A DNA stretch of 64,000 bases, taken from contig NZ_JAOEFD010000008.1 of the NCBI RefSeq assembly GCF_025420485.1, positions 1-64,000 on the forward strand, given 5' to 3'. Below are positions 1 to 64,000 of the stretch, in pieces. Both the position numbers and the translations under genes were made by a program. The DNA comes from Nesterenkonia marinintestina. GTDB taxonomy: Bacteria > Actinomycetota > Actinomycetes > Actinomycetales > Micrococcaceae. Each line of letters begins with the position of its first letter. The stretch's first letter is position 1. The notes beneath the pieces are model-generated. The model had not been told where the DNA came from and searched no databases. It saw nothing but the letters and a program-made list of their open reading frames with translations.

Positions 1-2025
1 CCCCCCCCCGTCCGGGGAGCTGCGTGTGAAGCGCTTCAGTGCGACCACCACAGTGGCAGTGACTACGGCACCGATGACCACCGCTAGTGCGAACAGGGCG
101 AACGCATTGATGGCGAAGAAGACGAAGGCTCCGCCGTGCGGGGCCTGTGAGGTGACCCCGAAGGCCATGGTCAGGGCACCAGTCGTCATGCCGCCCAGCA
201 TCGCGGCGGGCAGCACGCGCAGAGGGTCCGCGGCGGCGAAGGGGATCGCTCCCTCCGAGATGAACGCCGCACCCAGCAGCACCGCCGTCTTGCCGTTCTC
301 GCGCTCGGCGGCGGTGAACAGCCTCCGGTCGACGAAGGTCGCCAGGGCCATGCCCAGTGGGGGCACCATGCCGGAGGCCATCACCGCGGCCATGATCATG
401 AACGGACCGGTGTTCTCGGTGATGGAGGCGGCGCCGAGTCCGGCGACGGCGAACGAGTAGGCGACCTTGTTGATAGGTCCGCCCAGGTCGGAGCACATCA
501 TCAGGCCGAGCACTACACCGAGCAGGATAGCGGCGGTGCCGGTCATCCCCGACAGCCAGCTCTCCAGCGCGCCCGTCAGGGACGCGATCGGTCCGCCCAG
601 GAAGAGGTAGAGGACGCCGGAGGAGAGGATGGTGGCCACCAGGGGGATGATCACCACCGGCATCAGGCCGGCCAGCCAGCGGGGCACTGAGAGCTGCCGG
701 ATCCAGTACGCCGCCGCTCCGGCCATGACACCGCCGACGATGCCGCCGATGAACCCCGCGTCCATCCCATAGGCCACGGCACCGGCGATGAACCCGGGGG
801 CGATCCCGGGGCGGTCGGCCATGCCGTAGGCGATGTAGCCGGCGAGTGCGGGGACCAGGAAGCCCATCGCGGTACCGCCGATGACATAGAACACCGAGCC
901 CAGATAGGCGCCCAGCATGCCGAAGCCCCGGAAGGGGTCCGGAACGTCGGCCTCGGTGGGCAGGTTCCACAGGGCATTGTTCCCCGCGACGTCCTCGGCG
1001 ACGTCGGTGATGTTATATCCGCCGAGCAGGAAGCCCAGGGCTATCAGCAGACCGCCGGCGGCCACGAACGGGATCATGTAGGAGACGCCGGTCATCAGCA
1101 CGCGCTGGACCTTCTTGCCGAACCCCTCCTGGCCCTCTTCCTGCGCCTCGCCCTCAGAACCGGCCTCGGTGCCGACCACCTTGGCCTGGGGGTCCCGGGC
1201 GGCGGCCAGGGCACGTTCGATCAGCTGCCGAGGTTCGTCGATGCCCCGCTTGACCGGCACAGCGACGACCGGTTTGCCGGCGAAGCGCTGCTTGTCCCGG
1301 ACGTCGACGTCGGAGGCGAAGATGACCGCCTCGGCGGCATCGACCACCGAGGACGAGAGCTTGGAGGCCCCAGAGGACCCCTGCGTCTCCACGGCGATCT
1401 CCACACCCATCTCCTCGGCCGCCAGAGACAGCGAGTCTGCGGCCATGTAGGTGTGGGCGATCCCTGTGGGGCAGGCGGTGACCGCGACCAGCCGGCGGGA
1501 CCCCGCGCCGGCCGTCTCGCCGGCCGTCTCACCGGCGGGGACGGACTTCTCGATGGTCTCCTTGGGCTTCAGTGCCCCGTCCACGGCCTGGGAGATCAGG
1601 TCGACCACGGTCTGTTCCTCGGCGGCCTCTCGCAGGGACCCCACGAAGTCCTTCCGGACCAGGGACCGTGCCAGGGCCGAGAGGATCTTGAGGTGATCGG
1701 AGTCGGCACCGGCCGGTGCGGCGATGAAGAAGGCCAGGTCGGCGGGGCCGTCCTTGGCGCCGAAGTCGAGGGACTCCGGCAGGCGGGCGAAGGCCAGGGT
1801 CGGCTCGTCGACGGCCTCGGTCCGGCAGTGGGGGATGGCCACCCCGCCGGGCATGCCGGTCGAGGACTTCTCCTCGCGGGTCCAGGCGTCGGCGGCCAGG
1901 GCCTCGGCGTCGTCGGTGCGTCCGGCCGTCTGCACCATGGCGGCCAGGGCGCGGATCGCCTCGTGCTTATCCGTGGCACGGAGGGTGTCCAGAGTGACCA
2001 GGTCGGTGGTGATCATGCTGCTCAT
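1..2025 (-). CDS. fruA: PTS fructose transporter subunit IIABC (C-terminus cut by window edge)
   Basis: Membrane phosphotransferase that imports fructose and phosphorylates it to fructose-1-phosphate. Domain order is EIIA (about residues 1-150, phospho-acceptor His66 in IPHCRTE), a GETAGETAG linker, EIIB (about 176-275, phospho-acceptor Cys185 in TACPTGIAHT), then a long hydrophobic EIIC domain with many membrane segments. The frame runs off the window start without a stop, so at least the last few residues are missing. The ATG at 2025 overlaps the stop of the upstream kinase gene as ATGA, which fixes the start and implies translational coupling. With the kinase and the DeoR gene it forms a classical fructose operon. 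Confidence 0.95.
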   Translation of the reverse strand, partial: MSSMITTDLVTLDTLRATDKHEAIRALAAMVQTAGRTDDAEALAADAWTREEKSSTGMPGGVAIPHCRTEAVDEPTLAFARLPESLDFGAKDGPADLAFFIAAPAGADSDHLKILSALARSLVRKDFVGSLREAAEEQTVVDLISQAVDGALKPKETIEKSVPAGETAGETAGAGSRRLVAVTACPTGIAHTYMAADSLSLAAEEMGVEIAVETQGSSGASKLSSSVVDAAEAVIFASDVDVRDKQRFAGKPVVAVPVKRGIDEPRQLIERALAAARDPQAKVVGTEAGSEGEAQEEGQEGFGKKVQRVLMTGVSYMIPFVAAGGLLIALGFLLGGYNITDVAEDVAGNNALWNLPTEADVPDPFRGFGMLGAYLGSVFYVIGGTAMGFLVPALAGYIAYGMADRPGIAPGFIAGAVAYGMDAGFIGGIVGGVMAGAAAYWIRQLSVPRWLAGLMPVVIIPLVATILSSGVLYLFLGGPIASLTGALESWLSGMTGTAAILLGVVLGLMMCSDLGGPINKVAYSFAVAGLGAASITENTGPFMIMAAVMASGMVPPLGMALATFVDRRLFTAAERENGKTAVLLGAAFISEGAIPFAAADPLRVLPAAMLGGMTTGALTMAFGVTSQAPHGGAFVFFAINAFALFALAVVIGAVVTATVVVALKRFTRSSPDGGG

Positions 2026-3068
2026 GGTGTCCTCACAGTTCGTTCACGAGTGGGGTGGGGGTGGCCTGCACAGACGCTTCGTCGGGGGGCGAAGGCCGTG
2101 ACGTCCACGGCCTCGAGGTTGAGGTCCTCCGGGCGCGGCATCACGGATCCGGGGAGCGAGGCGGCGGCGCGGCCCTGCGCGGCCGCTCGGCGTAGCGCCT
2201 CTTCGGCCGTCGACCCGGACTCGTCTGCCAGCAGGTAGCCGGCCAGGGAGGCGTCTCCGGCGCCGACGGTGGAGCGGGCGACCAGGGTCGGTCCTGTGGC
2301 GCGCAGGACACCGTGGCCCTGCTGGTCGCGAGGGGGCACCAGCAGCGCACCGTGAGCGCCCAGGGTGACCAGGACGGTGCGGGCCCCGCAGGACTGCGCC
2401 CGGCGTGCCAGGTCCAGGACCTGCTCGGGTTCGGCCTCCAGCGCCTCAGGGGAGATGTCGGGGGCGGCCCCGGTGAGCCGGGTGACGAGTTCGAGAAGCT
2501 CTTCGGCATTGGGCTTGATCAGATCGGGGGAGGCGGCGACCGCGGCCGCCAAGGCTGCTCCGGAGGAGTCCAGGGCCACCTTCGGTGCGGCTGAGAGCAG
2601 GGCGTCGCGGAGTTCGGTGATGACTCGGGCGTAGAGGTCCTCCGGCATTCCGGGCGGCAGCGACCCCGCCAGCGCCACCCAGGAGGCTCCACCGGAGAGT
2701 GCGGCGGTCAGCTCGATGAGCGCACGTGTGCCGGCGTCGCCGAAGGTCGGTCCCGGCTCGTTGATCTTGGTGGTCACACCGCGGGGGTCGGTGACGGTGA
2801 TGTTGGTGCGCAGCGGTGCCCCGGCGGACACCGAGCGGTGAGGGACGCCAGCCTCGGTCAGGCCGGTGAGCACCGGGTCGCTCGGATCTCCCGGGAGCAG
2901 CGCCAAGGTCTCGCGGTCGGCGGCGCAGAGGGCGCGAGAGATGTTCACACCCTTGCCGCCGGGCTCCGCGGTGGCGCGGACCGCCCGCTGGACCGCACCG
3001 GTGATCAGGGCGTCGGCGAGTTCGACGGTCTTGTCGAGGCTGGGATTGGGGGTGACGGTGACGATCAT
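2022..3068 (-). CDS. fruK: 1-phosphofructokinase
   Basis: Cytoplasmic PfkB-family kinase that converts fructose-1-phosphate made by the PTS into fructose-1,6-bisphosphate. The 348-residue protein starts MIVTVTPNPSLDKT, typical of the family. It has the first PfkB signature PGGKGVNISRAL and the second signature TVGAGDASLAGYLL, whose Asp in GAGD is the catalytic base. The reading frame is open further upstream, but the ATG at 3068 overlaps the DeoR stop as ATGA and matches the family N-terminus. It sits between the regulator and the transporter in one operon. Confidence 0.95.
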   Translation of the reverse strand: MIVTVTPNPSLDKTVELADALITGAVQRAVRATAEPGGKGVNISRALCAADRETLALLPGDPSDPVLTGLTEAGVPHRSVSAGAPLRTNITVTDPRGVTTKINEPGPTFGDAGTRALIELTAALSGGASWVALAGSLPPGMPEDLYARVITELRDALLSAAPKVALDSSGAALAAAVAASPDLIKPNAEELLELVTRLTGAAPDISPEALEAEPEQVLDLARRAQSCGARTVLVTLGAHGALLVPPRDQQGHGVLRATGPTLVARSTVGAGDASLAGYLLADESGSTAEEALRRAAAQGRAAASLPGSVMPRPEDLNLEAVDVTAFAPRRSVCAGHPHPTRERTVRTP

Positions 3069-3886
3069 GGGGCCTCCGCACGGATCACGGTGACGCCTGC
3101 GGCGTGCAGAGCGTCGCGCAGTCGAGGCTGCGGGTCGGTGTCGGTGATGAGCACGGAGACCTCCTCGAGGTGGGCGAAGCGGACCAGTGAGCATCGGTCG
3201 AGTTTGGTGGAGTCGGCCAGCAGCACCACGGTGCGGGCGGCGGCGATCATGGCGGACTTGACCGCCGCCTCGGCCGGGTCGGGGGTGGAGAGGCCGAAAG
3301 AGGCGTCGATCCCATTGGTCCCCAGGAAGGCGACGTCGCATCGGCGGTCGGCCAGGGTGTGCAGGGCGGCGTCACCCACGACGGCGCCGGTGAGGCGGCG
3401 TACCCGTCCCCCTAAGGTCTCGACGTCGAAGCCTTCGACGTCGGCGAGCTTGCCGGCGATCGGCACCGCGTCGGTGAGCACGTACCGCGGCCGTGTGGAG
3501 GCGGTCGGGGTCGGCGTCTGGGAGACGAGTAGGTCGACGAGCACCTCGGTGGTGCTGCCGGCGTCGAGGATGAGGCTGGAGCTGGCCGAATCCGGCACGA
3601 ACTCCATGGCCGCGGCGGCGATCGCGCGCTTCTGCGGTGCGCGGTGGGACTGCCGGTCCCGCCAGGAGCTCTCCGCCCGCGAGGCCCCGTTGGACCCGTT
3701 GGAGGCGGCCACCGCCCCGCCGTGGACCCGTTGCAGGACGCCGTCGCGGGCCAGCCGGTCCAGGTCCCGCCGCACTGTCTCTGCAGTGACAGCACAGTCC
3801 TCGGCGATCTGTGCCACGGACACGGTGCCGTCACGGCGCAGACGACCCACGATGCGGTCGTGCCGTTCCGCGGCCAGAAGCGACAT
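3065..3886 (-). CDS. DeoR-family transcriptional regulator of the fructose operon
   Basis: A 273-residue DNA-binding regulator. An N-terminal winged helix (about residues 4-58, with VSVAQIAEDCAVTAETVRRDLDRL as recognition region) is followed by a sugar-isomerase-like effector domain with the LDAGSTTEVLVDLL motif. Family members usually sense a sugar phosphate, probably fructose-1-phosphate here. Start chosen at 3886 because CGGAGG lies 5-6 nt upstream; an in-frame codon at 3919 lacks this. First gene of the fruK-fruA operon, so probably autoregulated. Tandem repeats in the upstream gap are candidate operators. Confidence 0.9.
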   Translation of the reverse strand: MSLLAAERHDRIVGRLRRDGTVSVAQIAEDCAVTAETVRRDLDRLARDGVLQRVHGGAVAASNGSNGASRAESSWRDRQSHRAPQKRAIAAAAMEFVPDSASSSLILDAGSTTEVLVDLLVSQTPTPTASTRPRYVLTDAVPIAGKLADVEGFDVETLGGRVRRLTGAVVGDAALHTLADRRCDVAFLGTNGIDASFGLSTPDPAEAAVKSAMIAAARTVVLLADSTKLDRCSLVRFAHLEEVSVLITDTDPQPRLRDALHAAGVTVIRAEAP

Positions 3887-3937
3887 GGGAACCTCCGGGA
3901 CTCTGCAGTGCCGCGTCACGCTGTGACGGCAGACACA

Positions 3938-3996
3938 CCAATGTGGATTAGATTGACTTTATCTGTGTTTATCTGTGAATGCAACGCTCAATGTGG
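3938..3996. promoter_or_regulatory. Candidate promoter and operator of the fructose operon
   Basis: The gap upstream of the DeoR gene is AT-rich for this genome. It contains a perfect 10-bp tandem repeat TTTATCTGTG at 3958-3967 and 3968-3977, one helical turn apart, and CAATGTGG twice (3939-3946 and 3989-3996). On the minus strand a TTGCAT box (3979-3984) lies 17 nt from TAAAGT (3956-3961), so the repeats would fall in the spacer and -10. Assignment to the neighbouring DeoR protein is inference. Confidence 0.45.
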
Positions 3997-4104
3997 TCTA
4001 GCGAGGTCCTTGAGTGACCCTTCGCCGGGATGGGCCGGCGCGTATGCTCGGACGTGTTCAGGAAGGCGTCGCCCAGCGCGGCGGCACGGTGAGGAGGGTC
4101 CGCA

Positions 4105-4890
4105 GTGGCCGAGGACCGCACAGATGGGGCGCCGGAGGTCGGCAGCCGGAAGGGGCGGCGCCGAGAGCGGGAGGAGAAGTCCGCCGCTCGCGGTGGTCGT
4201 CGGAGGATGCCGTTCGCGCTGAGCCTGCTGCTCAACATACTGGTGGCCCTCGTCGTCCTCTCCGTGATCCAGCACTTCTGGGTGAAGGTGTACGCGGTGC
4301 CGTCGGGATCGATGGAGACGACGCTGGAGGTCGGAGACCGCATGCTCACCGACCGGACCGCCTACTCGGAGGAGGAGATGCCTCAGCGTCAGGACGTCGT
4401 GGTCTACAACGCCGACGAGGAATGGGAGGGGGACCTCCCCAGTCCGGAGCCGTCTGCCTTCGGAGATGCCGTGCGGTCCTTCGGGGATGTCACGAGTCTG
4501 GGTCCTTCGAACGAACAGGCGCTGGTCAAGCGTGTGATCGGGCTGCCCGGAGAGGAAATCGAATGCTGCGACGACGACGGTCGGATCACCGTCGACGGTG
4601 AACCGCTGGACGAACCGTACGTCTTTCAGGACCTGCCCTTCACTCCGGGCGAGGAGGACTGCTCGGGTGAGCCGATGTCGATGCGGTGTTTCGGACCGGT
4701 CACCGTGCCGGAGGGGCAGCTGCTCGTTCTCGGGGACCACCGATCCAACTCCGCCGACTCGGTGATCGCCTGCCGCGGTCTGGACGAGGACGAGGCCGAC
4801 GACGAGTGTGCGCGGTTCGTCGATCGAGAGGACGTCGTCGGGCGCGTGTTCGTCACCGTCTGGCCCCCGACGGGATGGGGCGGCCACTGA
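4105..4890 (+). CDS. lepB: Signal peptidase I
   Basis: Membrane-bound serine/lysine protease that removes signal peptides from secreted proteins. The 261-residue protein has a basic N-terminal tail, one membrane segment (about residues 37-56), the catalytic Ser69 in PSGSMETTL, the catalytic Lys142 in LVKRVIGLPGEE, and the conserved GDHRSNSADS box near the C-terminus. The insertion between the Ser and Lys boxes (about 100-138) is acidic and Gly/Pro-containing. GTG start at 4105 is supported by GAGGAGGG at 4091-4098. It is divergent from the fructose operon. Confidence 0.95.
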   Translation: MAEDRTDGAPEVGSRKGRRREREEKSAARGGRRRMPFALSLLLNILVALVVLSVIQHFWVKVYAVPSGSMETTLEVGDRMLTDRTAYSEEEMPQRQDVVVYNADEEWEGDLPSPEPSAFGDAVRSFGDVTSLGPSNEQALVKRVIGLPGEEIECCDDDGRITVDGEPLDEPYVFQDLPFTPGEEDCSGEPMSMRCFGPVTVPEGQLLVLGDHRSNSADSVIACRGLDEDEADDECARFVDREDVVGRVFVTVWPPTGWGGH

Positions 4891-4998
4891 GGTGACGCTG
4901 AAGCTCCAGGTCAGCGACTCGGTTCGGAGGGCGATGGAGTATCGTCGGAGGGGCCGAGGATGACCCTCAGGCGCAGAGCACGACGATCAGGAGGAGCC

Positions 4999-5205
4999 AT
5001 GGGCGACGAGGACCGGTTCGAGAACACCAAGGATAAGGTCGGCGGCAAGTTCAACGAGGCCGCCGGCAAGGTCACCGGCGACAAGCAGCAGGAGACCGAA
5101 GGCAAGGCCCAGCAGTCGAAGGGTGCGATGAAGGACAAGGTCGAGGACGCCAAGGACTCGGTCAAGGGTGCCTTCGACGGCCTCAAGGGCGACGGCAAGA
5201 AGTGA
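4999..5205 (+). CDS. CsbD family stress-associated protein
   Basis: A 68-residue, highly charged protein without Cys. Its N-terminus GDEDRFENTKDKVGGKFNEAAGKVTGDKQQ matches CsbD-like proteins, which are general-stress induced in other bacteria but biochemically undefined. The ATG at 4999 follows AGGAGGAG at ideal spacing. Followed by a strong hairpin terminator at 5288-5329 shared with the convergent lipoprotein gene. Confidence 0.9.
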   Translation: MGDEDRFENTKDKVGGKFNEAAGKVTGDKQQETEGKAQQSKGAMKDKVEDAKDSVKGAFDGLKGDGKK

Positions 5206-5287
5206 TCTGCTTCCACGGTGTCCTTCGGCTGCTCGAGGAGCAGACATAGGGCACCGGTCCTGAGAAGTCCGACCAAGCCTCAGCAGT

Positions 5288-5329
5288 GCAGGGGGCGGTC
5301 CCTCGGAGGGGTGAGGGCCCGCCCCCTGC
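5288..5329. terminator. Bidirectional hairpin between csbD and lipoprotein gene
   Basis: Perfect 11-bp inverted repeat GCAGGGGGCGG (5288-5298) and its complement (5319-5329) with a 20-nt loop, placed between convergent genes. Confidence 0.75.
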
Positions 5330-5343
5330 CGCTGTGTTCAGCA

Positions 5344-6045
5344 TCAGTTCCAGAGTACGAGCTCCTCGTGGGGGCCGACGGCGTCGGCCGTCTCCCGCAG
5401 ATCATCGATGACGCCCTCGGGCGAAGCGTGCCCCAACTCGTCCAGCACTTGGGGCCATACCGTGATGGACAACGCCCAATCGTCCCCGATCATGCTCGCT
5501 AGGACGGCCTCATTCATGGCTGTTCCGCGGCGAGCGAGCTCCATATCAGCTTCGAACTGTGCTCTGGCCGCCGAATGCCTGAACCAGTACATTTCGAGGT
5601 AATCGTCGCAGACCGCCATCTCGCCGTCGAGATTCGGGTCGACGGGGATGATGTCGAAGACGATGTCGTCCATCCAATACTCCTCACAGGCGTACGGACT
5701 GGCCTCCATCGTGTCGATCAGGTCCAAGATGCTTGAGCGGCTCGGAGCATATTCGACGCTCTCGGATGAGGTCTGTCGCGGCCACTCCTCGCCGGGGTCG
5801 TCCCCCGAGTCCTCTGCCGCGGGAGACTCCGTCGTCTGGGCTTCGTCGGGGTCCTCGGCCTCGGAAGCCTCCTCGGCGTCTTCAGGTGCTTCGGAGGGAT
5901 CTGCTGCCTGTTCCGAGACCTGAGAGCGAAGCTCGGAGACTTCGGCCTCCAACTGGTCGACCCTCTCCGCGTCCCCGGTGGAGCAGGCGGTCAGCGCCAT
6001 GACGCCCAGGACCGGTGGACAGATGGTTCGGAAGGTGAGTCGCAT
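5344..6045 (-). CDS. Putative lipoprotein with coiled coil and acidic linker
   Basis: A 233-residue secreted lipoprotein of unknown function. A short signal sequence ends in the lipobox LTAC with Cys21. It is followed by a short coiled coil (RVDQLEAEVSELRSQVSEQ) and an Asp/Glu/Ala-rich linker of about 50 residues. The C-terminal globular part (about 95-233) has two Cys-containing stretches, SPYACEEYWMDD and MAVCDDYLEMYW. I do not recognise the globular domain. ATG at 6045 is chosen because it begins the signal peptide. It is transcribed alone toward the terminator shared with csbD. Confidence 0.75.
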   Translation of the reverse strand: MRLTFRTICPPVLGVMALTACSTGDAERVDQLEAEVSELRSQVSEQAADPSEAPEDAEEASEAEDPDEAQTTESPAAEDSGDDPGEEWPRQTSSESVEYAPSRSSILDLIDTMEASPYACEEYWMDDIVFDIIPVDPNLDGEMAVCDDYLEMYWFRHSAARAQFEADMELARRGTAMNEAVLASMIGDDWALSITVWPQVLDELGHASPEGVIDDLRETADAVGPHEELVLWN

Positions 6046-6098
6046 GGAATGTCGCCTCAACGGCAGCACCGTGACGGGTGCCGACGATGGCTCGACGG

Positions 6099-7667
6099 TC
6101 AGTGGATGAACAGCTGGGCGCCGTTGAAGAACGTGTAGGCCAATCCGTAGAGGATGGGTGTGGCGACCACGGCCCACGCCACCGGGACCGGCACCGGGGG
6201 CTTCGCCGCGCGATCCACCTGCTCGGCGTCGCCCTCTTCGGAGGTTCCCGCCTTCTTGCCGTCGTCGTTGTCAGGCGTGGCGTCCCGCTTGCTCTCCTCG
6301 TGGTGGCGCTCGTTCACCGGGCGGACCAGGAGGTTCGCGACGAAGCCGAGCACCAGCAGGCCCACCATCGTGAACAGGGCCGGCCGGTAGGCATCCGCCG
6401 TCAGCGTCCCGGGCTCCCCGCCCGCACGGTCCAGGAAGCTGTTGACGATGAGCGGCCCGGCGATCCCGGCCGCTGACCACGCCGTCAGCAGCCGACCGTG
6501 GATGGCCCCGACCTGGAGGGTGCCGAACAGATCCCGCAGGTATGCTGGAATGGTGGCGAAGCCTCCGCCGTAGAAGGACAGGATGACGCCGGCCAGGACG
6601 ATGAACAGCGCCATCGAGGTGTTGCCCCACGTGGCCAGGACGAAGTACAGCGCCGCCCCCAGGCCGAGGTAGACCATGTAGATCGGTTTGCGACCGATCT
6701 TGTCTGAGGTCGAGGCCCAGATGAACCGACCCAGCGTGTTGGTCAGGCTCAGGAAGGCCACGAATCCGGCCGCAGCGGCGGCGGCCACGAAGGTGGTGCC
6801 GTCGTCGGCTCGGAAGAAGTCACGCACGAAGGGGTTCGCCTGTTCCAGGATCCCGATGCCGGCGGTGACGTTGACGAAGAGGACCACCCATAGCAGCCAG
6901 AACTGCGGGGTCCTGATGGCCGTGTTGGCTCGGACGTTGCCCTGCGAGATCATCGAGGACTTCTTGGCGGTGTCCGGGTCGAACCCGTCCGGCTTCCAGT
7001 CCGGCGCCGGCACACGGACGATCCAGGCGCCGAAGAGCATCATCACCAGATAGAGGCCCGCCAGGGTCAGGAACAGCAGACCCACGGACTGCCCGGAGTG
7101 GACGTCGCCGTCACCCGGAGCCCCTCCGTCGTAGAGGTTCATGAAGAACTCCGACAGCGGCGAGGCGATCATCGCACCCACGCCGAAGCCCATGATGGCC
7201 ATTCCGGTGCCCATGCCGGGCCTGTCGGGGAACCACTTGATCAGGGTGGAGACCGGGGCGATGTAGCCGATCCCCAGACCGATGCCCCCGACGAATCCGT
7301 AGCCCAGGTACACCAGCCACAGCTGTGAGGTGAAGATCCCTAGCGAGCCGATCAGGAAGCCGGAGACCCAGAAGATCGTCGAGGCGAGGATGGCCCGTCG
7401 GGGCCCGTTGCGGTCCACCCACGTGCCGAACAGGGCTGCGGAGAGGCCCAGCATGACGATGGCGAGGGAGAAGATGATCCCGATGGCGGTGTGGCTGGCG
7501 TCGAAGTGGACCTGGATCGCATCGCGGTACGCGCTGGTGGCGTAGACCTGGCCGATGCACATGTGGATGGCCAGTGCGGCAGGTGGGATGAGCCACCGGT
7601 TGAAGCCCGGTCTGGCGGTGATCCGGCGCATCGCCGGCGATCGCTCGTCCTGGGTGGTCGTGGACAT
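6099..7667 (-). CDS. OFA-family major facilitator transporter
   Basis: A 522-residue inner-membrane carrier resembling the oxalate/formate antiporter (OFA) group of MFS proteins. It begins NRWLIPPAALAIHMCIGQVYATSAY and has about 12 membrane segments. Between the halves lies a short cytoplasmic loop, and after TM12 an acidic/Lys-rich linker followed by one further hydrophobic segment (ending FFNGAQLFIH). That extra segment is common in actinobacterial OFA proteins. The substrate is not predictable. GAGGAGGGG precedes the ATG at 7667. Monocistronic. Confidence 0.85.
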   Translation of the reverse strand: MSTTTQDERSPAMRRITARPGFNRWLIPPAALAIHMCIGQVYATSAYRDAIQVHFDASHTAIGIIFSLAIVMLGLSAALFGTWVDRNGPRRAILASTIFWVSGFLIGSLGIFTSQLWLVYLGYGFVGGIGLGIGYIAPVSTLIKWFPDRPGMGTGMAIMGFGVGAMIASPLSEFFMNLYDGGAPGDGDVHSGQSVGLLFLTLAGLYLVMMLFGAWIVRVPAPDWKPDGFDPDTAKKSSMISQGNVRANTAIRTPQFWLLWVVLFVNVTAGIGILEQANPFVRDFFRADDGTTFVAAAAAAGFVAFLSLTNTLGRFIWASTSDKIGRKPIYMVYLGLGAALYFVLATWGNTSMALFIVLAGVILSFYGGGFATIPAYLRDLFGTLQVGAIHGRLLTAWSAAGIAGPLIVNSFLDRAGGEPGTLTADAYRPALFTMVGLLVLGFVANLLVRPVNERHHEESKRDATPDNDDGKKAGTSEEGDAEQVDRAAKPPVPVPVAWAVVATPILYGLAYTFFNGAQLFIH

Positions 7668-7830
7668 CGCCCCTCCTCAGTGCGTGGCGTGACATAAGGC
7701 ACACTAACGGAGGCGGGTCGACGGGGACAGTTGAGGAGCGACACGATGAGGTCGGAGGGTGCGGTCCGGCCTCGAGCCTCATTCGAGACCGCTGGCCGTC
7801 TGAGTGCCTTCGACCGTCTGATCGCATGGA

Positions 7831-7872
7831 AAGAGCCCCACTCCTCGCAACGACGAGGAGCGGGGCTCTTCC
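7831..7872 (-). terminator. Terminator downstream of tRNA-Arg
   Basis: Long inverted repeat AAGAGCCCCACTCCTCG (7831-7847) with its near-complement at 7854-7871. The stem has one 1-2 nt bulge and a 6-nt loop. In the tRNA direction it is followed by TTTCC. Confidence 0.75.
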
Positions 7873-7881
7873 GCTCTATGT

Positions 7882-7954
<73 letters not shown>

Positions 7955-8292
7955 ATGATTCTGTTGGTCGTCGAGAGTGCATTCCGCGCTTTCGACTCCG
8001 TCTACATTACACGCGCCCCGCACACCTCGACAAATCCCGGAGTGTGCCCGCGGCACCCTCCCGACAGGACTGAGATCTGCCTCACACGCGGCTCGCAGTG
8101 TGAGATGCGCCCACGCGCGGGCGCTCCATGGGCGCTACAGTTGGGACTACATGCATCCTCTGCGCCCCGCAGGGTGCGATGCCCACGATGAGGTGGACGT
8201 CGCGCGGACCGGTTCGACGGCGAACCGGTGCTGTCCGCCCGGGGTCAGTGCAGGGAGCATTCACCGACCTGATCGCCCAATGGAGGGAACGT
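7955..8292. promoter_or_regulatory. Intergenic region upstream of pckG with candidate operator
   Basis: 338 nt between tRNA-Arg and pckG. It has an AT-richer patch near 7960-8015 that probably holds the tRNA promoter. It also has a perfect inverted repeat CTCACAC (8081-8087) and GTGTGAG (8098-8104) with a 10-nt spacer, and a TACAGT hexamer at 8136-8141 that could be a -10 for pckG. The repeat resembles a dimeric regulator site, but no protein can be assigned. No coding potential seen. Confidence 0.35.
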
Positions 8293-10146
8293 ATGGCCAC
8301 CACCGTCGCAATGGAGCCCGGTGCGGACATCGGAGAGAGCGCCCCGACGAAGAACGAGCGGCTGCTCCGCTTCGTCGCCGAGATCGCCGAACTGACCACC
8401 CCGGACACGATCCACTGGGTGGACGGAGGCGAGGAGGAGCACAGGCAGCTCACCGACGAACTCGTAGAAGCCGGGACTCTGACCCGTCTGACCAGCCCGG
8501 ACTTCCCGAACTCGTTCGCAGCATTCTCCGACCCCGCCGACGTCGCCCGGGTCGAGTCGCGGACGTTCATCTGCTCCGAACAGGAGCGCGACGCCGGATT
8601 CACCAACAACTGGCGTGAACCGGCAGAGATGCGTGAGACCCTCCGGGGAGTCTTCGACGGCTGCATGCGCGGTCGCACGATGTACGTCATCCCCTTCGTC
8701 ATGGGTCACCTCGACGCCGAGGACCCCAAGTTCGGCGTCGAGATCACCGACTCCGCCTACGTGGTCGCCTCCATGCGGATCATGGCCCGCATCGGCACCG
8801 ACGTGATGGAGAAGATCGACGAGCTCGACGCGTTCTTCGTCCCGGCGGTCCACTCCGTGGGTGCCCCGCTCGAGCCGGGGCAGGCCGACGTGCCGTGGCC
8901 GTGCAACGACGAGAAGTACATCGTCCACTTCCCCGAGACCCGCGAGATCTGGTCCTTCGGTTCCGGCTACGGCGGCAACGCCCTGCTGGGCAAGAAGTGC
9001 TACGCGCTGCGCATCGCCTCGGTGATGGCCCGTGACGAGGGCTGGCTCGCAGAGCACATGCTCATCCTCAAGCTCACCAGCCCTCAGGGGAAGAGCTACT
9101 ACATCTCCGGAGCCTTCCCGTCGGCCTGCGGCAAGACCAACCTCGCGCTGATCGACCCGACGCTGGAAGGGTGGACCGCAGAGACCCTCGGCGACGACAT
9201 CACCTGGATCCGCCCCGGCAGGGAGGGTGAATTCCGGGTGGTCAACCCTGAGGCCGGCTACTTCGGCGTGGCTCCGGGCACCGGCTGGCACACCAACGCC
9301 AACGCGATGCGGGCCATCGCCAAGGGCAACTCCATATTCACCAACTGCGCCCTCACCGACGACGGCGGCGTCTGGTGGGAGGGGATGACCGAGGAGGCCC
9401 CCGACCATCTGATCGACTGGCGCGGCCAGGACTGGACCCCGGACTCCGAGGCCCCTGCGGCGCACCCGAACGCACGGTTCTGCACCCCGATCGACCAGAC
9501 CGATATGCTGGCCGACGAGTACTTCGCCCCGGACGGGGTCAAGCTGGACGCGATCCTCTTCGGCGGACGTCGCAAGACCACCGTCCCGCTTGTGACCGAG
9601 TCCCGCGACTGGAACCACGGCATCTTCTTCGGCGCCACCCTGTCCTCAGCGACCACCGCGGCTGCGGAGGGCGCCGTCGGCCAGGTCCGGCGCGACCCGA
9701 TGGCGATGCTGCCCTTCATCGGGTATGACGCCGGCGACTACCTCAACCACTGGGTGCGGGTCTCGGGCCAGGCCCAGGAGGACAAGCTGCCGAAGATCTT
9801 CCTGGTGAACTGGTTCCGTCGCAACCGCGACGGCGGATTCGCCTGGCCCGGCTTCGCCGAGAACTCACGGGTCCTGAAGTGGGTCGTCGAGCGCATCGAG
9901 GGCACCGCCGAGGCCGTGGAGACGCCCATCGGGCTGACTCCGACCCCTGAGGCCCTGGACACTACCGGGCTGGACATCGCAGACGCGGACCTCGAGGATG
10001 CGCTCACAGTCGACGGAGACGAGTGGACCGAGGAGCTCGCCGACATCGAGAACTGGTTCGCCCGGTTCGGCGACTCCCTGCCGGAGTCCATCGTGGCCGA
10101 GCTCGATGAGCTGCGCGGTCGGGTGCGGGCCGCCGAGACGGCCTGA
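8293..10146 (+). CDS. pckG: Phosphoenolpyruvate carboxykinase (GTP)
   Basis: Cytoplasmic gluconeogenic enzyme: oxaloacetate + GTP to PEP + CO2 + GDP. The 617-residue length is normal for the GTP-dependent family and unlike the ATP family. The nucleotide loop is [12 protein letters not shown] with the diagnostic Cys279 and Lys281. [16 protein letters not shown] near the C-terminal third is also typical. The ATG at 8293 follows GGAGGGAACGT. The frame is open upstream to about 8128, but those codons do not resemble the family. Monocistronic, convergent with manB. Confidence 0.97.
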
Positions 10147-10165
10147 CTCCGGAGCTCGTCCGGGG

Positions 10166-11617
10166 TCATTCGCCGCGGACGAGCTCCAGCACCCGGTCTC
10201 TCAGGGCGTCGAGGACGTCGCCGTCGTGGGCCTCACCGTTGAACCGCAGGTAGGGTTCGGTGTTCGACGGGCGCAGGTTGAACCACCAGCTGCCGTCGGC
10301 GGCTGACACCGTGGTCCCGTCCATACGGTGCACGGAGGTCTCTGCGGCTTCGACGCCGTCGACCAGCTCCGGCGCCTGCGGGGAGAAGACCTCCAGCACT
10401 CGGGCGACGGCGGCGTCCTTGTCCTCGACCTCCGAGTTGATCTCCCCGGAGGCGACGTAGGGGCTGTACTCGGCGGCGAGCTGGGACAGCGGCAGCTCCT
10501 GGGTCCCCAGTGCCGCCAGCACGTGCATGGCCGCGAGCATTCCGGTGTCGGCGTTGAAGAAGTCCCGGAAGTAGTAGTGGGCCGAGTGCTCACCGCCGAA
10601 CACCGCACCCTCTTCGGCCATGACGGCCTTGATGTAGGAGTGGCCGACACGGGTCTCCACCGCACGCCCGGCCTCCCGCTCCACCAGCTCGGGCACCGCC
10701 TTGGAGGTGATGAGGTTGTGGATGATCACCGGAGTCTGCTCGCCCTCGGCGCGTGCCCGGGCGATCTCGCGCCGAGCGACCAGCGCCGTCACCGCTGAGG
10801 GCGGGACCGCCTCGCCGCGCTCGTCGATCACGAAGCAGCGGTCGGCGTCGCCGTCGAATGCGAGGCCGATGTCGGCCTCGTGCTCTCGGACGGCGGCCTG
10901 CAGATCGTGCAGGTTCTCCGGCTCCAGGGGGTTCGCCGGGTGGTTGGGGAACGTGCCATCTAACTCGAAGTACAGCGGCACCACCTCCAGCGGCAGCGGG
11001 TCGAGCAGCTCGTCGCCGAGCACCGCCGGCGTCGTCAGCCCGGACATGCCGTTCGCCGCGTCGACGACGACCTTCAGCGGTCGGACGCCTCGCAGGTCGA
11101 CCAGTCGGCGCAGATACTCGGCGTAGCCGGTCAGGACGTCGGACTGCTCGACGGTCCCGGGCCGCTCGACTGCGGGGATCCGGGCGTCCTCAGTCTCCAG
11201 ATACGTCTGCGCGGCGTCCCGGATCTCCGCGAGGCCGGTGTCCGAGGAGATCGGCACCGCCCCGGCCCGAGCCATCTTCATCCCGTTGTACTGGGACGGA
11301 TTGTGGCTGGCCGTGAACACGACCCCGGGGGCCTGTCGGGTCCCGCAGGCGAAGTAGAGCATGTCGGTGGAGATCCGCCCCAGGTCGACGACGTCGGCGC
11401 CGCGGGCCGTAGCGCCCTCGGCGAACGCCTCGACGAATTCGGGGGAGGTGGGGCGCATGTCGCCGCCGACCAGCACCTGCCGGCCGGTCAGCTCCAGCAC
11501 GTCGACGAATGCGGCGCCGACCGCTCGGACGGAGTCGGCGGTGATGGTCTCGCCCACCAGTCCGCGGACGTCGTAGGCCTTGAAGGAAGCAGAGAGGTCG
11601 ATAGTCACGGAGATCAT
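10166..11617 (-). CDS. manB: Phosphomannomutase/phosphoglucomutase
   Basis: Interconverts hexose 6- and 1-phosphates for nucleotide sugar and glycan synthesis. The 483-residue alpha-D-phosphohexomutase has the phosphoserine loop TASHNPSQYNG (Ser104), the Mg-binding DGDADR loop, the sugar-specificity motif GGEHSAHYYF and the C-terminal phosphate-binding RPSNTEPYLR. The GEHSAHYYFRD form favours a PMM/PGM enzyme over phosphoglucosamine mutase. ATG at 11617 has GGAGGA about 13 nt upstream; an in-frame GTG three codons later is an alternative. Divergent from the MFS gene. Confidence 0.93.
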   Translation of the reverse strand: MISVTIDLSASFKAYDVRGLVGETITADSVRAVGAAFVDVLELTGRQVLVGGDMRPTSPEFVEAFAEGATARGADVVDLGRISTDMLYFACGTRQAPGVVFTASHNPSQYNGMKMARAGAVPISSDTGLAEIRDAAQTYLETEDARIPAVERPGTVEQSDVLTGYAEYLRRLVDLRGVRPLKVVVDAANGMSGLTTPAVLGDELLDPLPLEVVPLYFELDGTFPNHPANPLEPENLHDLQAAVREHEADIGLAFDGDADRCFVIDERGEAVPPSAVTALVARREIARARAEGEQTPVIIHNLITSKAVPELVEREAGRAVETRVGHSYIKAVMAEEGAVFGGEHSAHYYFRDFFNADTGMLAAMHVLAALGTQELPLSQLAAEYSPYVASGEINSEVEDKDAAVARVLEVFSPQAPELVDGVEAAETSVHRMDGTTVSAADGSWWFNLRPSNTEPYLRFNGEAHDGDVLDALRDRVLELVRGE

Positions 11618-11665
11618 CGTAGGACACGCGTCCTCCGATCCCGGGCGCGCGTAGGGTGAGTGGTG

Positions 11666-12886
11666 ATGACTGACGACGCCGGCGGGCCCACGCGGCCCAC
11701 TCCGGAGGATCGCGGACTCCGACCGGGAACCGCGGCGTATCGACGGCTCCTGGTCGCGCTGTTCTTCATCGGGGTGGCGACCTTCGCCCAGCTCTACTCG
11801 CCTCAGGGCCTGCTGCCGCTGATCGTCGCGGATCAGGGCGTCACCGCCGACTCGGCCTCGCTCATGATCTCCGCGGCGACTCTGGGCCTGGCTCTGGGGG
11901 TGATCCCCTGGTCCTACATCGGGGATTCTCGGGGACGGAAGCCGGCGATGCTCGCCGCAGTGTCCCTGGCCTGCCTCTTCGCCCTGGCCTCGGTGATGAT
12001 GCCGACGTTCGAGCTGACCCTGGTCATGCGCTTCCTCGAGGGGCTCATGCTCGGAGGCGTGCCGGCGCTGGCAGTCGCCTACCTCTCGGAGGAGGTCACC
12101 CCGAAGGCCACAGTCGTCGCCGCGGGCACCTATGTCTCAGGGACCACGGTCGGCGGGCTCTCCGGGCGCATCATCGCCGCCCCGATCGGCGAGCAGCTCG
12201 GGTGGGAGGTCGGCGTCTTCGTCGTGACGCTGATCGCCGTGGCCTGCGTGCTGATCTTCCTCCGCCTCGCACCGCGGGCACAGGGGTTCACGCCGAGGAC
12301 GTTCCGGCTCCGCCCCGCGGTGACGGCCCTGACCGGGAATCTGAAGGTCAAGGAGCTCTGGGTCATCTACCTGCAGGGGTTCCTGCTCATGGGCGGCTTC
12401 GTGGCGATGTACAACTACGTGGGATTCCACCTCGCCGGAGAGCCGTTCGGGCTGCCCCTGTGGCTGGTCTCCTTCGTCTTCCTCGCCTACCTCGCCGGCA
12501 CCTGGTCTTCGCCCCGGGCGGGACGGCTGGCCGCCCGATTCAGCCGCAGGCACGTGCTGCTGGGCTCTTCGACGGTCATGTTCGTCGGCGTCGCCCTGAC
12601 CCTGGTGCCGCACCTGTCCGCAGTGGTGGTGGGCACCGTGGTCTTCACCGCCGGGTTCTTCGGAGCGCATTCGGTGGCCGCCGGATGGGCCGGTGTCCGG
12701 GCGGTCGGGGGCCGCGCCCAGTCAGCCTCGCTGTACAACCTCGGCTACTACGCCGGTTCCTCCGTCTTCGGGTTCCTGGGGGGGACGTTCCTCGCCCTGG
12801 CCGGTTGGGCGGGCACCGTGGCCATGGTCCTCGGCTTAGTGGTCGCAGCGACCTCTCTGGCCGCCCTGGTGCTGCCGCGGGACTGA
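11666..12886 (+). CDS. MFS transporter (YnfM-like)
   Basis: A membrane exporter of about 406 residues with 12 predicted membrane segments. The early FAQLYSPQGLLPLI and the conserved loop YIGDSRGRKPAML between TM2 and TM3 place it in the DHA1-like, YnfM-type branch of the major facilitator superfamily. The substrate is unknown. TAGGGT at 11652-11657 is followed 8 nt later by the ATG at 11666, with no Shine-Dalgarno sequence, so translation is probably leaderless. In-frame GTGs at 11660 and 11663 are possible starts. Confidence 0.88.
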   Translation: MTDDAGGPTRPTPEDRGLRPGTAAYRRLLVALFFIGVATFAQLYSPQGLLPLIVADQGVTADSASLMISAATLGLALGVIPWSYIGDSRGRKPAMLAAVSLACLFALASVMMPTFELTLVMRFLEGLMLGGVPALAVAYLSEEVTPKATVVAAGTYVSGTTVGGLSGRIIAAPIGEQLGWEVGVFVVTLIAVACVLIFLRLAPRAQGFTPRTFRLRPAVTALTGNLKVKELWVIYLQGFLLMGGFVAMYNYVGFHLAGEPFGLPLWLVSFVFLAYLAGTWSSPRAGRLAARFSRRHVLLGSSTVMFVGVALTLVPHLSAVVVGTVVFTAGFFGAHSVAAGWAGVRAVGGRAQSASLYNLGYYAGSSVFGFLGGTFLALAGWAGTVAMVLGLVVAATSLAALVLPRD

Positions 12887-12914
12887 GGACAGGCCGGTCC
12901 TCTAGACTGGGGGC

Positions 12915-13796
12915 GTGGAGTTTCTCGTAGTCGTCGCCGTCGGAATCCTGCTGTTCATCCTGGTGCGGGCGCTGCTGCAGCGTCAGGCACAGCGGATGAA
13001 CGAACGTCTGAAGGACGCCGTCACCCCGGAGAACGCCCGCATGGCCGCCAAGACGCTGACCGACGAGCAGCACAAGGAGGTCTACCGGGCGATCGCCGCC
13101 GACGACGGACGTCAGGCGCTCGCCGTCTTCCGGCAGGCCACCGGTGCGAAGATCCAGGACTGCATCGTCGCCGTCCAGGCGCTGCACGCCTATCCCCAGC
13201 CGACGCCTTCGGAGCTGCACCTGGAGGACGACACGACCAGCGCCCCCGACATCGAGGGCATGGGCGCCGAGGCCGTCGACGCTTCTGGGTCAGAATCGGC
13301 GACTCCGGACGACGTCGCCTCCTCGGAGCAGGAGCCGACCGACGCCGACGACTCAGTTCGGGACGAGTACGTGGAGGACGTCATCGACGGCGTCGACGAG
13401 AGCTCTGAGACGGCGGATTCGGACGACGCGCCCGCGGAGGAGGGCGAGACGGACGCGGAGACGGAGACGGAGGCGGAGCAGTCCGACGACGTCGACGCCG
13501 CGGCCCGCCGGCTCATGGAGGAGTCGGGCTTCGACCAGGACGCCGAACTGACCGTCCCCACCGAGTGGACCGAAGAACCCCAGGACGACCTCGGCGGATT
13601 CCACCTGGAGGTCCAGCGCGGTGACGAGAAGATCAGCCTCTCCCACGAGGATCTGGAGCCGTGGGTCCACGACCAGCTGTACGCCCTGGTGCGCAATGAC
13701 GAGCTGGAGCAGGCCTCCGAACTGCTGGCCGCCCACTCTCCGCTGACGCAGGAGGAGGCGCACAAGTTCCTGGTGGTGTTCAGGAACCAGGAGTGA
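12915..13796 (+). CDS. Membrane-anchored protein with two L7/L12 C-terminal-like repeats
   Basis: 293 residues: an N-terminal membrane helix (about 2-20), a first helical module at about 48-93 (LTDEQHKEVYRAIAADDGRQALAVFRQ...), a very acidic linker (about 95-220), and a second module at about 240-288. The modules align by eye (EVYRAIAADDGRQALAVFR against QLYALVRNDELEQASELLA) and resemble the ribosomal L7/L12 C-terminal fold, suggesting an internal duplication. No function is known to me. TAGACT (12903-12908) ends 6 nt before the GTG start, so it is a leaderless candidate. The 3' end overlaps the convergent NUDIX gene by 17 nt. Confidence 0.7.
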   Translation: MEFLVVVAVGILLFILVRALLQRQAQRMNERLKDAVTPENARMAAKTLTDEQHKEVYRAIAADDGRQALAVFRQATGAKIQDCIVAVQALHAYPQPTPSELHLEDDTTSAPDIEGMGAEAVDASGSESATPDDVASSEQEPTDADDSVRDEYVEDVIDGVDESSETADSDDAPAEEGETDAETETEAEQSDDVDAAARRLMEESGFDQDAELTVPTEWTEEPQDDLGGFHLEVQRGDEKISLSHEDLEPWVHDQLYALVRNDELEQASELLAAHSPLTQEEAHKFLVVFRNQE

Positions 13797-14601
13797 GGTG
13801 CGCCGGGGAGTCGGCGTAGTACTCCTCGTCGTGCGGGAACCGCACCCTCCTCGGGCTGGAGTCCGGAACGATCGTCGGTGTCACCCGGGGCGGAGGTGCC
13901 TCATCGGCCGCCGCCAGCGCGGTCTCCACCGAGTCCCAACGGCCCAGCTCCCGGAACTGGGACCAGGTGGGCGGCATCAGGTCCGTGTCACCGTCTCGGA
14001 ACAGCTCGGCGGCCCGTCGCGCCCCCATCCACCGGGTGGCCACCGCCTCACCGGTGGTGTGGACGGCCTGCTGCCCCGACGGCAGCGCGGCCAGGAAGAA
14101 CCGGGTGTCGTAGCGTCGGGGCTGGTCGACCGGAGTCGTCCAGCGGGAGAACGGCCGCAGCACTGAGAAGTCCGGGCGCAGGTCGTGATCCTCGAAGACC
14201 TCGGCCAGCGTCGTCTCGTGGGCCTCGAGTGCCTGACGTGCCGCGTCGTAGGCTCGGGGGTCGACGCCGCCGCCGTCCGAGGTGCGGGCCAGCAGCACAC
14301 CGCACTCCTCGAAGGTCTCCCGCACGGCCGTCACCAGCAGGCGGCGAACGGCGTCCTCATCGTCGTCGAAGGCCGCCGCCCACCAGGGGAGGTCCACCGC
14401 ATCGAAGTCGGCGTCGGGCAGGGCGTCGCCGGGGTCCACGCCGCCGCCGGGGAACACGGTGGCTCCGGCGGAGAAGGCCATGGTGGAGGCCCGGGTCAGG
14501 GTGAAGGCCTCCGGGCCGTCCTGGGTGTCCCGGATCAGCACCACCGAAGCCGCGTCGCGTATCGGCGGTGTCCGGTCAGAGACGTCGTCCGGGATCTGCA
14601 T
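13780..14601 (-). CDS. NUDIX hydrolase (NUDT19-like)
   Basis: A 273-residue NUDIX-superfamily protein. The N-terminal strand DAASVVLIRD and FPGGGVDPGDA lead into an interrupted NUDIX box completed by AVRETFEECGVLLA about 45 residues later. An insertion within the box and the FSRWTTPVD...RRYDTRFFLAALP segment are typical of the NUDT19/RP2p-like group, whose eukaryotic members cleave CoA derivatives. The bacterial substrate is unknown. The start overlaps the end of the upstream SDR gene by 26 nt, indicating a two-gene operon. Confidence 0.85.
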   Translation of the reverse strand: MQIPDDVSDRTPPIRDAASVVLIRDTQDGPEAFTLTRASTMAFSAGATVFPGGGVDPGDALPDADFDAVDLPWWAAAFDDDEDAVRRLLVTAVRETFEECGVLLARTSDGGGVDPRAYDAARQALEAHETTLAEVFEDHDLRPDFSVLRPFSRWTTPVDQPRRYDTRFFLAALPSGQQAVHTTGEAVATRWMGARRAAELFRDGDTDLMPPTWSQFRELGRWDSVETALAAADEAPPPRVTPTIVPDSSPRRVRFPHDEEYYADSPAHLTPGS

Positions 14602-15469
14602 GCCGCGAGCCTACCTGGCTCCGTCCGCGGAACCCGTCCATCCCCCGGTTCACCCCCAACAGGTCCATCGCCCGATCGGCCCAGGGGACCGGAAACAGTC
14701 GGAAGGCGTAGGTGGAGAGCACGGCCGGGGGGAAGACGACGCGGGCGCGACCGGCGTCGATGCCGTTCATGATCTTCTCCACGGCGTCCTCAGGCTCGGT
14801 GATGGGCAGCAGCGCCGGATAGCGGGTGGTCACGCCCTCGAACATGCCGGTGGAGATGTAGTACGGGCAGACCACCATGACTCCGACCGCGGATCCCTCG
14901 GTCCGGAGTTCGGCGCGCAGCGACTCGCTGAACCCGACGGCGGCGAACTTCGAGGCCGCGTAGTCGGTCTGACGGGCGACGCCGACGATGCCGGCTGCGC
15001 TGGCGACGTTCACGATCAGGCCGCGGTCGCGCTCACGCATGCCCGGCAGCAGCGCCCGCACCGTCCAGAACATGGCCAGTGAGTTGACGCGGAATGTGCG
15101 CTCGACCTGCTCCGGGGCGGTGTCCTCGAAGCGTGACCCGGTCACCACCCCTGCGTTGTTGATCAGCAGGTCCACCGGCCCCAGCCTGCGGATGGTCTCC
15201 TCGGCCATCGCCTCGACGTCGGTCCGGTCGGAGACGTCGCACCGGAGGGCGAGGGCCTCACCGCCCTGCCCGCGTATCTCCTCGGCGACCTGTTCTGCGG
15301 AGTCGGCGTCGAGGTCCCAGAGGGCGACGCGCGTCCCCCGGGCGGCCAGTGTCAGGGCCAGGAGCCGGCCGATGCCGCTTCCTGCGCCGGTGATCACTGC
15401 GGTCGAGATGCTGCGGCCGGGTCCGCCTCGGCGGCGTAGAGATCCGATCATGACCTCATTGTGGAGCAC
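14576..15469 (-). CDS. Short-chain dehydrogenase/reductase
   Basis: A 297-residue NAD(P)-dependent oxidoreductase with TGAGSGIG dinucleotide-binding loop, NNAG motif, catalytic Ser in VASAAG and YAASK catalytic pair. The C-terminal extension with hydrophobic VFPPAVLSTYAFRLFPVPW resembles retinol-dehydrogenase-like (SDR16C) members that associate with membranes. The GTG start at 15469 is preceded by GGAGGGG at 5-6 nt. It is followed directly by the NUDIX gene in the same direction. The substrate is not predictable. Confidence 0.88.
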   Translation of the reverse strand: MLHNEVMIGSLRRRGGPGRSISTAVITGAGSGIGRLLALTLAARGTRVALWDLDADSAEQVAEEIRGQGGEALALRCDVSDRTDVEAMAEETIRRLGPVDLLINNAGVVTGSRFEDTAPEQVERTFRVNSLAMFWTVRALLPGMRERDRGLIVNVASAAGIVGVARQTDYAASKFAAVGFSESLRAELRTEGSAVGVMVVCPYYISTGMFEGVTTRYPALLPITEPEDAVEKIMNGIDAGRARVVFPPAVLSTYAFRLFPVPWADRAMDLLGVNRGMDGFRGRSQVGSRHADPGRRL

Positions 15470-15615
15470 CGAACCCCTCCGAGGAAGCAGGTCTCTCGTG
15501 GGGCGTCCGCAGAAGCTTCGGAAGAATCCCAGGTCAGCCGGGCGAAGGTGTTTCCGTTCGTGCCTTCTGAGGACTACTGTTGAGCCGTCACACGCCCCTC
15601 AACAAGGAGGACATC

Positions 15616-15879
15616 ATGGGATTCATCGCTTGGATCGTGCTCGGCCTCATCGCCGGTGCCATCGCCCAGGCCATCCGCCCGGGCGCACCGGGAGGCTTCC
15701 TGGGCACGCTGCTCACCGGAATCGTGGGCGCCCTGCTCGGCGGCTGGATCGCCTCGGCCGTGTTCGGGATCAACGTCAACGAGCAGTTCTTCGACATCGG
15801 GACCTGGGTCGCCGCCATCGGAGGCGGTGTCCTCTTCTCGTTCCTGTGGAGCCTGATCCTCGGCGGACGTAAGGCCTGA
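15616..15879 (+). CDS. GlsB/YeaQ/YmgE family stress membrane protein
   Basis: An 87-residue, Gly-rich integral membrane protein with three hydrophobic segments. It starts MGFIAWIVLGLIAGAIAQAI and has the family-typical GFLGTLLTGIVGALLGGW repeat. Family members are linked to envelope or acid stress but have no defined activity. AAGGAGGACATC precedes the ATG at 15616. A strong terminator follows. Confidence 0.93.
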   Translation: MGFIAWIVLGLIAGAIAQAIRPGAPGGFLGTLLTGIVGALLGGWIASAVFGINVNEQFFDIGTWVAAIGGGVLFSFLWSLILGGRKA

Positions 15880-15897
15880 GGCCTCGCCGCGCGACGA

Positions 15898-15938
15898 AGG
15901 CCCCCGCTGACCCTCGAGAGGGACTCCGGCGGGGGCCT
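15898..15938 (+). terminator. Terminator after GlsB-family gene
   Basis: Inverted repeat AGGCCCCCGC (15898-15907) and GCGGGGGCCT (15929-15938) with a 21-nt loop, 18 nt after the stop codon. Confidence 0.8.
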
Positions 15939-15988
15939 CGGTCGCTGACCACCACGGATCCGCCCTAATAGGATTCTAGAAAGATCAT

Positions 15989-16020
15989 ATGTGATCGAAA
16001 TACGTTCACATCGATAATGT
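15989..16020 (+). promoter_or_regulatory. AT-rich promoter region with inverted repeat
   Basis: Unusually AT-rich patch upstream of the 92-residue gene. Inverted repeat ATGTGA (15989-15994) and TCACAT (16006-16011) with an 11-nt spacer, then TAATGT (16015-16020) as a likely -10. The repeat could be the operator of a dimeric regulator that covers the spacer. Confidence 0.45.
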
Positions 16021-16047
16021 GAAAGACAGTCGAGAAGGAGCTTGAGG

Positions 16048-16326
16048 ATGCCTGAGCGTTACGACGTCATCGTGACGTCCGACGTCGAGATCGACACCTC
16101 CACCGAGAGCGAGCTGAACAAGGACGACCCCGTCGAGCGTGAGACGATCACCGGCTTCGACGGAGACCACGGCGAGAACGGCTACGCGTACGTCGTCTCG
16201 GTCATGGCCCCGGACGGAGCCGGCGTGGGCCCCGCGAAGGTCCGCCTGGAGAGCGCAGGCTTCGAGGTGCAGGAGACGAATGATCCGGAGCGACCGCTGC
16301 ATGTCACCGGCGTAGGACAGAAGTAG
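16048..16326 (+). CDS. Small conserved-looking protein of unknown function
   Basis: A 92-residue soluble acidic protein (starts MPERYDVIVTSDVEID). Strong alternation of beta-type segments is visible: YDVIVTSDVEI, YAYVVSVMAP, KVRLESAGFEVQ. I do not recognise a family. The gene is well formed: AAGGAG 8 nt before the ATG, its own AT-rich promoter and its own terminator, so it is probably expressed at a good level. Confidence 0.7.
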   Translation: MPERYDVIVTSDVEIDTSTESELNKDDPVERETITGFDGDHGENGYAYVVSVMAPDGAGVGPAKVRLESAGFEVQETNDPERPLHVTGVGQK

Positions 16327-16349
16327 GACCTGCCTCCAGAGGCAGGGAG

Positions 16350-16381
16350 CCGCCCCCATCACCACCAGGTGATGGGGGCGG
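16350..16381 (+). terminator. Strong terminator after the 92-residue gene
   Basis: Perfect 14-bp stem CCGCCCCCATCACC (16350-16363) with its complement (16368-16381) and a 4-nt loop. Confidence 0.88.
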
Positions 16382-16436
16382 TGGTGCGTCGAGGTGCGGT
16401 CGGGGCCAACAAATCGGCCTCTCACGCCGACAACAG

Positions 16437-16473
16437 ACCCCCGCCGACCTGTTATCCCAGGTCAGGCGGGGGT
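16437..16473 (-). terminator. Terminator downstream of tRNA-Ser
   Basis: Arms ACCCCCGCCGACCT (16437-16450) and AGGTCAGGCGGGGGT (16459-16473) pair with one bulged A, directly downstream of the tRNA on the minus strand. Confidence 0.7.
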
Positions 16474-16480
16474 TCAGGGG

Positions 16481-16568
16481 CGGAGGGCAAGGGATTCGAA
16501 CCCTTGGTACGGGGTTGCCGCACACCGGTTTTCAAGACCGGCTCCTTCGGCCGCTCGGACAGCCCTCC
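16481..16568 (-). tRNA. tRNA-Ser (anticodon TGA)
   Basis: Class II cloverleaf on the minus strand: acceptor GGAGGGC/GCCCTCC, anticodon stem CCGGT/ACCGG with loop CTTGAAA giving TGA, a long variable arm (TGTGCGGCAACCCCGTA), and T-loop GGTTCGAATCC. 88 nt with discriminator G; no encoded CCA. Confidence 0.96.
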
Positions 16569-16707
16569 AGCGAAGCTCCGTCCGGAGGATCCCCACCGGT
16601 TGCGAAACTCTAGGGGACGACTATACGTGAGCCGCCGCCGAAGGATCGACTCTGAGTCAGAGGGGCTCCGGCTAGGCTGGGCCCACGCCCACCCAGGACG
16701 GAGGACC

Positions 16708-17694
16708 ATGCGAGCTGTCGAGTACGAAGGCTCCGGCGGAGTCGAGGTCATCACGGTCTCGGAGGTGCAGGACCCCGCTCCCGCCGCCGGTCAGGTGCTG
16801 ATCGAGGTCGCCGCGGCCGGGCTCAACCGAGCCGATGTGATGCAGCGCCTCGGTGTGTACCCGCCGCCCGCCGGCGTCACCGAAGTCCCCGGTCTCGAGG
16901 TCTCCGGTCGAGTCGTCGACGTCGGCCCGGACAGCCCGCGGGAGGCCCGTGAGCTGATCGGCGCCGACGTCGTCGCACTGCTGGCCGGCGGAGGCTGTGC
17001 GGAGAAGGTGGTCGTCGACCACCGCCACGTGCTGCCCGTCCCGGACGGCGTGGACGTCGTCGAGGCCGCCGGGCTGATCGAGGTGGCCGTCACCGTGCAC
17101 TCGAACCTCATCGGGGAGGCCGGCGTCCGTGCCGGTGACACCGTCCTCGTGCACGGTGGGGCCGGCGGCATCGGCAGCTTCGCCCTGCAGATGCTCGCGT
17201 CCCTCGGTGCCCGCGTCATCACCACCGTCGGCGGCCCGGAGAAGTTCGATGCCGCCGGGGAGCTGGGGGCCGACCACGTGATCGATCACCGCGCCGAGGA
17301 CTTCGCCGCCCGGGTCGAGGAGATCACCGGGGGCCGCGGCGTGGACGTGATCCTCGACGTCGTCGGTGCGAAGTACCTCCACGACAATCTCCGTTCGCTG
17401 TCCCAGGACGGTCGCCTGGTGGTCATCGGGCTCCAGGGCGGACGCCGTGCTGAGGCCGATCTCGGGCGCATGCTGACCAAGCGGCTGAGGATCATCGCCA
17501 CCACGCTGCGCAGCCGCGACGCCGAGACCAAGGCCCGCTTCGTCTCGGCGGTGCATGAGGACATCTGGCCGCTCATCGCCGCCGGGCGGATCCGAGTACC
17601 GATCGATGCGACCTTCCCCCTGGCGGAGGCCGCCGAGGCCTACGCCCACTTCGACGCGGGAACCCACATCGGCAAGGTGCTGATCACCCCATGA
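16708..17694 (+). CDS. NAD(P)H-quinone oxidoreductase, zinc-independent MDR family
   Basis: A 328-residue medium-chain dehydrogenase/reductase. GLNRADVMQRLGVYPPPAG is the signature of the PIG3/QorB-type quinone oxidoreductases. The Rossmann loop is VHGGAGGIGSFALQ, and catalytic-zinc Cys/His ligands are absent, as expected. It probably reduces quinones with NADPH in the cytosol. The ATG at 16708 follows GGACGGAGGACC. It overlaps the next gene as ATGA at 17691. Confidence 0.92.
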   Translation: MRAVEYEGSGGVEVITVSEVQDPAPAAGQVLIEVAAAGLNRADVMQRLGVYPPPAGVTEVPGLEVSGRVVDVGPDSPREARELIGADVVALLAGGGCAEKVVVDHRHVLPVPDGVDVVEAAGLIEVAVTVHSNLIGEAGVRAGDTVLVHGGAGGIGSFALQMLASLGARVITTVGGPEKFDAAGELGADHVIDHRAEDFAARVEEITGGRGVDVILDVVGAKYLHDNLRSLSQDGRLVVIGLQGGRRAEADLGRMLTKRLRIIATTLRSRDAETKARFVSAVHEDIWPLIAAGRIRVPIDATFPLAEAAEAYAHFDAGTHIGKVLITP

Positions 17695-18122
17695 TCGGAA
17701 GGCTCTTCCGCTCCCGCACCCGCCGACTGGACAAGGAGCTCGGCCAGGGGCTGTGGCGACGCGCCCACGATCGCTACGTGCGGGGGCTCGACCGGTACCA
17801 CCAGGTGCTGGAGGGCATCGCCGACGACGCCGTCCACAACGACCTCGTGCTTCTCGGAGACCGGCTCGCCGAGCAGCTCGAGACCGTGCGCGAGCTCTGC
17901 GGCGAGGCTCACCGCGCCCATCCGGGGGAGGGGATGCTGATCCCCGGCGACGCCGCCGACCTGCACGCGGGGCTCTCGCAGGCTGCGAACCACCTGGCCA
18001 CGACGGCCGAGGCGGTGGCCATGGTCCGACTCGGCGCGGCCGAGCGGACCGCAGTCCACCGCCGGTCCGAGCGGGTCTTCGAGACCCTGGCGTCCGCCGA
18101 GGCCGCCAGGGTCGGACGCTGA
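17691..18122 (+). CDS. Conserved helical protein, unknown function
   Basis: A 143-residue, mostly alpha-helical cytoplasmic protein with basic N-terminus (MIGRLFRSRTRRLDKELGQGLWRRAHDR). It is translationally coupled to the quinone oxidoreductase by an ATGA overlap. I do not recognise a family. Its stop codon starts an 11-bp tandem duplication TGAGCAGAGGC (18120-18141). Confidence 0.75.
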   Translation: MIGRLFRSRTRRLDKELGQGLWRRAHDRYVRGLDRYHQVLEGIADDAVHNDLVLLGDRLAEQLETVRELCGEAHRAHPGEGMLIPGDAADLHAGLSQAANHLATTAEAVAMVRLGAAERTAVHRRSERVFETLASAEAARVGR

Positions 18123-18156
18123 GCAGAGGCTGAGCAGAGGCCGACGGGGCCGGGGC

Positions 18157-18618
18157 TCAGACCGTGCGCTGCGGTGCCGTCGCGCCTTCGCCGACCGGCA
18201 GCCCGGCCAGACGACGAGCGTGGTCGACCAACGACACCCGGTGGAGCGAGTCCACGGCTTCGAAGTCGTGCCAGGCCACGTCGTCGGTGGACCCCTCGGA
18301 CTCCACGCGCAGCATCCCGGAGACGACCCGCGCACGATAGATGATCTGGAGGATCTGCAGGTCCCTGCCCATGTCCTCGGCACGCAGCCGCCGGTCGCCT
18401 GAGACGACGAAGCTGCGCACTCCGAGGGTGGAGGTCAGCTCGACGTCGTACCCCGTCTCCTCGAGCACCTCACGCAGCGCTGCCTCATCAGGCGGCTCAC
18501 CGGGCTCCAGGCCGCCGCCCGGTAGGGTCCACCCGATGCCGACCTCGTCGTCGAGATGGGGCAGCAGCAGCTTGCCGCCTTCGGTGATCACCGCATAGGC
18601 GCCGACTCGCAGGTCCAT
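18157..18618 (-). CDS. NUDIX hydrolase
   Basis: A 153-residue NUDIX-fold pyrophosphohydrolase with a complete box: GGGLEPGEPPDEAALREVLEETGY, residues about 38-61, containing the catalytic REVLEE. Substrate unknown, likely a nucleoside-diphosphate derivative. The ATG at 18618 lies 6 nt after TACTGT (18625-18630, minus strand) without a Shine-Dalgarno, so it is probably leaderless. The longer open frame upstream is not needed. Confidence 0.9.
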   Translation of the reverse strand: MDLRVGAYAVITEGGKLLLPHLDDEVGIGWTLPGGGLEPGEPPDEAALREVLEETGYDVELTSTLGVRSFVVSGDRRLRAEDMGRDLQILQIIYRARVVSGMLRVESEGSTDDVAWHDFEAVDSLHRVSLVDHARRLAGLPVGEGATAPQRTV

Positions 18619-18744
18619 GCAGGCACAGTACCAGCGCCCCCGATCCTGCGGCCCCTGAGTTCGGCGGCTCGGCCGCACGGAGGAGCCGACGAGTCACCCG
18701 ATCGGACGATGCGGCCATCGACAGGTCACCCTAGGGTGAAGGGT

Positions 18745-19206
18745 ATGGCTGATCTCCTACAGTGGTTCGTCGACCTGCCCGTCCTCCTCCAGGCCCTCGG
18801 CGGTGTGATCATCGGATTCATCCCGTTCCTTGAGAGCTACATCGCCGGCTTCATGGGAGCCCTGCTCGGCTTCCCGTGGGCGCTGGCCCTGCTCGCCGGC
18901 GTCGTCGGCAACGTCCTCGCACTGATCGTCGCCGTGCCGCTGGGTGCGCGCGTCGCGTCACGCCGCGGCGGACGCGAACTGACCCACCGTCAGCAGAAGG
19001 TCCTGGACCGCACCAACCGCTTCGGGATCCCGGTGGCCTCCCTGCTGGCGCCGACCCTGATGGCCATCTCCCTGACGGCCTTCATCATGGTCGCCGCCGG
19101 ACTGGACCGGGGCCGCACGTTCTGGTGGAACGTAGCGGCGGCCGTGGTCTGGGGAGCGGCCGCCACGGGCTTCGGGGTCTGGGCCCATGAGGTCTTCCTC
19201 GACTGA
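18745..19206 (+). CDS. Small multidrug-export-type membrane protein
   Basis: A 153-residue protein with four membrane segments ([77 protein letters not shown]). It resembles the Sm_multidrug_ex family (PF06695) from memory. The [18 protein letters not shown] loop with Glu inside the membrane is DedA-like. Transport function is unproven. TAGGGT (18732-18737) is 7 nt before the ATG, so leaderless, divergent from the NUDIX gene. Confidence 0.78.
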
Positions 19207-19303
19207 ACCCTCCGCGGTGATCCGCGGAAGCCGATCCGGCGACTGCGCTACCCTCGATGAGCGGGGACTCTCGCCGGACGACGACGTCATGGAGGTTTCA
19301 GGC

Positions 19304-20044
19304 ATGGACATCGCACAGCGCAGCTTTCTGATCACCGGAGGCTCATCCGGACTCGGGGCCGCGACGGCTCGGAAGCTCCTCTCCCGGGGGGCGCACGTCG
19401 TCGTCGCTGACCTGCGCGGGCCGGCGCCTGAGGGCGCCGAGCTGGTCGAGACCGACGTCACCGACCCGGATCAGGTCGGTGCGGCCGTCGCCCGGGCGCA
19501 GCAGCTGGCGCCGCTCTCCGGAGTGATCAGCTGCGCCGGCGTGGCCACTCCGAACAAGGTGCTCGGACGATCCGGACCGCACGATGTGGACGCCTTCCGC
19601 ACCGTGGTGGACATCAACCTGATCGGCGCCTTCAACGTGATCCGGCTGGCCGCCGAGGCCATGGCCGAGAACCCCGCGGGCGAGGACGGTGAACGAGGGG
19701 TCATCGTGAACACCGCCTCCGTGGCGGCGTTCGACGGTCAGATCGGTCAGGCCGCCTATTCCGCCTCCAAGGGAGCCGTGGCGTCGATGACCCTGCCGAT
19801 CGCGCGTGAACTGGCGCGGCACGGGATCCGCGTGGTCACCGTGGCCCCGGGGATCTTCCGGACCCCGATGATGGCCGGCCTGCCGCAGGAGGCGCAGGAC
19901 TCGCTCGGGGCTCAGGTGCCCTTCCCGTCTCGGCTCGGTGAGCCGGAGGAGTACGCCGACCTGGTGGACCACATCATCGCCAACCGCATGCTCAACGGAG
20001 AGACCATCCGCCTCGACGGAGCCATCCGCATGGCGCCCAAGTGA
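19304..20044 (+). CDS. SDR oxidoreductase, 3-hydroxyacyl-CoA dehydrogenase type-2-like
   Basis: A 246-residue SDR with TGGSSGLG cofactor loop, catalytic Ser in [15 protein letters not shown] catalytic pair, and [17 protein letters not shown]. That combination is typical of the HSD10 / type-2 3-hydroxyacyl-CoA dehydrogenase group that oxidises 3-hydroxyacyl-CoA with NAD+. The ATG at 19304 follows GGAGG by 8 nt. It lies 58 nt before the PaaK-like gene, so a functional link in acyl-CoA metabolism is possible but not shown. Confidence 0.88.
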
Positions 20045-20102
20045 TCGCGTCTGCCGACGGCGCCCCTTATGCCCGGAAGATGCCGACCGTAGACTGAGCG
20101 CC

Positions 20103-21833
20103 ATGGTCGGAACGGGGATCACCAGAACCATCAGGGCGCTGCGACTGCGACCGGGCGCGCGGCGCGGCGGCAAGGATCTCCTGGAGCTGCCGATCCGCTC
20201 GGGCCCGGTCAACGTCCTGCGTCAGGCCGCACTGCGCACCGCGAATCTGGGTCTGACGGCCGCCTACGGCGTCTACCGGGCGGATCCGGCCCTGTGGCGG
20301 TTCACCGCCCGGCACTATCACCCGGGCCTCGAACGGTTCGCCCGACTCAACGCCTGGATGATCTGTCAGCACGCATCCCTCGACGTCCCCGCCTACCAGG
20401 ACCATCTGGCACGCCACGGATTCGAGTTCCGGTGGTGGGACCTGCAGGCGTATGCGCCGACGTCGAAGGACGACTACGTCAAGGTGTACCCGGAGGAGCA
20501 GCGATGCTGGGACGGGCGGATCGAGATGCCCGGCACGGTCGTGGACGAGTCCTCCGGCTCCTCGGGCACGCCGTCGAACTGGATGCGCTCGAAGCTCGAG
20601 CTCGACACCGTCCACAAGAACGTGGCCGGCTACGTCTCGATGCTCTTCGGCACGGAGGACCTGTTCTGCATCAACGCGTTCTCCATGGGCGCCTGGGCCA
20701 CGGGGACCAATACCGGCCAGGCCCTGGCGAAGATCGCGATGGTGAAGAACACCGGACCGGACCTGGAGACGATCCTGAACACGCTGCGGCACTTCGGCCC
20801 GCGGCACACCTACCTCATCACCGCCTACCCGCCGTTCCTCAAGCACCTGGTGGACCGGCTCGAGGCCGCCGGGGACGAGTTCCGTGAGTTCCGGCTCAAC
20901 GGCTTCGTCGGAGGTGAGGCGATGACCGAGGGTCTGCGGGACTACGTCGAGCGCCGATTCGACCGGGTCTACTCCGGCTACGGCGCCTCCGACCTGACCA
21001 TCGGCATGGGAGGCGAGACGGACCTGACGGTCACGCTGCGCAAGGCCTTGGAACGTGACACGGCCTTCCGGGAGAGGCTGCTCGGTCGGGACGAACACCG
21101 CACGCCGATGATCTTCCAGTACAACCCCTTGGAGACCTACCTCGAGGTCGACGAGTCGGGGGACCTCATCGCGACCATCAACTCGGCCTCCGTCATGAGC
21201 CCGCGTCTGCGGTACAACATCGGTGACGAGGCCCGCATCGTCTCGTTCCCGGAGATGGTCTCGCTGGCCGAGGACTTCCCCGCCCTCACCGGACGGCTGA
21301 AGGAGGCCTACCGTCGGCAGCGGATGAAGCTGCCCTTCCTCCTGCTGTTCGGACGCAGCGACTCGACGATCTCCTACATGGGGGCGAACATCTACCCCCT
21401 CGACGTGCAGAACGGGATCTACCGCGACGTCGGGACCGCACGCCTGATCAGCTCCTTCCAGATCGAACTGACACCGGTCGCAGACCAGGAGCACGAGCAC
21501 CGCCCCACTCTGCACATCCAGCTGCGGGACCCGTCGGTGTTCCCCGAGGCCGCCCTCGACGAGGCCGCCCGCGGACGCACGGCACGGGCGGTGGCCGACG
21601 GCGTAGTCGCCCATCTGGCCGAGGTCTCCCGGGACTTCGCCCAGTCCCTGAAGGAGGATCCGAGCACCGCCGAGGTCGCGGTGGTCGTGCACGACCACGG
21701 CGAGGGGCCGTTCGCCGAGGGCGCGTCGAAGATCAAGGACGTCTACCTGCGCACCACTGTGGGCGCGGATGAGTCGATGGAGGGCGGCGCGGTCGGACGC
21801 CCGGCCGATGCTGATCCGGGCCAGGGGTCATGA
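20103..21833 (+). CDS. PaaK/CapK-like adenylate-forming enzyme
   Basis: A 576-residue member of the phenylacetate-CoA ligase-like AMP-forming superfamily. The phosphate loop SSGSSGTPSNW is at about residues 149-159, GGEAMTEGLRDYVERRFDRVYSGYGASD fits the acyl-adenylate motif, and LLLFGRSDSTISYMGANIYP fits the hinge region. It is longer than PaaK (about 430) with an extra helical N-terminus, and so closer to stand-alone CapK-type activators of unknown acid substrate. TAGACT (20090-20095) is 7 nt before the ATG, so leaderless. Starts a tightly packed three-gene unit. Confidence 0.82.
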   Translation: MVGTGITRTIRALRLRPGARRGGKDLLELPIRSGPVNVLRQAALRTANLGLTAAYGVYRADPALWRFTARHYHPGLERFARLNAWMICQHASLDVPAYQDHLARHGFEFRWWDLQAYAPTSKDDYVKVYPEEQRCWDGRIEMPGTVVDESSGSSGTPSNWMRSKLELDTVHKNVAGYVSMLFGTEDLFCINAFSMGAWATGTNTGQALAKIAMVKNTGPDLETILNTLRHFGPRHTYLITAYPPFLKHLVDRLEAAGDEFREFRLNGFVGGEAMTEGLRDYVERRFDRVYSGYGASDLTIGMGGETDLTVTLRKALERDTAFRERLLGRDEHRTPMIFQYNPLETYLEVDESGDLIATINSASVMSPRLRYNIGDEARIVSFPEMVSLAEDFPALTGRLKEAYRRQRMKLPFLLLFGRSDSTISYMGANIYPLDVQNGIYRDVGTARLISSFQIELTPVADQEHEHRPTLHIQLRDPSVFPEAALDEAARGRTARAVADGVVAHLAEVSRDFAQSLKEDPSTAEVAVVVHDHGEGPFAEGASKIKDVYLRTTVGADESMEGGAVGRPADADPGQGS

Positions 21834-21834
21834 C

Positions 21835-22395
21835 ATGCGTACCCGTGACTTCTCGGCCTGCGAACCCCCACAGGCGCACGTCGGGTCCATGTTCCTCGGT
21901 CAGAACGAGTACCGCACACCTCAGGCGATGGCCGGTCAGCTGCTGCGCTGGCCACCGCTGGCCCGCCGTCTGAAGTCCTCCCAGGGGTACCTCTGGCACC
22001 GCAGCTACCTCCGATTCCCGCGGGGCATCGGGCTCATCGTCTGCTTCGACTCCCGGGAGTCCCTCATGGAGTTCGCCAAGACGCCGGAGCACCACGCCAT
22101 CATGCACTGGTTGGTCGGCACCGACGCGGACTCGGAGTCGCACTCGGCCGACGCCTCCCGCGCGCCGGCGAAGGCGGGCTTCATCCGCATCCTTGAGGCC
22201 GACCCTGTGGGGTACGCCAACGGCGCGTGGCGTGCCGACAGGCCGGACCTGCAGATGATCCGCCGATGGGAGGCTCAGCGGGCTGAGGACATTCCCCCGG
22301 GAACGCTTCCGGCGGCGCTGCGCCGCACGGTGACCGGCGTCGGGGCGCTCCGACGGACGGTGCGCTCGATGCTGCCCGGCCCCCTGGGACGGTGA
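21835..22395 (+). CDS. Small protein, possible dimeric alpha/beta-barrel fold
   Basis: A 186-residue protein one nucleotide downstream of the ligase stop. The segment SSQGYLWHRSYLRFPRGIGLIVCFDSRESLMEFAKTPEHHAIMHWL (residues about 48-95) resembles the ferredoxin-like fold of antibiotic-biosynthesis monooxygenase or DUF4188-type proteins: a strand, then a helix with paired His. The C-terminus is basic and helical. Function unknown; part of the ligase/nitroreductase cassette. An in-frame ATG at 21769 inside the ligase gene is a less likely start. Confidence 0.65.
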   Translation: MRTRDFSACEPPQAHVGSMFLGQNEYRTPQAMAGQLLRWPPLARRLKSSQGYLWHRSYLRFPRGIGLIVCFDSRESLMEFAKTPEHHAIMHWLVGTDADSESHSADASRAPAKAGFIRILEADPVGYANGAWRADRPDLQMIRRWEAQRAEDIPPGTLPAALRRTVTGVGALRRTVRSMLPGPLGR

Positions 22396-22401
22396 GCCCC
22401 G

Positions 22402-24708
22402 ATGGCCGGGCGGCTGCGGGTCCTGGAGGTCCCCCAGGACTGCGACGTCGAGACGTTCCTGCGGGCCGACCCCGCAGCGCGGAGGCCGTCGGCGGCCCAC
22501 CGGCGGACTCCGGTGCTGCGCGACGACGTCTCCGCCTGGCTGGGCGGAGACCATCCCGGCGTCGACCGGCTGCACGCCTGCGTCCTCGTCGATGCCGAGG
22601 GTGAGGTCCGGGGTCGGTTCGTCGTCCACACCTCGTCGCAGCTGCAGGCCCGGCTCCGGGCGGCGGACGAGGCGGATGCGGGTCAGACGTCGGAGCCCGA
22701 TGCCGCAGACCTCAGACCCACCCTGTTCTTCGGACTGCTCGACGACCTCGATGAGACCGAGTGCCGCACCGTCCTCGCAGACGTCGAGGAGCGTGCCCGC
22801 CGCCTCGGTGCGGGTGAGATCTTCGGACCGGTGCTCCTGCTCCCGAACCAGGTCGGGGCGGCCGTGGTCGAGGGGCACCGGGAGCCGGGCTTCTTCGACG
22901 CGTTCTGGAACGGTGCCGCACTGCCGGCGGTGCTGACCGCCCGCGGATTCGAGCAGTGGTATCCGGGCAGCACCTGGGAGGTGCCGGTGGCCGCGGTGCC
23001 GCCGGACCGCCGACGGCCACCCAGCGCCGCCGAGTACGCGGCCGCGGGAGTGAGGCGTCGTCGGGTCACGCGTGCCGGTCTGCGGGGCCGACGCGGCGTC
23101 GTCGAAGCCCTGCGCCGAGGCCTCAACGCCTCGTTCTCCCAGCTGCCCTACTACACGTCCATCACGCGGGCGCAGATGCGCCGACAGACCGCCGGCCTGG
23201 AGCTGCTGACCGACCCGTCGCTCGTCGTCCTGCTGGAGGACCCGAAGGATCCCCAGGATCCCGACGGCCACTTCGATGTGCGCGGCTCCGGTGTTCCGGC
23301 GAGCTTCGCCCTGGTGGTGCCCGACCCCGTCGGTGTGTTCCGCCGGACGCACGGGCGGCTCGGTCCGCGGGACCTGCCGGACCTGTTCCGGTGGAGGTTC
23401 GGTCGCAGCTCTGCGAGCACGCCGCGGGACGCAGTGCTCATCGTGCAGGGCACGCGCCCCGACATGCAGGGCCGCGGGCTGCTGTCCCTGGTGTCCAGGG
23501 AGGTCTTCGCCGCACTGCACCTCGGCGGGTACGGAACCATGCGGGTGACGTTCATCGGGGAGGACAACCCGGCCTCGGCCGCGGTCTTCGCCCGGGCGGG
23601 CGGTCGTCGGCTGCATCGCACGGCGTTCTTCCGCCGACGAGCGGATCCCGTCTCCGCCGAGTCAGGGGACGGGGCATCAGCGAGCACGAAGCAGGCCTCC
23701 CGGTGGGTGGAGATCGCCGGACGTGCGCCGAGCGCCCACAACACGCAGCCGTGGGTGCCGCACCCGGTGACCGATGAGGTCGGTGCGGTCACCGGGATCC
23801 GGCTCGCCGCAGATCCGGAGCGGACCCTGCCGGCGGCGGATCCGACCCATCGGGACCTGTATCTGTCCCTCGGCGCGTGGACCGAGTCCCTCGACATCGC
23901 CGCCTCCGCCGAGGGTCGGGGCATCGAGGTCCGATCGGTCACCGGCGGGGGAGCCGAGGTATCCGTGGACCTCGGAATCATCCGTCGCACGCGCCCGTGC
24001 GCACACACCGTCGACGACGTGCTCACCCGCCGGGTCCACCGAGGACGCTTGGCGGACCCGGGCCGGGAGGCGTCCGGCGTGCTGGCCGACTGCGCAGACC
24101 TGCGGGAGATCGAAGAACCCTCGGCCCGCTCCCTGGAGAGCACCGCCGCCCGACACCTGACCGGGTCGCCCGCCCTGATCGAGGAACTCGTCGACTGGCT
24201 GCGACTGGACCGGGGCCACCCCGATCACCACCGGGACGGACTCAGCGCCGAATGTCTGCTCCTGCCGCGCGGCGTCGGAGTCCTCGGACGAGGACTGCGG
24301 GCGTCCCGAGGTACCCGGCTTCCCGGGGGCGCGGCTCGGATCCTCGCCGCTGTGACGCCCCGGGCCTCGGAGGCCGCGCTGCGGCGCAGCGCACGCAGAT
24401 TCCGTGACGCCGGGGGAGGGGAGGGCCGGGGCGTCGCCGTCGTGCTGTCGGCGGAGTCGCTCGAACCGGAGGCTCTGATCAGAGCCGGGCGCCGTCTGCA
24501 GCACATCTGGCTGAGCCTGCATCGGGCAGGAGCCTCCGTCAGGCCGCTGAGCGAGGTGATCGACTGTCCCGTCACAGAGGCCGCTCTGCGGGAGATGGTG
24601 TCGTCGGCCTCAGGCGGGAGCCCGACGGCGTCGCATCCGGTGGCCTACTTCCGTGTGGGTCATCCCGACGACGTCCCGATCCGGTCCGCCCGACTCACTC
24701 CCCGCTGA
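22402..24708 (+). CDS. GNAT acetyltransferase-like / Acg-type nitroreductase fusion
   Basis: A 768-residue two-part protein. The N-terminal about 420 residues end in a GNAT-like acetyl-CoA motif (TRPDMQGRGLLSLVSREV near residue 352, then FIGEDNPASAAVFARAGGRR). From about residue 430 a nitroreductase-like FMN domain begins with APSAHNTQPWVPHP (about 443-456), the signature of Acg-type proteins. Acg proteins often lack the usual reductase activity and store FMN. The linker EGSAESGDGASASTK-like region joins them. I know no characterised protein of this architecture. It follows the preceding gene by 6 nt. Confidence 0.75.
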   Translation: MAGRLRVLEVPQDCDVETFLRADPAARRPSAAHRRTPVLRDDVSAWLGGDHPGVDRLHACVLVDAEGEVRGRFVVHTSSQLQARLRAADEADAGQTSEPDAADLRPTLFFGLLDDLDETECRTVLADVEERARRLGAGEIFGPVLLLPNQVGAAVVEGHREPGFFDAFWNGAALPAVLTARGFEQWYPGSTWEVPVAAVPPDRRRPPSAAEYAAAGVRRRRVTRAGLRGRRGVVEALRRGLNASFSQLPYYTSITRAQMRRQTAGLELLTDPSLVVLLEDPKDPQDPDGHFDVRGSGVPASFALVVPDPVGVFRRTHGRLGPRDLPDLFRWRFGRSSASTPRDAVLIVQGTRPDMQGRGLLSLVSREVFAALHLGGYGTMRVTFIGEDNPASAAVFARAGGRRLHRTAFFRRRADPVSAESGDGASASTKQASRWVEIAGRAPSAHNTQPWVPHPVTDEVGAVTGIRLAADPERTLPAADPTHRDLYLSLGAWTESLDIAASAEGRGIEVRSVTGGGAEVSVDLGIIRRTRPCAHTVDDVLTRRVHRGRLADPGREASGVLADCADLREIEEPSARSLESTAARHLTGSPALIEELVDWLRLDRGHPDHHRDGLSAECLLLPRGVGVLGRGLRASRGTRLPGGAARILAAVTPRASEAALRRSARRFRDAGGGEGRGVAVVLSAESLEPEALIRAGRRLQHIWLSLHRAGASVRPLSEVIDCPVTEAALREMVSSASGGSPTASHPVAYFRVGHPDDVPIRSARLTPR

Positions 24709-24776
24709 GCCGAACCTCTCACGACCCGACCCTGGGAGGTCACCCTCGGCCGAGTCCGCATGCCCCGAGCCCCACA

Positions 24777-24840
24777 CCGTCGAGGGAGCAGTCCTGGTGG
24801 CCCGCCCCGGCGTGTCGGGGCGACTCTTGCTCCCTCGACG
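24777..24840. repeat. Structured repeat element, copy 1 (GTCGAGGGAGCA hairpin)
   Basis: Perfect 13-bp stem CGTCGAGGGAGCA (24778-24790) paired with 24828-24840, enclosing a smaller hairpin CGCCCCG/CGGGGCG (24803-24822). The left foot CCGTCGAGGGAGCAG recurs at 57907-57921 in a similar fold. It may simply terminate the cassette upstream. Confidence 0.55.
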
Positions 24841-24858
24841 AGGGGGATGGGCAGAGGA

Positions 24859-24892
24859 AGACCCCCATCCAGAAGTCCCTGGACGGGGGTCT
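24859..24892 (-). terminator. Original chromosomal terminator of tRNA-Thr
   Basis: Stem AGACCCCCATCCAG (24859-24872) with CTGGACGGGGGTCT (24879-24892), one mismatch. It lies just beyond the tRNA 3' remnant at the left end of the element, so it is probably the terminator of the tRNA before integration. Confidence 0.65.
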
Positions 24893-24896
24893 CATC

Positions 24897-24941
24897 GGAG
24901 CCGCCTGCCGGAATCGAACCGGCGACCTATTCATTACGAGT
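24897..24941 (-). repeat. attL: 45-bp copy of tRNA-Thr 3' half
   Basis: Identical over 45 bp to 33226-33270. Contains the T-arm, variable loop and anticodon region of tRNA-Thr on the minus strand, then diverges after GAGT. It is the displaced host 3' end, not a functional tRNA. Confidence 0.93.
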
Positions 24942-25044
24942 ACGTGGAAGGCTGCCCGCTGACATGCGGTTCTATGAGAATCCCCAGGTCAGGGCGGTTT
25001 ACTAGGTTGGTGGAGGACGGCTAAAGATGGGTTGATCCGACTCT

Positions 25045-25064
25045 CGTGCATATTTTGTGCATAG
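25045..25064 (+). promoter_or_regulatory. Left arm-type repeat pair (putative integrase/excisionase site)
   Basis: CGTGCATATTTTGTGCATAG contains GTGCATA twice (25046-25052 and 25057-25063), 11 bp apart. The same 20-mer with two changes occurs at 33145-33164 near the other end, in the same orientation. It is about 104 bp inside attL. Confidence 0.6.
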
Positions 25065-25090
25065 TGTCGGCGTGACCCGGTGCCCGCGTG

Positions 25091-25243
25091 GGGCTCAACT
25101 GGATGATTTTCATCCAGTTGCGTCTGCAACTGGGCCCTAGGGGCCCAGATGGATCACCCCGAATCGTCCCTGTGCCTCAGGTGGGCTCAACTGTCCGAAA
25201 CGCGGGCAGTTGCATCTGCAACTGGGGGATTTTCCCCCAGTTG
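25091..25243. repeat. Two 92-bp-spaced modules of paired CAACTG hairpins
   Basis: Module A: CAACTGGATGA/TCATCCAGTTG with TTT loop (25096-25120), 6 nt, then CAACTGGGCCC running into CTGGGCCC/GGGCCCAG (25130-25148). Module B: CAACTGTCCG/CGGGCAGTTG (25188-25212), 6 nt, then CAACTGGGGGA/TCCCCCAGTTG with TTT loop (25219-25243). Both begin with GGGCTCAACTG. Seven CAACTG/CAGTTG words lie within 150 bp of non-coding DNA beside attL. Candidate replication origin, packaging site or tandem terminator. Confidence 0.7.
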
Positions 25244-25274
25244 ATGATGTAGTCACCCTAGCTATAACGGCACA

Positions 25275-25844
25275 CTAGTACGTGTAGACCTCTATCGGAG
25301 CCCCTTGGTCGTGGCCTTCGGGTCGGAATGCCTGCGGGAAGTGGGCGACGTCCCCGTGCTGCACGGCAGCTTCTACCCGTTCCTTGCGGACCAGCGTCTT
25401 AGGCTCTCCGTTGCCGGGCTCGTAGGCCGGATTCGGCACCCGTACCGAGCGGCGGTCGCCTCCGTGCCTCACGTCCAGCTCGCGGCCCAGCACCTCCGGG
25501 GCCAGGCGGCGGACTTCGGCGTACCAGTCTGCGGAGCGGTGATCCGTCCGCTTCCCCGTATGGGCTAGGTGAAGGTGCATCATCTCGTGGACGACGACGT
25601 CATCGACGGCCCTGCGGCCTCTCTCGAACAGAGTGGAGGCGATGCTGATGCGAGGCGTCCGCAGCAGCTCGGCGTCGAGGCGCGTAAGCCCGATGCAGCG
25701 GCCATAGGCGGTCAGTCCGATCACCATCGGCACGCTTTCAGGGATGCCGGGAAAGAGGTGCCGATGCCGTTGGTAGGCGTCGTGGACGTAGTCGCCGGCC
25801 TCTCCCCACAGTAGGGCGGCTGCCTCTCTATATGTAGTCTCCAT
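25275..25844 (-). CDS. SprT-like zinc metalloprotease domain protein
   Basis: A 189-residue protein with a zinc-protease motif HEMMH at residues 86-90, preceded by hydrophobic DDVVV and followed by LHLAHTGKRTDHRSADWYAEV. This HExxH...H arrangement resembles SprT/ImmA-type domains. SprT relatives cleave DNA-protein crosslinks, ImmA relatives cleave phage repressors, and capsid maturation is a third option given the nearby capsid gene. The ATG at 25844 has no Shine-Dalgarno; TAGTAT lies 8 nt upstream, so leaderless. It is separated from the capsid gene by 435 nt and has its own promoter. Confidence 0.7.
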   Translation of the reverse strand: METTYREAAALLWGEAGDYVHDAYQRHRHLFPGIPESVPMVIGLTAYGRCIGLTRLDAELLRTPRISIASTLFERGRRAVDDVVVHEMMHLHLAHTGKRTDHRSADWYAEVRRLAPEVLGRELDVRHGGDRRSVRVPNPAYEPGNGEPKTLVRKERVEAAVQHGDVAHFPQAFRPEGHDQGAPIEVYTY

Positions 25845-26279
25845 AGTTAGTAATACTACACTACTGGGAGGGGGCCCGGCGCGTAACGCTTCCCCGCAGG
25901 TCAGCTATGACACCACCGCCCCTGCCGCAGAGAGAGGCGCCGGCTAATGCCACGGGGGTGCCACCCAAGGGCCCGGGGAGGGCCATCTGGGCCGGTTTGG
26001 TAGACCGGCCTATTTCTGGGCTGTGTGAGAATGTGCCAATGCCCGAGGGGTGCCACGCTGGGCTGGGGGGAGGGGCATTTGAATGTCGTTACTGGAAATC
26101 CCCATCAGCGAAAAATGCTGTGAATAGAGATCGCAATGCCAGAGGGTGCGACGGCGATTGATACGTGGAGGGGCATTCGAGCGACTCCCGGGCCGCGGGA
26201 CCAGCGGGGCGTCAGCTCACAGACACACGGAGCCCCGGCCGGCGCGAATGTCCGACCGGGGCGTGCGTGGGAGTGTGTG
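25845..26279. other. 435-nt region between metalloprotease and capsid genes
   Basis: No convincing gene. A plus-strand frame (25907-26161) has no homology that I recognise and a poor ribosome-binding site. The region holds a GGCCGGT/ACCGGCC hairpin (25990-26010), two GGGGTGCCAC words (about 25955 and 26044) and a locally lower GC content near 26080-26140. It could include a packaging or regulatory site, but nothing decisive is visible. Confidence 0.4.
26232..26262 (-). terminator. Terminator after capsid gene
   Basis: GCCCCGGCCGG (26232-26242) pairs with CCGACCGGGGC (26252-26262), one mismatch, starting 17 nt beyond the capsid stop codon. Confidence 0.65.
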
Positions 26280-27101
26280 TCAGGCCGTCACGTTGACCTT
26301 CGCCAGCTTCTCCGGGTGGATGAATCCGAATCCGACGCGGGCGGTGGCCTTCACTGCGACCCGGTCCGAGCTGAAGAACACGTCACGGGACGACTCGACT
26401 GTGACGGTGTCACGCACAACGGTGGCGATGGCGCTGCTGTCGATGACCCACAGCGTGCCCTCGGTGGCGTGCTCGGAGGCGATGACGGGCAGGCCGAGCA
26501 CGGTGGTGACGTCCTCGATCAGCGCCCTGTTGGAGCCCTCGGAGTCCTTGAGCTGGGCGACACGCATCACGTCTCGCGGGTGTGCGAGGATCGCGGTCGG
26601 AGTACCGCCGTTGACGGCGACCTCAGTGCGGGCGTGCAGCAGCGGGTCCAGGTTGTCCAGGGTGCCGCCGTCGACCTCGTGCACGTCGCTGAGTCCGGCC
26701 AGGCCTGCCGGCCCCGGCGCTTCGGCGTTGCCGAAGAAGGCCTCGTCGGTGCGCCAAATGATCGCGTTGGCCAGGGAATGTCCGACCGTCTCGATAGCGG
26801 ACGGTGCGCTGTCCTCGGCCAGCTCGCGGCTGATCGGAATCAACCCGGCGACCTTCGAGGGCACGATGGTGACCTCATCGATGTCGACGCCGCTGGGCAG
26901 GATCTCCTCGCCCTCGGCGGTCCACTTGGCTGCGGCTCCGGCGCGGACGACGGGGACGCGGTAGGTGGTGGACCCGGTCGTGAATACCTGGGCGACCTCG
27001 GCCCGGGCGGCGATGCTGGTGTCGAGCAGCGGCTGCAGGACCAGGGATGAGCGGTCGTCGGTGGCAAGTGCCTGGACGTTGGTGGTCAGCATGGTAGACA
27101 T
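26280..27101 (-). CDS. HK97-type phage major capsid protein
   Basis: A 273-residue capsid protein of the HK97 fold: N-arm (MSTMLTTNVQALATDDRSSLVLQPLLDTS), E-loop/P-domain region (TYRVPVVRAGAAAKWTAEGEEILPSGVDIDEVTIVPSKVAGLIPISRELAEDS) and C-terminal A-domain with RDTVTVESSRDVFFSSDRVAVKATARVGFGFIHPEKLAKV. It is shorter than most (about 300-385) because it lacks an N-terminal delta domain; a separate scaffold-like gene lies just upstream. Expressed from its own promoter (27284-27289). No portal, protease or terminase gene accompanies it. Confidence 0.92.
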   Translation of the reverse strand: MSTMLTTNVQALATDDRSSLVLQPLLDTSIAARAEVAQVFTTGSTTYRVPVVRAGAAAKWTAEGEEILPSGVDIDEVTIVPSKVAGLIPISRELAEDSAPSAIETVGHSLANAIIWRTDEAFFGNAEAPGPAGLAGLSDVHEVDGGTLDNLDPLLHARTEVAVNGGTPTAILAHPRDVMRVAQLKDSEGSNRALIEDVTTVLGLPVIASEHATEGTLWVIDSSAIATVVRDTVTVESSRDVFFSSDRVAVKATARVGFGFIHPEKLAKVNVTA

Positions 27102-27253
27102 GTTTTGCCCCTTTCAGAAGGCATGGGCGTTGAGAACCGTTACGGTGCTCGGACCGGGAGGCGCGGCCTCTACCGGGTGCCCTGCCTGGGGCGGTGAGCT
27201 GGTGGTGAGCCCGCCCCGTGCGACGCCGGGACGAACGGGGCGGACTGACACCG

Positions 27254-27289
27254 AGTGTCGCTCTCGTTGAAGACGACACTTAGATTATA
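27254..27289 (-). promoter_or_regulatory. Promoter of the capsid gene with palindrome at the start site
   Basis: Consensus -10 TATAAT on the minus strand (27284-27289), rare in such GC-rich DNA. Immediately downstream is a perfect inverted repeat AGTGTCG/CGACACT (27274-27280 and 27254-27260) that would overlap the transcription start. No good -35 box is visible, so an activator may be needed. The leader to the capsid ATG is about 175 nt. Confidence 0.6.
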
Positions 27290-27303
27290 CCCCAGCCCCG
27301 TAT

Positions 27304-27858
27304 CTAGTGCGGGTCGCGGATGACGTCTTTCCAGCCTGTCGAGGGGGTCCGCTCGGGCCCGGTGCCGGCCCACTGAGGAACGCCGCCAGGCCGTCGAATC
27401 CCGAAGCGCTCGGCGGTCTCCCGCGCTGCCGCGTCGACGGCCTCGGGGTCATAGGTGCCCTCGTCGGTGAAGAACCCCGCCGGGTCGTGTCCCGCCGCTC
27501 GCAGCGCCGCCAGGCCGAGGCCATGCCGGGCGACCTGATCGCCGAGGACGACCTCGCTCAATGAGTTGAGTTTGGTAACGGCCGCGTCGCGCTCGGCCTC
27601 AACTTCCCGGAGCTTGAGCCGGTGACGCTTCGCCTCCCGCCGCAGCTTCGAGACGTCGCCAGTCTCGTCGTCCCCGGTGTCGTCCTGAGCCTCGGCGTCG
27701 GCGGCGTCGTCGGGGTGTTCAGCTTCCGGTGTCGGCGGCTGCGGTTCGTCGGGCGTAGTCCCATCCGTATTCGTCTCCGATGAGGACGTCGCGGGTGTGG
27801 AGTCCTCCGGAGTGACGGAATCGGATTCGATAGTCGAGTCCTTCTGGGGGTCGCTCAT
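27304..27858 (-). CDS. Phage scaffold-like protein
   Basis: A 184-residue protein with an acidic, Ser/Thr/Pro-rich N-terminal half (ends ETGD), a basic coiled-coil segment (KLRREAKRHRLKLREVEAERDAAVTKLNSL, about 84-113) and a C-terminal part with GFFTDEGTYDPEAVDAAARETAERFGIRRP. This arrangement directly upstream of a capsid gene is typical of capsid-assembly scaffolds. GAGGAG precedes the ATG at 27858. Its first 140 nt overlap the end of the upstream zinc-ribbon gene in another frame. Confidence 0.75.
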   Translation of the reverse strand: MSDPQKDSTIESDSVTPEDSTPATSSSETNTDGTTPDEPQPPTPEAEHPDDAADAEAQDDTGDDETGDVSKLRREAKRHRLKLREVEAERDAAVTKLNSLSEVVLGDQVARHGLGLAALRAAGHDPAGFFTDEGTYDPEAVDAAARETAERFGIRRPGGVPQWAGTGPERTPSTGWKDVIRDPH

Positions 27859-28054
27859 AGTCGTGCTCCTCAATGATCGTTCGTTCGGTGTCGGTGGCCG
27901 GTCGGATGCCGGCATAGGTGCGGTGGTCGCGTTCGATGGTGCTGGTCTCGGCGGCGTACCGGCCGCAGTGAGTGCGGTGCTGGTGCAGCAGGTCGCGCAG
28001 CCACTGACCTCCGCATTCTCCGCACGGCGGCGGGGCGGGGATGGAGTCATTCAT
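27719..28054 (-). CDS. Small zinc-ribbon-like protein
   Basis: An 111-residue protein of unknown function whose N-terminus has CGECGGQW...HQHRTHC, a likely zinc-binding set (Cys, Cys, His, Cys). The ATG at 28054 overlaps the previous stop by 6 nt. The C-terminal third (from about residue 66) overlaps the scaffold gene, so that part may be unconstrained or the stop may lie on a later mutation. Confidence 0.55.
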   Translation of the reverse strand: MNDSIPAPPPCGECGGQWLRDLLHQHRTHCGRYAAETSTIERDHRTYAGIRPATDTERTIIEEHDYERPPEGLDYRIRFRHSGGLHTRDVLIGDEYGWDYARRTAAADTGS

Positions 28055-28313
28055 CGGTGGCGTCCTCCGTGTGGTTGGCTCGTAGGCTCTGGGCCGCGAT
28101 GATGCGGTCCAGGATTTCGTCGGTTGTCTTGTTGTCGCCGAGTCCGACCGATGCGAGCCGCAGCAGGCCGTGGACTGCGGCGGCGAATGAAGGGGCGTAG
28201 GTGATCGTTCGGAAGGCTGCGTCGACGTCTCCACGATGGAGGTGTCTCACGGCGGCGGCCGCGTTGCGCAGCCCTTCGGCGGCGTCGGCGTCGGTCAGTT
28301 GGTAGCGGCTCAT
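28047..28313 (-). CDS. Small helical protein of the element
   Basis: An 88-residue, Ala-rich helical protein (MSRYQLTDADAAEGLRNAAAAVRHLHRGDVDAAFRTI). No family recognised. The ATG at 28313 overlaps the stop of the coiled-coil gene as ATGA, so it is translationally coupled. Confidence 0.6.
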   Translation of the reverse strand: MSRYQLTDADAAEGLRNAAAAVRHLHRGDVDAAFRTITYAPSFAAAVHGLLRLASVGLGDNKTTDEILDRIIAAQSLRANHTEDATDE

Positions 28314-28630
28314 GATGCCCCCTCGGCCTGGTACTTCTGACGCCACTTGCGGGCCTCCGAGCGTGTGTCGCGCAGCTTGTCCAGCAGCTCGTCGACTCGA
28401 CGGCGGTCAGCCTCAGCTTCCATCCGTGCGAGCTTGAGTTCTGCGAGGTTCTGACGCGCTCGGGCCTTCCACAGACCAATCTCTGATCGCAGCTCATTGA
28501 CCCCCTGCTCTGGTGGTGGGCCGGGGCGTGGGGTGGTCGAGGGCCTGGGCGGCTGGTCGGCATCGTCAGGAATCATGTTGGGCAGCTCGGGTTCCGGTGA
28601 CCCATCGGCTGCGTGCATCGCGTTGCTCAT
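28310..28630 (-). CDS. Small coiled-coil protein of the element
   Basis: A 106-residue protein with a Pro-rich N-terminal part and a predicted coiled coil (about residues 45-100: ELRSEIGLWKARARQNLAEL and following heptads, rich in Arg/Glu/Leu). Function unknown. GAGAGGA precedes the ATG by about 10 nt. It starts 19 nt after the ATPase stop, in the same direction. Confidence 0.6.
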   Translation of the reverse strand: MSNAMHAADGSPEPELPNMIPDDADQPPRPSTTPRPGPPPEQGVNELRSEIGLWKARARQNLAELKLARMEAEADRRRVDELLDKLRDTRSEARKWRQKYQAEGAS

Positions 28631-28649
28631 TATCGTGTTGTCCTCTCAG

Positions 28650-29918
28650 TCATGCGGCCCAGGGGTCGCCGTGGATCGCGTCGCAGGTGTAGCAGCCGCC
28701 GATTACGTAGTCGGTGCCGTGGTTGGGGCAGGGGCTCGAAGGTGTCACTTCTACGCTCGAAGGTGTCGAAGGTGTCGCGTCCGCGAACGCTGACACCTTG
28801 GACACTTTCGTGACACCTTCGGCGGGATCGGAGGTGTCGGTGTCCGTCTCGTCGGGGTCGATCTGCCAGACCCATCCGGCCCCGTACCCCGACTTAGCCG
28901 AGGTGATCCGCGGAGCCTTGGACCGCTTGCGGGCGTTCTTGATCTCGTCCTTGGAGAATCCCTCAGCGAGTCCCGCTTTCATGACGGCAGCGGCCTTGGC
29001 CTCCCAGCCTTCGCAGCCGCGGAGGTAGTCGAGTACGAATCCCTGAGCGGCGTTGCGGTCCTCGTCGTCGGCCTCGTCGTCAGCCCCGCGATTGATGATG
29101 TCTCCGACGCTGATATCGGACTCACCGAGGAACCGGACCCGCCCGACGGAGGTGACACCGTCCTCGACCGGCACGTCGACCGATTCGAGAATGAACTTCC
29201 AGGACGTACTACCGGCACCGTAATTCGACTTGTCCTGAGTGATGACACGCTCGCCGGTGTCCTCGTCGGTGGCGAAGGCCAGGAACGACCGGGTCAGGTC
29301 GCGCCAGGCGTGCGAGCCGGAAAGCTTGTGACTGACCGAGCCGGCACCCTTTCCAAAGTGATTGATCATCACGACACCGAGTTCGTGCCGCTGCGCCAGG
29401 GCCATCAGCGGCTCGTATGCGCGGCGGACATCCTGCACTTTGTTCATATCTGCGGTGCCCATCATCGACGGTGCCGGGTCCAGGATGATGAGTCGGGCCC
29501 CGGTCTCCTCGACCGCCTGCCGCAGCAGTCCCATGTCGAGGGGGAACCGCAGCTCGCGCTGCAGGGTCACCGCGTCGATCGTGGTCTCCGCCTGCACCTG
29601 AGCGACCCGCCTCAGATCGGCACCTGCAGCAGTGAGGCGCGGCACCGTCACGGTCGACCAGTCATCTTCCGGGCCGAAGTAGATGACGGTCTGAGGCTTG
29701 CCGAGGAAGTCACCGGGCAGCTCACCGCGGGTGAGCAGCGCGGCGGTGTAAAGGGCGAACGTCGACTTACCCTCCCCACCATTACCCGCGCAGATCGTCG
29801 CAGTGCCCAGCGGCATCACTCCGACGTCGTCGAGCTTGAACAGCCACGCCTGCCGCTTCGGGGTGATCTGATGAGCGTAGGTGACCCGCAGGGCCCCCGC
29901 ATCGCTGACTTCACTCAC
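28650..29918 (-). CDS. RepA/AAA_25-type RecA-fold ATPase (replicative helicase-like)
   Basis: A 422-residue RecA-fold ATPase. Walker A GNGGEGKST is at residues 45-53 (Lys51), Walker B LIILDPAPS, a sensor motif VVMINHFGKGAGSVSHKLSGSHAWRDLTRS, and a C-terminal Cys/His cluster CPNHGTDYVIGGCYTC that may bind zinc. This set matches plasmid/phage RepA-like hexameric helicases. It is the element's only large replication candidate, suggesting post-excision replication. The GTG start at 29918 overlaps the previous stop as GTGA. Confidence 0.82.
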   Translation of the reverse strand: MSEVSDAGALRVTYAHQITPKRQAWLFKLDDVGVMPLGTATICAGNGGEGKSTFALYTAALLTRGELPGDFLGKPQTVIYFGPEDDWSTVTVPRLTAAGADLRRVAQVQAETTIDAVTLQRELRFPLDMGLLRQAVEETGARLIILDPAPSMMGTADMNKVQDVRRAYEPLMALAQRHELGVVMINHFGKGAGSVSHKLSGSHAWRDLTRSFLAFATDEDTGERVITQDKSNYGAGSTSWKFILESVDVPVEDGVTSVGRVRFLGESDISVGDIINRGADDEADDEDRNAAQGFVLDYLRGCEGWEAKAAAVMKAGLAEGFSKDEIKNARKRSKAPRITSAKSGYGAGWVWQIDPDETDTDTSDPAEGVTKVSKVSAFADATPSTPSSVEVTPSSPCPNHGTDYVIGGCYTCDAIHGDPWAA

Positions 29919-30157
29919 GCAGCCGTCCTCCTTTCGTTGCGTCGTGCATCTTTTCGGGCCCTCAGTGCCCGCAGCCCAGCGATCACAGTCGCCGCAGGTT
30001 CCATCTGCGCCGCGATCCGCTGCTGATGCTGCAGCTGCCGCTCGGCCAGCTCGGCGCGGGCGTCCCGTGCTCCGTGGACGTGGCCTGCGGCGAAGCCCTC
30101 GAACCAGTCCGAGCAGGTACAGCGCGGCAATCGGGGCCAGATCTCGGCGGAGGTCAT
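29915..30157 (-). CDS. Small CxC-containing helical protein of the element
   Basis: An 80-residue protein with a short CTCSDWFEGFAAGHVHGARDARAELAERQ segment and a basic helical C-terminus. Phage genomes often have similar small proteins, but I cannot name a family. Coupled to the neighbouring genes by ATGA (start) and GTGA (end) overlaps. Confidence 0.55.
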   Translation of the reverse strand: MTSAEIWPRLPRCTCSDWFEGFAAGHVHGARDARAELAERQLQHQQRIAAQMEPAATVIAGLRALRARKDARRNERRTAA

Positions 30158-30381
30158 GCGGCCTCCTCGGAGCGTCGGCCCATCGTCACCGGGACCAGCC
30201 TGCAGATAAACATCTCTGCCTTCAGTCCTCGCCGCTCGGCCCTTTGAAGGACTTTCTCCGCGGCGTCGAGGCTGAAATGAACCGAACGCCGGAACGTCGG
30301 GGACCCGGACTTGGACCGGATCTCGGTCACCACCACGGGGCGGTGATCGATCAGGTGTCGCATGAACTCGTGCTCGTTCAC
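30154..30381 (-). CDS. Small basic protein of the element
   Basis: A 75-residue protein (GTG start at 30381) with RSKSGSPTFRRSVHFSLDAAEKVLQRAERRGLKAEMFICRLVPV, an alpha/beta pattern with many Arg residues. Unknown function; lies between coupled genes with 4-nt overlaps on both sides. Confidence 0.55.
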   Translation of the reverse strand: MNEHEFMRHLIDHRPVVVTEIRSKSGSPTFRRSVHFSLDAAEKVLQRAERRGLKAEMFICRLVPVTMGRRSEEAA

Positions 30382-30770
30382 TGACCATCACCGCCCTCGG
30401 CTCGTCGGGCGATCTCGCCGATCCGCCATGACTCCAGTGCATCCGCCTCGTCGTTCAGGTACTCGGCGATCTTTCGCAGGTCCCCGATGCTGGTACGGAT
30501 CCGGACCTTCTGCCCGGTGTCCCCGTCGAGGACATAGACTCCAGCCGTCAGCGACCATTCCTCGCTCCGGTGGAAGAGGAGCTTGTCGTCGATCACGTGC
30601 CAGGAAACATGCACGGTGAAGCCCTCGCCGTCGTCTCCGTAGGGTCCGGCCTCACAGTCGCCGTAGCGATGCACGAGGCCTCGGCGGCTGTAGTCCCTGT
30701 GATGGGCACCGCCCCCGTCGCGGAAACAATCGTGCTTGGTACAGAAGTCGGGATGTGCTGCGCCGCTCAT
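30378..30770 (-). CDS. Cys/His-rich small protein, DUF6907-like
   Basis: A 130-residue protein. The N-terminal FCTKHDCFRDGGGAHHRDY looks metal-binding. The remainder (FTVHVSWHVIDDKLLFHRSEEWSLTAGVYVLDG) is beta-rich, ending in a helix (DLRKIAEYLNDEADALESW). The pattern recalls DUF6907 proteins of actinobacterial mobile elements, from memory only. The ATG at 30770 overlaps the previous stop as ATGA. Confidence 0.6.
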   Translation of the reverse strand: MSGAAHPDFCTKHDCFRDGGGAHHRDYSRRGLVHRYGDCEAGPYGDDGEGFTVHVSWHVIDDKLLFHRSEEWSLTAGVYVLDGDTGQKVRIRTSIGDLRKIAEYLNDEADALESWRIGEIARRAEGGDGQ

Positions 30771-30943
30771 CGCTGACCACCGCCGTTCAGCCCCAGCGCC
30801 TGGCGCAGCGCCTCGTCGATCCGCATCCCACGCTCCTGTGCGACGGCGTCGAGGTCTGCGAGATCCCAAACCGGACGACCGGCCCACCTGCTGACCATCT
30901 CGACCAGAGCGTAGGGATCGGTGGTGATATCCTGTAGTGACAT
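30767..30943 (-). CDS. Small protein, first gene of the early replication operon
   Basis: A 58-residue acidic protein (MSLQDITTDPYALVEMVSRWAGRPVWDLADLDAVAQERGMR). No family recognised. GAGGAGGG precedes the ATG at 30943. The 120 nt upstream to the excisionase-like gene contain no gene. Confidence 0.6.
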   Translation of the reverse strand: MSLQDITTDPYALVEMVSRWAGRPVWDLADLDAVAQERGMRIDEALRQALGLNGGGQR

Positions 30944-31064
30944 GTTGGTCCCTCCTCTTTTCTGGGGGTTCTGCGAGCGGTCAGCGCCGAGATTGGACGT
31001 CGGTGGCGCTGGCCGCTTTCTCTGTTTCGGGGGTCTCAGGCGCATCTGCGCTTCCTCCTTGTTG

Positions 31065-31280
31065 TCATGCGGTTCGTTGCGCCTGTGATGCCTCGTACTG
31101 TTGCTCGATCCACTTCAAAACGTCCTCCCGGCGATAGCGGACTTGCCTCGGCGTCAGCTTGAAGCTCGCGGGGCCGCCGTGGCCGCGGTGCCTGTAGTAG
31201 CGGAGCGTCCCGGTGGGTACGCCTGTCGCGGCACTGACCTGGCGCTCTGTCGGGAGCGGGGGCAGCTCGTCCAGTTCCAT
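31065..31280 (-). CDS. Excisionase-like helix-turn-helix protein
   Basis: A 71-residue MerR/Xis-type DNA-binding protein: TERQVSAATGVPTGTLRYYRHRGHGGPASFKLTPRQVRYRREDVLKWIEQQ. The turn and the C-terminal REDVLKWIEQQ wing are the usual form of actinophage recombination directionality factors. AGGAGG precedes the ATG at 31280. It is divergent from the XRE repressor, so synthesis would be switched off in the integrated state. Confidence 0.8.
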   Translation of the reverse strand: MELDELPPLPTERQVSAATGVPTGTLRYYRHRGHGGPASFKLTPRQVRYRREDVLKWIEQQYEASQAQRTA

Positions 31281-31299
31281 TGATTCCTCCTGACCTATT

Positions 31300-31315
31300 A
31301 CACCCTGCGCGGTGT
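31300..31315. promoter_or_regulatory. Repressor operator 1 (excisionase promoter)
   Basis: ACACCCTGCGCGGTGT, a 16-bp imperfect palindrome with ACACC/GGTGT ends. On the minus strand it abuts TAATAG, the probable -10 of the excisionase gene. Matches operator 2 in length and ends. Confidence 0.65.
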
Positions 31316-31392
31316 TAGTCGCTCGCTTTGCGACTCACAAATGAGTGTATAGGCAGAATACACCCGTGGCAAGCGTTGGTCATGCCGTTTCA

Positions 31393-31413
31393 ACACCGCT
31401 GGCGGTGTAGTCT
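31393..31413 (+). promoter_or_regulatory. Repressor operator 2 with -10 of the XRE gene
   Basis: ACACCGCTGGCGGTGT (31393-31408) is a perfect 7+2+7 palindrome. Its last base starts TAGTCT (31408-31413), which lies 7 nt before the XRE ATG. A dimeric XRE repressor bound here would autoregulate its own gene. Confidence 0.68.
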
Positions 31414-31420
31414 GGGAGGT

Positions 31421-31981
31421 ATGGGACAGACAGAGGCCGCGCCGGGACCAAGTGGAGCGCAGCAGCTCAAGAACTTCAGAGAGAACATGAAGGCTGCTCG
31501 GCGTAGAGCGGATGGCATGACGCAGACCGATCTGGCGAACGCTATGAACGCTAGGGGGCACGTCTTTCGTCAGCAGACCGTCCAGAAGATCGAGAGCGGC
31601 GACCGATCGTTGCAGTTCGACGAGGCGGCGGAGATTGCAGACATCCTCGGTCTGCCGTTGGACCGGCTGACCCAGGGGTCGTCGGCAGTGGAGTCCCTAT
31701 CAGACATCTATGGGCACGCTGCCGCGTTGGCTGAAGCCAGCGGCAAGGCCAGAGCCTTCGTGGAGCAGTGGCTAGACCTTCAGGCTAATATCCCCGCCTA
31801 CCTTCGACTGGCGGCAGGCGTGGATGCTAAGCGCGAGCTGACCGAGCGTGACCGTGAGGTGTTCGAGGAAGCGGTCAGCGCGCTCCAGCGGTGGGCGGCG
31901 ATCGACTCGGCGGATGCGCTGCTCGCACAGCTTCAATTGGCACACCGCCTGCCTCGCCACGACGAGCAACGCGGTGGATGA
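31421..31981 (+). CDS. XRE-family repressor of the element
   Basis: A 186-residue regulator. The helix-turn-helix lies at about residues 20-75 (MTQTDLANAMNARGHVFRQQTVQKIESGDRSLQFDEAAEIADILGLPLDRL). A helical C-terminal part probably dimerises. GGGAGG precedes the ATG at 31421, but the -10 at 7 nt also permits leaderless translation. Its likely operators flank the divergent promoter. The stop overlaps the integrase start, so repressor and integrase are co-translated. Confidence 0.82.
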   Translation: MGQTEAAPGPSGAQQLKNFRENMKAARRRADGMTQTDLANAMNARGHVFRQQTVQKIESGDRSLQFDEAAEIADILGLPLDRLTQGSSAVESLSDIYGHAAALAEASGKARAFVEQWLDLQANIPAYLRLAAGVDAKRELTERDREVFEEAVSALQRWAAIDSADALLAQLQLAHRLPRHDEQRGG

Positions 31982-33183
31982 TGCCCCGGCGTCGTGAAGG
32001 GGCGTCCTGGGTGCAGGACTTGTGGCATGTCCGCGACCCCGACACGGGCCGGCGTGTCCGCTCGAAGGCATACGGGCGGGGGAGCCGGTGGCGGGGCAAC
32101 ATCATCGTCGAGGGGCGGCCGCGTACCAAGGCGTTCGCCCGCAGAATCGACGCTGACGAGTGGGTGAAGAATGTCAGCGCGTCACTGGTGTCCGGCCAGT
32201 ACGTCCACGAGCGGGCCGGGGATGTGCTCGTCCGGGACGTGATGGACAAGTTCATCGCCGGCGTCGACGTGAAGCACTCGACGCGGCTGGCGTACAAGTC
32301 CGCGATCAAGGCCCAGATCACGCCACGCTGGGGGAGTGTCCGAGTCGCTGACGTCACCCCCTCTGCGGTGCGGGCGTGGCTGGTGGACATGCAGCGCGGC
32401 GACCCCGACGCGGAGACTAAGCGGGGCCGCCAGGGCCTCAGCACGGGGTCGGCACGTAAGACCGGCCGCATCTTGTCGATGGCCCTAGACGTCGCCGTTC
32501 AGGACCGCCTCATCCGAGAGAACCCCATGCGCCACGTCAGACTGCCGCGTGAGAGTGAAGCCCGGCATGGCATGAGTCTGACCAGCGACCAGCTGCACGC
32601 TCTGGCCGATGCTATGCCGACACGCGGCGACCGGACGCTGACGCTGACGCTGGGGTATACGGGGCTCAGGTGGGGCGAGGCGGTCGGGCTGCAGGTCCGC
32701 TCCGTCGACCTCGACCGTCGCCGGGTCCACGTCCGGCGAACCTACTCCGAGGCCGGCGGGTCGATCCGCGAGGAGACTCCGAAGTCCCACGAGGCTCGAT
32801 GGGTGCCGTTCCCTCCGTTCCTCGTCACCCTGCTGCGGGAGCAGATCGAGGGGAAGTCACCGGACGACGACGTGTTCACGTCCGCCCAGGGTGGACCGCT
32901 GCGGGGCACTAATTGGCTGCCGCGGGTGCTGCGTCCGGCCTTGGAGCGTACTGGTGTCCCCGATGCTGCGCAGCGCACGATCCACGATCTGCGGCACACC
33001 TATAGCACTCTGGCGATCCATGCCGGCGCGAACGTGAAGCAGTTGCAGAAGGCGCTGGGCCACGCTGACGCGGGGATCACCTTGAACCAGTACAGCGACG
33101 TTTTCGAGGACGACTACGCGGAGCTGGGGGACCGGATGGAGCCTCGTGCATATTCCGTGCATAGCGCCGAGGTCGAGACATGA
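31978..33183 (+). CDS. Tyrosine-recombinase integrase
   Basis: A 401-residue site-specific recombinase for integration/excision at tRNA-Thr. An N-terminal arm-binding-type domain is followed by a SAM-like core-binding domain (about 85-180) and a catalytic domain with Arg231 (GYTGLRWGEA), His336 and Arg339 (HDLRHTYSTL), His362 (ALGHADAG) and nucleophile Tyr372 (LNQYSDVF). All catalytic residues are intact. The ATG at 31978 overlaps the repressor stop as ATGATG. The gene ends 43 nt from attR, and its 3' coding end carries the right arm-type repeat. Confidence 0.95.
   Translation: MMPRRREGASWVQDLWHVRDPDTGRRVRSKAYGRGSRWRGNIIVEGRPRTKAFARRIDADEWVKNVSASLVSGQYVHERAGDVLVRDVMDKFIAGVDVKHSTRLAYKSAIKAQITPRWGSVRVADVTPSAVRAWLVDMQRGDPDAETKRGRQGLSTGSARKTGRILSMALDVAVQDRLIRENPMRHVRLPRESEARHGMSLTSDQLHALADAMPTRGDRTLTLTLGYTGLRWGEAVGLQVRSVDLDRRRVHVRRTYSEAGGSIREETPKSHEARWVPFPPFLVTLLREQIEGKSPDDDVFTSAQGGPLRGTNWLPRVLRPALERTGVPDAAQRTIHDLRHTYSTLAIHAGANVKQLQKALGHADAGITLNQYSDVFEDDYAELGDRMEPRAYSVHSAEVET
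33145..33164 (+). promoter_or_regulatory. Right arm-type repeat pair within the integrase 3' end
   Basis: CGTGCATATTCCGTGCATAG has GTGCATA twice at 11-bp spacing. It matches the left copy (25045-25064) at 18 of 20 positions. It codes for residues near the integrase C-terminus, 62 bp from attR. Confidence 0.6.
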
Positions 33184-33184
33184 C

Positions 33185-33222
33185 GAAACCCCCGGCCAGA
33201 TATCGCTCTGACCAGGGGTTTC
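33185..33222 (-). terminator. Element-borne terminator for tRNA-Thr and integrase
   Basis: GAAACCCCCGGCCAGA (33185-33200) pairs with TCTGACCAGGGGTTTC (33207-33222), two mismatches, 6-nt loop. It ends the integrase on the plus strand and the restored tRNA-Thr on the minus strand. Confidence 0.75.
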
Positions 33223-33225
33223 GAT

Positions 33226-33270
33226 GGAGCCGCCTGCCGGAATCGAACCGGCGACCTATTCATTACGAGT
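33226..33270 (-). repeat. attR: 45-bp repeat inside tRNA-Thr
   Basis: Identical to 24897-24941. Restores the 3' half of tRNA-Thr from the anticodon loop to the acceptor end, so integration leaves the tRNA functional. Confidence 0.93.
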
Positions 33271-33300
33271 GAATCGCTCTGCCGACTGAGCTAAGGCGGC
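33228..33300 (-). tRNA. tRNA-Thr (anticodon CGT), integration site
   Basis: Cloverleaf on the minus strand: acceptor GCCGCCT/AGGCGGC, D-arm GCTCAGTCGGCAGAGC, anticodon stem ATTCA/TGAAT with loop CTCGTAA giving CGT, T-loop GGTTCGATTCC. 73 nt with discriminator T. The 5' half belongs to the host, the 3' half to the element. Confidence 0.96.
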
Positions 33301-33373
33301 CTCCGCGCGTCCGTCGGTGCCCGAAGGATCGGGATCTGACCGGCGGCAGACGCGCAGAAAAGGAGTCTACGCA

Positions 33374-33409
33374 GTGGCCGCCGCGCCGGTCAAAACCCGC
33401 GGCGGCCAC
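33374..33409 (-). terminator. Terminator after the universal stress protein gene
   Basis: Perfect 11-bp stem GTGGCCGCCGC (33374-33384) with its complement (33399-33409), 14-nt loop, about 50 nt beyond the stop. Between stop and hairpin lies a 12-bp tandem repeat CTCTCAGACGCC (33421-33454, nearly three copies). Confidence 0.75.
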
Positions 33410-33459
33410 GCCTCGGAGTGCTCTCAGACGCCCTCTCAGACGCCCTCGCAGACGTCGGC

Positions 33460-34386
33460 TCAGGCGAGGTGATCGTCCTCGTGGACGACCATGACCGGCC
33501 CGTGGGCGCGGTGCAGCACGCTGCGTGACACCGATCCGAGCAGGGTCCCGCTGACCGCTCCCTGGCCGCGTGTCCCGACCACGGTCAGCTGGGCCTGCTT
33601 CGTGGCCTCCAGCATGACCTGGGTCGGCGTGCCGTCGCGCAGCTCCGAGGTGAACTCGACGTCGGGCCGCTGCTCCCGCAGCGTGGTCACCAGGTCGTCG
33701 AGCTGCTCCTGGGAGAACTTGGCGTACCGATCACGCACCTCGTCCTTGCGGGCGGAGAGCTCCGGGTACCACAGCAGCGCCCCGTCCAGCGGGGGCAGAG
33801 CCATCAGGAGCTGCAGTTCGGCTCCCAGGCTCTTCGCCGCATCCGCCGCGGCCAGGCAGGCTACGCGGCTGTGCTCGGAACCGTCCACACCGACGATGAC
33901 CGGCAGGTCCGGCGACGGGAGGTCCTCACCCTCCGCCGCGACGACCACCGTGGGGCACTTCGAGTGGGCGGGGATGGCCGACGCCACCGATCCCAGCAGC
34001 CGTCCGACGAATCCGCCGCGGCCGCGGCTGCCGACGACGGCGATCTCCGCACGCCAGGACAGGTCCAGCATCACCCCGGAGGCGTCGCCGTACTCGAGCC
34101 GATAGTCGACCACGCCGTCGTGGTCGGCCAGCAGTTCGCGTGCGCCGTCGAGCGTGGTCTCAGCGCCGCGGCGCGAGGGGCTGTCCGCGTGGGGATCCAC
34201 CGCCTCGGAGGCCATGCCGGAGACCACATAGGGCACCGTGTAGGCCGTCATCACCGTGAGCTTGGACCCTCGGGCCGACGCCGTGCGCGCCGCCCAGGTG
34301 AGGGCGAGCCGGGCATGGGGGGAACCGTCGTATCCGAGCAGGACACCGAGGTCGGCCTGCTGGCTGGAGTCGGGAGAGTTGGTCAT
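33460..34386 (-). CDS. Universal stress protein with two USP domains
   Basis: A 308-residue cytoplasmic protein made of two tandem USP domains (about 12-152 and 160-305). Both end in the ATP-binding signature G-2X-G-9X-G-S: GSRGRGGFVGRLLGSVAS and GTRGQGAVSGTLLGSVSR. This is the usual actinobacterial two-domain form, often induced in stasis or hypoxia. AAGGAGG precedes the ATG. The gene is alone, with its own terminator. Confidence 0.95.
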   Translation of the reverse strand: MTNSPDSSQQADLGVLLGYDGSPHARLALTWAARTASARGSKLTVMTAYTVPYVVSGMASEAVDPHADSPSRRGAETTLDGARELLADHDGVVDYRLEYGDASGVMLDLSWRAEIAVVGSRGRGGFVGRLLGSVASAIPAHSKCPTVVVAAEGEDLPSPDLPVIVGVDGSEHSRVACLAAADAAKSLGAELQLLMALPPLDGALLWYPELSARKDEVRDRYAKFSQEQLDDLVTTLREQRPDVEFTSELRDGTPTQVMLEATKQAQLTVVGTRGQGAVSGTLLGSVSRSVLHRAHGPVMVVHEDDHLA

Positions 34387-34503
34387 GTGGGGCCTCCTTC
34401 ACGGGCAGTGACCGATGCGGAAGCGCCGTCCGCCTTCGGTGAGGAGGCGACCTCCGCCGAGCACCTCCAGTCTATCCCGTCCGCCCCCGCCGCGCTGGCG
34501 GAC

Positions 34504-36099
34504 TCAGGAGCATTCGGAACGCCCGTCGAAGAGCTCACCGTCGACCAGGAAGTCGTCCATGGCCTCGGTGGCGCATCCCCCCTCCGCTCGGTAGGCGGTA
34601 TGACCTTCGCCCTCATAGATCAGCAGCGACGACGCCGGCACCATCTCATGCATGCTCTCGGCCCACTCCACCGGGGTCGCCGGGTCCCCGGAGGTCCCCA
34701 CGAACAGGATCTCGTCGACGTCGTCGAGCTCCGGCTCCTCTGGCTCATCGCGGGGCTCGATCGGCCATTCGTCACACATGATCGCCGGGTGGCCGAGATA
34801 CGGCCCCAGGACCGGCGCCTCACGGGCGATCGCATCGAACTCGCGCCGGATCTCCCCGTCGGCCTCGGGGACGGGGTAGTCGGCGCACATGATCGCCTGG
34901 CGGGCCATGGTCCCCTGCCAGGAGTAGCTGCCGTCGGCCTCCCGCCCCGCGGCCGCGTCGGACCATGCCAGGAACATGTCGTACTCCCCGTCGTCCACGG
35001 CCGCCCCGAGGGCCTGGGCGAGCAGCGGCCACCCCTCGGAGCTGTACATCGGGAGGATGAATCCCGAGATCAGCATCTCGACCGTCAGGGTGCGGTCCCC
35101 GGACATCTCCACCGGTTCCAGGTGGACGTCGTGGAGCATCTGCTCGACCGATCCGATGATGTCGTCGGCATCGCCGTCGACGGCGCAGTCCTCGAGGTCC
35201 TCGCACCACTGGGCGAAGTCGTCGAGGACGGAGTCGAAGCCGCGGGCCTGCGCCAGACTGATCTCCTGGAGGTCGACGGAGGTGTCCATCATCCCGTCCA
35301 GCACGAAGCGGCCGACGCGGTCGCCGAAGAGCTCCGCATAGGTGATGCCCAGGTGGGTCCCGTAGGAGAATCCCAGGTAGTGGAGCCGCTCCTGACCGAG
35401 TGCGGCACGGATGACGTCCATGTCCCGGGCGGCCGAGTCCGTGTCGACGAACTCCAGCGAGTCCCCGGTCCGCTCCAGGCAGTCCTCGCCGATCTCTCGG
35501 GCCTGCTGCCTGGCCGCGTCCATCTCCCCGGTCGGAGTGTCAGTGTCCTCATCGAAGGCGTCGTCGCCCTCACGGTAGGAGTCCATCTCCTCGTCGGTGA
35601 AGCACTGCACCGGTGCCGAACGATGCACGCCCCGGGGATCGAAGCCCACGAGCGCGAAGTTCTCCTGCAGCCGTGAGGAGAAGGCGTAGCCGCGCATCTC
35701 CGCCACCAGGTCGTAGCCGGACTCGCCGGGCCCGCCAGGATTGGTCAGGAGGAACTCGACGTCCTCGTCCTCCCCGTCGTCCTCGGCATCATCGTCCGCC
35801 TCGTCGTCCGAGGACCCGCCGGACTCCTCCGGGGCGGCGCTGACCAGAGCGATCTCGAGGGTCTCACCCTCCGGGTCCGAGTAGTCCATCGGGACCTCGA
35901 CGGTGGTGCACTCGAGATCCCCCTCGCACTCCTCCCAGGTCGGGTCCTGCTCGTAGAAGGCGGCCAGCTCCTCCGGATGGTCGGCGGCCGGTCCCGACGC
36001 CGTGCCCTCGTCTGCGGCCTCGTCGTCCTCCACCGCTGCGCAGGAGGTCAGGAGCAGGGCCGAGACGGTGAGCAGGGCCGACAGGACGGAGATCCTCAT
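34504..36099 (-). CDS. TAP-like alpha/beta-hydrolase lipoprotein
   Basis: A 531-residue secreted lipoprotein. Signal peptide ending in lipobox LLTSC (Cys20), acidic linker, then an alpha/beta hydrolase with oxyanion-side FDPRGVHRSAPVQC, nucleophile Ser in GFSYGTHLGI, and C-terminal TAP-like part with Asp (VGTSGDPATPVEW) and His (GEGHTAYR). Family members (SlpD/E, Tap) are tripeptidyl aminopeptidases. An acidic insertion (about 85-120) is unusual. The ATG at 36099 overlaps the holB stop as ATGA. Confidence 0.88.
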   Translation of the reverse strand: MRISVLSALLTVSALLLTSCAAVEDDEAADEGTASGPAADHPEELAAFYEQDPTWEECEGDLECTTVEVPMDYSDPEGETLEIALVSAAPEESGGSSDDEADDDAEDDGEDEDVEFLLTNPGGPGESGYDLVAEMRGYAFSSRLQENFALVGFDPRGVHRSAPVQCFTDEEMDSYREGDDAFDEDTDTPTGEMDAARQQAREIGEDCLERTGDSLEFVDTDSAARDMDVIRAALGQERLHYLGFSYGTHLGITYAELFGDRVGRFVLDGMMDTSVDLQEISLAQARGFDSVLDDFAQWCEDLEDCAVDGDADDIIGSVEQMLHDVHLEPVEMSGDRTLTVEMLISGFILPMYSSEGWPLLAQALGAAVDDGEYDMFLAWSDAAAGREADGSYSWQGTMARQAIMCADYPVPEADGEIRREFDAIAREAPVLGPYLGHPAIMCDEWPIEPRDEPEEPELDDVDEILFVGTSGDPATPVEWAESMHEMVPASSLLIYEGEGHTAYRAEGGCATEAMDDFLVDGELFDGRSECS

Positions 36100-37307
36100 C
36101 CGCGACCCCCGGGGCCACCGGCGGGGGCCGGACGGACGGTGGGCAGGAACCGCGTCATCAGCGCCTCCATGGCCAGAAGTGGCGGCACGTTCTGGCCGAT
36201 GCGCATCCGGGCCTGGGAGATCGCATCCAGACATTCCAGGGCCTTCTCAGCCGAGATCGCCTCGGCGTAGTCGGTCAGCTCAGCCCGCAGGTGCTCGTTG
36301 ATCAGCTCCCCGTCGGCGCGCAGCTTCAGACTCAGCACATCCCGGAACACGGCGGTCAGGTCGATGAGCGAGCGGTCCAACGCATCCGCGACGGCGCGCT
36401 TGGCGCGTCGGGTGTGGTCCTCTTCGAGCCGCTTGAACTGGCTGCGCAGCTTCGGTGGCACCTTCTCCTCAGGATCCAGGCCGAGGGAGCGCCGCAGGGA
36501 CGCCTGCTCCTCGACCAGCCGCGCCTCGGCGGCGGAGTCGGCGTCCTCCTTGGTCATCCCGACCAGCCTGCCGGCGGCCTGGACGGCGTCGGAGGCGCGG
36601 CGCACCCGCAGCGGCAGGGTCACCACCTCTTCACGACGACGTCGGACCTCCGGATCGCGCGCCAGACGCCGAGCCACCCCGATGTGGCTCTGCGACGCCC
36701 GTGCGGCGAGGGCCGCCTGTTCTGCGTCCACCCCGTCGCGGGCCTGCAGCAGCTCGGCGACGGCGTCCACGGGCGGGATGCGCAGACTCACCTGTCGGCA
36801 GCGGGAGCGGATCGTCACCAGGACGTCGGCCGGACTCGGGGCGCAGAGGACCCAGACGGTGTGCGGGGGAGGCTCTTCGACGGCCTTGAGCAGCACGTTG
36901 GTGGCGCGTTCGGTCATCCGGTCGGCGTCCTCCACGACGATCACCCGCCGCCGAGAGCCCTGCGGCCGGTCCTGGGCGGTGGAGACCAGGGCGCGGACGT
37001 CCTCGATCCGATAGGTCACGTTCTCCGTGGAGATCAGGGAGACGGAGGGGTGGGAGCCGGCCTCGACGAGTCGGCATGATCTGCAGGTCCCGCATCCGCG
37101 CTCCCACGGGTCCTCGGCCTCACAGTTGAGCGCCGCGGCGAAGGCCCGCGCCGCATTGGAGCGGCCGGAGCCGGGCGGACCGGTCAGCAGCCAGGCGTGC
37201 GACGGAGTCTCCGCGGCGGCCGCGGTGCGGAGCTCGCCGACCACCGCGTCCTGCCCGACCAGCTCGGCGAAGCCGGGCGGCATCCCCCCATCGGTCCGTC
37301 GAGTCAT
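36096..37307 (-). CDS. holB: DNA polymerase III delta-prime subunit
   Basis: Clamp-loader subunit that helps open and load the beta clamp. A 403-residue AAA+ protein: P-loop GPPGSGRS (Arg in place of Lys, common in delta-prime), zinc-type cluster GCGTCRSC, sensor-region VEDADRMTERATNVLLKAVEEPPPHTVWVLCAPS, and the Arg-containing SRCRQVSLR. The ATG at 37307 overlaps the tmk stop as ATGA with GGGAGG upstream; a GTG at 37313 is an alternative. tmk-holB pairing is typical of Actinobacteria. Confidence 0.93.
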   Translation of the reverse strand: MTRRTDGGMPPGFAELVGQDAVVGELRTAAAAETPSHAWLLTGPPGSGRSNAARAFAAALNCEAEDPWERGCGTCRSCRLVEAGSHPSVSLISTENVTYRIEDVRALVSTAQDRPQGSRRRVIVVEDADRMTERATNVLLKAVEEPPPHTVWVLCAPSPADVLVTIRSRCRQVSLRIPPVDAVAELLQARDGVDAEQAALAARASQSHIGVARRLARDPEVRRRREEVVTLPLRVRRASDAVQAAGRLVGMTKEDADSAAEARLVEEQASLRRSLGLDPEEKVPPKLRSQFKRLEEDHTRRAKRAVADALDRSLIDLTAVFRDVLSLKLRADGELINEHLRAELTDYAEAISAEKALECLDAISQARMRIGQNVPPLLAMEALMTRFLPTVRPAPAGGPGGRG

Positions 37308-37945
37308 GTCCACACCTCCCGGAGCTCGTCGACTACGGCGGCGTGGATGTCGTCGGCCGGTCCCGAGGCATCGACCACGAGGTAGCGGGTGGGGTCCTCG
37401 GCGGCACGGTCGAGGAACGCCTCACGCAGACGCCTGTGGAATGCCGCATCCGCAGACTCCATCCGGTCCGCGGCGCCGCCGCGGGAGGTGCGTCGGGCGG
37501 CTGAGACCTCGTGGTCCACGTCGAGCAGCACCGTCAGATCGGGTCGCAGCCCCTGCGTGGCCCAGGCGTTGACGCGCGCGACGTCGTCGGCGCCGAGTCC
37601 GCGGCCGACTCCCTGGTAGGCGATCGAGGAGTCCACGAATCGGTCGCACAGCACCACGGCACCGGACTCGAGGGCGGGAAGGATCCGTTGGGTCACATGG
37701 GCTGCGCGGGAGGCGGCGAAGAGCAGCGCTTCGGTGCGCGGGTCCACCTCGCCCTGCCCGTGGTCCAGCACCAGGGACCGGATGCGCTCCCCGATGTCGG
37801 TCCCGCCGGGCTCACGGGTGCGCTCTACGGTGCGGCCGTCGGCGCGGAGCCGGCGCTCGAGCATGTCGAGCTGAGTCGTCTTCCCTGCGCCGTCGCCGCC
37901 CTCGAACACGACGAACAGACCGCGTGCACCCTCGTCCCTATCCAC
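37304..37945 (-). CDS. tmk: Thymidylate kinase
   Basis: Phosphorylates dTMP to dTDP for DNA synthesis. 213 residues with P-loop EGGDGAGKTTQ (Lys22), DRY-equivalent CDRFVDSSIAYQG, REPGGTDIGERIR, and lid RTSRGGAADRMES. The GTG start at 37945 lies 7 nt after TAGGCT (37953-37958, minus strand) with no Shine-Dalgarno, so it appears leaderless, and gives the usual length. A longer upstream frame exists but lacks support. First gene of tmk-holB-hydrolase operon. Confidence 0.94.
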   Translation of the reverse strand: MDRDEGARGLFVVFEGGDGAGKTTQLDMLERRLRADGRTVERTREPGGTDIGERIRSLVLDHGQGEVDPRTEALLFAASRAAHVTQRILPALESGAVVLCDRFVDSSIAYQGVGRGLGADDVARVNAWATQGLRPDLTVLLDVDHEVSAARRTSRGGAADRMESADAAFHRRLREAFLDRAAEDPTRYLVVDASGPADDIHAAVVDELREVWT

Positions 37946-38042
37946 GGACCCCAGCCTATAGGCCTCCTGCCGGACGACCGTCCGCCGTCCCCACAGGTCC
38001 CAGTCCGTCCGCGCGGAGCACTCCTGCCCTACGCTGAGGATC

Positions 38043-39347
38043 ATGACCCATGAGCGCACCTTCCTGGTCTCCGGCGGACGTGGGCCGCACACCACCGACG
38101 GCGGACACGTCGCAGGCTCTCCGGTGAACCGCGCGGTCGACTTCACCTCGACCTTCGTCCACCGGCACGGCGCCGAGTCTCCCTACGAGTACGCCCGCGA
38201 GGGTGTCCCCTCCTGGGAGCCGCTCGAGCAGGTGCTCGCGGCGTTGGAGGGCGGCACCCGCAGCAGCTGGTCCGGGGACGGAATGGTCGTCACCGCCCAC
38301 GACGCTCCGGTGACGCCCCAGCCCGCAGTCCTGTTCTCCTCCGGGATGGCGGCGATCTCCGCGGCGCTGCATCTGCTGCCCGTCGGGGCGCATCTGATCC
38401 TGCCCAGGCACAGCTATAAGGGGCTCGGAGGACTGGCTCAGCAGATGGCGGACCGGGGGGTGCTCACCGTCCATCGTGTCGACGTCGCCCACACGGACCA
38501 GGTGGTCACCACGCTGTCCGACGTCGCGGCCCTCGCCCAGGCGCAGGAGCAGCAGGTCATGCTGTGGCTGGAGTCCCCGACCAACCCGATGCTCGAGGTC
38601 GCCGACCTGCCCGAACTGATCGCCCAGGCCCGGCGGCGCGGCATGCTCACCGTGGTGGACAACACCTTCGCCACCCCGCTGCGCCAACAGCCCCTGAAGC
38701 ACGGGGCCGACGTCGTCGTCCACTCGGTGACCAAGTTCCTCTCCGGGCACTCGGACCTCATCATGGGTGCGGCCGTCACCTGCGACCCCGAGCTGCACCG
38801 CCGGATGAAGGATCACCAGGCCCTGCACGGCGCCACGCCGGGATCGCTCGACGTCTTCCTCGCCCTGCGCGGACTGCGCACCCTGGCGATCCGGCTGGAC
38901 CAGGCCGAGCGCAACGCCGCGGAGCTGGCCGGGCGCCTGCGGCGGCGGCACGACGCCGGCGAGCCCGGGATCCGCGGAGTCCGTCACCCCAGCCTGCCCA
39001 CCCACCCGCAGCATGAGCGGGCCGCGGCCCAGCTGGGCACCGACCCCGACGAGCACGGCCGCCCCCGCCTCGGCTTCGGCGCGGTGCTGACCCTGGAGCT
39101 GGACGACGCCGCGCTCGCCGACGACGTCGTCGATCGGCTGCGTGTGTGGACGCCGGCGACCAGCCTCGGGGGAGTGGAGTCCCTGGCGGAGCGTCGCGCC
39201 CGGTACCCCGACGAGCCGCCGACCGTCCCGGAGGGGCTGATCCGACTGGCCGTCGGCATCGAGCACGTCGACGACCTCTTCGAGGATCTCCTCACCGCCC
39301 TGCGTGCGGCCGCGGCGGAGTCGGACACGGCCCAGCCGAGCGGCTAG
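38043..39347 (+). CDS. Cystathionine gamma-synthase/lyase family PLP enzyme
   Basis: A 434-residue PLP enzyme of the Cys/Met metabolism family. The Schiff-base Lys231 is in HSVTKFLSGHSD, with SSGMAAISAAL and DNTFATP as cofactor-contacting motifs. It is longer than typical (about 390) because of two small insertions (near 80-92 and 318-342). Whether it makes cystathionine, cleaves it, or handles another substrate cannot be told from sequence. TACGCT (38030-38035) is 7 nt before the ATG, leaderless, divergent from tmk. Confidence 0.85.
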   Translation: MTHERTFLVSGGRGPHTTDGGHVAGSPVNRAVDFTSTFVHRHGAESPYEYAREGVPSWEPLEQVLAALEGGTRSSWSGDGMVVTAHDAPVTPQPAVLFSSGMAAISAALHLLPVGAHLILPRHSYKGLGGLAQQMADRGVLTVHRVDVAHTDQVVTTLSDVAALAQAQEQQVMLWLESPTNPMLEVADLPELIAQARRRGMLTVVDNTFATPLRQQPLKHGADVVVHSVTKFLSGHSDLIMGAAVTCDPELHRRMKDHQALHGATPGSLDVFLALRGLRTLAIRLDQAERNAAELAGRLRRRHDAGEPGIRGVRHPSLPTHPQHERAAAQLGTDPDEHGRPRLGFGAVLTLELDDAALADDVVDRLRVWTPATSLGGVESLAERRARYPDEPPTVPEGLIRLAVGIEHVDDLFEDLLTALRAAAAESDTAQPSG

Positions 39348-39356
39348 CATCGAACC

Positions 39357-39692
39357 ATGCAGTTCCTCTTCTCCGGGCAGTGCTTCCAGCAGGACTCTCT
39401 GACGGGAGTCGTCCGATGCCTCGACGTGCTCTGGATCATGCCCGCCTTCGCCATCGTCTGCCTGGGCGTGGCCGTGCTCGCGCTGGTGCGGTGCGTGCCG
39501 AAGGACTCCCAGCGCTTCGAGATGTCCTTCAAGCGGACCAAGGGGTTCTGGCTGGCGATGACCGGCGGAGCGGTCCTGCTCACGCTGTTCGGCATCTTCC
39601 CGGGGAGCCCGTTCAGCTTCCTGTTCCCGGTGATCGGGGTGATCATGGCCTCGGTGTACCTCGCCGACGTCGAACCCGAGGTGCGCGGCTGA
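39357..39692 (+). CDS. DUF2516-like small membrane protein
   Basis: A 111-residue protein with three hydrophobic segments (LWIMPAFAIVCLGVAVLALV, FWLAMTGGAVLLTLFGIF, FSFLFPVIGVIMASVYLADV). The layout fits DUF2516, an actinobacterial membrane family of unknown function. TAGCAT (39345-39350) is 6 nt before the ATG, leaderless, and it overlaps the end of the upstream gene region. Confidence 0.75.
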   Translation: MQFLFSGQCFQQDSLTGVVRCLDVLWIMPAFAIVCLGVAVLALVRCVPKDSQRFEMSFKRTKGFWLAMTGGAVLLTLFGIFPGSPFSFLFPVIGVIMASVYLADVEPEVRG

Positions 39693-39761
39693 GCCGGCCG
39701 ACCCGACCCACGACCACGCCTGACGACCATCTCCGCACCTGACGAAGGGAAGGCACGCGAC

Positions 39762-40505
39762 GTGACCTACGACCTCATCCTCCTCCGCCACGGACAGAGC
39801 GACTGGAACGAGAAGAACCTGTTCACCGGCTGGGTCGACGTGCCGCTGACCGAGCAGGGCCGTGCGGAGGCCGCCCGCGGCGGTGAGCTGCTGGCCGAGC
39901 ACGACCTGCTCCCCGACGTCGTCCACACCTCGCTGCTGCAGCGCGCCATCACCACCGCCCACCTCTGCCTGGAGGCCGCGGACCGCCTCTGGATCCCGGT
40001 CCGTCGGGACTGGCGGCTCAACGAGCGCCATTACGGGGCCCTGCAGGGCAAGGACAAGGCGGCCATCCGCGAGGAGTACGGCGAGGAGCAGTTCATGACC
40101 TGGCGGCGCTCCTTCGACACCCCGCCGCCCGAACTCGACGCCGACGACGAATACTCCCAGGTCGGCGACCCCCGGTACGCGGACCTCGGAGACGCCGCGC
40201 CGCGCACCGAGTGCCTCAAGGACGTCGTCGAGCGGATGCTGCCCTACTGGGAGGCCTCAGTGGTCCCGGACCTGGGGGAGGGCCGCACCGTGCTGCTCGC
40301 CGCCCACGGCAACTCCCTCCGTGCGCTGGTCAAGCACCTCGATGGGATCTCCGACGCCGACATCGCCGGGCTGAACATCCCCACCGGCATCCCGCTGCAC
40401 TACCGCCTCGGTGAGGACCTCGCTCCGCAGAACCCGGGCGGCACCTACCTGGACCCCGACGCCGCGAAGGACGCCATCGCCGCGGTGGCGAACCAGGGTC
40501 GGTGA
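39762..40505 (+). CDS. gpmA: Phosphoglycerate mutase, 2,3-BPG-dependent
   Basis: Glycolytic enzyme interconverting 3- and 2-phosphoglycerate through a phosphohistidine. 247 residues with LRHGQSDWN (phospho-acceptor His10), [14 protein letters not shown] and the second His in [11 protein letters not shown] start at 39762 with AGGGAAGG upstream. In many Actinobacteria gpmA is adjacent to the phoU/senX3 locus, as here. Confidence 0.97.
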
Positions 40506-40507
40506 TG

Positions 40508-40566
40508 AGGCGCAGCCGGTGACCAGGCGCAGCCGGTGACCAGGCGCAGCCGGTGACCAGGCGCAG
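40508..40566. repeat. 17-bp tandem repeat after gpmA
   Basis: AGGCGCAGCCGGTGACC repeated three times (40508-40524, 40525-40541, 40542-40558) plus AGGCGCAG, starting 2 nt after the stop codon. Probable variable-number repeat in the 3' untranslated region. Confidence 0.9.
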
Positions 40567-40599
40567 ATGAGTCCCGGGCGGCGAGCCGGGCTCAGACGC

Positions 40600-41289
40600 T
40601 CACTGGACCGGAGAGATGGCCGACCGGGCCTGGTCCTCGTCGCCGCGGGAGTCCCACTCGCCGGTGACCAGGTAGTGGACCTTCGCGGCCACGGAGACGC
40701 CGTGGTCGCCGAAGCGCTCGAAGTAGCGGCTGGCCAGGGTGCAGTCCGCCGTGGTCGCGGCCGGGGCGTCCCAGTCCTCGTCCGCCAGGGTGGCGAACAC
40801 CGAGGCGTGCAGCTCGTTGATCTGCTCGTTCAGGGCGGTGATCTGGGCGACCAGGGCGATGTCGCGGGTGCGGAGCAGCTCGGTCACCCGCTCGGAGATG
40901 TCGATGGCGTGCTGGGCCATCTTCTCGAAGGTCGGACGCAGAGCCTCGGGGGTGACCTGGTCCGGGTAGCGCAGACGGACCAGCTGGGCGATGTGCCGGG
41001 CGAGGTCGCCCATCCGCTCCAGGGAGGCGCTCATGCGCAGCGCCCCGACCACGGTGCGCAGGTCGGTGGCCACCGGACCCTGCAGGGCGAGCAGGTCGAT
41101 GGCCCGCTCGTCGATGTCGTTCTGCATGGCGTCGATGCGGCGGTCCGCGGCGATGACCTCTTCGGCCAGCTGCACGTCGGCGGTCTCGAAGGCGCTGCGC
41201 GCGTCGGTCATGGCCGCGGAGACGTACTGAGAGATCTCCACCAGCAGGTCGCCGACGTTCTGCAGGTCTTCCTGAAAGATCTTGCGCAC
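40600..41289 (-). CDS. phoU: Phosphate-transport regulator PhoU
   Basis: A 229-residue all-helical metal-binding protein of two tandem PhoU repeats (about 10-95 and 110-200). Motifs include VIAADRRIDAMQNDIDERAIDLLALQGP in repeat 1 and EMASLERMGDLARHIA-type and RYFERFGDHGVSVA in repeat 2. It links the Pst transporter to the sensor kinase and holds the system off in high phosphate. GTG start at 41289 with AAAGGA upstream. Divergent from senX3-regX3 across a PHO box. Confidence 0.93.
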   Translation of the reverse strand: MRKIFQEDLQNVGDLLVEISQYVSAAMTDARSAFETADVQLAEEVIAADRRIDAMQNDIDERAIDLLALQGPVATDLRTVVGALRMSASLERMGDLARHIAQLVRLRYPDQVTPEALRPTFEKMAQHAIDISERVTELLRTRDIALVAQITALNEQINELHASVFATLADEDWDAPAATTADCTLASRYFERFGDHGVSVAAKVHYLVTGEWDSRGDEDQARSAISPVQ

Positions 41290-41401
41290 CGAGGGGGTCC
41301 TTTCGTCGTCGTCGCACGGACCGAGGCCGCACTCGAGGGGCCCCTTGTCAGGGACCTCTTAGGGGACATCTTGCCAGTCCCGACTGCACACGATGACGCA
41401 T

Positions 41402-41456
41402 ACAGGTGAACAGCCGGGGAAGTCCGGTGTGATCGGCAGGTGAATGGCGGGTGAAC
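41402..41456. promoter_or_regulatory. PHO box: five 11-bp direct repeats between phoU and senX3
   Basis: Units on the plus strand: ACAGGTGAACA (41402-41412), GCCGGGGAAGT, CCGGTGTGATC, GGCAGGTGAAT and GGCGGGTGAAC (41446-41456), exactly contiguous. On the complement the best three read GTTCACCCGCC, ATTCACCTGCC and GATCACACCGG, which fits the actinobacterial PhoP/RegX3 direct-repeat unit. Located upstream of both divergent genes, so both are likely autoregulated targets. Confidence 0.82.
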
Positions 41457-41517
41457 CCCCGGTCGCACCCAGGTCCTGCGGCGACGTCGACGCCCCCTTC
41501 GTCCTAGAGTGTCTGAC

Positions 41518-42831
41518 GTGGACACCCTGACGCTCGTGATCATCGTGGGTCTGCTGGGCCTGATGCTCGGCATGGCCTGCATGTACGCGTTCCGCGTCAG
41601 CGAGCGTGAGAGGGCCGCAGGGATCGACGTCGACGAGCCCGCCATCCCGGCCGGCGCGGCCGAGGTCCTGGCGTCGCTCGGGCTGGCGTACATCGTGGTC
41701 GACACCGTCGACGGCGTCGTGCGGGCGAACCCGGCGGCCTACGCCTTCGGCCTGGTGCGCGGGCACACCCTGATCCACCGCGAGCTGCTGGAGCTGACCC
41801 GCCGGGTGCGGGCCGACGGCGTCATCATCGACCGAGACTTCCAGCTGCCCCGCGGCCTGCAGGAGGACACCAGCATCGTGGTCCACCTGCGGGTGGCCCC
41901 GCTGGGCGACGAGTACATCCTGCTGCTGGCCGACGACCGCACCGATCTGACCCGCACCGAAGCCGTCCGGCACGACTTCGTGGCCAACGTCTCCCACGAG
42001 CTGAAGACCCCGGTCGGGGCGATCTCTCTGCTCACCGAGACCATCGAGGACGCCGCGGACGACGAGGAGGCCGTCCGACGGTTCGCCCCGCGCCTGCGCA
42101 AGGAGTCCCAGCGTCTGGCCTCATTGGTGCAGGACATCATCGAACTCTCCCGCGTGCAGGGGAAGAACGTGGTCCACGCAGGTGAGCCCACCGATCTCAA
42201 CGACGTCATCCATGAAGCGGTGGACCGTGCGCGGCTGCCCGCCGAGGCCAAGCACATCGAGCTGAGGGTCGGCGGGACCCTGCCCCGTCCGGTCCACGGC
42301 GACCACGACCAGCTGACCATGGCGTTCCGGAATCTGGTGGACAACGCCGTGCGCTACTCCCCGGAGCACACGCGGGTCGGGGTGGGCCTCAGCTCCCGCG
42401 GGGGAGTGGCGCAGGTGACCATCACCGACCAGGGGATCGGCATCGCGCCGGAGAACCGCGAGCGGGTCTTCGAGCGGTTCTTCCGCGTCGACTCCGCCAG
42501 GTCCCGCCAGACCGGGGGCACCGGGCTGGGGCTGAGCATCGTCAAGCATGTCATCACCAACCATGGCGGTGAGGTCCAGCTCTGGTCGCAGGTCGGCCGC
42601 GGATCCACCTTCACCGTACGACTGCCGGAGATCGACGAGTCCGTCGTGGCCACCACCGCCGACGGACTGCTCGACCTCCGCGACCTCGACGGCTCCGAGC
42701 CGGTGCGTCAGGCCCGGGACATGCGTGAGGCGCGTGAGACCCGCGAGACCGCCGGCGCCGGTGAGTCCGGCGGCGCCCAGACCCGTCGCAATCCCGAACG
42801 ACGTCATACCCCTGAAGGAGGACACGCGTGA
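41518..42831 (+). CDS. senX3: Sensor histidine kinase SenX3 (PhoR-like)
   Basis: A 437-residue membrane kinase. A single N-terminal membrane helix (about 4-24), a PAS-like region (about 45-145), then FVANVSHELKTP with phospho-His160, N-box FRNLVDNAVRYSP and ATP-binding DQGIGIAPENRERVFERFFRVD and GGTGLGLSIVKHV. The C-terminal tail has an Arg/Glu/Thr-rich repeat. Responds to phosphate through PhoU/Pst. TAGAGT (41505-41510) is 7 nt before GTG 41518, so the start is set there; a GTG at 41509 would overlap the -10. Confidence 0.93.
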   Translation: MDTLTLVIIVGLLGLMLGMACMYAFRVSERERAAGIDVDEPAIPAGAAEVLASLGLAYIVVDTVDGVVRANPAAYAFGLVRGHTLIHRELLELTRRVRADGVIIDRDFQLPRGLQEDTSIVVHLRVAPLGDEYILLLADDRTDLTRTEAVRHDFVANVSHELKTPVGAISLLTETIEDAADDEEAVRRFAPRLRKESQRLASLVQDIIELSRVQGKNVVHAGEPTDLNDVIHEAVDRARLPAEAKHIELRVGGTLPRPVHGDHDQLTMAFRNLVDNAVRYSPEHTRVGVGLSSRGGVAQVTITDQGIGIAPENRERVFERFFRVDSARSRQTGGTGLGLSIVKHVITNHGGEVQLWSQVGRGSTFTVRLPEIDESVVATTADGLLDLRDLDGSEPVRQARDMREARETRETAGAGESGGAQTRRNPERRHTPEGGHA

Positions 42832-43508
42832 CCAGGATCCTGCTCGTCGAGGACGAGGCCTCATTCTCCGAGGCGCTGTCATACACGTTGGAGAAGGAGG
42901 GGTATGAGGTCGCTGTGGCCGAGGACGGCTTCACCGCGGTCGAACTCTTCGACGCACACGGTGCCGACCTGGTGCTGCTGGACCTGATGCTGCCGGGCCA
43001 GCCCGGCACAGAGGTCTGCCGCCAGATCCGTCAGCGCTCGACAGTGCCGGTGATCATGCTCACCGCCAAGGACTCGGAGATCGACAAGGTCGTCGGACTC
43101 GAGCTCGGCGCCGACGACTACGTCACCAAGCCCTACTCCTCGCGGGAGCTGCTGGCCCGGGTCCGTGCGGTGCTGCGCCGCGGCGGCGACGCCGAGCCGC
43201 TCGACGACACGTCGGTGGCGGCCGGCCCGGTCCGCATGGACGTGGAGCGGCACACCGTCGAAGTCGGCGGCGACGCCGTGGCCCTGCCGCTGAAGGAGTT
43301 CGAGCTCCTGGAGATGCTGCTGCGCAATGCCGGACGGGTGCTCACCCGCGGGCAGCTCATCGACAGGGTCTGGGGGACCGACTACGTCGGAGACACCAAG
43401 ACCCTGGACGTCCACGTCAAGCGCCTGCGCGCCAAGATCGAGCCCGACCCCTCGCGTCCCCAGCACCTGGTCACCGTCCGCGGCCTCGGCTACAAGTTCG
43501 AAGGCTGA
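42828..43508 (+). CDS. regX3: Response regulator RegX3 (PhoP-like)
   Basis: 226 residues: receiver domain with phospho-acceptor Asp52 (LVLLDLMLPG), acidic pocket VEDE and Lys in VTKPYS, then an OmpR/PhoB winged helix (about 130-226, LKEFELLEMLLRNAGRVLTRGQLIDRVWG...). Regulates phosphate-starvation genes, probably through the PHO box upstream. Its GTG overlaps the senX3 stop as GTGA. Confidence 0.95.
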   Translation: MTRILLVEDEASFSEALSYTLEKEGYEVAVAEDGFTAVELFDAHGADLVLLDLMLPGQPGTEVCRQIRQRSTVPVIMLTAKDSEIDKVVGLELGADDYVTKPYSSRELLARVRAVLRRGGDAEPLDDTSVAAGPVRMDVERHTVEVGGDAVALPLKEFELLEMLLRNAGRVLTRGQLIDRVWGTDYVGDTKTLDVHVKRLRAKIEPDPSRPQHLVTVRGLGYKFEG

Positions 43509-43601
43509 GCCGGCGGACGCCTCCGCTAGACTCGCTGAGGATCGTCCTCACCCCCTACGGAGCGCCGTGGGTCCCGCCCGCGGCAGATGAAGGAGTCAGG
43601 T

Positions 43602-45281
43602 GTGACCTCGGAGCACGAGTCCGCTCAGAACCCGGCCGACGCCCCGTCGACGCAGGACGCCCATGGGCGGCGCCCGATCCGTCGCGCTCTGATCTCCGTC
43701 TATGACAAGACGGGCCTCGAGGACCTCGCGAGGGGTCTGCACGAGCACGACGTCGAGCTCGTCTCCACCGGCTCGACCGCACGCCGCATCGCCGAGGCCG
43801 GGCTGCCGGTGACCGAGGTGGCCGAGGTCACCGGCTTCGCCGAGTGCCTCGACGGGCGGGTCAAGACCCTCCACCCGCGCATCCACGCCGGGATACTGGC
43901 CGACCGACGGCGTGGGGACCACACCGCCCAGCTCGAAGAGCTGGAGATCGAGCCCTTCGACCTGGTGGTGTGCAACCTCTACCCCTTCGCCGACACCGTC
44001 GCCTCCGGCGCCTCGGAGGACGAGATCGTCGAACAGATCGACATCGGCGGACCCTCCATGGTGCGTGCCGCGGCGAAGAACCACGCGGCCGTGGCCGTGG
44101 TCGTCGATCCGCTGCGCTACGCCGAGGTGGTCTCCGCCGCCGGGCGCGGCGGATTCCCACTGAGCACCCGGCGTCGGCTGGCCGCCCTGGCCTTCGCCCA
44201 CACCGCGTCCTACGACACCGCGGTCGCACGCTGGACGACCCAGCAGTTCGACGACGACTTCGACGCCGCCGCCGTCCCCGAGACCACCCACAGCGGCGGG
44301 GAGCGTCCGGTGCAGTTCCCCAAGTTCGCCGGCCTGGCGCTGCAGCGGGTCTCCGCACTGCGCTACGGGGAGAACTCCCACCAGCCTGCGGCGCTCTACG
44401 CCGAGCAGCAGGCCTCCCCGGGGGTCGCCCAGGCCGAGACGCTGCACGGCAGGGCCATGAGCTACAACAACTACGTCGACGCCGACGCCGCGGTCCGCAC
44501 GGCCTTCGACTTCGCCGAGCCGGCGGTGGCCGTCATCAAGCACGCCAACCCGTGCGGTGTGGCCGTCGGCGCAGACGTCGCCGAGGCCCACCGCCGCGCC
44601 CACGCCTGCGACCCGCTCTCAGCCTTCGGCGGGGTGGTCGCGGCCAACCGCGCGATCTCCGCCGAGGCCGCGACCGCGATCGCGGAGATCTTCACCGAGG
44701 TCGTCGTGGCGCCCGACTTCGAGCCCGAGGCCCTGAAGATCCTCACGCAGAAGAAGAACATCCGCCTCCTGCGCCTCCCGGAGGGCCACCGTCGGGACCG
44801 GGTCGAGTACCGGCAGGTCTCCGGAGGGATGCTGCTGCAGGGGTCCGACGCCCTCGACGCCGCCGGTGACGATCCGGCCCGGTGGCGTCTGGCGGCCGGC
44901 CCGGCCGCCGACGAGTCGACGTTCGCCGATCTCGCCTTCGCCTGGCGGGCGGTGCGCGCGGTGAAGTCCAATGCGATCCTGCTCGCCCGCGACGGCGCCA
45001 GCGTCGGCATCGGCATGGGTCAGGTCAACCGATTGGACTCCTGCCGCCTGGCCGTGGAGCGGGCGGACACGCTCGGCGACGGCGTGGCGCGGGCCCGGGG
45101 GTCGGTGGCCGCCTCGGACGCGTTCTTCCCCTTCGCCGACGGACTGCAGAGCCTCATCGCCGCCGGTGTGCGGGCCGTGGTCCAGCCGGGCGGCTCCCAG
45201 CGCGACGAGGAGGTCGTCGCCGCGGCGGAGGAGGCCGGTCTCACCATGTACTTCACCGGAGTCCGTCACTTCTTCCACTGA
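43602..45281 (+). CDS. purH: Bifunctional purine biosynthesis protein PurH
   Basis: Catalyses the last two steps of IMP synthesis. N-terminal IMP cyclohydrolase (about 25-170; [20 protein letters not shown]), C-terminal AICAR transformylase with the catalytic Lys/His region [17 protein letters not shown] is 6 nt before GTG 43602, so I prefer this start (559 residues) over the ATG at 43587. Monocistronic by appearance; no PRPP-related riboswitch seen upstream. Confidence 0.95.
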
Positions 45282-45332
45282 TCCCTTCCGCGCCGCCTCG
45301 GCGGCTCCGACCCGTGAACGGGGTGATGCCTC

Positions 45333-46667
45333 ATGTCGGTCAGGCTCGATGAGCTCGCCGAGATGATCCGCGACGAGAAGATCGCCGAGCTGCGCGCCGA
45401 GCTGCTGGAGATGCCCGTCGGGGAGGTCGTCGACTTCCTCGAACGGCTCGGCGTGCAGGACCGTGCGGTCACCTTCCGCCTGCTCCCCAAGGACGTCGCC
45501 GTCGAGGCGTTCGACATGCTGGACCAGGCCCTGCAGTCGGAGATCATCGACGGCCTGAAGGACGCCGACGTCGCGCACTTCTTCGACTCGCTCGAGCCCG
45601 ACGACCGTGTCCGTCTGATGGACGAGATGCCGGCCTCCGTCGCGCGGAAGATGATGCGTGAGCTGTCCCCGCGCGAGCGCAGCCTGACCAACATCGTCCT
45701 GGGCTACCCCTCCGGCACCATCGGCCGTCAGATGAGTCCGGAGTTCGTGGCGATCCCCGAGCACTGGAAGGTCGAGCAGGCGATGGAGAAGATCCGTCGC
45801 GCCGGCGACGACGCCGAGACGCTGTACACCCTGCCGGTGGTCGACCGTCAGCGGCTTCTCAAGGGTGTGGTCTCGCTGCGCTCGCTCATCTCGGCGCCCG
45901 CCGACGCCCAGGTCATCGATCTCATCGCGGACGCGGACTCGGTGGACGCCGACCACGACGCCGAGGACGCGGCCCGCCTCTGCGCGGACCGCAAGCACCT
46001 GGCGATGCCGGTCACCGACAAGGAGCACCGCGTCGTCGGGATCTTCACCGTCGACGACGCCCTGGACATCCTCGAGCGCGCGGAGTCGGAGGACGCGGCG
46101 CGTCAGGGCGGTGCCGAGCCGCTGCACCGCCCGTACCTGTCGACCCCGGTGCTGACGATCATGCGTTCGCGCATCGTCTGGCTCTTCGTCCTGGCCATCG
46201 GCGCCACCCTGACCGTCCAGGTGCTCGACACCTTCGAGGAGACCCTCGAGTCGGTCATCGTCCTGAGCCTCTTCGTGCCCCTGCTCATCGGCACCGGAGG
46301 CAACACCGGCAACCAGGCGGCCACGACGATCACCCGCGCGCTGGCCCTGGGCGACGTCACCCCGCGGGACGTGGTGAAGGTGCTGTGGCGGGAGTTCCGC
46401 GTCGGCATCACCCTCGGATCCTGCCTCGGGGTCCTCGGGTTCCTCTTCGCCGGGATCATCTACGGGTGGGACGTGGGTTCGGTCATCGGCCTCACCCTGG
46501 TGTCGATCTGTGTGCTCGCGGCCTCGGTGGGCGGCCTCATGCCCCTGGTGGCCAAGAAGCTCGGCGTCGACCCGGCCGTGTTCTCCAACCCGTTCATCGC
46601 CACCTTCGTCGACGCCACCGGTCTGATCGTGTACTTCCTGATCGCCCGCGCGGTGCTCGGCATCTGA
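45333..46667 (+). CDS. mgtE: Magnesium transporter MgtE
   Basis: 444 residues: N-terminal helical superhelix domain (about 1-125), two CBS domains (about 135-255) that sense Mg2+, and a C-terminal five-helix channel domain with GTGGNTGNQAATTITRALALGDV, the MgtE selectivity signature. Forms a homodimeric inner-membrane Mg2+ channel. It follows purH by 51 nt. Confidence 0.95.
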   Translation: MSVRLDELAEMIRDEKIAELRAELLEMPVGEVVDFLERLGVQDRAVTFRLLPKDVAVEAFDMLDQALQSEIIDGLKDADVAHFFDSLEPDDRVRLMDEMPASVARKMMRELSPRERSLTNIVLGYPSGTIGRQMSPEFVAIPEHWKVEQAMEKIRRAGDDAETLYTLPVVDRQRLLKGVVSLRSLISAPADAQVIDLIADADSVDADHDAEDAARLCADRKHLAMPVTDKEHRVVGIFTVDDALDILERAESEDAARQGGAEPLHRPYLSTPVLTIMRSRIVWLFVLAIGATLTVQVLDTFEETLESVIVLSLFVPLLIGTGGNTGNQAATTITRALALGDVTPRDVVKVLWREFRVGITLGSCLGVLGFLFAGIIYGWDVGSVIGLTLVSICVLAASVGGLMPLVAKKLGVDPAVFSNPFIATFVDATGLIVYFLIARAVLGI

Positions 46668-46730
46668 CCTGCACCCGGCCCGCACCTGACCTGACCGGAC
46701 CGCTCCGGTAGATTTGACGCAAGGAAGTCC

Positions 46731-48983
46731 GTGACCGAGACCGAGGGAGTCCACACACCGATGACCACGATCATCTATACCCACACCGACGAGGCCCCGA
46801 TGCTGGCCACCTACTCGTTCAAGCCGATCGTCGAAGCGTTCACCGCCCCGGCCGGCGTCGAGGTCGAGACCCGCGACATCTCCCTGGCCGGGCGGATCGT
46901 CTCCCAGTTCCCGGACCGCCTCACCGAGGAGCAGCGGGAGTCCGACGCGCTGGCCGAGCTGGGCGCGCTGGCGAAGGACCCGCAGGCCAACATCATCAAG
47001 CTGCCGAACATCTCGGCCTCGGTCCCGCAGCTCAAGGCCGCGATCGCCGAGCTGCAGTCCCAGGGCTACGCCCTGCCGGACTACCCGGAGTCGCCGAGCA
47101 CCGAGGAGGAGGAGGACGTCCGGGCCCGCTACGACAAGGTCAAGGGTTCGGCGGTGAATCCGGTCCTGCGTGAGGGCAACTCGGACCGCCGCGCACCGGA
47201 GTCCGTGAAGGCCTATGTGCGCAAGAACCCCCACCGGATGGGGGAGTGGAGCTCCGACTCCCGCACCGACGTCGCCACCATGGGTGAGCACGACTTCGCC
47301 TCGAACGAGCAGTCGGTGGTCATGGAGGGGGAGGAGACGGTCTCGATCCGACTCGTCGGCGCCTCCGGCGAGACCACCGTGCTGAAGGAGTCCATCGCCC
47401 TCGAGGACGGTGAGGTGCTCGACGCCACCTTCATGAGCGCCGAGGCGCTGGACGAGTTCCTCGCCGCGCAGGTCGCACGCGCCAAGGAGGAGGACGTCCT
47501 GTTCTCCGCCCACCTGAAGGCCACCATGATGAAGGTCTCCGACCCGATCATCTTCGGCCACATCGTGCGGGCCTACTTCCCGAACCTGTTCGAGAAGTAC
47601 GGCGACCAGCTGGCCGAAGCCGGTCTGTCGGCCGACGACGGCCTGGCCGGGATCCTCAAGGGGGCGGAGGAGCTGGGCGACGAGGTCCACGACGGGATCG
47701 TCGCCGAGATCCGCCGTGCCCAGGAGGACGGCCCGCGCCTGTCCATGGTCAACTCCCACAAGGGCATCACCGGGCTGCACGTGCCCTCCGACGTGATCAT
47801 CGACGCCTCGATGCCGGCGATGATCCGAAACGGCGGACAGCTCTGGGGTCCCTCCGACGAGGAGGACGACACGCTCGCCGTCATCCCGGACTCCTCCTAC
47901 GCCGGCGTCTACCAGGCCGTCATCGACGACTGCCGGGCCCACGGCGCCTACGATCCGACGACCCTGGGCACGGTGCCCAACGTCGGACTGATGGCCAAGA
48001 AGGCCGAGGAGTACGGCTCCCACGACAAGACCTTCCAGATCCCCGAGGACGGCACCGTGCAGGTCGTCGACTCCTCCGGCACGGTGCTCATGGAGCACCA
48101 GGTCGAGTCCGGTGACATCTGGCGCGCATGCCAGACCAAGGACGAGCCGATCCGCGACTGGGTCAAGCTGGCGGTCTCCCGCGCCCGGGAGACCGGCGCA
48201 CCGGCGGTCTTCTGGCTGGACTCGGAGCGCTCCCACGACGCCAACCTGATCGCCAAGGTCGAGACCTACCTGAAGGACCACGACACCGAGGGGCTGGAGC
48301 TGCTCATCAAGCCCCCGGTGGAGGCGACGAAGCACGCTGTGGAGCGGATGCGCCGCGGCGAGGACACCATCTCGGTGACCGGAAACGTGCTGCGCGACTA
48401 CCTCACCGACCTGTTCCCGATCCTGGAGCTCGGCACCTCGGCGAAGATGCTCTCCATCGTGCCGCTGATCAACGGCGGCGGGCTCTTCGAGACCGGTGCC
48501 GGCGGCTCCGCGCCGAAGCACGTCCAGCAGCTGGTGGAGGAGGACTACCTGCGGTGGGACTCCCTGGGGGAGTTCTTCGCCCTGGTCCCCTCCCTGGAGA
48601 AGTACGCCGAGCAGGCGGAGGCTCCCCGGGCGAAGGTGCTGGCGTCGGCCCTGGACCGCGCGACGGCGACCTTCCTGATGGAGAACCGCTCGCCGGGCCG
48701 GAAGCTGGGCAGCATCGACAATCGCGGCTCGCACTTCTACCTCGCGCTCTACTGGGCGCAGGAGCTGGCCGAGCAGAGCGAGGACGCCGACCTGGCCGAG
48801 GTCTTCGGTCCGGTGTCGAAGGCGCTGACCGACGGTGAGGAGAAGATCGTCGAGGAGCTGCTGGCCGTGCAGGGTCGGTCGGTCGACATCGGCGGCTACT
48901 ACCGTCCCGACGACGCCAAGGCCGCCGAGGTCATGCGTCCCTCGGCGACGCTCAACGCGGTCCTGGAGGACCTCAAGCGCTGA
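46731..48983 (+). CDS. icd: Isocitrate dehydrogenase (NADP), monomeric type
   Basis: TCA-cycle enzyme giving 2-oxoglutarate, NADPH and CO2. 750 residues, the length of the monomeric family and unrelated to the dimeric 400-residue type. Typical motifs include [49 protein letters not shown] and [21 protein letters not shown] start at 46731 with AAGGAA 6-7 nt upstream. A hairpin terminator follows. Confidence 0.97.
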
Positions 48984-49004
48984 ACCCCGAGGGCACGCTC
49001 GCCC

Positions 49005-49060
49005 CGCCGCCCCCGCAGGTGTCGTCCACAGTCTCGTGGAGGTCGCCGGCGGGGGCGGCG
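49005..49060 (+). terminator. Terminator after icd
   Basis: Perfect 12-bp stem CGCCGCCCCCGC (49005-49016) and complement (49049-49060), with a smaller pairing inside the 32-nt loop. Confidence 0.75.
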
Positions 49061-49121
49061 GTCTGCGTGGTCTCGTAGGATGGTGGCCAGCTCGAGCCGC
49101 CGAATACGCCACGGAGGAGAT

Positions 49122-50039
49122 ATGACGAACCGCATCCACCTGCTTCCCGACGGGGAGGACAGGCTCGTCGACGGTCTCCTCGCCCAGGGCGCCGAGCTCG
49201 TCGGAGTGGACCAGGACCCCACCGGCATCGTGCTGACCAAGATGTTCGCCGACCTGAACCTCGACGACGTCCTGCGCCGCAACCCCCAGGTCGAATGGGT
49301 GCAGCTGCCCAGCGCCGGGATCGAGGCCTACTCGGCGACGATGGCCGAGCACCCGCAGATCACCTGGACCTCCGCCAAGGGAGCCTACGCGGCCCCGGTG
49401 GGGGAGCACGGACTGGTCCTGACCCTGGCCGCGCTGCGTCACCTCAAGGAGCGCGCCCGGGCCACCAGCTGGGGCGAGGAGGGCGGGATCTCGCTCAACG
49501 GCCTGCGCTGCGTCGTCGTCGGGGCCGGAGGGGTGGCCGCCGAGATCGTGCGGCTCTACAAGGCCTTCGACACCCACGTCACCGTCGTCCGCCGCACCGC
49601 CGCGCCCCTGGAGGACGCCGATGAGACGGTGACCCGGGACCGTCTCGACGAGGTCCTCGACGGTGCCGACGTGCTCGCCCTCGCCGCCGCGGTCACCGAG
49701 GACACCCGGCACATGATCGGGGCCCGACAGCTCGGGCTGCTCAACGAGGGCGCGGTCGTGGCCAACGTCGGCCGCGGAGCCCTGATCGACCAGGACGCGC
49801 TGCTGGAGGCCCTGCGCTCGGGTCGGCTGCGCGGTGCCGGGCTCGACGTCACCACACCGGAGCCCCTGCCCGAGGACAGCCCGCTGTGGGCTCAGGAGAA
49901 CTGCCTGATCACTCCCCACACCGCAGACACCTCGGCGATGGTGATCCCGCTGCTGCGCGAGCGGATCCTCACCAATCACCGGCTTCTCCGCGAGGGGCGC
50001 ACACCGATCGGCATCGCAGACCCGGCCCACGGCTACTGA
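49122..50039 (+). CDS. D-isomer-specific 2-hydroxyacid dehydrogenase
   Basis: A 305-residue NAD(P)-dependent dehydrogenase. Rossmann loop VVGAGGVAAEIVRLYKAF, catalytic Arg in NVGRGALIDQDALLEAL (active-site Arg lies in the AVTEDTRHMIGA stretch), and Glu/His in GLDVTTPEPLPEDSPLW...LITPHTAD. Resembles GhrA-like or phosphoglycerate dehydrogenase-like proteins. Substrate unknown. GGAGGAG precedes the ATG at 49122. Confidence 0.9.
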   Translation: MTNRIHLLPDGEDRLVDGLLAQGAELVGVDQDPTGIVLTKMFADLNLDDVLRRNPQVEWVQLPSAGIEAYSATMAEHPQITWTSAKGAYAAPVGEHGLVLTLAALRHLKERARATSWGEEGGISLNGLRCVVVGAGGVAAEIVRLYKAFDTHVTVVRRTAAPLEDADETVTRDRLDEVLDGADVLALAAAVTEDTRHMIGARQLGLLNEGAVVANVGRGALIDQDALLEALRSGRLRGAGLDVTTPEPLPEDSPLWAQENCLITPHTADTSAMVIPLLRERILTNHRLLREGRTPIGIADPAHGY

Positions 50040-50067
50040 GCCCGGACCGTCGACGAGAGGACACACA

Positions 50068-50601
50068 GTGGCACACATCATCACCGTCCAGGACCGGACG
50101 CCGCGCATCGGTGAGGGGGTGTTCCTCGCCCCGACGGCGTCGATCTCCGGAGACGTGGAGCTCGCCGACGGAGCCTCGGCCTTCTACGGCGTCTCGGCCC
50201 GCGGCGACACCGACGCCATCCGGGTCGGGGCCGGAACCAACCTGCAGGACAACGTCGTCCTCCACGCCGACGAGGGCGTCCCCTGCACCCTGGGCGTCGG
50301 AGTCTCGGTGGGACACGGTGCGGTGGTGCACGGGGCCACCGTCGGTGACGGCTGCCTGATCGGCATGAGCGCCACGGTCATGAACGGCGCCGTCGTCGGG
50401 GAGCAGAGCCTCGTGGCGGCGGGGGCGCTGGTGCTCGAAGGCACTGAGATCCCCCCTCGCTCACTGGTCGCCGGCGTGCCGGCCAAGGTGCGCCGGGAGC
50501 TCACCGAGGAGGAGGTCGAGGGCCTGCGCCGCAACGCCGAGATCTACCACGGACTCCGCGACGCCCACCGTGACGCCCACCGTGACGCGCACCAGGGCTG
50601 A
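50068..50601 (+). CDS. Gamma-carbonic anhydrase-like hexapeptide-repeat protein
   Basis: A 177-residue left-handed beta-helix protein. The three zinc His ligands are His66 (NVVLHAD), His83 and His88 (VGHGAVVHG). Typical PaaY/YrdA family length. Reversible CO2 hydration is possible but the proton-shuttle Glu residues were not verified. The C-terminus is a 12-bp tandem duplication encoding DAHR repeats (50560-50595), absent from most relatives. Follows the dehydrogenase by 28 nt. Confidence 0.87.
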   Translation: MAHIITVQDRTPRIGEGVFLAPTASISGDVELADGASAFYGVSARGDTDAIRVGAGTNLQDNVVLHADEGVPCTLGVGVSVGHGAVVHGATVGDGCLIGMSATVMNGAVVGEQSLVAAGALVLEGTEIPPRSLVAGVPAKVRRELTEEEVEGLRRNAEIYHGLRDAHRDAHRDAHQG

Positions 50602-50603
50602 CC

Positions 50604-51515
50604 GTGGGGACGATGAGGGGCATGCCGGAGCTCGGCCGCGGCGGCGCCGCGGCGGGTGCGGTGCTCCTCGCTCCGGCCGTGCTCAGCGGGTGCGTGGCCC
50701 TGGACGACCCCGTCTACGGCGACGCGGGACCGCCGCGCTGGGGTCCTGAGGACGTTCCCGACCTGGGCACGATGCTCGACGAGGCGGAGGAGGCCATGTC
50801 GGACCGGGAGACCTTCCGGGCCGACGTCGTCGTCGAAGGCGGCGGGGACCTCCAGGAGTGGCAGGATCCCCTGCTGGACGACGCCGCATCGGTGGAGTTC
50901 GCCGTCGCCGGTGCGGTCGACGCCTCGGCCTCCGACTGGAGGGTGTCCGTCGACGACGACGAGGTCGTCGAGGCCCGTGTGGTCGACGGATCGAACTACA
51001 TGAGTCCCTCCACAGTCCTCACGCTGGTCGAGTCCGCTCTGGAGGAGGACCCGCTGACCGACCCCTCCGACGTCGACCTGGGTCAGATCGAGGACGAGCT
51101 CGACGGCCGCTGGGTCCAGGACGTCTTCGTCCGATCGACCTTCGACGGGTTCTCCCTGGAGGGACTCGTCGAGGGGGTCCACGAGGAGCTCGACGGAGAG
51201 GACCCCTCGGAGATCCCCGGGGAGCTGCGGATGACTGCGGGAGGCTACGTCTATGACTACTCCGGCACAGGCTATGACATCAGCTTCGCGGCGCAGGGGG
51301 AGCCGCTGCTGAGCCGAGCCGACTATGATGAGGTCCGACTCGAACTGTCCGGGTGGGACGCGCAGGAGGTCCCCGAGGCTCCGTCGGAGGTCGTCTCCGA
51401 ATGGGAGCTGGAGGAGATCCTGATGCGCGGCGCCGGCGACAGCTTCGGGGACGGTTTCGGCGATGGGGGCGGCGATCCGTGGGGCGACGAAGAGTCTGTC
51501 CCGGCGGGACGCTGA
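50604..51515 (+). CDS. LppX/LprG-like lipoprotein, paralog 1
   Basis: A 303-residue exported lipoprotein, signal peptide with lipobox VLSGC (Cys30), followed by a domain shared by the next three genes: an early amphipathic segment (LDEAEEAMSDRETFRADVVVEG), a central ...DLGQIEDELDGRWVQD motif and a late ELSGWDAQEVPEAPSEVV motif. The pattern resembles the hydrophobic-cavity LppX/LprG family of lipid carriers. This copy has a Gly/Asp-rich C-terminal tail. Starts 2 nt after the preceding stop. Confidence 0.65.
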   Translation: MGTMRGMPELGRGGAAAGAVLLAPAVLSGCVALDDPVYGDAGPPRWGPEDVPDLGTMLDEAEEAMSDRETFRADVVVEGGGDLQEWQDPLLDDAASVEFAVAGAVDASASDWRVSVDDDEVVEARVVDGSNYMSPSTVLTLVESALEEDPLTDPSDVDLGQIEDELDGRWVQDVFVRSTFDGFSLEGLVEGVHEELDGEDPSEIPGELRMTAGGYVYDYSGTGYDISFAAQGEPLLSRADYDEVRLELSGWDAQEVPEAPSEVVSEWELEEILMRGAGDSFGDGFGDGGGDPWGDEESVPAGR

Positions 51516-51562
51516 ATCGTGGGAGGTGCCCACCACCCCACACGGGTCGGGGAGGAGCGACG

Positions 51563-52579
51563 ATGAGCGATGTGAGACACCGGTCGGGGCAGCGGACGTG
51601 TGCCCTCGGACCGTTCGTGCGGCGCGGCGCCCTCTGCCTGGGGCTCGCAGCCCTGCTGCTCAGCGGCTGCGGCCTCTTCGATCCGGAGGAGGAGTCCGGC
51701 TCAGATCCCGACGACGGCACGCAGTCGCCCACCGCTGCGGATGACGCCGCCGAAGAGGCCGACGACGACGGGGAGTCGGGTGGCGACGACGCGGACGACG
51801 CCGAGGGCGCAGTCGACGGTTCCGAGGCGTCCGAGGACCTCACCGCCGGGCTGGCCGAGGGGGAGGCCCCTGAGCTCGCCGAGATCGAGGACCACCTCTG
51901 GGAGACCATGCTCGAGGCCGAGTCGGTGACTATCTCCGGGACCAGCCCGCTGGGGGACTCGCAGCTCGACGACTACTTCGCCGAGGTGGTCGAGGACGTC
52001 GACGAGGACACCCCCGCTGAGCTCTCCGTGGCCGGCACCCTGGACGGCAGCGCTTCGGAGTCCCACATCCGCATCGGCGAGGACCTCGATCTGACGGTGA
52101 TCACCGTCGGCGGCCGCACCTATCTCAAGGGCGAGGACTTCGCCCACATCACCGCCCTGAGCTCGAGCCACGAGAACGCCGAGTTCGTCGACCAGAGCGT
52201 CATCGACGAGGTCCTGGCCGGCCGGTGGATCGACCTCGGCTCGGCCGAGGAGATGGCCTCGCTCTCGCCCCAGAGCCTGCTGGAGCAGTGGCGGGACACC
52301 CTCTTCGAGGACGTGGAGGACATCACCGGTGAGGCCGAACAGCAGGACGGTGAGGAGGTCTGGGTGTACACCTCGGCCGACGGCGGAACCACCTACGTGG
52401 TCTCGGCCGACGACGAGCCGCATCTTGTGGGCGTCGACGACGGAGACACGAGCCTCACCCTCACCGACTGGGACGAGACCGAGCCGGTCGAAGCCCCTGA
52501 GGACTCCCTGACCATGGACGAAGTCACCCAGGCACTGATCGACAGTGCGCCGCTGCCGCGTGAAACGGCCGAACCCTGA
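51563..52579 (+). CDS. LppX/LprG-like lipoprotein, paralog 2
   Basis: 338 residues, lipobox LLSGC (Cys36), an acidic linker of about 60 residues, then the shared domain (DHLWETMLEAESVTISG; VDQSVIDEVLAGRWIDLG; GEEVWVYTSADGGTTYVVSADDEPHL; SLTLTDWDETEPVEAPEDSL). GGAGGAG precedes the ATG at 51563. Probably anchored outside the cytoplasmic membrane. Confidence 0.7.
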   Translation: MSDVRHRSGQRTCALGPFVRRGALCLGLAALLLSGCGLFDPEEESGSDPDDGTQSPTAADDAAEEADDDGESGGDDADDAEGAVDGSEASEDLTAGLAEGEAPELAEIEDHLWETMLEAESVTISGTSPLGDSQLDDYFAEVVEDVDEDTPAELSVAGTLDGSASESHIRIGEDLDLTVITVGGRTYLKGEDFAHITALSSSHENAEFVDQSVIDEVLAGRWIDLGSAEEMASLSPQSLLEQWRDTLFEDVEDITGEAEQQDGEEVWVYTSADGGTTYVVSADDEPHLVGVDDGDTSLTLTDWDETEPVEAPEDSLTMDEVTQALIDSAPLPRETAEP

Positions 52580-52637
52580 GATGATGCTGGCGCAGCGGCA
52601 TCCGTCGCAGGACTCACATCGAGAGGACGACAGGAAT

Positions 52638-53438
52638 ATGGAAGCTCAGCACATCAGCATCACCGGCATCGCCAAGGGGGTCGGTCTGCTCGGCGTCGCC
52701 GCGCTCGCCCTCACCGCCTGCGGCGAGAGCACCCCGGAGTTCTCCGAGATCGAGGAGGACATGTGGTCGGCCATGGACGAGGCCGAGTCGGTGACCCTCG
52801 ACGGCGGGGGACTCATCGGTGAGAGCGCACTGGACGAATCCGACGCCGAAGCCGCCCTGGGAGACCTGGGCCTCGAGGAGGGCGACGAGGTCACCGCCGA
52901 TATCCGGGGGGCCGTGGACGGCTCCGCCGTCGCGATGACCATCACCATGGGCGACTCCATGGAGATCGACGCCGTCCAGGTGGACGAGACCGCCTACACC
53001 GAAGCCACGATCATCACCGACGCCATGGAGACCGGCACCCAGGACATGGCCGGTATGGAGTTCGACACGGAGGCGCTGGCCTCAGAGCTGGACGGCAGAT
53101 GGTTCGAGGCGCCGTCCTCCGGCGAGCCGTTCGAGATCCGCGACTCCTTCGAGGAGATCCGCTCGGACCTGGAGGACCGCACCGATGACCTGGAGGGCAC
53201 CAACGAGGACCGTGACGGAGTCGAGGCTCATGTCTACAGCAACGGTGAGGAGGGCGACGACGAGGTCGAGATCGTCGTCGCGGCCGACGAGGAGGAGCCG
53301 TACATGCTCTCGGTGACCTATGACGGTTCCTCGGCGAACTTCTCGGACTGGAACGACACCGAGCTGCCCGAGGCCCCCTCGGACACCATCGACCAGTCGG
53401 ACCTGGAGCAGCTGCTGATCGAGCACATGAGCATGTGA
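52638..53438 (+). CDS. LppX/LprG-like lipoprotein, paralog 3
   Basis: 266 residues, lipobox LTACG (Cys28) with almost no linker. Shared domain: EEDMWSAMDEAESVTLDGG, SELDGRWFEAP, AHVYSNGEEGDDEVEIVVAADEEEPYML, ANFSDWNDTELPEAP. GAGAGGACGACAGGAATATG region gives a weak ribosome-binding site for ATG 52638. The shortest member, and perhaps the ancestral form. Confidence 0.7.
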   Translation: MEAQHISITGIAKGVGLLGVAALALTACGESTPEFSEIEEDMWSAMDEAESVTLDGGGLIGESALDESDAEAALGDLGLEEGDEVTADIRGAVDGSAVAMTITMGDSMEIDAVQVDETAYTEATIITDAMETGTQDMAGMEFDTEALASELDGRWFEAPSSGEPFEIRDSFEEIRSDLEDRTDDLEGTNEDRDGVEAHVYSNGEEGDDEVEIVVAADEEEPYMLSVTYDGSSANFSDWNDTELPEAPSDTIDQSDLEQLLIEHMSM

Positions 53439-53517
53439 GCACCGGTGGGCGTACGGTGGCCGAGACGGGCCTCCGTCGGGGGATGTCGGACGAGGAACGG
53501 ATGCGGGGGAGCGAGTG

Positions 53518-54462
53518 ATGGACGGATGTCGCAGCGGTGGCCGGGCGGTGAGGGCGGCCGGAGTCGCCGGAGTCGTCGCCCTGGCCCTGACCGGGTGCGT
53601 GGACCTGGACGGGGGCGGTTCGGACTCGGAGGAGGACGAAGCCGTCGAGCCCGACCAGGACGCGACGACGGAGGACTCCGAGGACGAGCCTGCGGAGGAC
53701 GAGCCGACGGAGGACGAGCCGACGGAGGACGAGCCGACGGAGACCGATACCGCCGAGGCCGACGGCGGCGGCGCGGACGGCGAGGTGCCCGAATGGTACG
53801 AGGTCAGCGCCGACATGTGGACGACGATGGAGTCCGCCGAGAGCGTCGACATCGACATGACGCTGCCCTTCAGCGGCGAGCAGCACTCCGATGAGGAGTT
53901 CCGGCAGGACCTGGACATCGACCCCGGTGATGACATCAGCCAGCGGATCGTCGGCGCCCTCGACGGTCGGGCCGTGTTCGAGGAGAAGGCCGGCTCCAGC
54001 GAGACCACCTATCTGCTGCAGGACGACCACCTGCTGGTCTCCGGTGAGGACGACCTCGAAGCCTCGGCCGAGGGCCTGCGGGCGCAGGGAGTCGATCCCG
54101 ACCAGTTCGCCGACGACCTGGCCGGCCGGTACGTCGACTACTCCGAAGTGGTGCACGCCGAGATCAGCATCGACATGTTCCTGACCGATGTGCGCTCGCT
54201 GACGACCAGTGTGGGCTCCGGGCTCGAGGGAGAGGCCGACGAGCGCGACGGCGAGGCAGTCTGGGTCTACTCCGACGGCACCGATGAGCTGGTGGTCCGG
54301 GCCGACGAGGACGAGCCGGTGCTGCTGGAGTTCACGGTCGCGCTCGACGACGGGACCGCCGAAGGCACCCTCAGCGACTGGGACTCCGCGGAGATCCCGG
54401 ATGAGGTCGACGAGTCCGACATCCTCACGCTGGACGAGGCCGTCGAGATCTACTCCCGATGA
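53518..54462 (+). CDS. LppX/LprG-like lipoprotein, paralog 4
   Basis: About 314 residues, lipobox LTGC, an acidic linker with a 15-bp tandem repeat (EDEPT units, 53680-53739), then the shared domain (SADMWTTMESAESVDIDM; DDLAGRYVDYS; AVWVYSDGTDELVVRADEDEPVLL; GTLSDWDSAEIPDEV). GTG at 53515 precedes the ATG at 53518, either could start. Last of four before the MMPL gene. Confidence 0.7.
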   Translation: MDGCRSGGRAVRAAGVAGVVALALTGCVDLDGGGSDSEEDEAVEPDQDATTEDSEDEPAEDEPTEDEPTEDEPTETDTAEADGGGADGEVPEWYEVSADMWTTMESAESVDIDMTLPFSGEQHSDEEFRQDLDIDPGDDISQRIVGALDGRAVFEEKAGSSETTYLLQDDHLLVSGEDDLEASAEGLRAQGVDPDQFADDLAGRYVDYSEVVHAEISIDMFLTDVRSLTTSVGSGLEGEADERDGEAVWVYSDGTDELVVRADEDEPVLLEFTVALDDGTAEGTLSDWDSAEIPDEVDESDILTLDEAVEIYSR

Positions 54463-54560
54463 CGGCGCACCGGGGCGTCGGACGTCGTCGGGCGATCCGG
54501 GACGTCGCGTCTCGGTAGGCTGGGGAGATCGTCCCACCGTCGTCCCCGCGAGGTAGCCGC

Positions 54561-57230
54561 ATGTCCCGATGGCTCGCCCGCCTCGGCGCGCTCTGCGCCC
54601 GGCGCGCCAAGACCGTCGTCGCCCTCTGGCTCGTACTCCTCATCGGTGCCGTCTCCGCCGCGGCGCTGTTCTCGGAGGAGCCGGACGCCGGCTACGAGAT
54701 CCCCGAGGCCGAGTACGAACAGGTCATGGATCGCCTCGGTGAGGGCATCGAAGAGTTCGACGGCGCAGGCGCGCTGGTCGTGCTGACCTCCGAGGACGAT
54801 GAGAGCTTCACCTCCGAGCAGCGGGAGGGCGTCTCCGCCCTGACCGATGAGCTGGAGACCCTCGACGAGGTCCGCAGCGCTGAGGATCCCTTCGTCCAGC
54901 AGGAGGACATCGACTCCGCCGAGGAGGAGATCTCCGAGGCTCGTGAGGAGTTGGAGAACTCCGCGGCCGAGCTGGAGGACGGGCAGGAACAGCTCGACGC
55001 CGGTCGCGAGGAGCTCGAGGAGGCCCAGGACGACCTCGACGCTCAGCAGCAGGAGGTGGATCAGCTCGCCGAGCAGATCGGCGACGATGCGCCCCAGGTC
55101 GTCTCCGCCCAGGAGGAGATCGACGCCGGGCAGGACCAGCTCGACGAACAGCGCGAGGAGCTGGACGAGCAGCAGGAGGAGCTCGACGACGGCTGGGCCG
55201 AACACGCCGACGGCGTGGAGGAGACCGACCTCGCCGAACGGGAGACCGAACTCGGCGACGGGGCCCGCACCGTCTCCGAGGACGGCACCGCGGCGATGAT
55301 GAACGTCCAGCTGGTCGACGACGCCTTCACCATCGATGCGGACCAGCAGCAGCGGGTCATCGACGCGGTGGAGGACGGGCTGCCCGACGGCGTCGACGCC
55401 GACTTCAGCCTCGAACTCGTCCAGGACGTCTCCGGGATCCTCGGGACCAGTGAGGCGCTCGGCATCGCCTTCGCCGGTCTGGTGCTGCTGATCACTCTGG
55501 GCACCGTCGTCGCCGCCGGGCTGCCGGTGCTCCTGGCGATGCTCGGAGTGGGGATCTCGGTGGCGCTGATCTTCGCCCTCTCCGCCGTGGTGGACCTCAC
55601 CGAGACGGACCCCGTCCTCGCCCTGATGCTGGGTCTGAGCCTCGGCATCGACTACACGCTGCTGCTGCTCTACCGGCATCGACAGAATCTGCTGCAGGGC
55701 ATGGACGTCCCCGACTCGATCCGGCTGGCCGCGGGAACCGCCGGATCGGCGATCTTCTTCGCCGGGGTGACCAATGTGATCGCCCTGGGCGCGCTCGCCG
55801 TCACCGGGATCCCGTTCCTCACCGTGATGGGGCTGGCCGCCTCGCTGGCCGTGACCGTGGTGGTGGCCGCAGTCCTCACCCTGGGTCCCGCCCTGGCCGC
55901 GCTGCTCGGTCTGCGCCTGCTGCCGCGCCGACGGCGTCCCGGCAGCCTCATGGCTGAGGACGTCGGATCACCGCTGCCGACTCCCGAGCAGAACCGCCTC
56001 ACCGCCGCCGAGCGCAGCCGGCTCTCCGAGTCCGCCCAGGAGCGGATCATGGACCGGGGGTGGGGCCGTGTGGTGACCCGCCACCCGTGGGCGGCGATCC
56101 TGGTGCCGCTGGTGCTGGTCGGTGCTCTGGCCGTGCCCGCGGCCGATCTGCGGCTGGGACTGCCCGACGGCGGCTCGGAGCCGGAGGGGACCACGGCACA
56201 GGTGGCCTACGACGAAGTGCGGGAGTCCTTCGGAGCCGGTGAGAACGGTCCGCTGCTGGCCCTGATCACCCTGCCCGAGGGGCTCGACGACGTCGAGCAG
56301 CGTGAGCGGGCACTGGACGTCGCGGAGGACCTGGATGCTCGGGAGAGCGTCGCGCGAGCCGTCCCCGCGGCCTCCGACGAGGCCGGCGAGATGCGCCTGA
56401 TCCAGATCGTGCCGGAGCACGGGCCGGAGGCCATCGCCACGGCCGATCTGGTGGATCGGCTCCTCGACGAGCGCGGGGCCCTGGCCGATGAGCATGGCCT
56501 GGAGTCTGTGGGCCTGACCGGTCAGACGGTGGCCAACATCGAGGTCGCCGACCGGCTGCAGGGCTCCATCCCGCTCTACGTGGGGATCGTCGTGCTGCTG
56601 TGCCTGGTGATCCTCATGGCGGTCTTCCGCTCGCTGGTGGCGCCCGCGCTGGCCGCCGCCGGGTACGTGTTCTCGCTGCTGGGCACTCTGGGCGCGGTGG
56701 TCATGGTCTTCCAGTGGGGCTGGCTGCAGGACTTCTTCGGGGTCACGGAGCCGGGGCCGGTCCTCGCGTTCCTCCCGATCCTGATCTGCGGCGTGCTCTT
56801 CGGCCTGGCCGTGGACTATCAGCTGTTCATCATGTCCGGGGTGAGGGAGGCCTACAGTCGGGGCCGCAGCGCCCGGACGTCGATCCTCAGCGGCATCGCC
56901 CAGGGTGGGCCGGTCGTCGTGGCCTGCGGAATCATCATGATCTCGGTGTTCGCCGGGTTCGTCTTCGCGGACCTTGCGATGATCCGCCCCGTCGGCTTCG
57001 GACTCGCGGTCGGGGTGCTGATCGAGGCATTCCTGGTGCGTGCCACGCTGATTCCTGCCGTGACGGGACTGTTGGGCGACCGGGCGTGGTACCTGCCGCG
57101 CTGGCTCGATCGGATCATCCCCGACGTCGACGTCGAGGGTCGCGCACTGGATGATGCGGCGGACACTGAGTCCGACGGGCCGGAGGGCGCTCGCCGGATC
57201 CGCGAGCGGGTTCCCGAGACATCGGCCTGA
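54561..57230 (+). CDS. MMPL-family RND transporter with long coiled coil
   Basis: An 889-residue RND-type membrane transporter of the MMPL/YdfJ group. TM1 at about 15-36, then an extracytoplasmic region with a long acidic coiled coil (about 115-215, heptads such as EEELEEAQDDLDAQQQ), TM2-6, a cytoplasmic loop, and a second half of the same plan. SLGIDYTLLLLYRH and GLAVDYQLFIMSGV are the paired TM4/TM10 motifs with the proton-relay Asp-Tyr pairs. MMPL proteins export lipids. The four lipoproteins upstream may supply or receive cargo. Confidence 0.9.
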   Translation: MSRWLARLGALCARRAKTVVALWLVLLIGAVSAAALFSEEPDAGYEIPEAEYEQVMDRLGEGIEEFDGAGALVVLTSEDDESFTSEQREGVSALTDELETLDEVRSAEDPFVQQEDIDSAEEEISEAREELENSAAELEDGQEQLDAGREELEEAQDDLDAQQQEVDQLAEQIGDDAPQVVSAQEEIDAGQDQLDEQREELDEQQEELDDGWAEHADGVEETDLAERETELGDGARTVSEDGTAAMMNVQLVDDAFTIDADQQQRVIDAVEDGLPDGVDADFSLELVQDVSGILGTSEALGIAFAGLVLLITLGTVVAAGLPVLLAMLGVGISVALIFALSAVVDLTETDPVLALMLGLSLGIDYTLLLLYRHRQNLLQGMDVPDSIRLAAGTAGSAIFFAGVTNVIALGALAVTGIPFLTVMGLAASLAVTVVVAAVLTLGPALAALLGLRLLPRRRRPGSLMAEDVGSPLPTPEQNRLTAAERSRLSESAQERIMDRGWGRVVTRHPWAAILVPLVLVGALAVPAADLRLGLPDGGSEPEGTTAQVAYDEVRESFGAGENGPLLALITLPEGLDDVEQRERALDVAEDLDARESVARAVPAASDEAGEMRLIQIVPEHGPEAIATADLVDRLLDERGALADEHGLESVGLTGQTVANIEVADRLQGSIPLYVGIVVLLCLVILMAVFRSLVAPALAAAGYVFSLLGTLGAVVMVFQWGWLQDFFGVTEPGPVLAFLPILICGVLFGLAVDYQLFIMSGVREAYSRGRSARTSILSGIAQGGPVVVACGIIMISVFAGFVFADLAMIRPVGFGLAVGVLIEAFLVRATLIPAVTGLLGDRAWYLPRWLDRIIPDVDVEGRALDDAADTESDGPEGARRIRERVPETSA

Positions 57231-57495
57231 CCAGGGACGATGTAGGATCTGCACGGAGGGCTGTTCAGGTCGTGCTCAGGGAAGCTGTTCAGGGCGCGAT
57301 TACCTTACGGCAAGCTGAAATTTGGGTAAAAGTTCAGGATGAGACCACCGTCTCAGCTTTTGTTCTGCCTCCTCATCTGATGGTGTGGGGGATAAGGCGT
57401 ACGGGAGAAGCCCCGGCGTCCCGCGGAAGAACGCTCCTCGGAAGAGGAGTTCTGAGGAGTCTGTATAAGCGATAGTGATGGAGGTATCGATCCCC
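57231..57495 (+). promoter_or_regulatory. 265-nt region upstream of the polyacidic lipoprotein
   Basis: Locally AT-richer than flanking genes (57295-57375). Contains GCTGTTCAGG twice, a hairpin candidate AAGCTGA...TCAGCTT (57312-57359), GAGAC/GTCTC, and a TATAAG hexamer (57464-57469) as a possible -10. No known riboswitch class matches. It looks like a regulated leader or promoter. Confidence 0.4.
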
Positions 57496-57756
57496 ATGGC
57501 CACTACCACGAACCAGAACAGCAAGTTCCGTTCCCTCGCAGCCGTGCTGAGCATCGGTGGCCTGGCACTGTTCGGTGCCACCGCATGTGACGAGGCCGAG
57601 GAGCCGATGGAAGACGACGCCGTCGAGGAAGAGAACGGCGCCGAGGAGGAGAACGGCGACGACGCGGCTGAGGATGACGCCGCGGAGGACGACGCCGCTG
57701 AGGACGACGAAGAGGATGACATGATGGAGGAGGACGACGAGGAGGAGGAGGGCTGA
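57496..57756 (+). CDS. Small polyacidic lipoprotein
   Basis: 86 residues. Signal peptide with lipobox GATAC (Cys31), and nothing afterwards except Asp, Glu, Ala, Asn, Gly, Met and a few Val/Pro. No aromatic residue follows the Cys. An EDDAA repeat is visible. The mature domain of about 55 residues must be disordered and strongly negative. GGAGG is 11 nt before the ATG at 57496; the codons between are a possible alternative N-terminus. Unknown role; a cation-buffering or surface-charge role is conjecture. Confidence 0.75.
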   Translation: MATTTNQNSKFRSLAAVLSIGGLALFGATACDEAEEPMEDDAVEEENGAEEENGDDAAEDDAAEDDAAEDDEEDDMMEEDDEEEEG

Positions 57757-57796
57757 GCCCCTTCCCCCGTCGCTGAGTCCTCTCAGCATGTGATCA

Positions 57797-57837
57797 GAGC
57801 GGCCCGCACCCGACCGAGAGTCGGGGGCGGGCCGCTC
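57797..57837 (+). terminator. Terminator after the polyacidic lipoprotein
   Basis: GAGCGGCCCGC (57797-57807) with its complement (57827-57837) and an inner CCCGAC/GTCGGG pair. 40 nt after the stop. Confidence 0.78.
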
Positions 57838-57906
57838 GCCTGTCTGCTGCCCGCACCAGCATCACCCGCCGTCTGAGAGAGCTCCGGCTGCTCCATCCGC
57901 CCCCAC

Positions 57907-57970
57907 CCGTCGAGGGAGCAGATCGTGCGGCGACTCGCCGTGGTGCGCCGCGAGGTTCACTCCATCGATG
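57907..57970. repeat. Structured repeat element, copy 2 (GTCGAGGGAGCA hairpin)
   Basis: CCGTCGAGGGAGCAG (57907-57921) is identical to 24777-24791. It can pair imperfectly, with G-T wobbles, to a region near 57957-57970, around an inner hairpin GCGGCG/CGCCGC. Lies between convergent genes. Confidence 0.45.
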
Positions 57971-58017
57971 GAGGGAAGGGGTGGGGACGGGCGGGAGAGG
58001 TGTGCGCGCACGACGAC

Positions 58018-58060
58018 GGCCCCGTCCCGCCGCCGGCTCTGGGCCGGAGGGGACGGGGCC
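58018..58060 (-). terminator. Terminator after katA
   Basis: GGCCCCGTCCC (58018-58028) with perfect complement (58050-58060), extended by CGACGAC/GTCGTC pairing outside. Confidence 0.82.
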
Positions 58061-58081
58061 GCCGTCGTCCGTATGCGGAGA

Positions 58082-59548
58082 TCAGCCGTTCTTGACGGCG
58101 TCCTCGATCCGCTGGCCGATCGTGGCGTCCACGTTCTTCCAGTACTGGATCGCGTTGGAGAGCACCGGCTCGCGCACACCGTCGGAGAGTGCGCCGGAGA
58201 CGGTCTCCACCAGACGGTCGCGCTGGGCGTCGTCGAAGACCTCGCGCACCAGGATGCCGGGCTGGCCGAAGTCGTCGTCGTCGGCGCGCAGGGTGTATGC
58301 CTCGCGCACCAGCTGCCCGTCGGTCTCCCAGCCGTTGTCCACCGGACCGGTCTCATCCGACCAGCTCGCGCCCTCGACGGTGTTCGGGGCGTAGACCGGG
58401 CGGTCGCCGGTGTGGTCGTACCACATGTTGCCCTCGAAGTTGTACGAGTAGACTTCGTTCTTCGGGCGGTTGACCGGCAGCTGCTGGAAGTTGGTGCCGA
58501 TGCGGTAGCGGTGGGCGTCGGCGTAGGCGAAGTTGCGCCCCAGCAGCATCTTGTCCGGGGAGTTGCCTGTGCCCGGCACCATGTTCGCCGGCGAGAAGGC
58601 GGCCTGCTCGATCTCGCCGAAGAAGTTCTGCGGGTTCCGGTTCAGGGTCAGCGTGCCGACCTTGATGCGCGGGTAGTCCGCCTGCGGCCAGATCTTGGTC
58701 AGGTCGAACGGGTTCAGGCGGTAGGTCTTGGCATCCTCGTACGGCATGACCTGCACGTAGAGCGTCCAGGTGGGGTGCTCGCCGCGCTCGATGGCGTCAT
58801 AGAGGTCGCGCCGGTGGTAGTCGGCGTCGGCGCCGGCCAGCTTCTCGGCCTCCTCGTTGGTCATGGTGTCGAAGCCGGCATCGTTGATGAAGTGGTACTT
58901 CACCCAGAACCGCTCGCCGTCGGCGTTGTTCCACTGGTAGGTGTGCGAGCCGTAGCCGTTCATCCGGCGCCAGGAGGACGGCAGGCCGCGGTCACCCATC
59001 AGGTAGGTCACCTGGTGGGCCGACTCCGGGTTCTGCGTCCAGAAGTCCCACTGCATGTGGTTGTCGCGCAGGCCGCTGGTCGGCAGGCGCTTCTGCGAGC
59101 GGATGAAGTGCGGGAACTTCATGGGGTCGCGCACGAAGAACACCGGGGTGTTGTTGCCCACGACGTCGTGGTTCCCCTCTTCGGTGTAGAACTTCAGTGC
59201 GAAGCCGCGCACGTCGCGCCAGGTGTCGGGGGAGCCCAGCTCGCCGGCGACGGTGGAGAAGCGCAGCAGCGTCTCGGTGGTCTTGCCGGGCTGGAACATG
59301 TCCGCCTTGGTGTACTGCGAGACGTCCTCGGTGACCTCGAAGGTGCCGAAGGCGCCGGCGCCCTTGGCGTGCGGACGGCGCTCGGGGACGTTCATGCGGT
59401 TGAAGTGCGCCAGGGTCTCGACCAGGTGGTGGTCGTGCAGCAGCAGCGGGCCGTCGCTGCCGACGGAGAGCGAGTTGCGGTCGCTCTCGGCGGGGATCCC
59501 GGCCTGAGTCGTGGACCCGGTCGCGTGCGGGGTGTTCTCAGCGCTCAT
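58082..59548 (-). CDS. katA: Catalase (monofunctional haem catalase)
   Basis: Decomposes hydrogen peroxide. 488 residues, small-subunit clade. Distal His60 ([15 protein letters not shown]), Asn133 in VGNNTPVFF, and proximal Tyr in [13 protein letters not shown]. No signal peptide, so cytoplasmic. Preceded by furA 60 nt upstream in the same direction, which implies peroxide-responsive co-regulation. A strong terminator follows. Confidence 0.97.
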
Positions 59549-59608
59549 GACTGATACCTTTCGTTCGGTTCTCTCGGGTGGTCTTCCGCGCGGCTCGGGG
59601 CCGCGGGG

Positions 59609-60064
59609 TCAGTCGCGTCGGGCCTCGTCCGAGCAGTCGGAGCAGACTCCTCGGAAGACGACGTCGGCGACCTCCACCGACATCGCCAGGTCCGGAGGAG
59701 TCTGCAGGCACGGGGCGGCGCCGTGGACGCACTCGACGTCCTCGATCCGCCCGCAGCGGGTGCAGATGGCGTGGTGGTGGTTGTCCTCGGCCCGCGTCTC
59801 GTAGCGGGCGGGGGAGCCGGGCGGGTCGAAGCGGCGCAGCAGCTGGTGGGCGGTGAGGTCGTGGAGCACGGTGTAGACCGACTGCACGGTGATCTTCGGG
59901 AGCCGTGTGCTCACGGCGGTGTGGATCGCCTCGGCGGGCTGGTGGGGGCGCGCGGCGACGGCGTCGAGGATCGCCAAGCGCTGCCGGGTCACGCGCAGGC
60001 CGCGTCCGCGGAGCAGGGTCGACCAGTCGGTCGCCTCCGGCGTCGTCGATGCTGCGGTGCTCAC
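59609..60064 (-). CDS. furA: Fur-family peroxide/iron regulator (FurA/PerR-like)
   Basis: A 151-residue ferric-uptake-type regulator. DNA-binding winged helix (about 15-85, RVTRQRLAILDAV...ITVQSVYTVLHDL), then metal sites NHHHAICTRCG (His96-98, Cys101, Cys104) and C-terminal CSDC structural zinc site. Placed directly upstream of katA like mycobacterial FurA, so it probably represses catalase and itself until oxidised. GTG start at 60064; TGAGCCACTCA upstream may be its site. Confidence 0.92.
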   Translation of the reverse strand: MSTAASTTPEATDWSTLLRGRGLRVTRQRLAILDAVAARPHQPAEAIHTAVSTRLPKITVQSVYTVLHDLTAHQLLRRFDPPGSPARYETRAEDNHHHAICTRCGRIEDVECVHGAAPCLQTPPDLAMSVEVADVVFRGVCSDCSDEARRD

Positions 60065-60086
60065 GGGGACCAGTCTGCCTCAGATA

Positions 60087-60097
60087 TGAGCCACTCA
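60087..60097. promoter_or_regulatory. Possible Fur/PerR-type palindrome upstream of furA
   Basis: TGAGCCACTCA, an 11-bp palindrome (TGAG-CCA-CTCA), 23 nt upstream of the furA start within the AT-richer promoter. Short and therefore uncertain. Confidence 0.35.
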
Positions 60098-60300
60098 CAA
60101 TAACGGCGGATGACGAGGTGATGGCGGGACGACGACGCCGCCCCGACCGGCCCCGACCGGCCCCGACCTGCGCCGGGACATGCGCGCGTGCTCGCGGGGA
60201 TCGTGTCGGTGCGCGGCGGTAGACTCCTGAACGGACGACGCGCCGCCGTCTCCGGGACACCCGATTCCGGACCTCAGATCCTGCGAGGAGACCGCTGAGC

Positions 60301-61584
60301 ATGAGTGAAGCACCGAAGAACCTGCACACCGCGCCGTTGGCGGAGGTCGACCCGGAGATCGCTCAGGCGATCACCGACGAGGTCGGGCGCCAGCGCGGCA
60401 CCCTGGAGATGATCGCCTCCGAGAACTTCGTGCCGCGGGCGATCCTCGAGGCTCAGGGCTCCGTGCTCACCAACAAGTACGCGGAGGGCTACCCGGGGCG
60501 GCGCTACTACGGGGGATGTGAGTTCGTCGACGTCGCCGAGACCCTGGCGATCGACCGGGCCAAGGAGCTCTTCGGCGCCGAGTTCGCCAACGTCCAGCCG
60601 CACTCCGGCGCCCAGGCGAACGTGACGGTGATGACCGCCTTCCTCAAGCCCGGCGACAAGCTCATGGGCCTGTCTCTGGCCCACGGCGGGCACCTGACCC
60701 ATGGGATGCGTCTGAACCACTCCGGGAAGTTCTACGAGATCGTGGCCTACGAGGTGGACACCCGGACCGGACAGGTGGACATGGAGGCTGTGCGCCGCCA
60801 GGCGCTCGCCGAGCGGCCCGACATGATCGTCGCCGGGTGGTCGGCCTACTCCCGGCAGCTCGACTTCGCCGCGTTCCGCGAGATCGCCGACGAGGTCGGC
60901 GCGATCCTCTGGGTGGACATGGCCCACTTCGCCGGCCTGGTCGCCGCCGGCCTGCACCCGTCGCCGGTCCCCTACGCCGATGTGGTCACCTCCACGGTGC
61001 ACAAGACCCTCGCCGGTCCGCGCTCCGGCCTCATCCTGGCCAAGCAGGAGCACGCGAAGAAGCTGAACTCCGCGGTGTTCCCCGGCCAGCAGGGCGGTCC
61101 GCTGATGCACGTCATCGCGGCCAAGGCCATCGCGTTCAAGATCGCCGCAGGAGAGGAGTTCCGGGAGAAGCAGCGCCGGACCGTCGAGGGCGCGCAGATC
61201 CTGGCCGAGCGTCTCGTCGCCGAGGACGTCACGGCCCACGGCGTCAGCGTGCTCACCGGAGGGACCGACGTGCACCTGGTGCTGGTGGACCTGCGGGACT
61301 CCGAGCTCGACGGCCAGCAGGCCGAGGACCTGCTCCACGAGGTCGGCATCACCGTCAACCGCAACGCCGTGCCCGACGACCCGCGCCCGCCCATGGTCAC
61401 CTCCGGCCTGCGGATCGGCACCTCCGCACTGGCGTCCCGCGGATTCGGGGCACAGGAGTTCGGCGAGGTCGCCGACGTCATCGCCGAGGTGCTCAAGCCG
61501 GGTGCCGACCTGGCGGCCCTGCGTTCCCGCGTGGACGCGCTGACCGCCGGCTTCCCTCTGTACGAGGGCCTCGAGGAGTGGTGA
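60301..61584 (+). CDS. glyA: Serine hydroxymethyltransferase
   Basis: Interconverts serine and glycine with transfer of C1 to tetrahydrofolate. 427 residues, PLP-dependent fold type I; Lys235 in [13 protein letters not shown] binds [39 protein letters not shown] near the N-terminus is diagnostic. GAGGAG lies 10 nt before the ATG. Its TGATG junction with folD indicates a two-gene C1 operon. Confidence 0.97.
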
Positions 61585-62477
61585 TGCCCCGCTCGCAGAC
61601 GGCGCAGATACTCGACGGCCGGGCCACGGCGAAGGAGCTGAAGCGGGGACTCGCGGACCGTGTGGGTGCGCTGAAGGCCAGGGGCATCACCCCAGGCCTG
61701 GGCACCGTGCTGGTCGGTGAGGACCCGGGTTCCCAGACCTACGTGGCCGGCAAGCACCGCGACTGTGCGGAGATCGGCATCGAGTCGATCCAGGTGCAGC
61801 TGCCGGCCGACGTCTCGGAGTCGGAGCTCCTCGAGCACCTCGAGGAGCTGAACGCCGATCCCGCCTGCACCGGCTACATCGTGCAGCTGCCGCTGCCCGG
61901 CCACCTCGACACCCAGAAGGTCCTGGAGGCCGTCGACCCGGAGAAGGACGCCGACGGGCTGCATCCGACGAATCTGGGCCGCCTGGTGGCCACGGTAGCC
62001 GGAGAGCTGGAGAGCCCGCTGCCGTGCACGCCGAAGGGCTGCGTGGACCTGCTCGAGCACTACGGCATCGATCTCGCCGGACGGCACGTCGTCGTGGTGG
62101 GTCGGGGCGTGACCATCGGCCGTCCCATCGGGCTGCTGCTCACCCGCAGGGTGGTCAACGCCACGGTCACCCTGTGCCACACCGGGACCCGGGACCTTCC
62201 CGAGCACCTGAGCCGGGCCGACGTCGTCGTCGCCGCGGCCGGAGTGAAGCACATGATCGACCCGGCCGATCTGAAGCCCGGGGTGATCGTGCTCGACGTC
62301 GGAGTCACCCGAGAGGTCGATGAGGAGACCGGGAAGGCGCGGATCTACGGCGACGTCGCCCCCGGTGTGGAGGATGTGGCCGCCTGGTACTCGCCGAACC
62401 CGGGGGGAGTGGGCCCCATGACCCGTGCCGAGCTGCTGGCCAACGTGGTGGAGACCGCAGAGAGACAGGTCGACTGA
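61584..62477 (+). CDS. folD: Methylenetetrahydrofolate dehydrogenase/cyclohydrolase
   Basis: Converts 5,10-methylene-THF to 10-formyl-THF. 297 residues with catalytic Lys57 (YVAGKHRD), LPLPGHLD, Rossmann loop [11 protein letters not shown] and the C-terminal [13 protein letters not shown]. The ATG shares its A with the glyA stop (TGATG), and GAGGAG lies upstream. The next step consumer includes PurH at 43.6 kb. Confidence 0.97.
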
Positions 62478-62497
62478 TCCGGGGGAGGGAACGGTGC

Positions 62498-63388
62498 ATG
62501 GGTGATCGGGCCCGAGCCGCGGCGCTGACGCTGACCGGTGCCCTGCTGGTGCTGACCGCCTGCGGCGGGCCCTCCGACGGGGAGTCCGCCGACGAGGAGG
62601 CGACCGCCCCGCCCACCGATCCTCCTGCAACGGATCCGACGGCCGAGGGACCGGCCCCCGACGACGAGGGCGACGGGGAGCCGGAGGCCGGAGCGGATGC
62701 CGACGACGACGGCGGAGTGGACGAGGCGGACACGGCCGACCCGTCGCCGACGGAGGCCTCCCCGTCGCAGCCCGAGGGTGTGGAGCCGGCCGAGGACTCC
62801 GATCTGCCGGGGCAGTCCGTGCTCACGTACTTCTCACGCACCGGCGCCGAGGCGCAGGTCATCCGCGTCGGGCACGAGGACCAGCTCAACGTGCGGAGTC
62901 TGCCCGGGGCGACGGAGGATCCGATCACCACCCTGCGACCGGACGGTGAGGTGGAGCTGGCCGGGCGGGAGCGCCTGCTCGGATCGAACTCCTGGGCGGA
63001 GATCGCCCTCGACGAGGGCGTCGGCTGGGTCAACACCTACTACCTGGGCTACCTGGGTGAGGCCGAGGACGTCACGGAGGACTACTCCGATCTGGGCCCG
63101 GCGTCGGTTCCGCGCGCCGCAGTCGACATGGTGACCTCCCGTGCCGCCGCCGCGGCTCGTGACGAGACCCGCTACGCCTACTCGGACCTCACCGGGGCTC
63201 CGCCTGAGGACGGACTCGAAGCCCGGGAGCAGGAGTGGACCGTCGACCTCACCACCCCCGGCGACGACGCCGTGCTCGGGGACCGGCTCTCGGTGCGGCT
63301 GGAGCGGGAGGACGACACCTACGGGATCACCGACGTCGAGCGGACCCCGATCTGTCTGCGCGGGGCCTCGGACGGAGGCTGCCTGTGA
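62498..63388 (+). CDS. SH3b-domain lipoprotein
   Basis: A 296-residue lipoprotein with lipobox VLTAC (Cys22), a long acidic Pro/Asp/Glu linker (about 25-105), and a bacterial SH3-like region (LNVRSLPGATEDPITTLRPDGEVELAGRERLLGSNSWAEIAL...VGWVNTYYLGYLG). A C-terminal Cys pair (PICLRGASDGGC) may form a disulphide. SH3b domains usually bind cell-wall peptides. GGGAGGG precedes the ATG. Confidence 0.8.
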   Translation: MGDRARAAALTLTGALLVLTACGGPSDGESADEEATAPPTDPPATDPTAEGPAPDDEGDGEPEAGADADDDGGVDEADTADPSPTEASPSQPEGVEPAEDSDLPGQSVLTYFSRTGAEAQVIRVGHEDQLNVRSLPGATEDPITTLRPDGEVELAGRERLLGSNSWAEIALDEGVGWVNTYYLGYLGEAEDVTEDYSDLGPASVPRAAVDMVTSRAAAAARDETRYAYSDLTGAPPEDGLEAREQEWTVDLTTPGDDAVLGDRLSVRLEREDDTYGITDVERTPICLRGASDGGCL

Positions 63389-63434
63389 GTCGCGGTTCGC
63401 CGTCGCCGCCGACCCGGATGCTCCGGGCGCAGGG

Positions 63435-64000
63435 ATGACTGTTGTGCCGAACCGTGACCTCTCCGTCGACCTCGTCCGGGTCCTGTGCCTGCTCGCGGTG
63501 GTGGCGATCCACACCGCCATGGTGGGCATCGGCGGACAGGGAGGCGAGCTGGAGCTTTCGAACCCGCTGACCGGCCTCTGGTTCTTCGCCGTGGGGACCT
63601 GGCTCGGACAGGTCATGCCCCTGTTCTTCCTGCTCGGCGGATTCGGCGCCTATATGGCCATGAGCCGGCGCTCCGGGGAGGACACCGATCGCAGGTCCGG
63701 GGAGTCGGACGAGGGGTCCTTCGGCGAGCATCTGCGTCGTCGGACCCTGCGGCTCGGCCTTCCGGCGGCGGTGTTCTACTCGGTCGTGGCCGTCGTCGCG
63801 CTGATCCTCCTGCTGGCCGGGTCGCCTCCGGAGATGCTGGACTCTGCGTTGGAGGGGGCCGGGGACCCGCTCTGGTTCATGGCCGCATTCCTGATATGTC
63901 AGGGGTTCGTCCGTGCCCAGCACCGGCTGGTGGTCTCCGGAGGTCCGAGGAGGCTGTGCGCTGTGGCCGCGGCCACGGTCGCGGGAATCGTATGCATCGA
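63435..64000 (+). CDS. Acyltransferase-3 family membrane protein (3' end outside window)
   Basis: N-terminal 188 residues visible; the frame is open to the window end. It starts RDLSVDLVRVLCLLAVVAIHTAMVG, the typical AT3 TM1 with the conserved Arg and His, followed by FFAVGTWLGQVMPLFFLLGGFGAYMAM. Such proteins O-acylate surface polymers or lipids using an acyl-CoA donor. ATG at 63435 or GTG at 63444 are both possible starts. Not in the track as a single gene because it is cut by the edge. Confidence 0.82.
   Translation, partial: MTVVPNRDLSVDLVRVLCLLAVVAIHTAMVGIGGQGGELELSNPLTGLWFFAVGTWLGQVMPLFFLLGGFGAYMAMSRRSGEDTDRRSGESDEGSFGEHLRRRTLRLGLPAAVFYSVVAVVALILLLAGSPPEMLDSALEGAGDPLWFMAAFLICQGFVRAQHRLVVSGGPRRLCAVAAATVAGIVCI

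Follow-up and report, generated by a model that had tools for sequence, protein, structure and literature searches.

Is a small integrated element that carries an intact capsid gene, beside which portal, terminase, tail and lysis genes cannot be recognised, a worn-down prophage or a parasite of phages? The locus that raises this question lies in a window of 64,000 nucleotides from Nesterenkonia marinintestina. It is probably an integrated phage satellite that would make its own head shell and borrow portal, terminase, tail and lysis functions.

Structure and Gene Content of the Element

The element is 8,329 bp long, is inserted in a tRNA-Thr(CGT) gene and is bounded by perfect 45-bp direct repeats, which an earlier, sequence-only reading had placed correctly (24897-24941 is identical to 33226-33270); extended to 63 bp, the pair is 89% identical. 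The tRNA gene (33225-33300, minus strand) is intact, and attR is its 3' part. To the right of the element lies a gene for a universal stress protein (by eye), which is multi-copy. The fourteen genes of the earlier reading were all recovered as open frames, listed here with their similarity to a sister element of the same genome.

24897-24941, plus: attL, 45-bp repeat duplicating the tRNA-Thr 3' end
25275-25844, minus: SprT-like metallopeptidase in the cargo position (PF10263, E 6e-6, barely above the cut-off)
25944-26176, minus: array of three units of about 43-45 bp (starts 26133, 26036 and 25944), a candidate cos/pac-type packaging site
26280-27101, minus: HK97-type major capsid protein (MCP), 273 aa (PF05065, E 5e-30; TIGR01554, E 7e-26)
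27304-27861, minus: scaffold-like protein, upstream of the MCP (phrog_233, weak, E 0.0019)
27719-28051, minus: 110-aa protein with a cysteine motif, 59% to sister
28047-28346, minus: 99-aa protein, open frame, no function given
28310-28630, minus: 106-aa protein, coiled-coil-like by eye, 37% to sister
28650-29918, minus: RepA-like AAA_25 replication-type ATPase (PF13481, E 1e-21; phrog_10729, polymerase/primase, C-terminal half)
29915-30442, minus: protein with no function given, C-terminal part 62% to sister
30154-30381, minus: 75-aa protein with homologues in relatives L006, L015 and L018
30378-30887, minus: open frame for a protein without profile match in Pfam or PHROGs
30767-31045, minus: 92-aa protein (phrog_24318, E 0.0003, a family without assigned function)
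31065-31280, minus: excisionase-like (Xis-like) HTH/MerR protein (PF12728, HTH_17, E 1e-7)
31300-31315 and 31393-31408, no strand: two operator-like palindromes, ACACC-N6-GGTGT, between Xis and repressor
31328-31981, plus: HTH_3 repressor (PF01381, E 9e-9; likely start near 31421, by eye)
31891-33183, plus: tyrosine integrase (PF00589, E 3e-21; likely start near 31980, by eye)
33226-33270, plus: attR, 45-bp repeat within tRNA-Thr(CGT)

The integrase, repressor, excisionase, RepA-like ATPase, scaffold-like and HK97 capsid proteins named in the earlier reading all have profile matches, the scaffold weakly. Portal, terminase, tail and lysis families had no match in Pfam (all 14 proteins), PHROGs or NCBIfam (10 proteins each), in keeping with the earlier statement that the packaging motor, portal, tail and lysis genes are absent; a head maturation protease was likewise unmatched in all three collections. 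TerL, TerS, HNH and head-tail connector genes were not found in the element by profile scans and local HMMs, and the sole further head-type match is weak (28310-28630 to phrog_12049, "head morphogenesis", E 0.03). The MCP itself is a whole HK97-type subunit, in that the profile match reaches its C-terminal end; the TIGR01554 match spans profile positions 136-384 of 385, and the N-terminal delta domain is absent. Among solved structures, 30 sequences matched the MCP; 29 carry the name of a capsid or head protein and one is called Gp6. Some of these relatives are presumably gene-transfer-agent capsids (Rcc01687). An encapsulin identity was rejected, as Pfam gives PF05065 only and the solved relatives include no encapsulin.

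Classical PICIs and SaPIs are typified by an integrase, a divergent repressor and Xis-like gene, and a replication gene, and this feature set is present here. The palindromes between repressor and Xis have no other matches within the 64 kb (2 seen, 0.06 expected). The promoter that the capsid genes had been said to possess was not borne out: a sigma-70 scan gave 1 site where 0.9 are expected, and it does not lie upstream of the capsid gene. PADLOC, applied to eight window proteins, returned just weak HTH-type matches, to the repressor.

A Sister Element and a Group of Capsid-Only Relatives

The sister element occupies a tRNA-Arg gene of the same genome, matches the layout described above and encodes an MCP that is 67% identical; portal, terminase and tail genes were not found in it. 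At the position of the SprT-like gene it carries a Panacea-Doc-like pair (by eye, from pooled hits to PF13274 and PF02661). Since a sister of equal layout resides in the same genome, the element is not a lone truncated prophage.

Comparison of 56 MCP loci yielded 37 with an MCP and neither portal nor large terminase (some truncated at a contig end, such as L090, which starts 818 bp upstream of the MCP, and L073, which ends just after it), 3 with a split large terminase and no portal, and 16 with a portal. The earlier reading had named portal, terminase or tail genes in close relatives as the mark of recent truncation; none occur in the sister, and portal and large terminase HMMs, which were built here from relatives and could miss distant families, matched 0/37 of the capsid-only loci. 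Pfam likewise detected no portal, terminase or tail families in 150 unassigned ORFs of 27 capsid-only elements; a pooled PHROGs scan of such ORFs, covering those of at least 85 aa, lists 25 of 65 families. Broken frames, the other mark, are present in a few relatives, most frames being whole: a stop falls inside the MCP in 1/39 rows of one MCP set and 0/21 of another, the MCP is in pieces in L169 and was not recovered whole in L157, and the L018 integrase is split across two frames. In three pairs, with an integrase row (26 misaligned codons) left out, MCP dN/dS is about 0.3-0.4, indicating purifying selection.

Exact flanking repeats of at least 15 bp bound 27/39 capsid-only or split-terminase genome loci (at least 20 bp in 22 of these) and delimit elements of 7.5-10.9 kb, in many different tRNA genes. 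Gene order is largely constant in 28 elements, with scaffold homologues preceding the MCP in 24/28. The capsid-only, split-terminase and portal classes cluster on the MCP tree, on which 38 capsid-only rows require 3 changes versus 16.9 in shuffles. Portal-bearing rows form one clade in the 58-row tree, but the 85-row tree, from which the broken MCPs of L157 and L169 were left out, speaks against a single such clade (AU p 0.0016); L160 and L170 differ in gene order. In L110 a unit of 8,057 bp is present as an exact tandem pair, which, like a circular-type contig (L087), points to mobility.

A Candidate Packaging Site and the Search for a Helper

The three-unit array adjoins the capsid gene and is non-coding. 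A scan with a pattern made from these same units found three units in the element, three in the sister and 0 in 60 simulated windows, and no further site in 179 records, several of them overlapping. The 86-bp core is 84% identical between the two elements, and the array is kept in both although their replication proteins are related only over the last ~34 aa. Searches for the non-coding block in viral contigs (exact pattern), phages (distant search) and 57 relatives came back empty. When downstream regions were screened with a general repeat statistic, other members showed no signal, which limits the known array to two elements, although this statistic also missed the array of the window. A hairpin reading was dropped because four of the units, folded as DNA, did not outperform shuffled sequences.

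The putative packaging site has no counterpart in phage or viral records. PF04860 (portal), PF10145 (tail) and PF03354 (terminase) have no match in the host's own genome, and no full prophage was detected in that search, whose models also miss the portal genes on contigs C12 and C23. These contigs carry two portal, MCP and connector elements, both cut at contig starts. A single protein query found no large terminase in this genome, a negative that carries little information.

Satellite or Remnant

That the locus is the decaying remnant of a full prophage, stripped of packaging and tail genes, is quite unlikely. Most virion genes are indeed absent, the element is small and a few relatives have broken frames, but 37 loci share the reduced set, and the majority of them have att repeats, an integrase and an unbroken MCP frame; the few changes on the MCP tree, the dN/dS values and the tandem and circular-type relatives speak against it as well. 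It is also unlikely that the MCP acts as an interference or head-resizing protein, co-assembling with or poisoning a helper shell rather than forming a full head. A portal and protease are absent and a scaffold-like partner is present, and passages of PMC10690885 describe remodelling of helper capsids by other satellites; yet mixed shells are less likely because the MCP is whole and matching phage records above 40 kb reach at most about 29% identity.

The co-resident elements on C12 and C23, rather than a full phage, might supply portal and motor, a very unlikely arrangement: their presence and the lack of a detected prophage would suit it, but both are truncated, the little-informative terminase query was negative and tails would still be missing. 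The least probable reading is a domesticated compartment or gene-transfer particle maintained for the host, with which selection on the capsid gene and the presumed gene-transfer-agent relatives are compatible. The element, however, has an integrase, a repressor and an Xis-like gene, its MCP is patchy among relatives (7/197 genomes; 16/295, own genome counted) and matches only PF05065 among Pfam families, and domestication is made less likely by relatives that occupy a variety of tRNA genes and are flanked by att repeats.

The phage-satellite interpretation, preferred in the earlier reading too, is supported by the sister, the 37 loci, the att repeats, the largely constant gene order, the selection on the MCP, the signs of mobility, the relatives among phage records and the array kept in both elements. 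Since the element has its own shell gene but no recognisable motor, portal or tail genes, it most likely spreads by borrowing these from a passing phage; we infer the helper, this borrowing, particle formation and a smaller head. A helper phage would relieve the repressor, upon which the element would excise and replicate. Scaffold and capsid protein would assemble on the helper's portal to form a head shell, and the MCP, having no delta domain, should need no protease. The helper's terminase would recognise a site on the element, for which the array is the candidate, and fill the head, and its tail and lysis proteins would finish and release the particle. With a shell of its own, the element would have a head that suits its ~8-kb genome and excludes helper DNA.

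Comparison with Known Satellites

SaPIs, PICIs and P4 reuse and remodel the helper capsid and borrow the helper's motor and tails. The element resembles them in site-specific integration, a repressor switch and its own replication protein, and probably in borrowing, and differs in encoding its own major capsid protein. Related systems are known in part, namely capsid-forming PICIs (cf-PICIs), Mycobacterium "candidate PICIs" and Mycolicibacterium phage records of ~11 kb. As described in PMC10690885, cf-PICIs carry protease, portal, connectors, TerL, TerS and HNH genes and need only tails; their mean size is given as 14 kb (PMC10803314). Like them, the element encodes its own HK97-type head protein and integration genes; unlike them, it is 8.3 kb in size and its head genes are confined to those for the MCP and the scaffold-like protein. 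Relatives L096-L103 and L111-L116, which group separately from it on the 58-row MCP tree as a clade of their own, have portal, TerL, connectors and an HNH-like gene (by eye).

In PMC10654092, Mycobacterium candidate PICIs, including phiRv1 and phiRv2, combine integration machinery, with tyrosine integrases in tRNA genes, and an MCP; some have helicase and scaffold genes, and some have terminase. Presence of a portal is not a feature by which that paper classifies them, and its main text does not use the word. The element shares with them a phage-like region, integration machinery and an MCP; it differs in its host, which belongs to another order, and, from those with a terminase, in lacking one. 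The Streptomyces satellites MulchRoom and MiniFlayer are also actinobacterial and have their own capsid and scaffold, but, unlike the element, carry TerS, TerL and portal (PMC10690885). WillG, Alyssa1 and ten other Mycolicibacterium phages (OR387110-OR387121, about 11 kb) have MCPs 27.5-28.9% identical to that of the element. Like it, WillG and Alyssa1 have an integrase, an MCP and no annotated portal or large terminase; in WillG neither was found among 8/17 proteins (PHROGs) or in ORFs (local HMM). Its gene set comprises TerS, connectors, tape measure, scaffold and MCP. The Mycolicibacterium phages differ from the element in their serine integrase, TerS, connectors and tape measure protein and sit on a long MCP branch.

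A Possible Third Economy among Satellites

To our knowledge, satellites either remodel a helper shell or, as cf-PICIs do, bring a full head and motor; supplying a shell but neither portal nor motor would add a third economy. Evenly poised is the broader proposition that a large, old group of actinobacterial satellites encodes the head shell (MCP and scaffold) only, builds its heads around a foreign portal, as it must having no portal or motor of its own, and in some members may be marked for the helper motor by a short DNA array. If so, such satellites would regularly cross the limits of portal-shell compatibility, which is usually regarded as lineage-bound. Such elements would test whether a portal of foreign origin can nucleate an HK97 shell, and material for this exists in the sister pair of this genome, the exact tandem pair and the relatives among phage records.

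Distribution of the Capsid Gene

Scans with the MCP as a single protein gave no match in genome contigs or viral contigs, and neither the whole element nor that of L077 has a megablast match among phages. A two-row MCP profile recovered four named loci in genome contigs and none in viral contigs. Members of the MCP profile occur in many genomes of one family of the same class (f22), which may be Mycobacteriaceae.

Gene Content of the Element

In the 2.58 Mb genome of Nesterenkonia marinintestina (37 contigs, the window being contig C36), an insertion of 8,329 bp is delimited by the following feature:

24897-24941 and 33226-33270, perfect 45-bp repeats, element ends

The tRNA-Thr(CGT) gene is intact, its 3' part forming the right-hand repeat, and 14 open frames lie within the element, as the sequence-only reading had described. 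Two of these frames lie on the plus strand and encode an HTH_3 repressor and a tyrosine integrase. On the minus strand, an Xis-like HTH gene is followed by several small genes, the gene for a replication-type ATPase (AAA_25), further small genes, and the genes for a scaffold-like protein, an HK97-type major capsid protein (MCP) and a SprT-like protein. Two palindromes (ACACC-N6-GGTGT) both fall in the gap between the repressor and Xis genes, with no others in 64 kb and 0.06 expected, placed as a genetic switch would have them. The claim that no packaging motor, portal, tail or lysis gene is present is upheld, as portal, terminase, tail and lysis functions gave no profile match with Pfam (14/14 proteins) or with PHROGs and NCBIfam (10/14 each); one small protein has a weak PHROGs match to head morphogenesis (E 0.03). 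A separate promoter for the capsid gene, as proposed, was not confirmed. The element combines an integration site, a switch layout, a replication-type gene, and capsid and scaffold-like genes with no recognisable motor, portal or tail.

The MCP matches PF05065 (E 5e-30) and positions 136 to 384 of the 385 in TIGR01554; because the latter match begins at position 136, the N-terminal delta (scaffold) domain is absent. This absence, together with the separate scaffold-like protein encoded upstream, would fit a shell with no need for a maturation protease. Searched against solved sequences (E up to 1), the family MCP profile gave 30 matches, of which 29 bear the name of a capsid or head protein and the other is Gp6.

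A Sister Element and a Candidate Packaging Site

A second element (L006) lies on contig C8 of the same genome, in tRNA-Arg(CCT) with 53-bp repeats. It shares 42% identity with the window element in the integrase, 67% in the MCP (dN 0.27, dS 0.70), 36% in the scaffold, and 59% in one small gene. The replication proteins are unrelated except for their last ~34 residues, a cysteine-rich tail (window 28650-28750, L006:4316-4420) that is 77% identical over 26 residues and 68% over 34, which could mean either that modules have been exchanged at a conserved junction or that the tail serves both proteins for docking. In the cargo position of L006 (407-1401), two genes resemble a SocA/Panacea antitoxin and Doc/Fic toxin pair; the one SocA_Panacea and one Fic match come from a pooled Pfam scan of unassigned ORFs and were placed on these genes by eye.

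Downstream of the MCP, a ~45-bp motif occurs as three units in each of the two elements, at spacings of 92-117 bp. A search pattern made from these same six units was found nowhere else in 179 records scanned and in 0/60 simulated windows; none of the phage or viral records searched shares the array, and a general repeat test gave no signal for one in other members, nor for the array of the window itself. The 86-bp core of the array is 84% identical between the two elements, the MCP gene 71%. Since the core is kept better than the MCP gene and the replication proteins differ, the comparison would favour a site read by a shared factor, such as a helper terminase, over an origin for the element's own protein. 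In the proposed mechanism, a helper phage would derepress the element, whose own shell would be assembled on the helper's portal and filled by the helper's terminase, with tail and lysis also supplied by the helper.

Two more MCPs in this genome (contigs C12 and C23) belong to portal-bearing elements cut off by contig starts. These portal, MCP and connector elements (L007 and L008, positions 1-4300) are ~87-91% identical to each other, and both are cut at the portal gene; one query found no large terminase for them in the genome.

The Wider Family

An MCP profile of nine rows (cut-off E 1e-25) matched 30/396 genomes of the order, 16/295 of the family and 24/394 of the class, in overlapping samples that each count the window's own genome. 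Stretches of up to 20 kb were fetched and their ORFs clustered, giving 56 loci including one phage record, in which portal and large terminase were called with HMMs built here from the clusters. A portal is present in 16, of which 14 also have a large terminase and two are cut by contig ends; three have a split large terminase without a portal. The remaining 37/56 match neither (capsid-only), although contig ends conceal part of the neighbourhood in L090 and L073-type cases: L090 starts 818 bp before its MCP, and L078 and L087 each take up an entire short contig. Connector-like or HNH-like matches among the 37 occur in L005 (phage WillG) and L081/L087. Where named, capsid-only hosts are Nocardia amamiensis, Actinomyces urogenitalis and A. 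culturomici. In L016, L073 and L074 (L121), the MCP and scaffold are found with no portal, and the large terminase is present as separate ATPase and nuclease ORFs.

By the local HMM, 9 of the 26 class-sample loci have a portal match and 17 have none. Among these 17, three have a WillG-type TerS match and three encode a tape-measure-like protein (L172, L161, L175); the PHROGs scan of this sample covered ten proteins. The tape-measure-like protein, also found in WillG, has a best match named endolysin in L161. It is as if these portal-less elements set tail length on borrowed tails.

Gene order is largely constant across 28 elements with set limits. The integrase is terminal, with divergent orientation in 22 elements and co-directional orientation in 6; after it come regulators and small genes (19/28 with an Xis match), followed by replication genes of several unrelated types (primase, helicase or RepA), scaffold (match in 24/28), MCP and cargo. 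Among 39 capsid-only or split-terminase genome loci, exact flanking repeats reach at least 20 bp in 22 and 15-19 bp in 5, delimiting elements of 7.5-10.9 kb; the other 12 comprise one tandem array, seven with no repeat found, and four with no integrase in the stretch. The 28 elements hold 212 unassigned ORFs, 159 of at least 85 aa. Profile scans covered 150 of these from 27 elements, the window's five being scanned apart and four others falling outside. The 17 Pfam families matched by the 150 include no portal, terminase, tail or lysis family; PHROGs matched 65 families, and the 25 listed include a terminase small subunit in two members.

In a 58-row MCP tree, a 100/99 branch separates the 17 portal-bearing rows from all others. 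The window MCP falls among capsid-only rows (97/96, 7 rows), within a 99/94 branch of 25 rows that includes split-terminase ones. The capsid-only state requires 3 changes for 38 of 58 rows (16.9 in shuffles) and 8 for 53 of 85 rows (26 in shuffles), and a single clade of portal-bearing rows is rejected in the 85-row tree (AU p 0.0016). The capsid-only state therefore clusters on the tree and is probably old, although it did not arise strictly once.

Relation to Known Satellites

Among deposited genomes, twelve Mycolicibacterium phage records of ~11 kb come nearest. One of them, WillG, yielded neither a portal nor a large terminase (PHROGs on 8/17 proteins; local HMM), and the annotation of Alyssa1 agrees. 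As described in PMC10690885, cf-PICIs bring their own portal and motor, whereas neither is recognised in the window element. Mycobacterium regions with an integrase and MCP are already termed candidate PICIs in PMC10654092, phiRv1/2 included; some have terminase and scaffold genes. Capsid satellites without portal and motor were not found set apart in the portions of the literature searched (including PMC10803314, PMC11389934 and PMC10023795), with subscription journals mostly outside. Because cf-PICIs and candidate PICIs are known and no such class was found set apart, the window element is best regarded as a variant of already known satellites.

Movement and Decay

Frame breaks in relatives had been named as evidence against the sequence-only reading, and some exist: an internal stop in one MCP (G416), an MCP in two pieces (L169), and an integrase in two frames (L018, from a 65%-complete draft). 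Beside these stand signs of movement, which speak for it. L110 contains an 8,057-bp element twice, as identical copies in direct tandem. Assemblers leave terminal overlaps on circular molecules; one of 77 bp occurs in the portal-bearing L112, and one of 95 bp in the 9,087-bp capsid-only contig L087 (G283 contig C35), which has an HNH-like gene and no recognised integrase and is perhaps a plasmid-like capsid satellite. In L100 (G308:C1:80000-99999), two portal-bearing elements lie in tandem, 9,752 bp apart, with a longest exact run of 6,601 bp.
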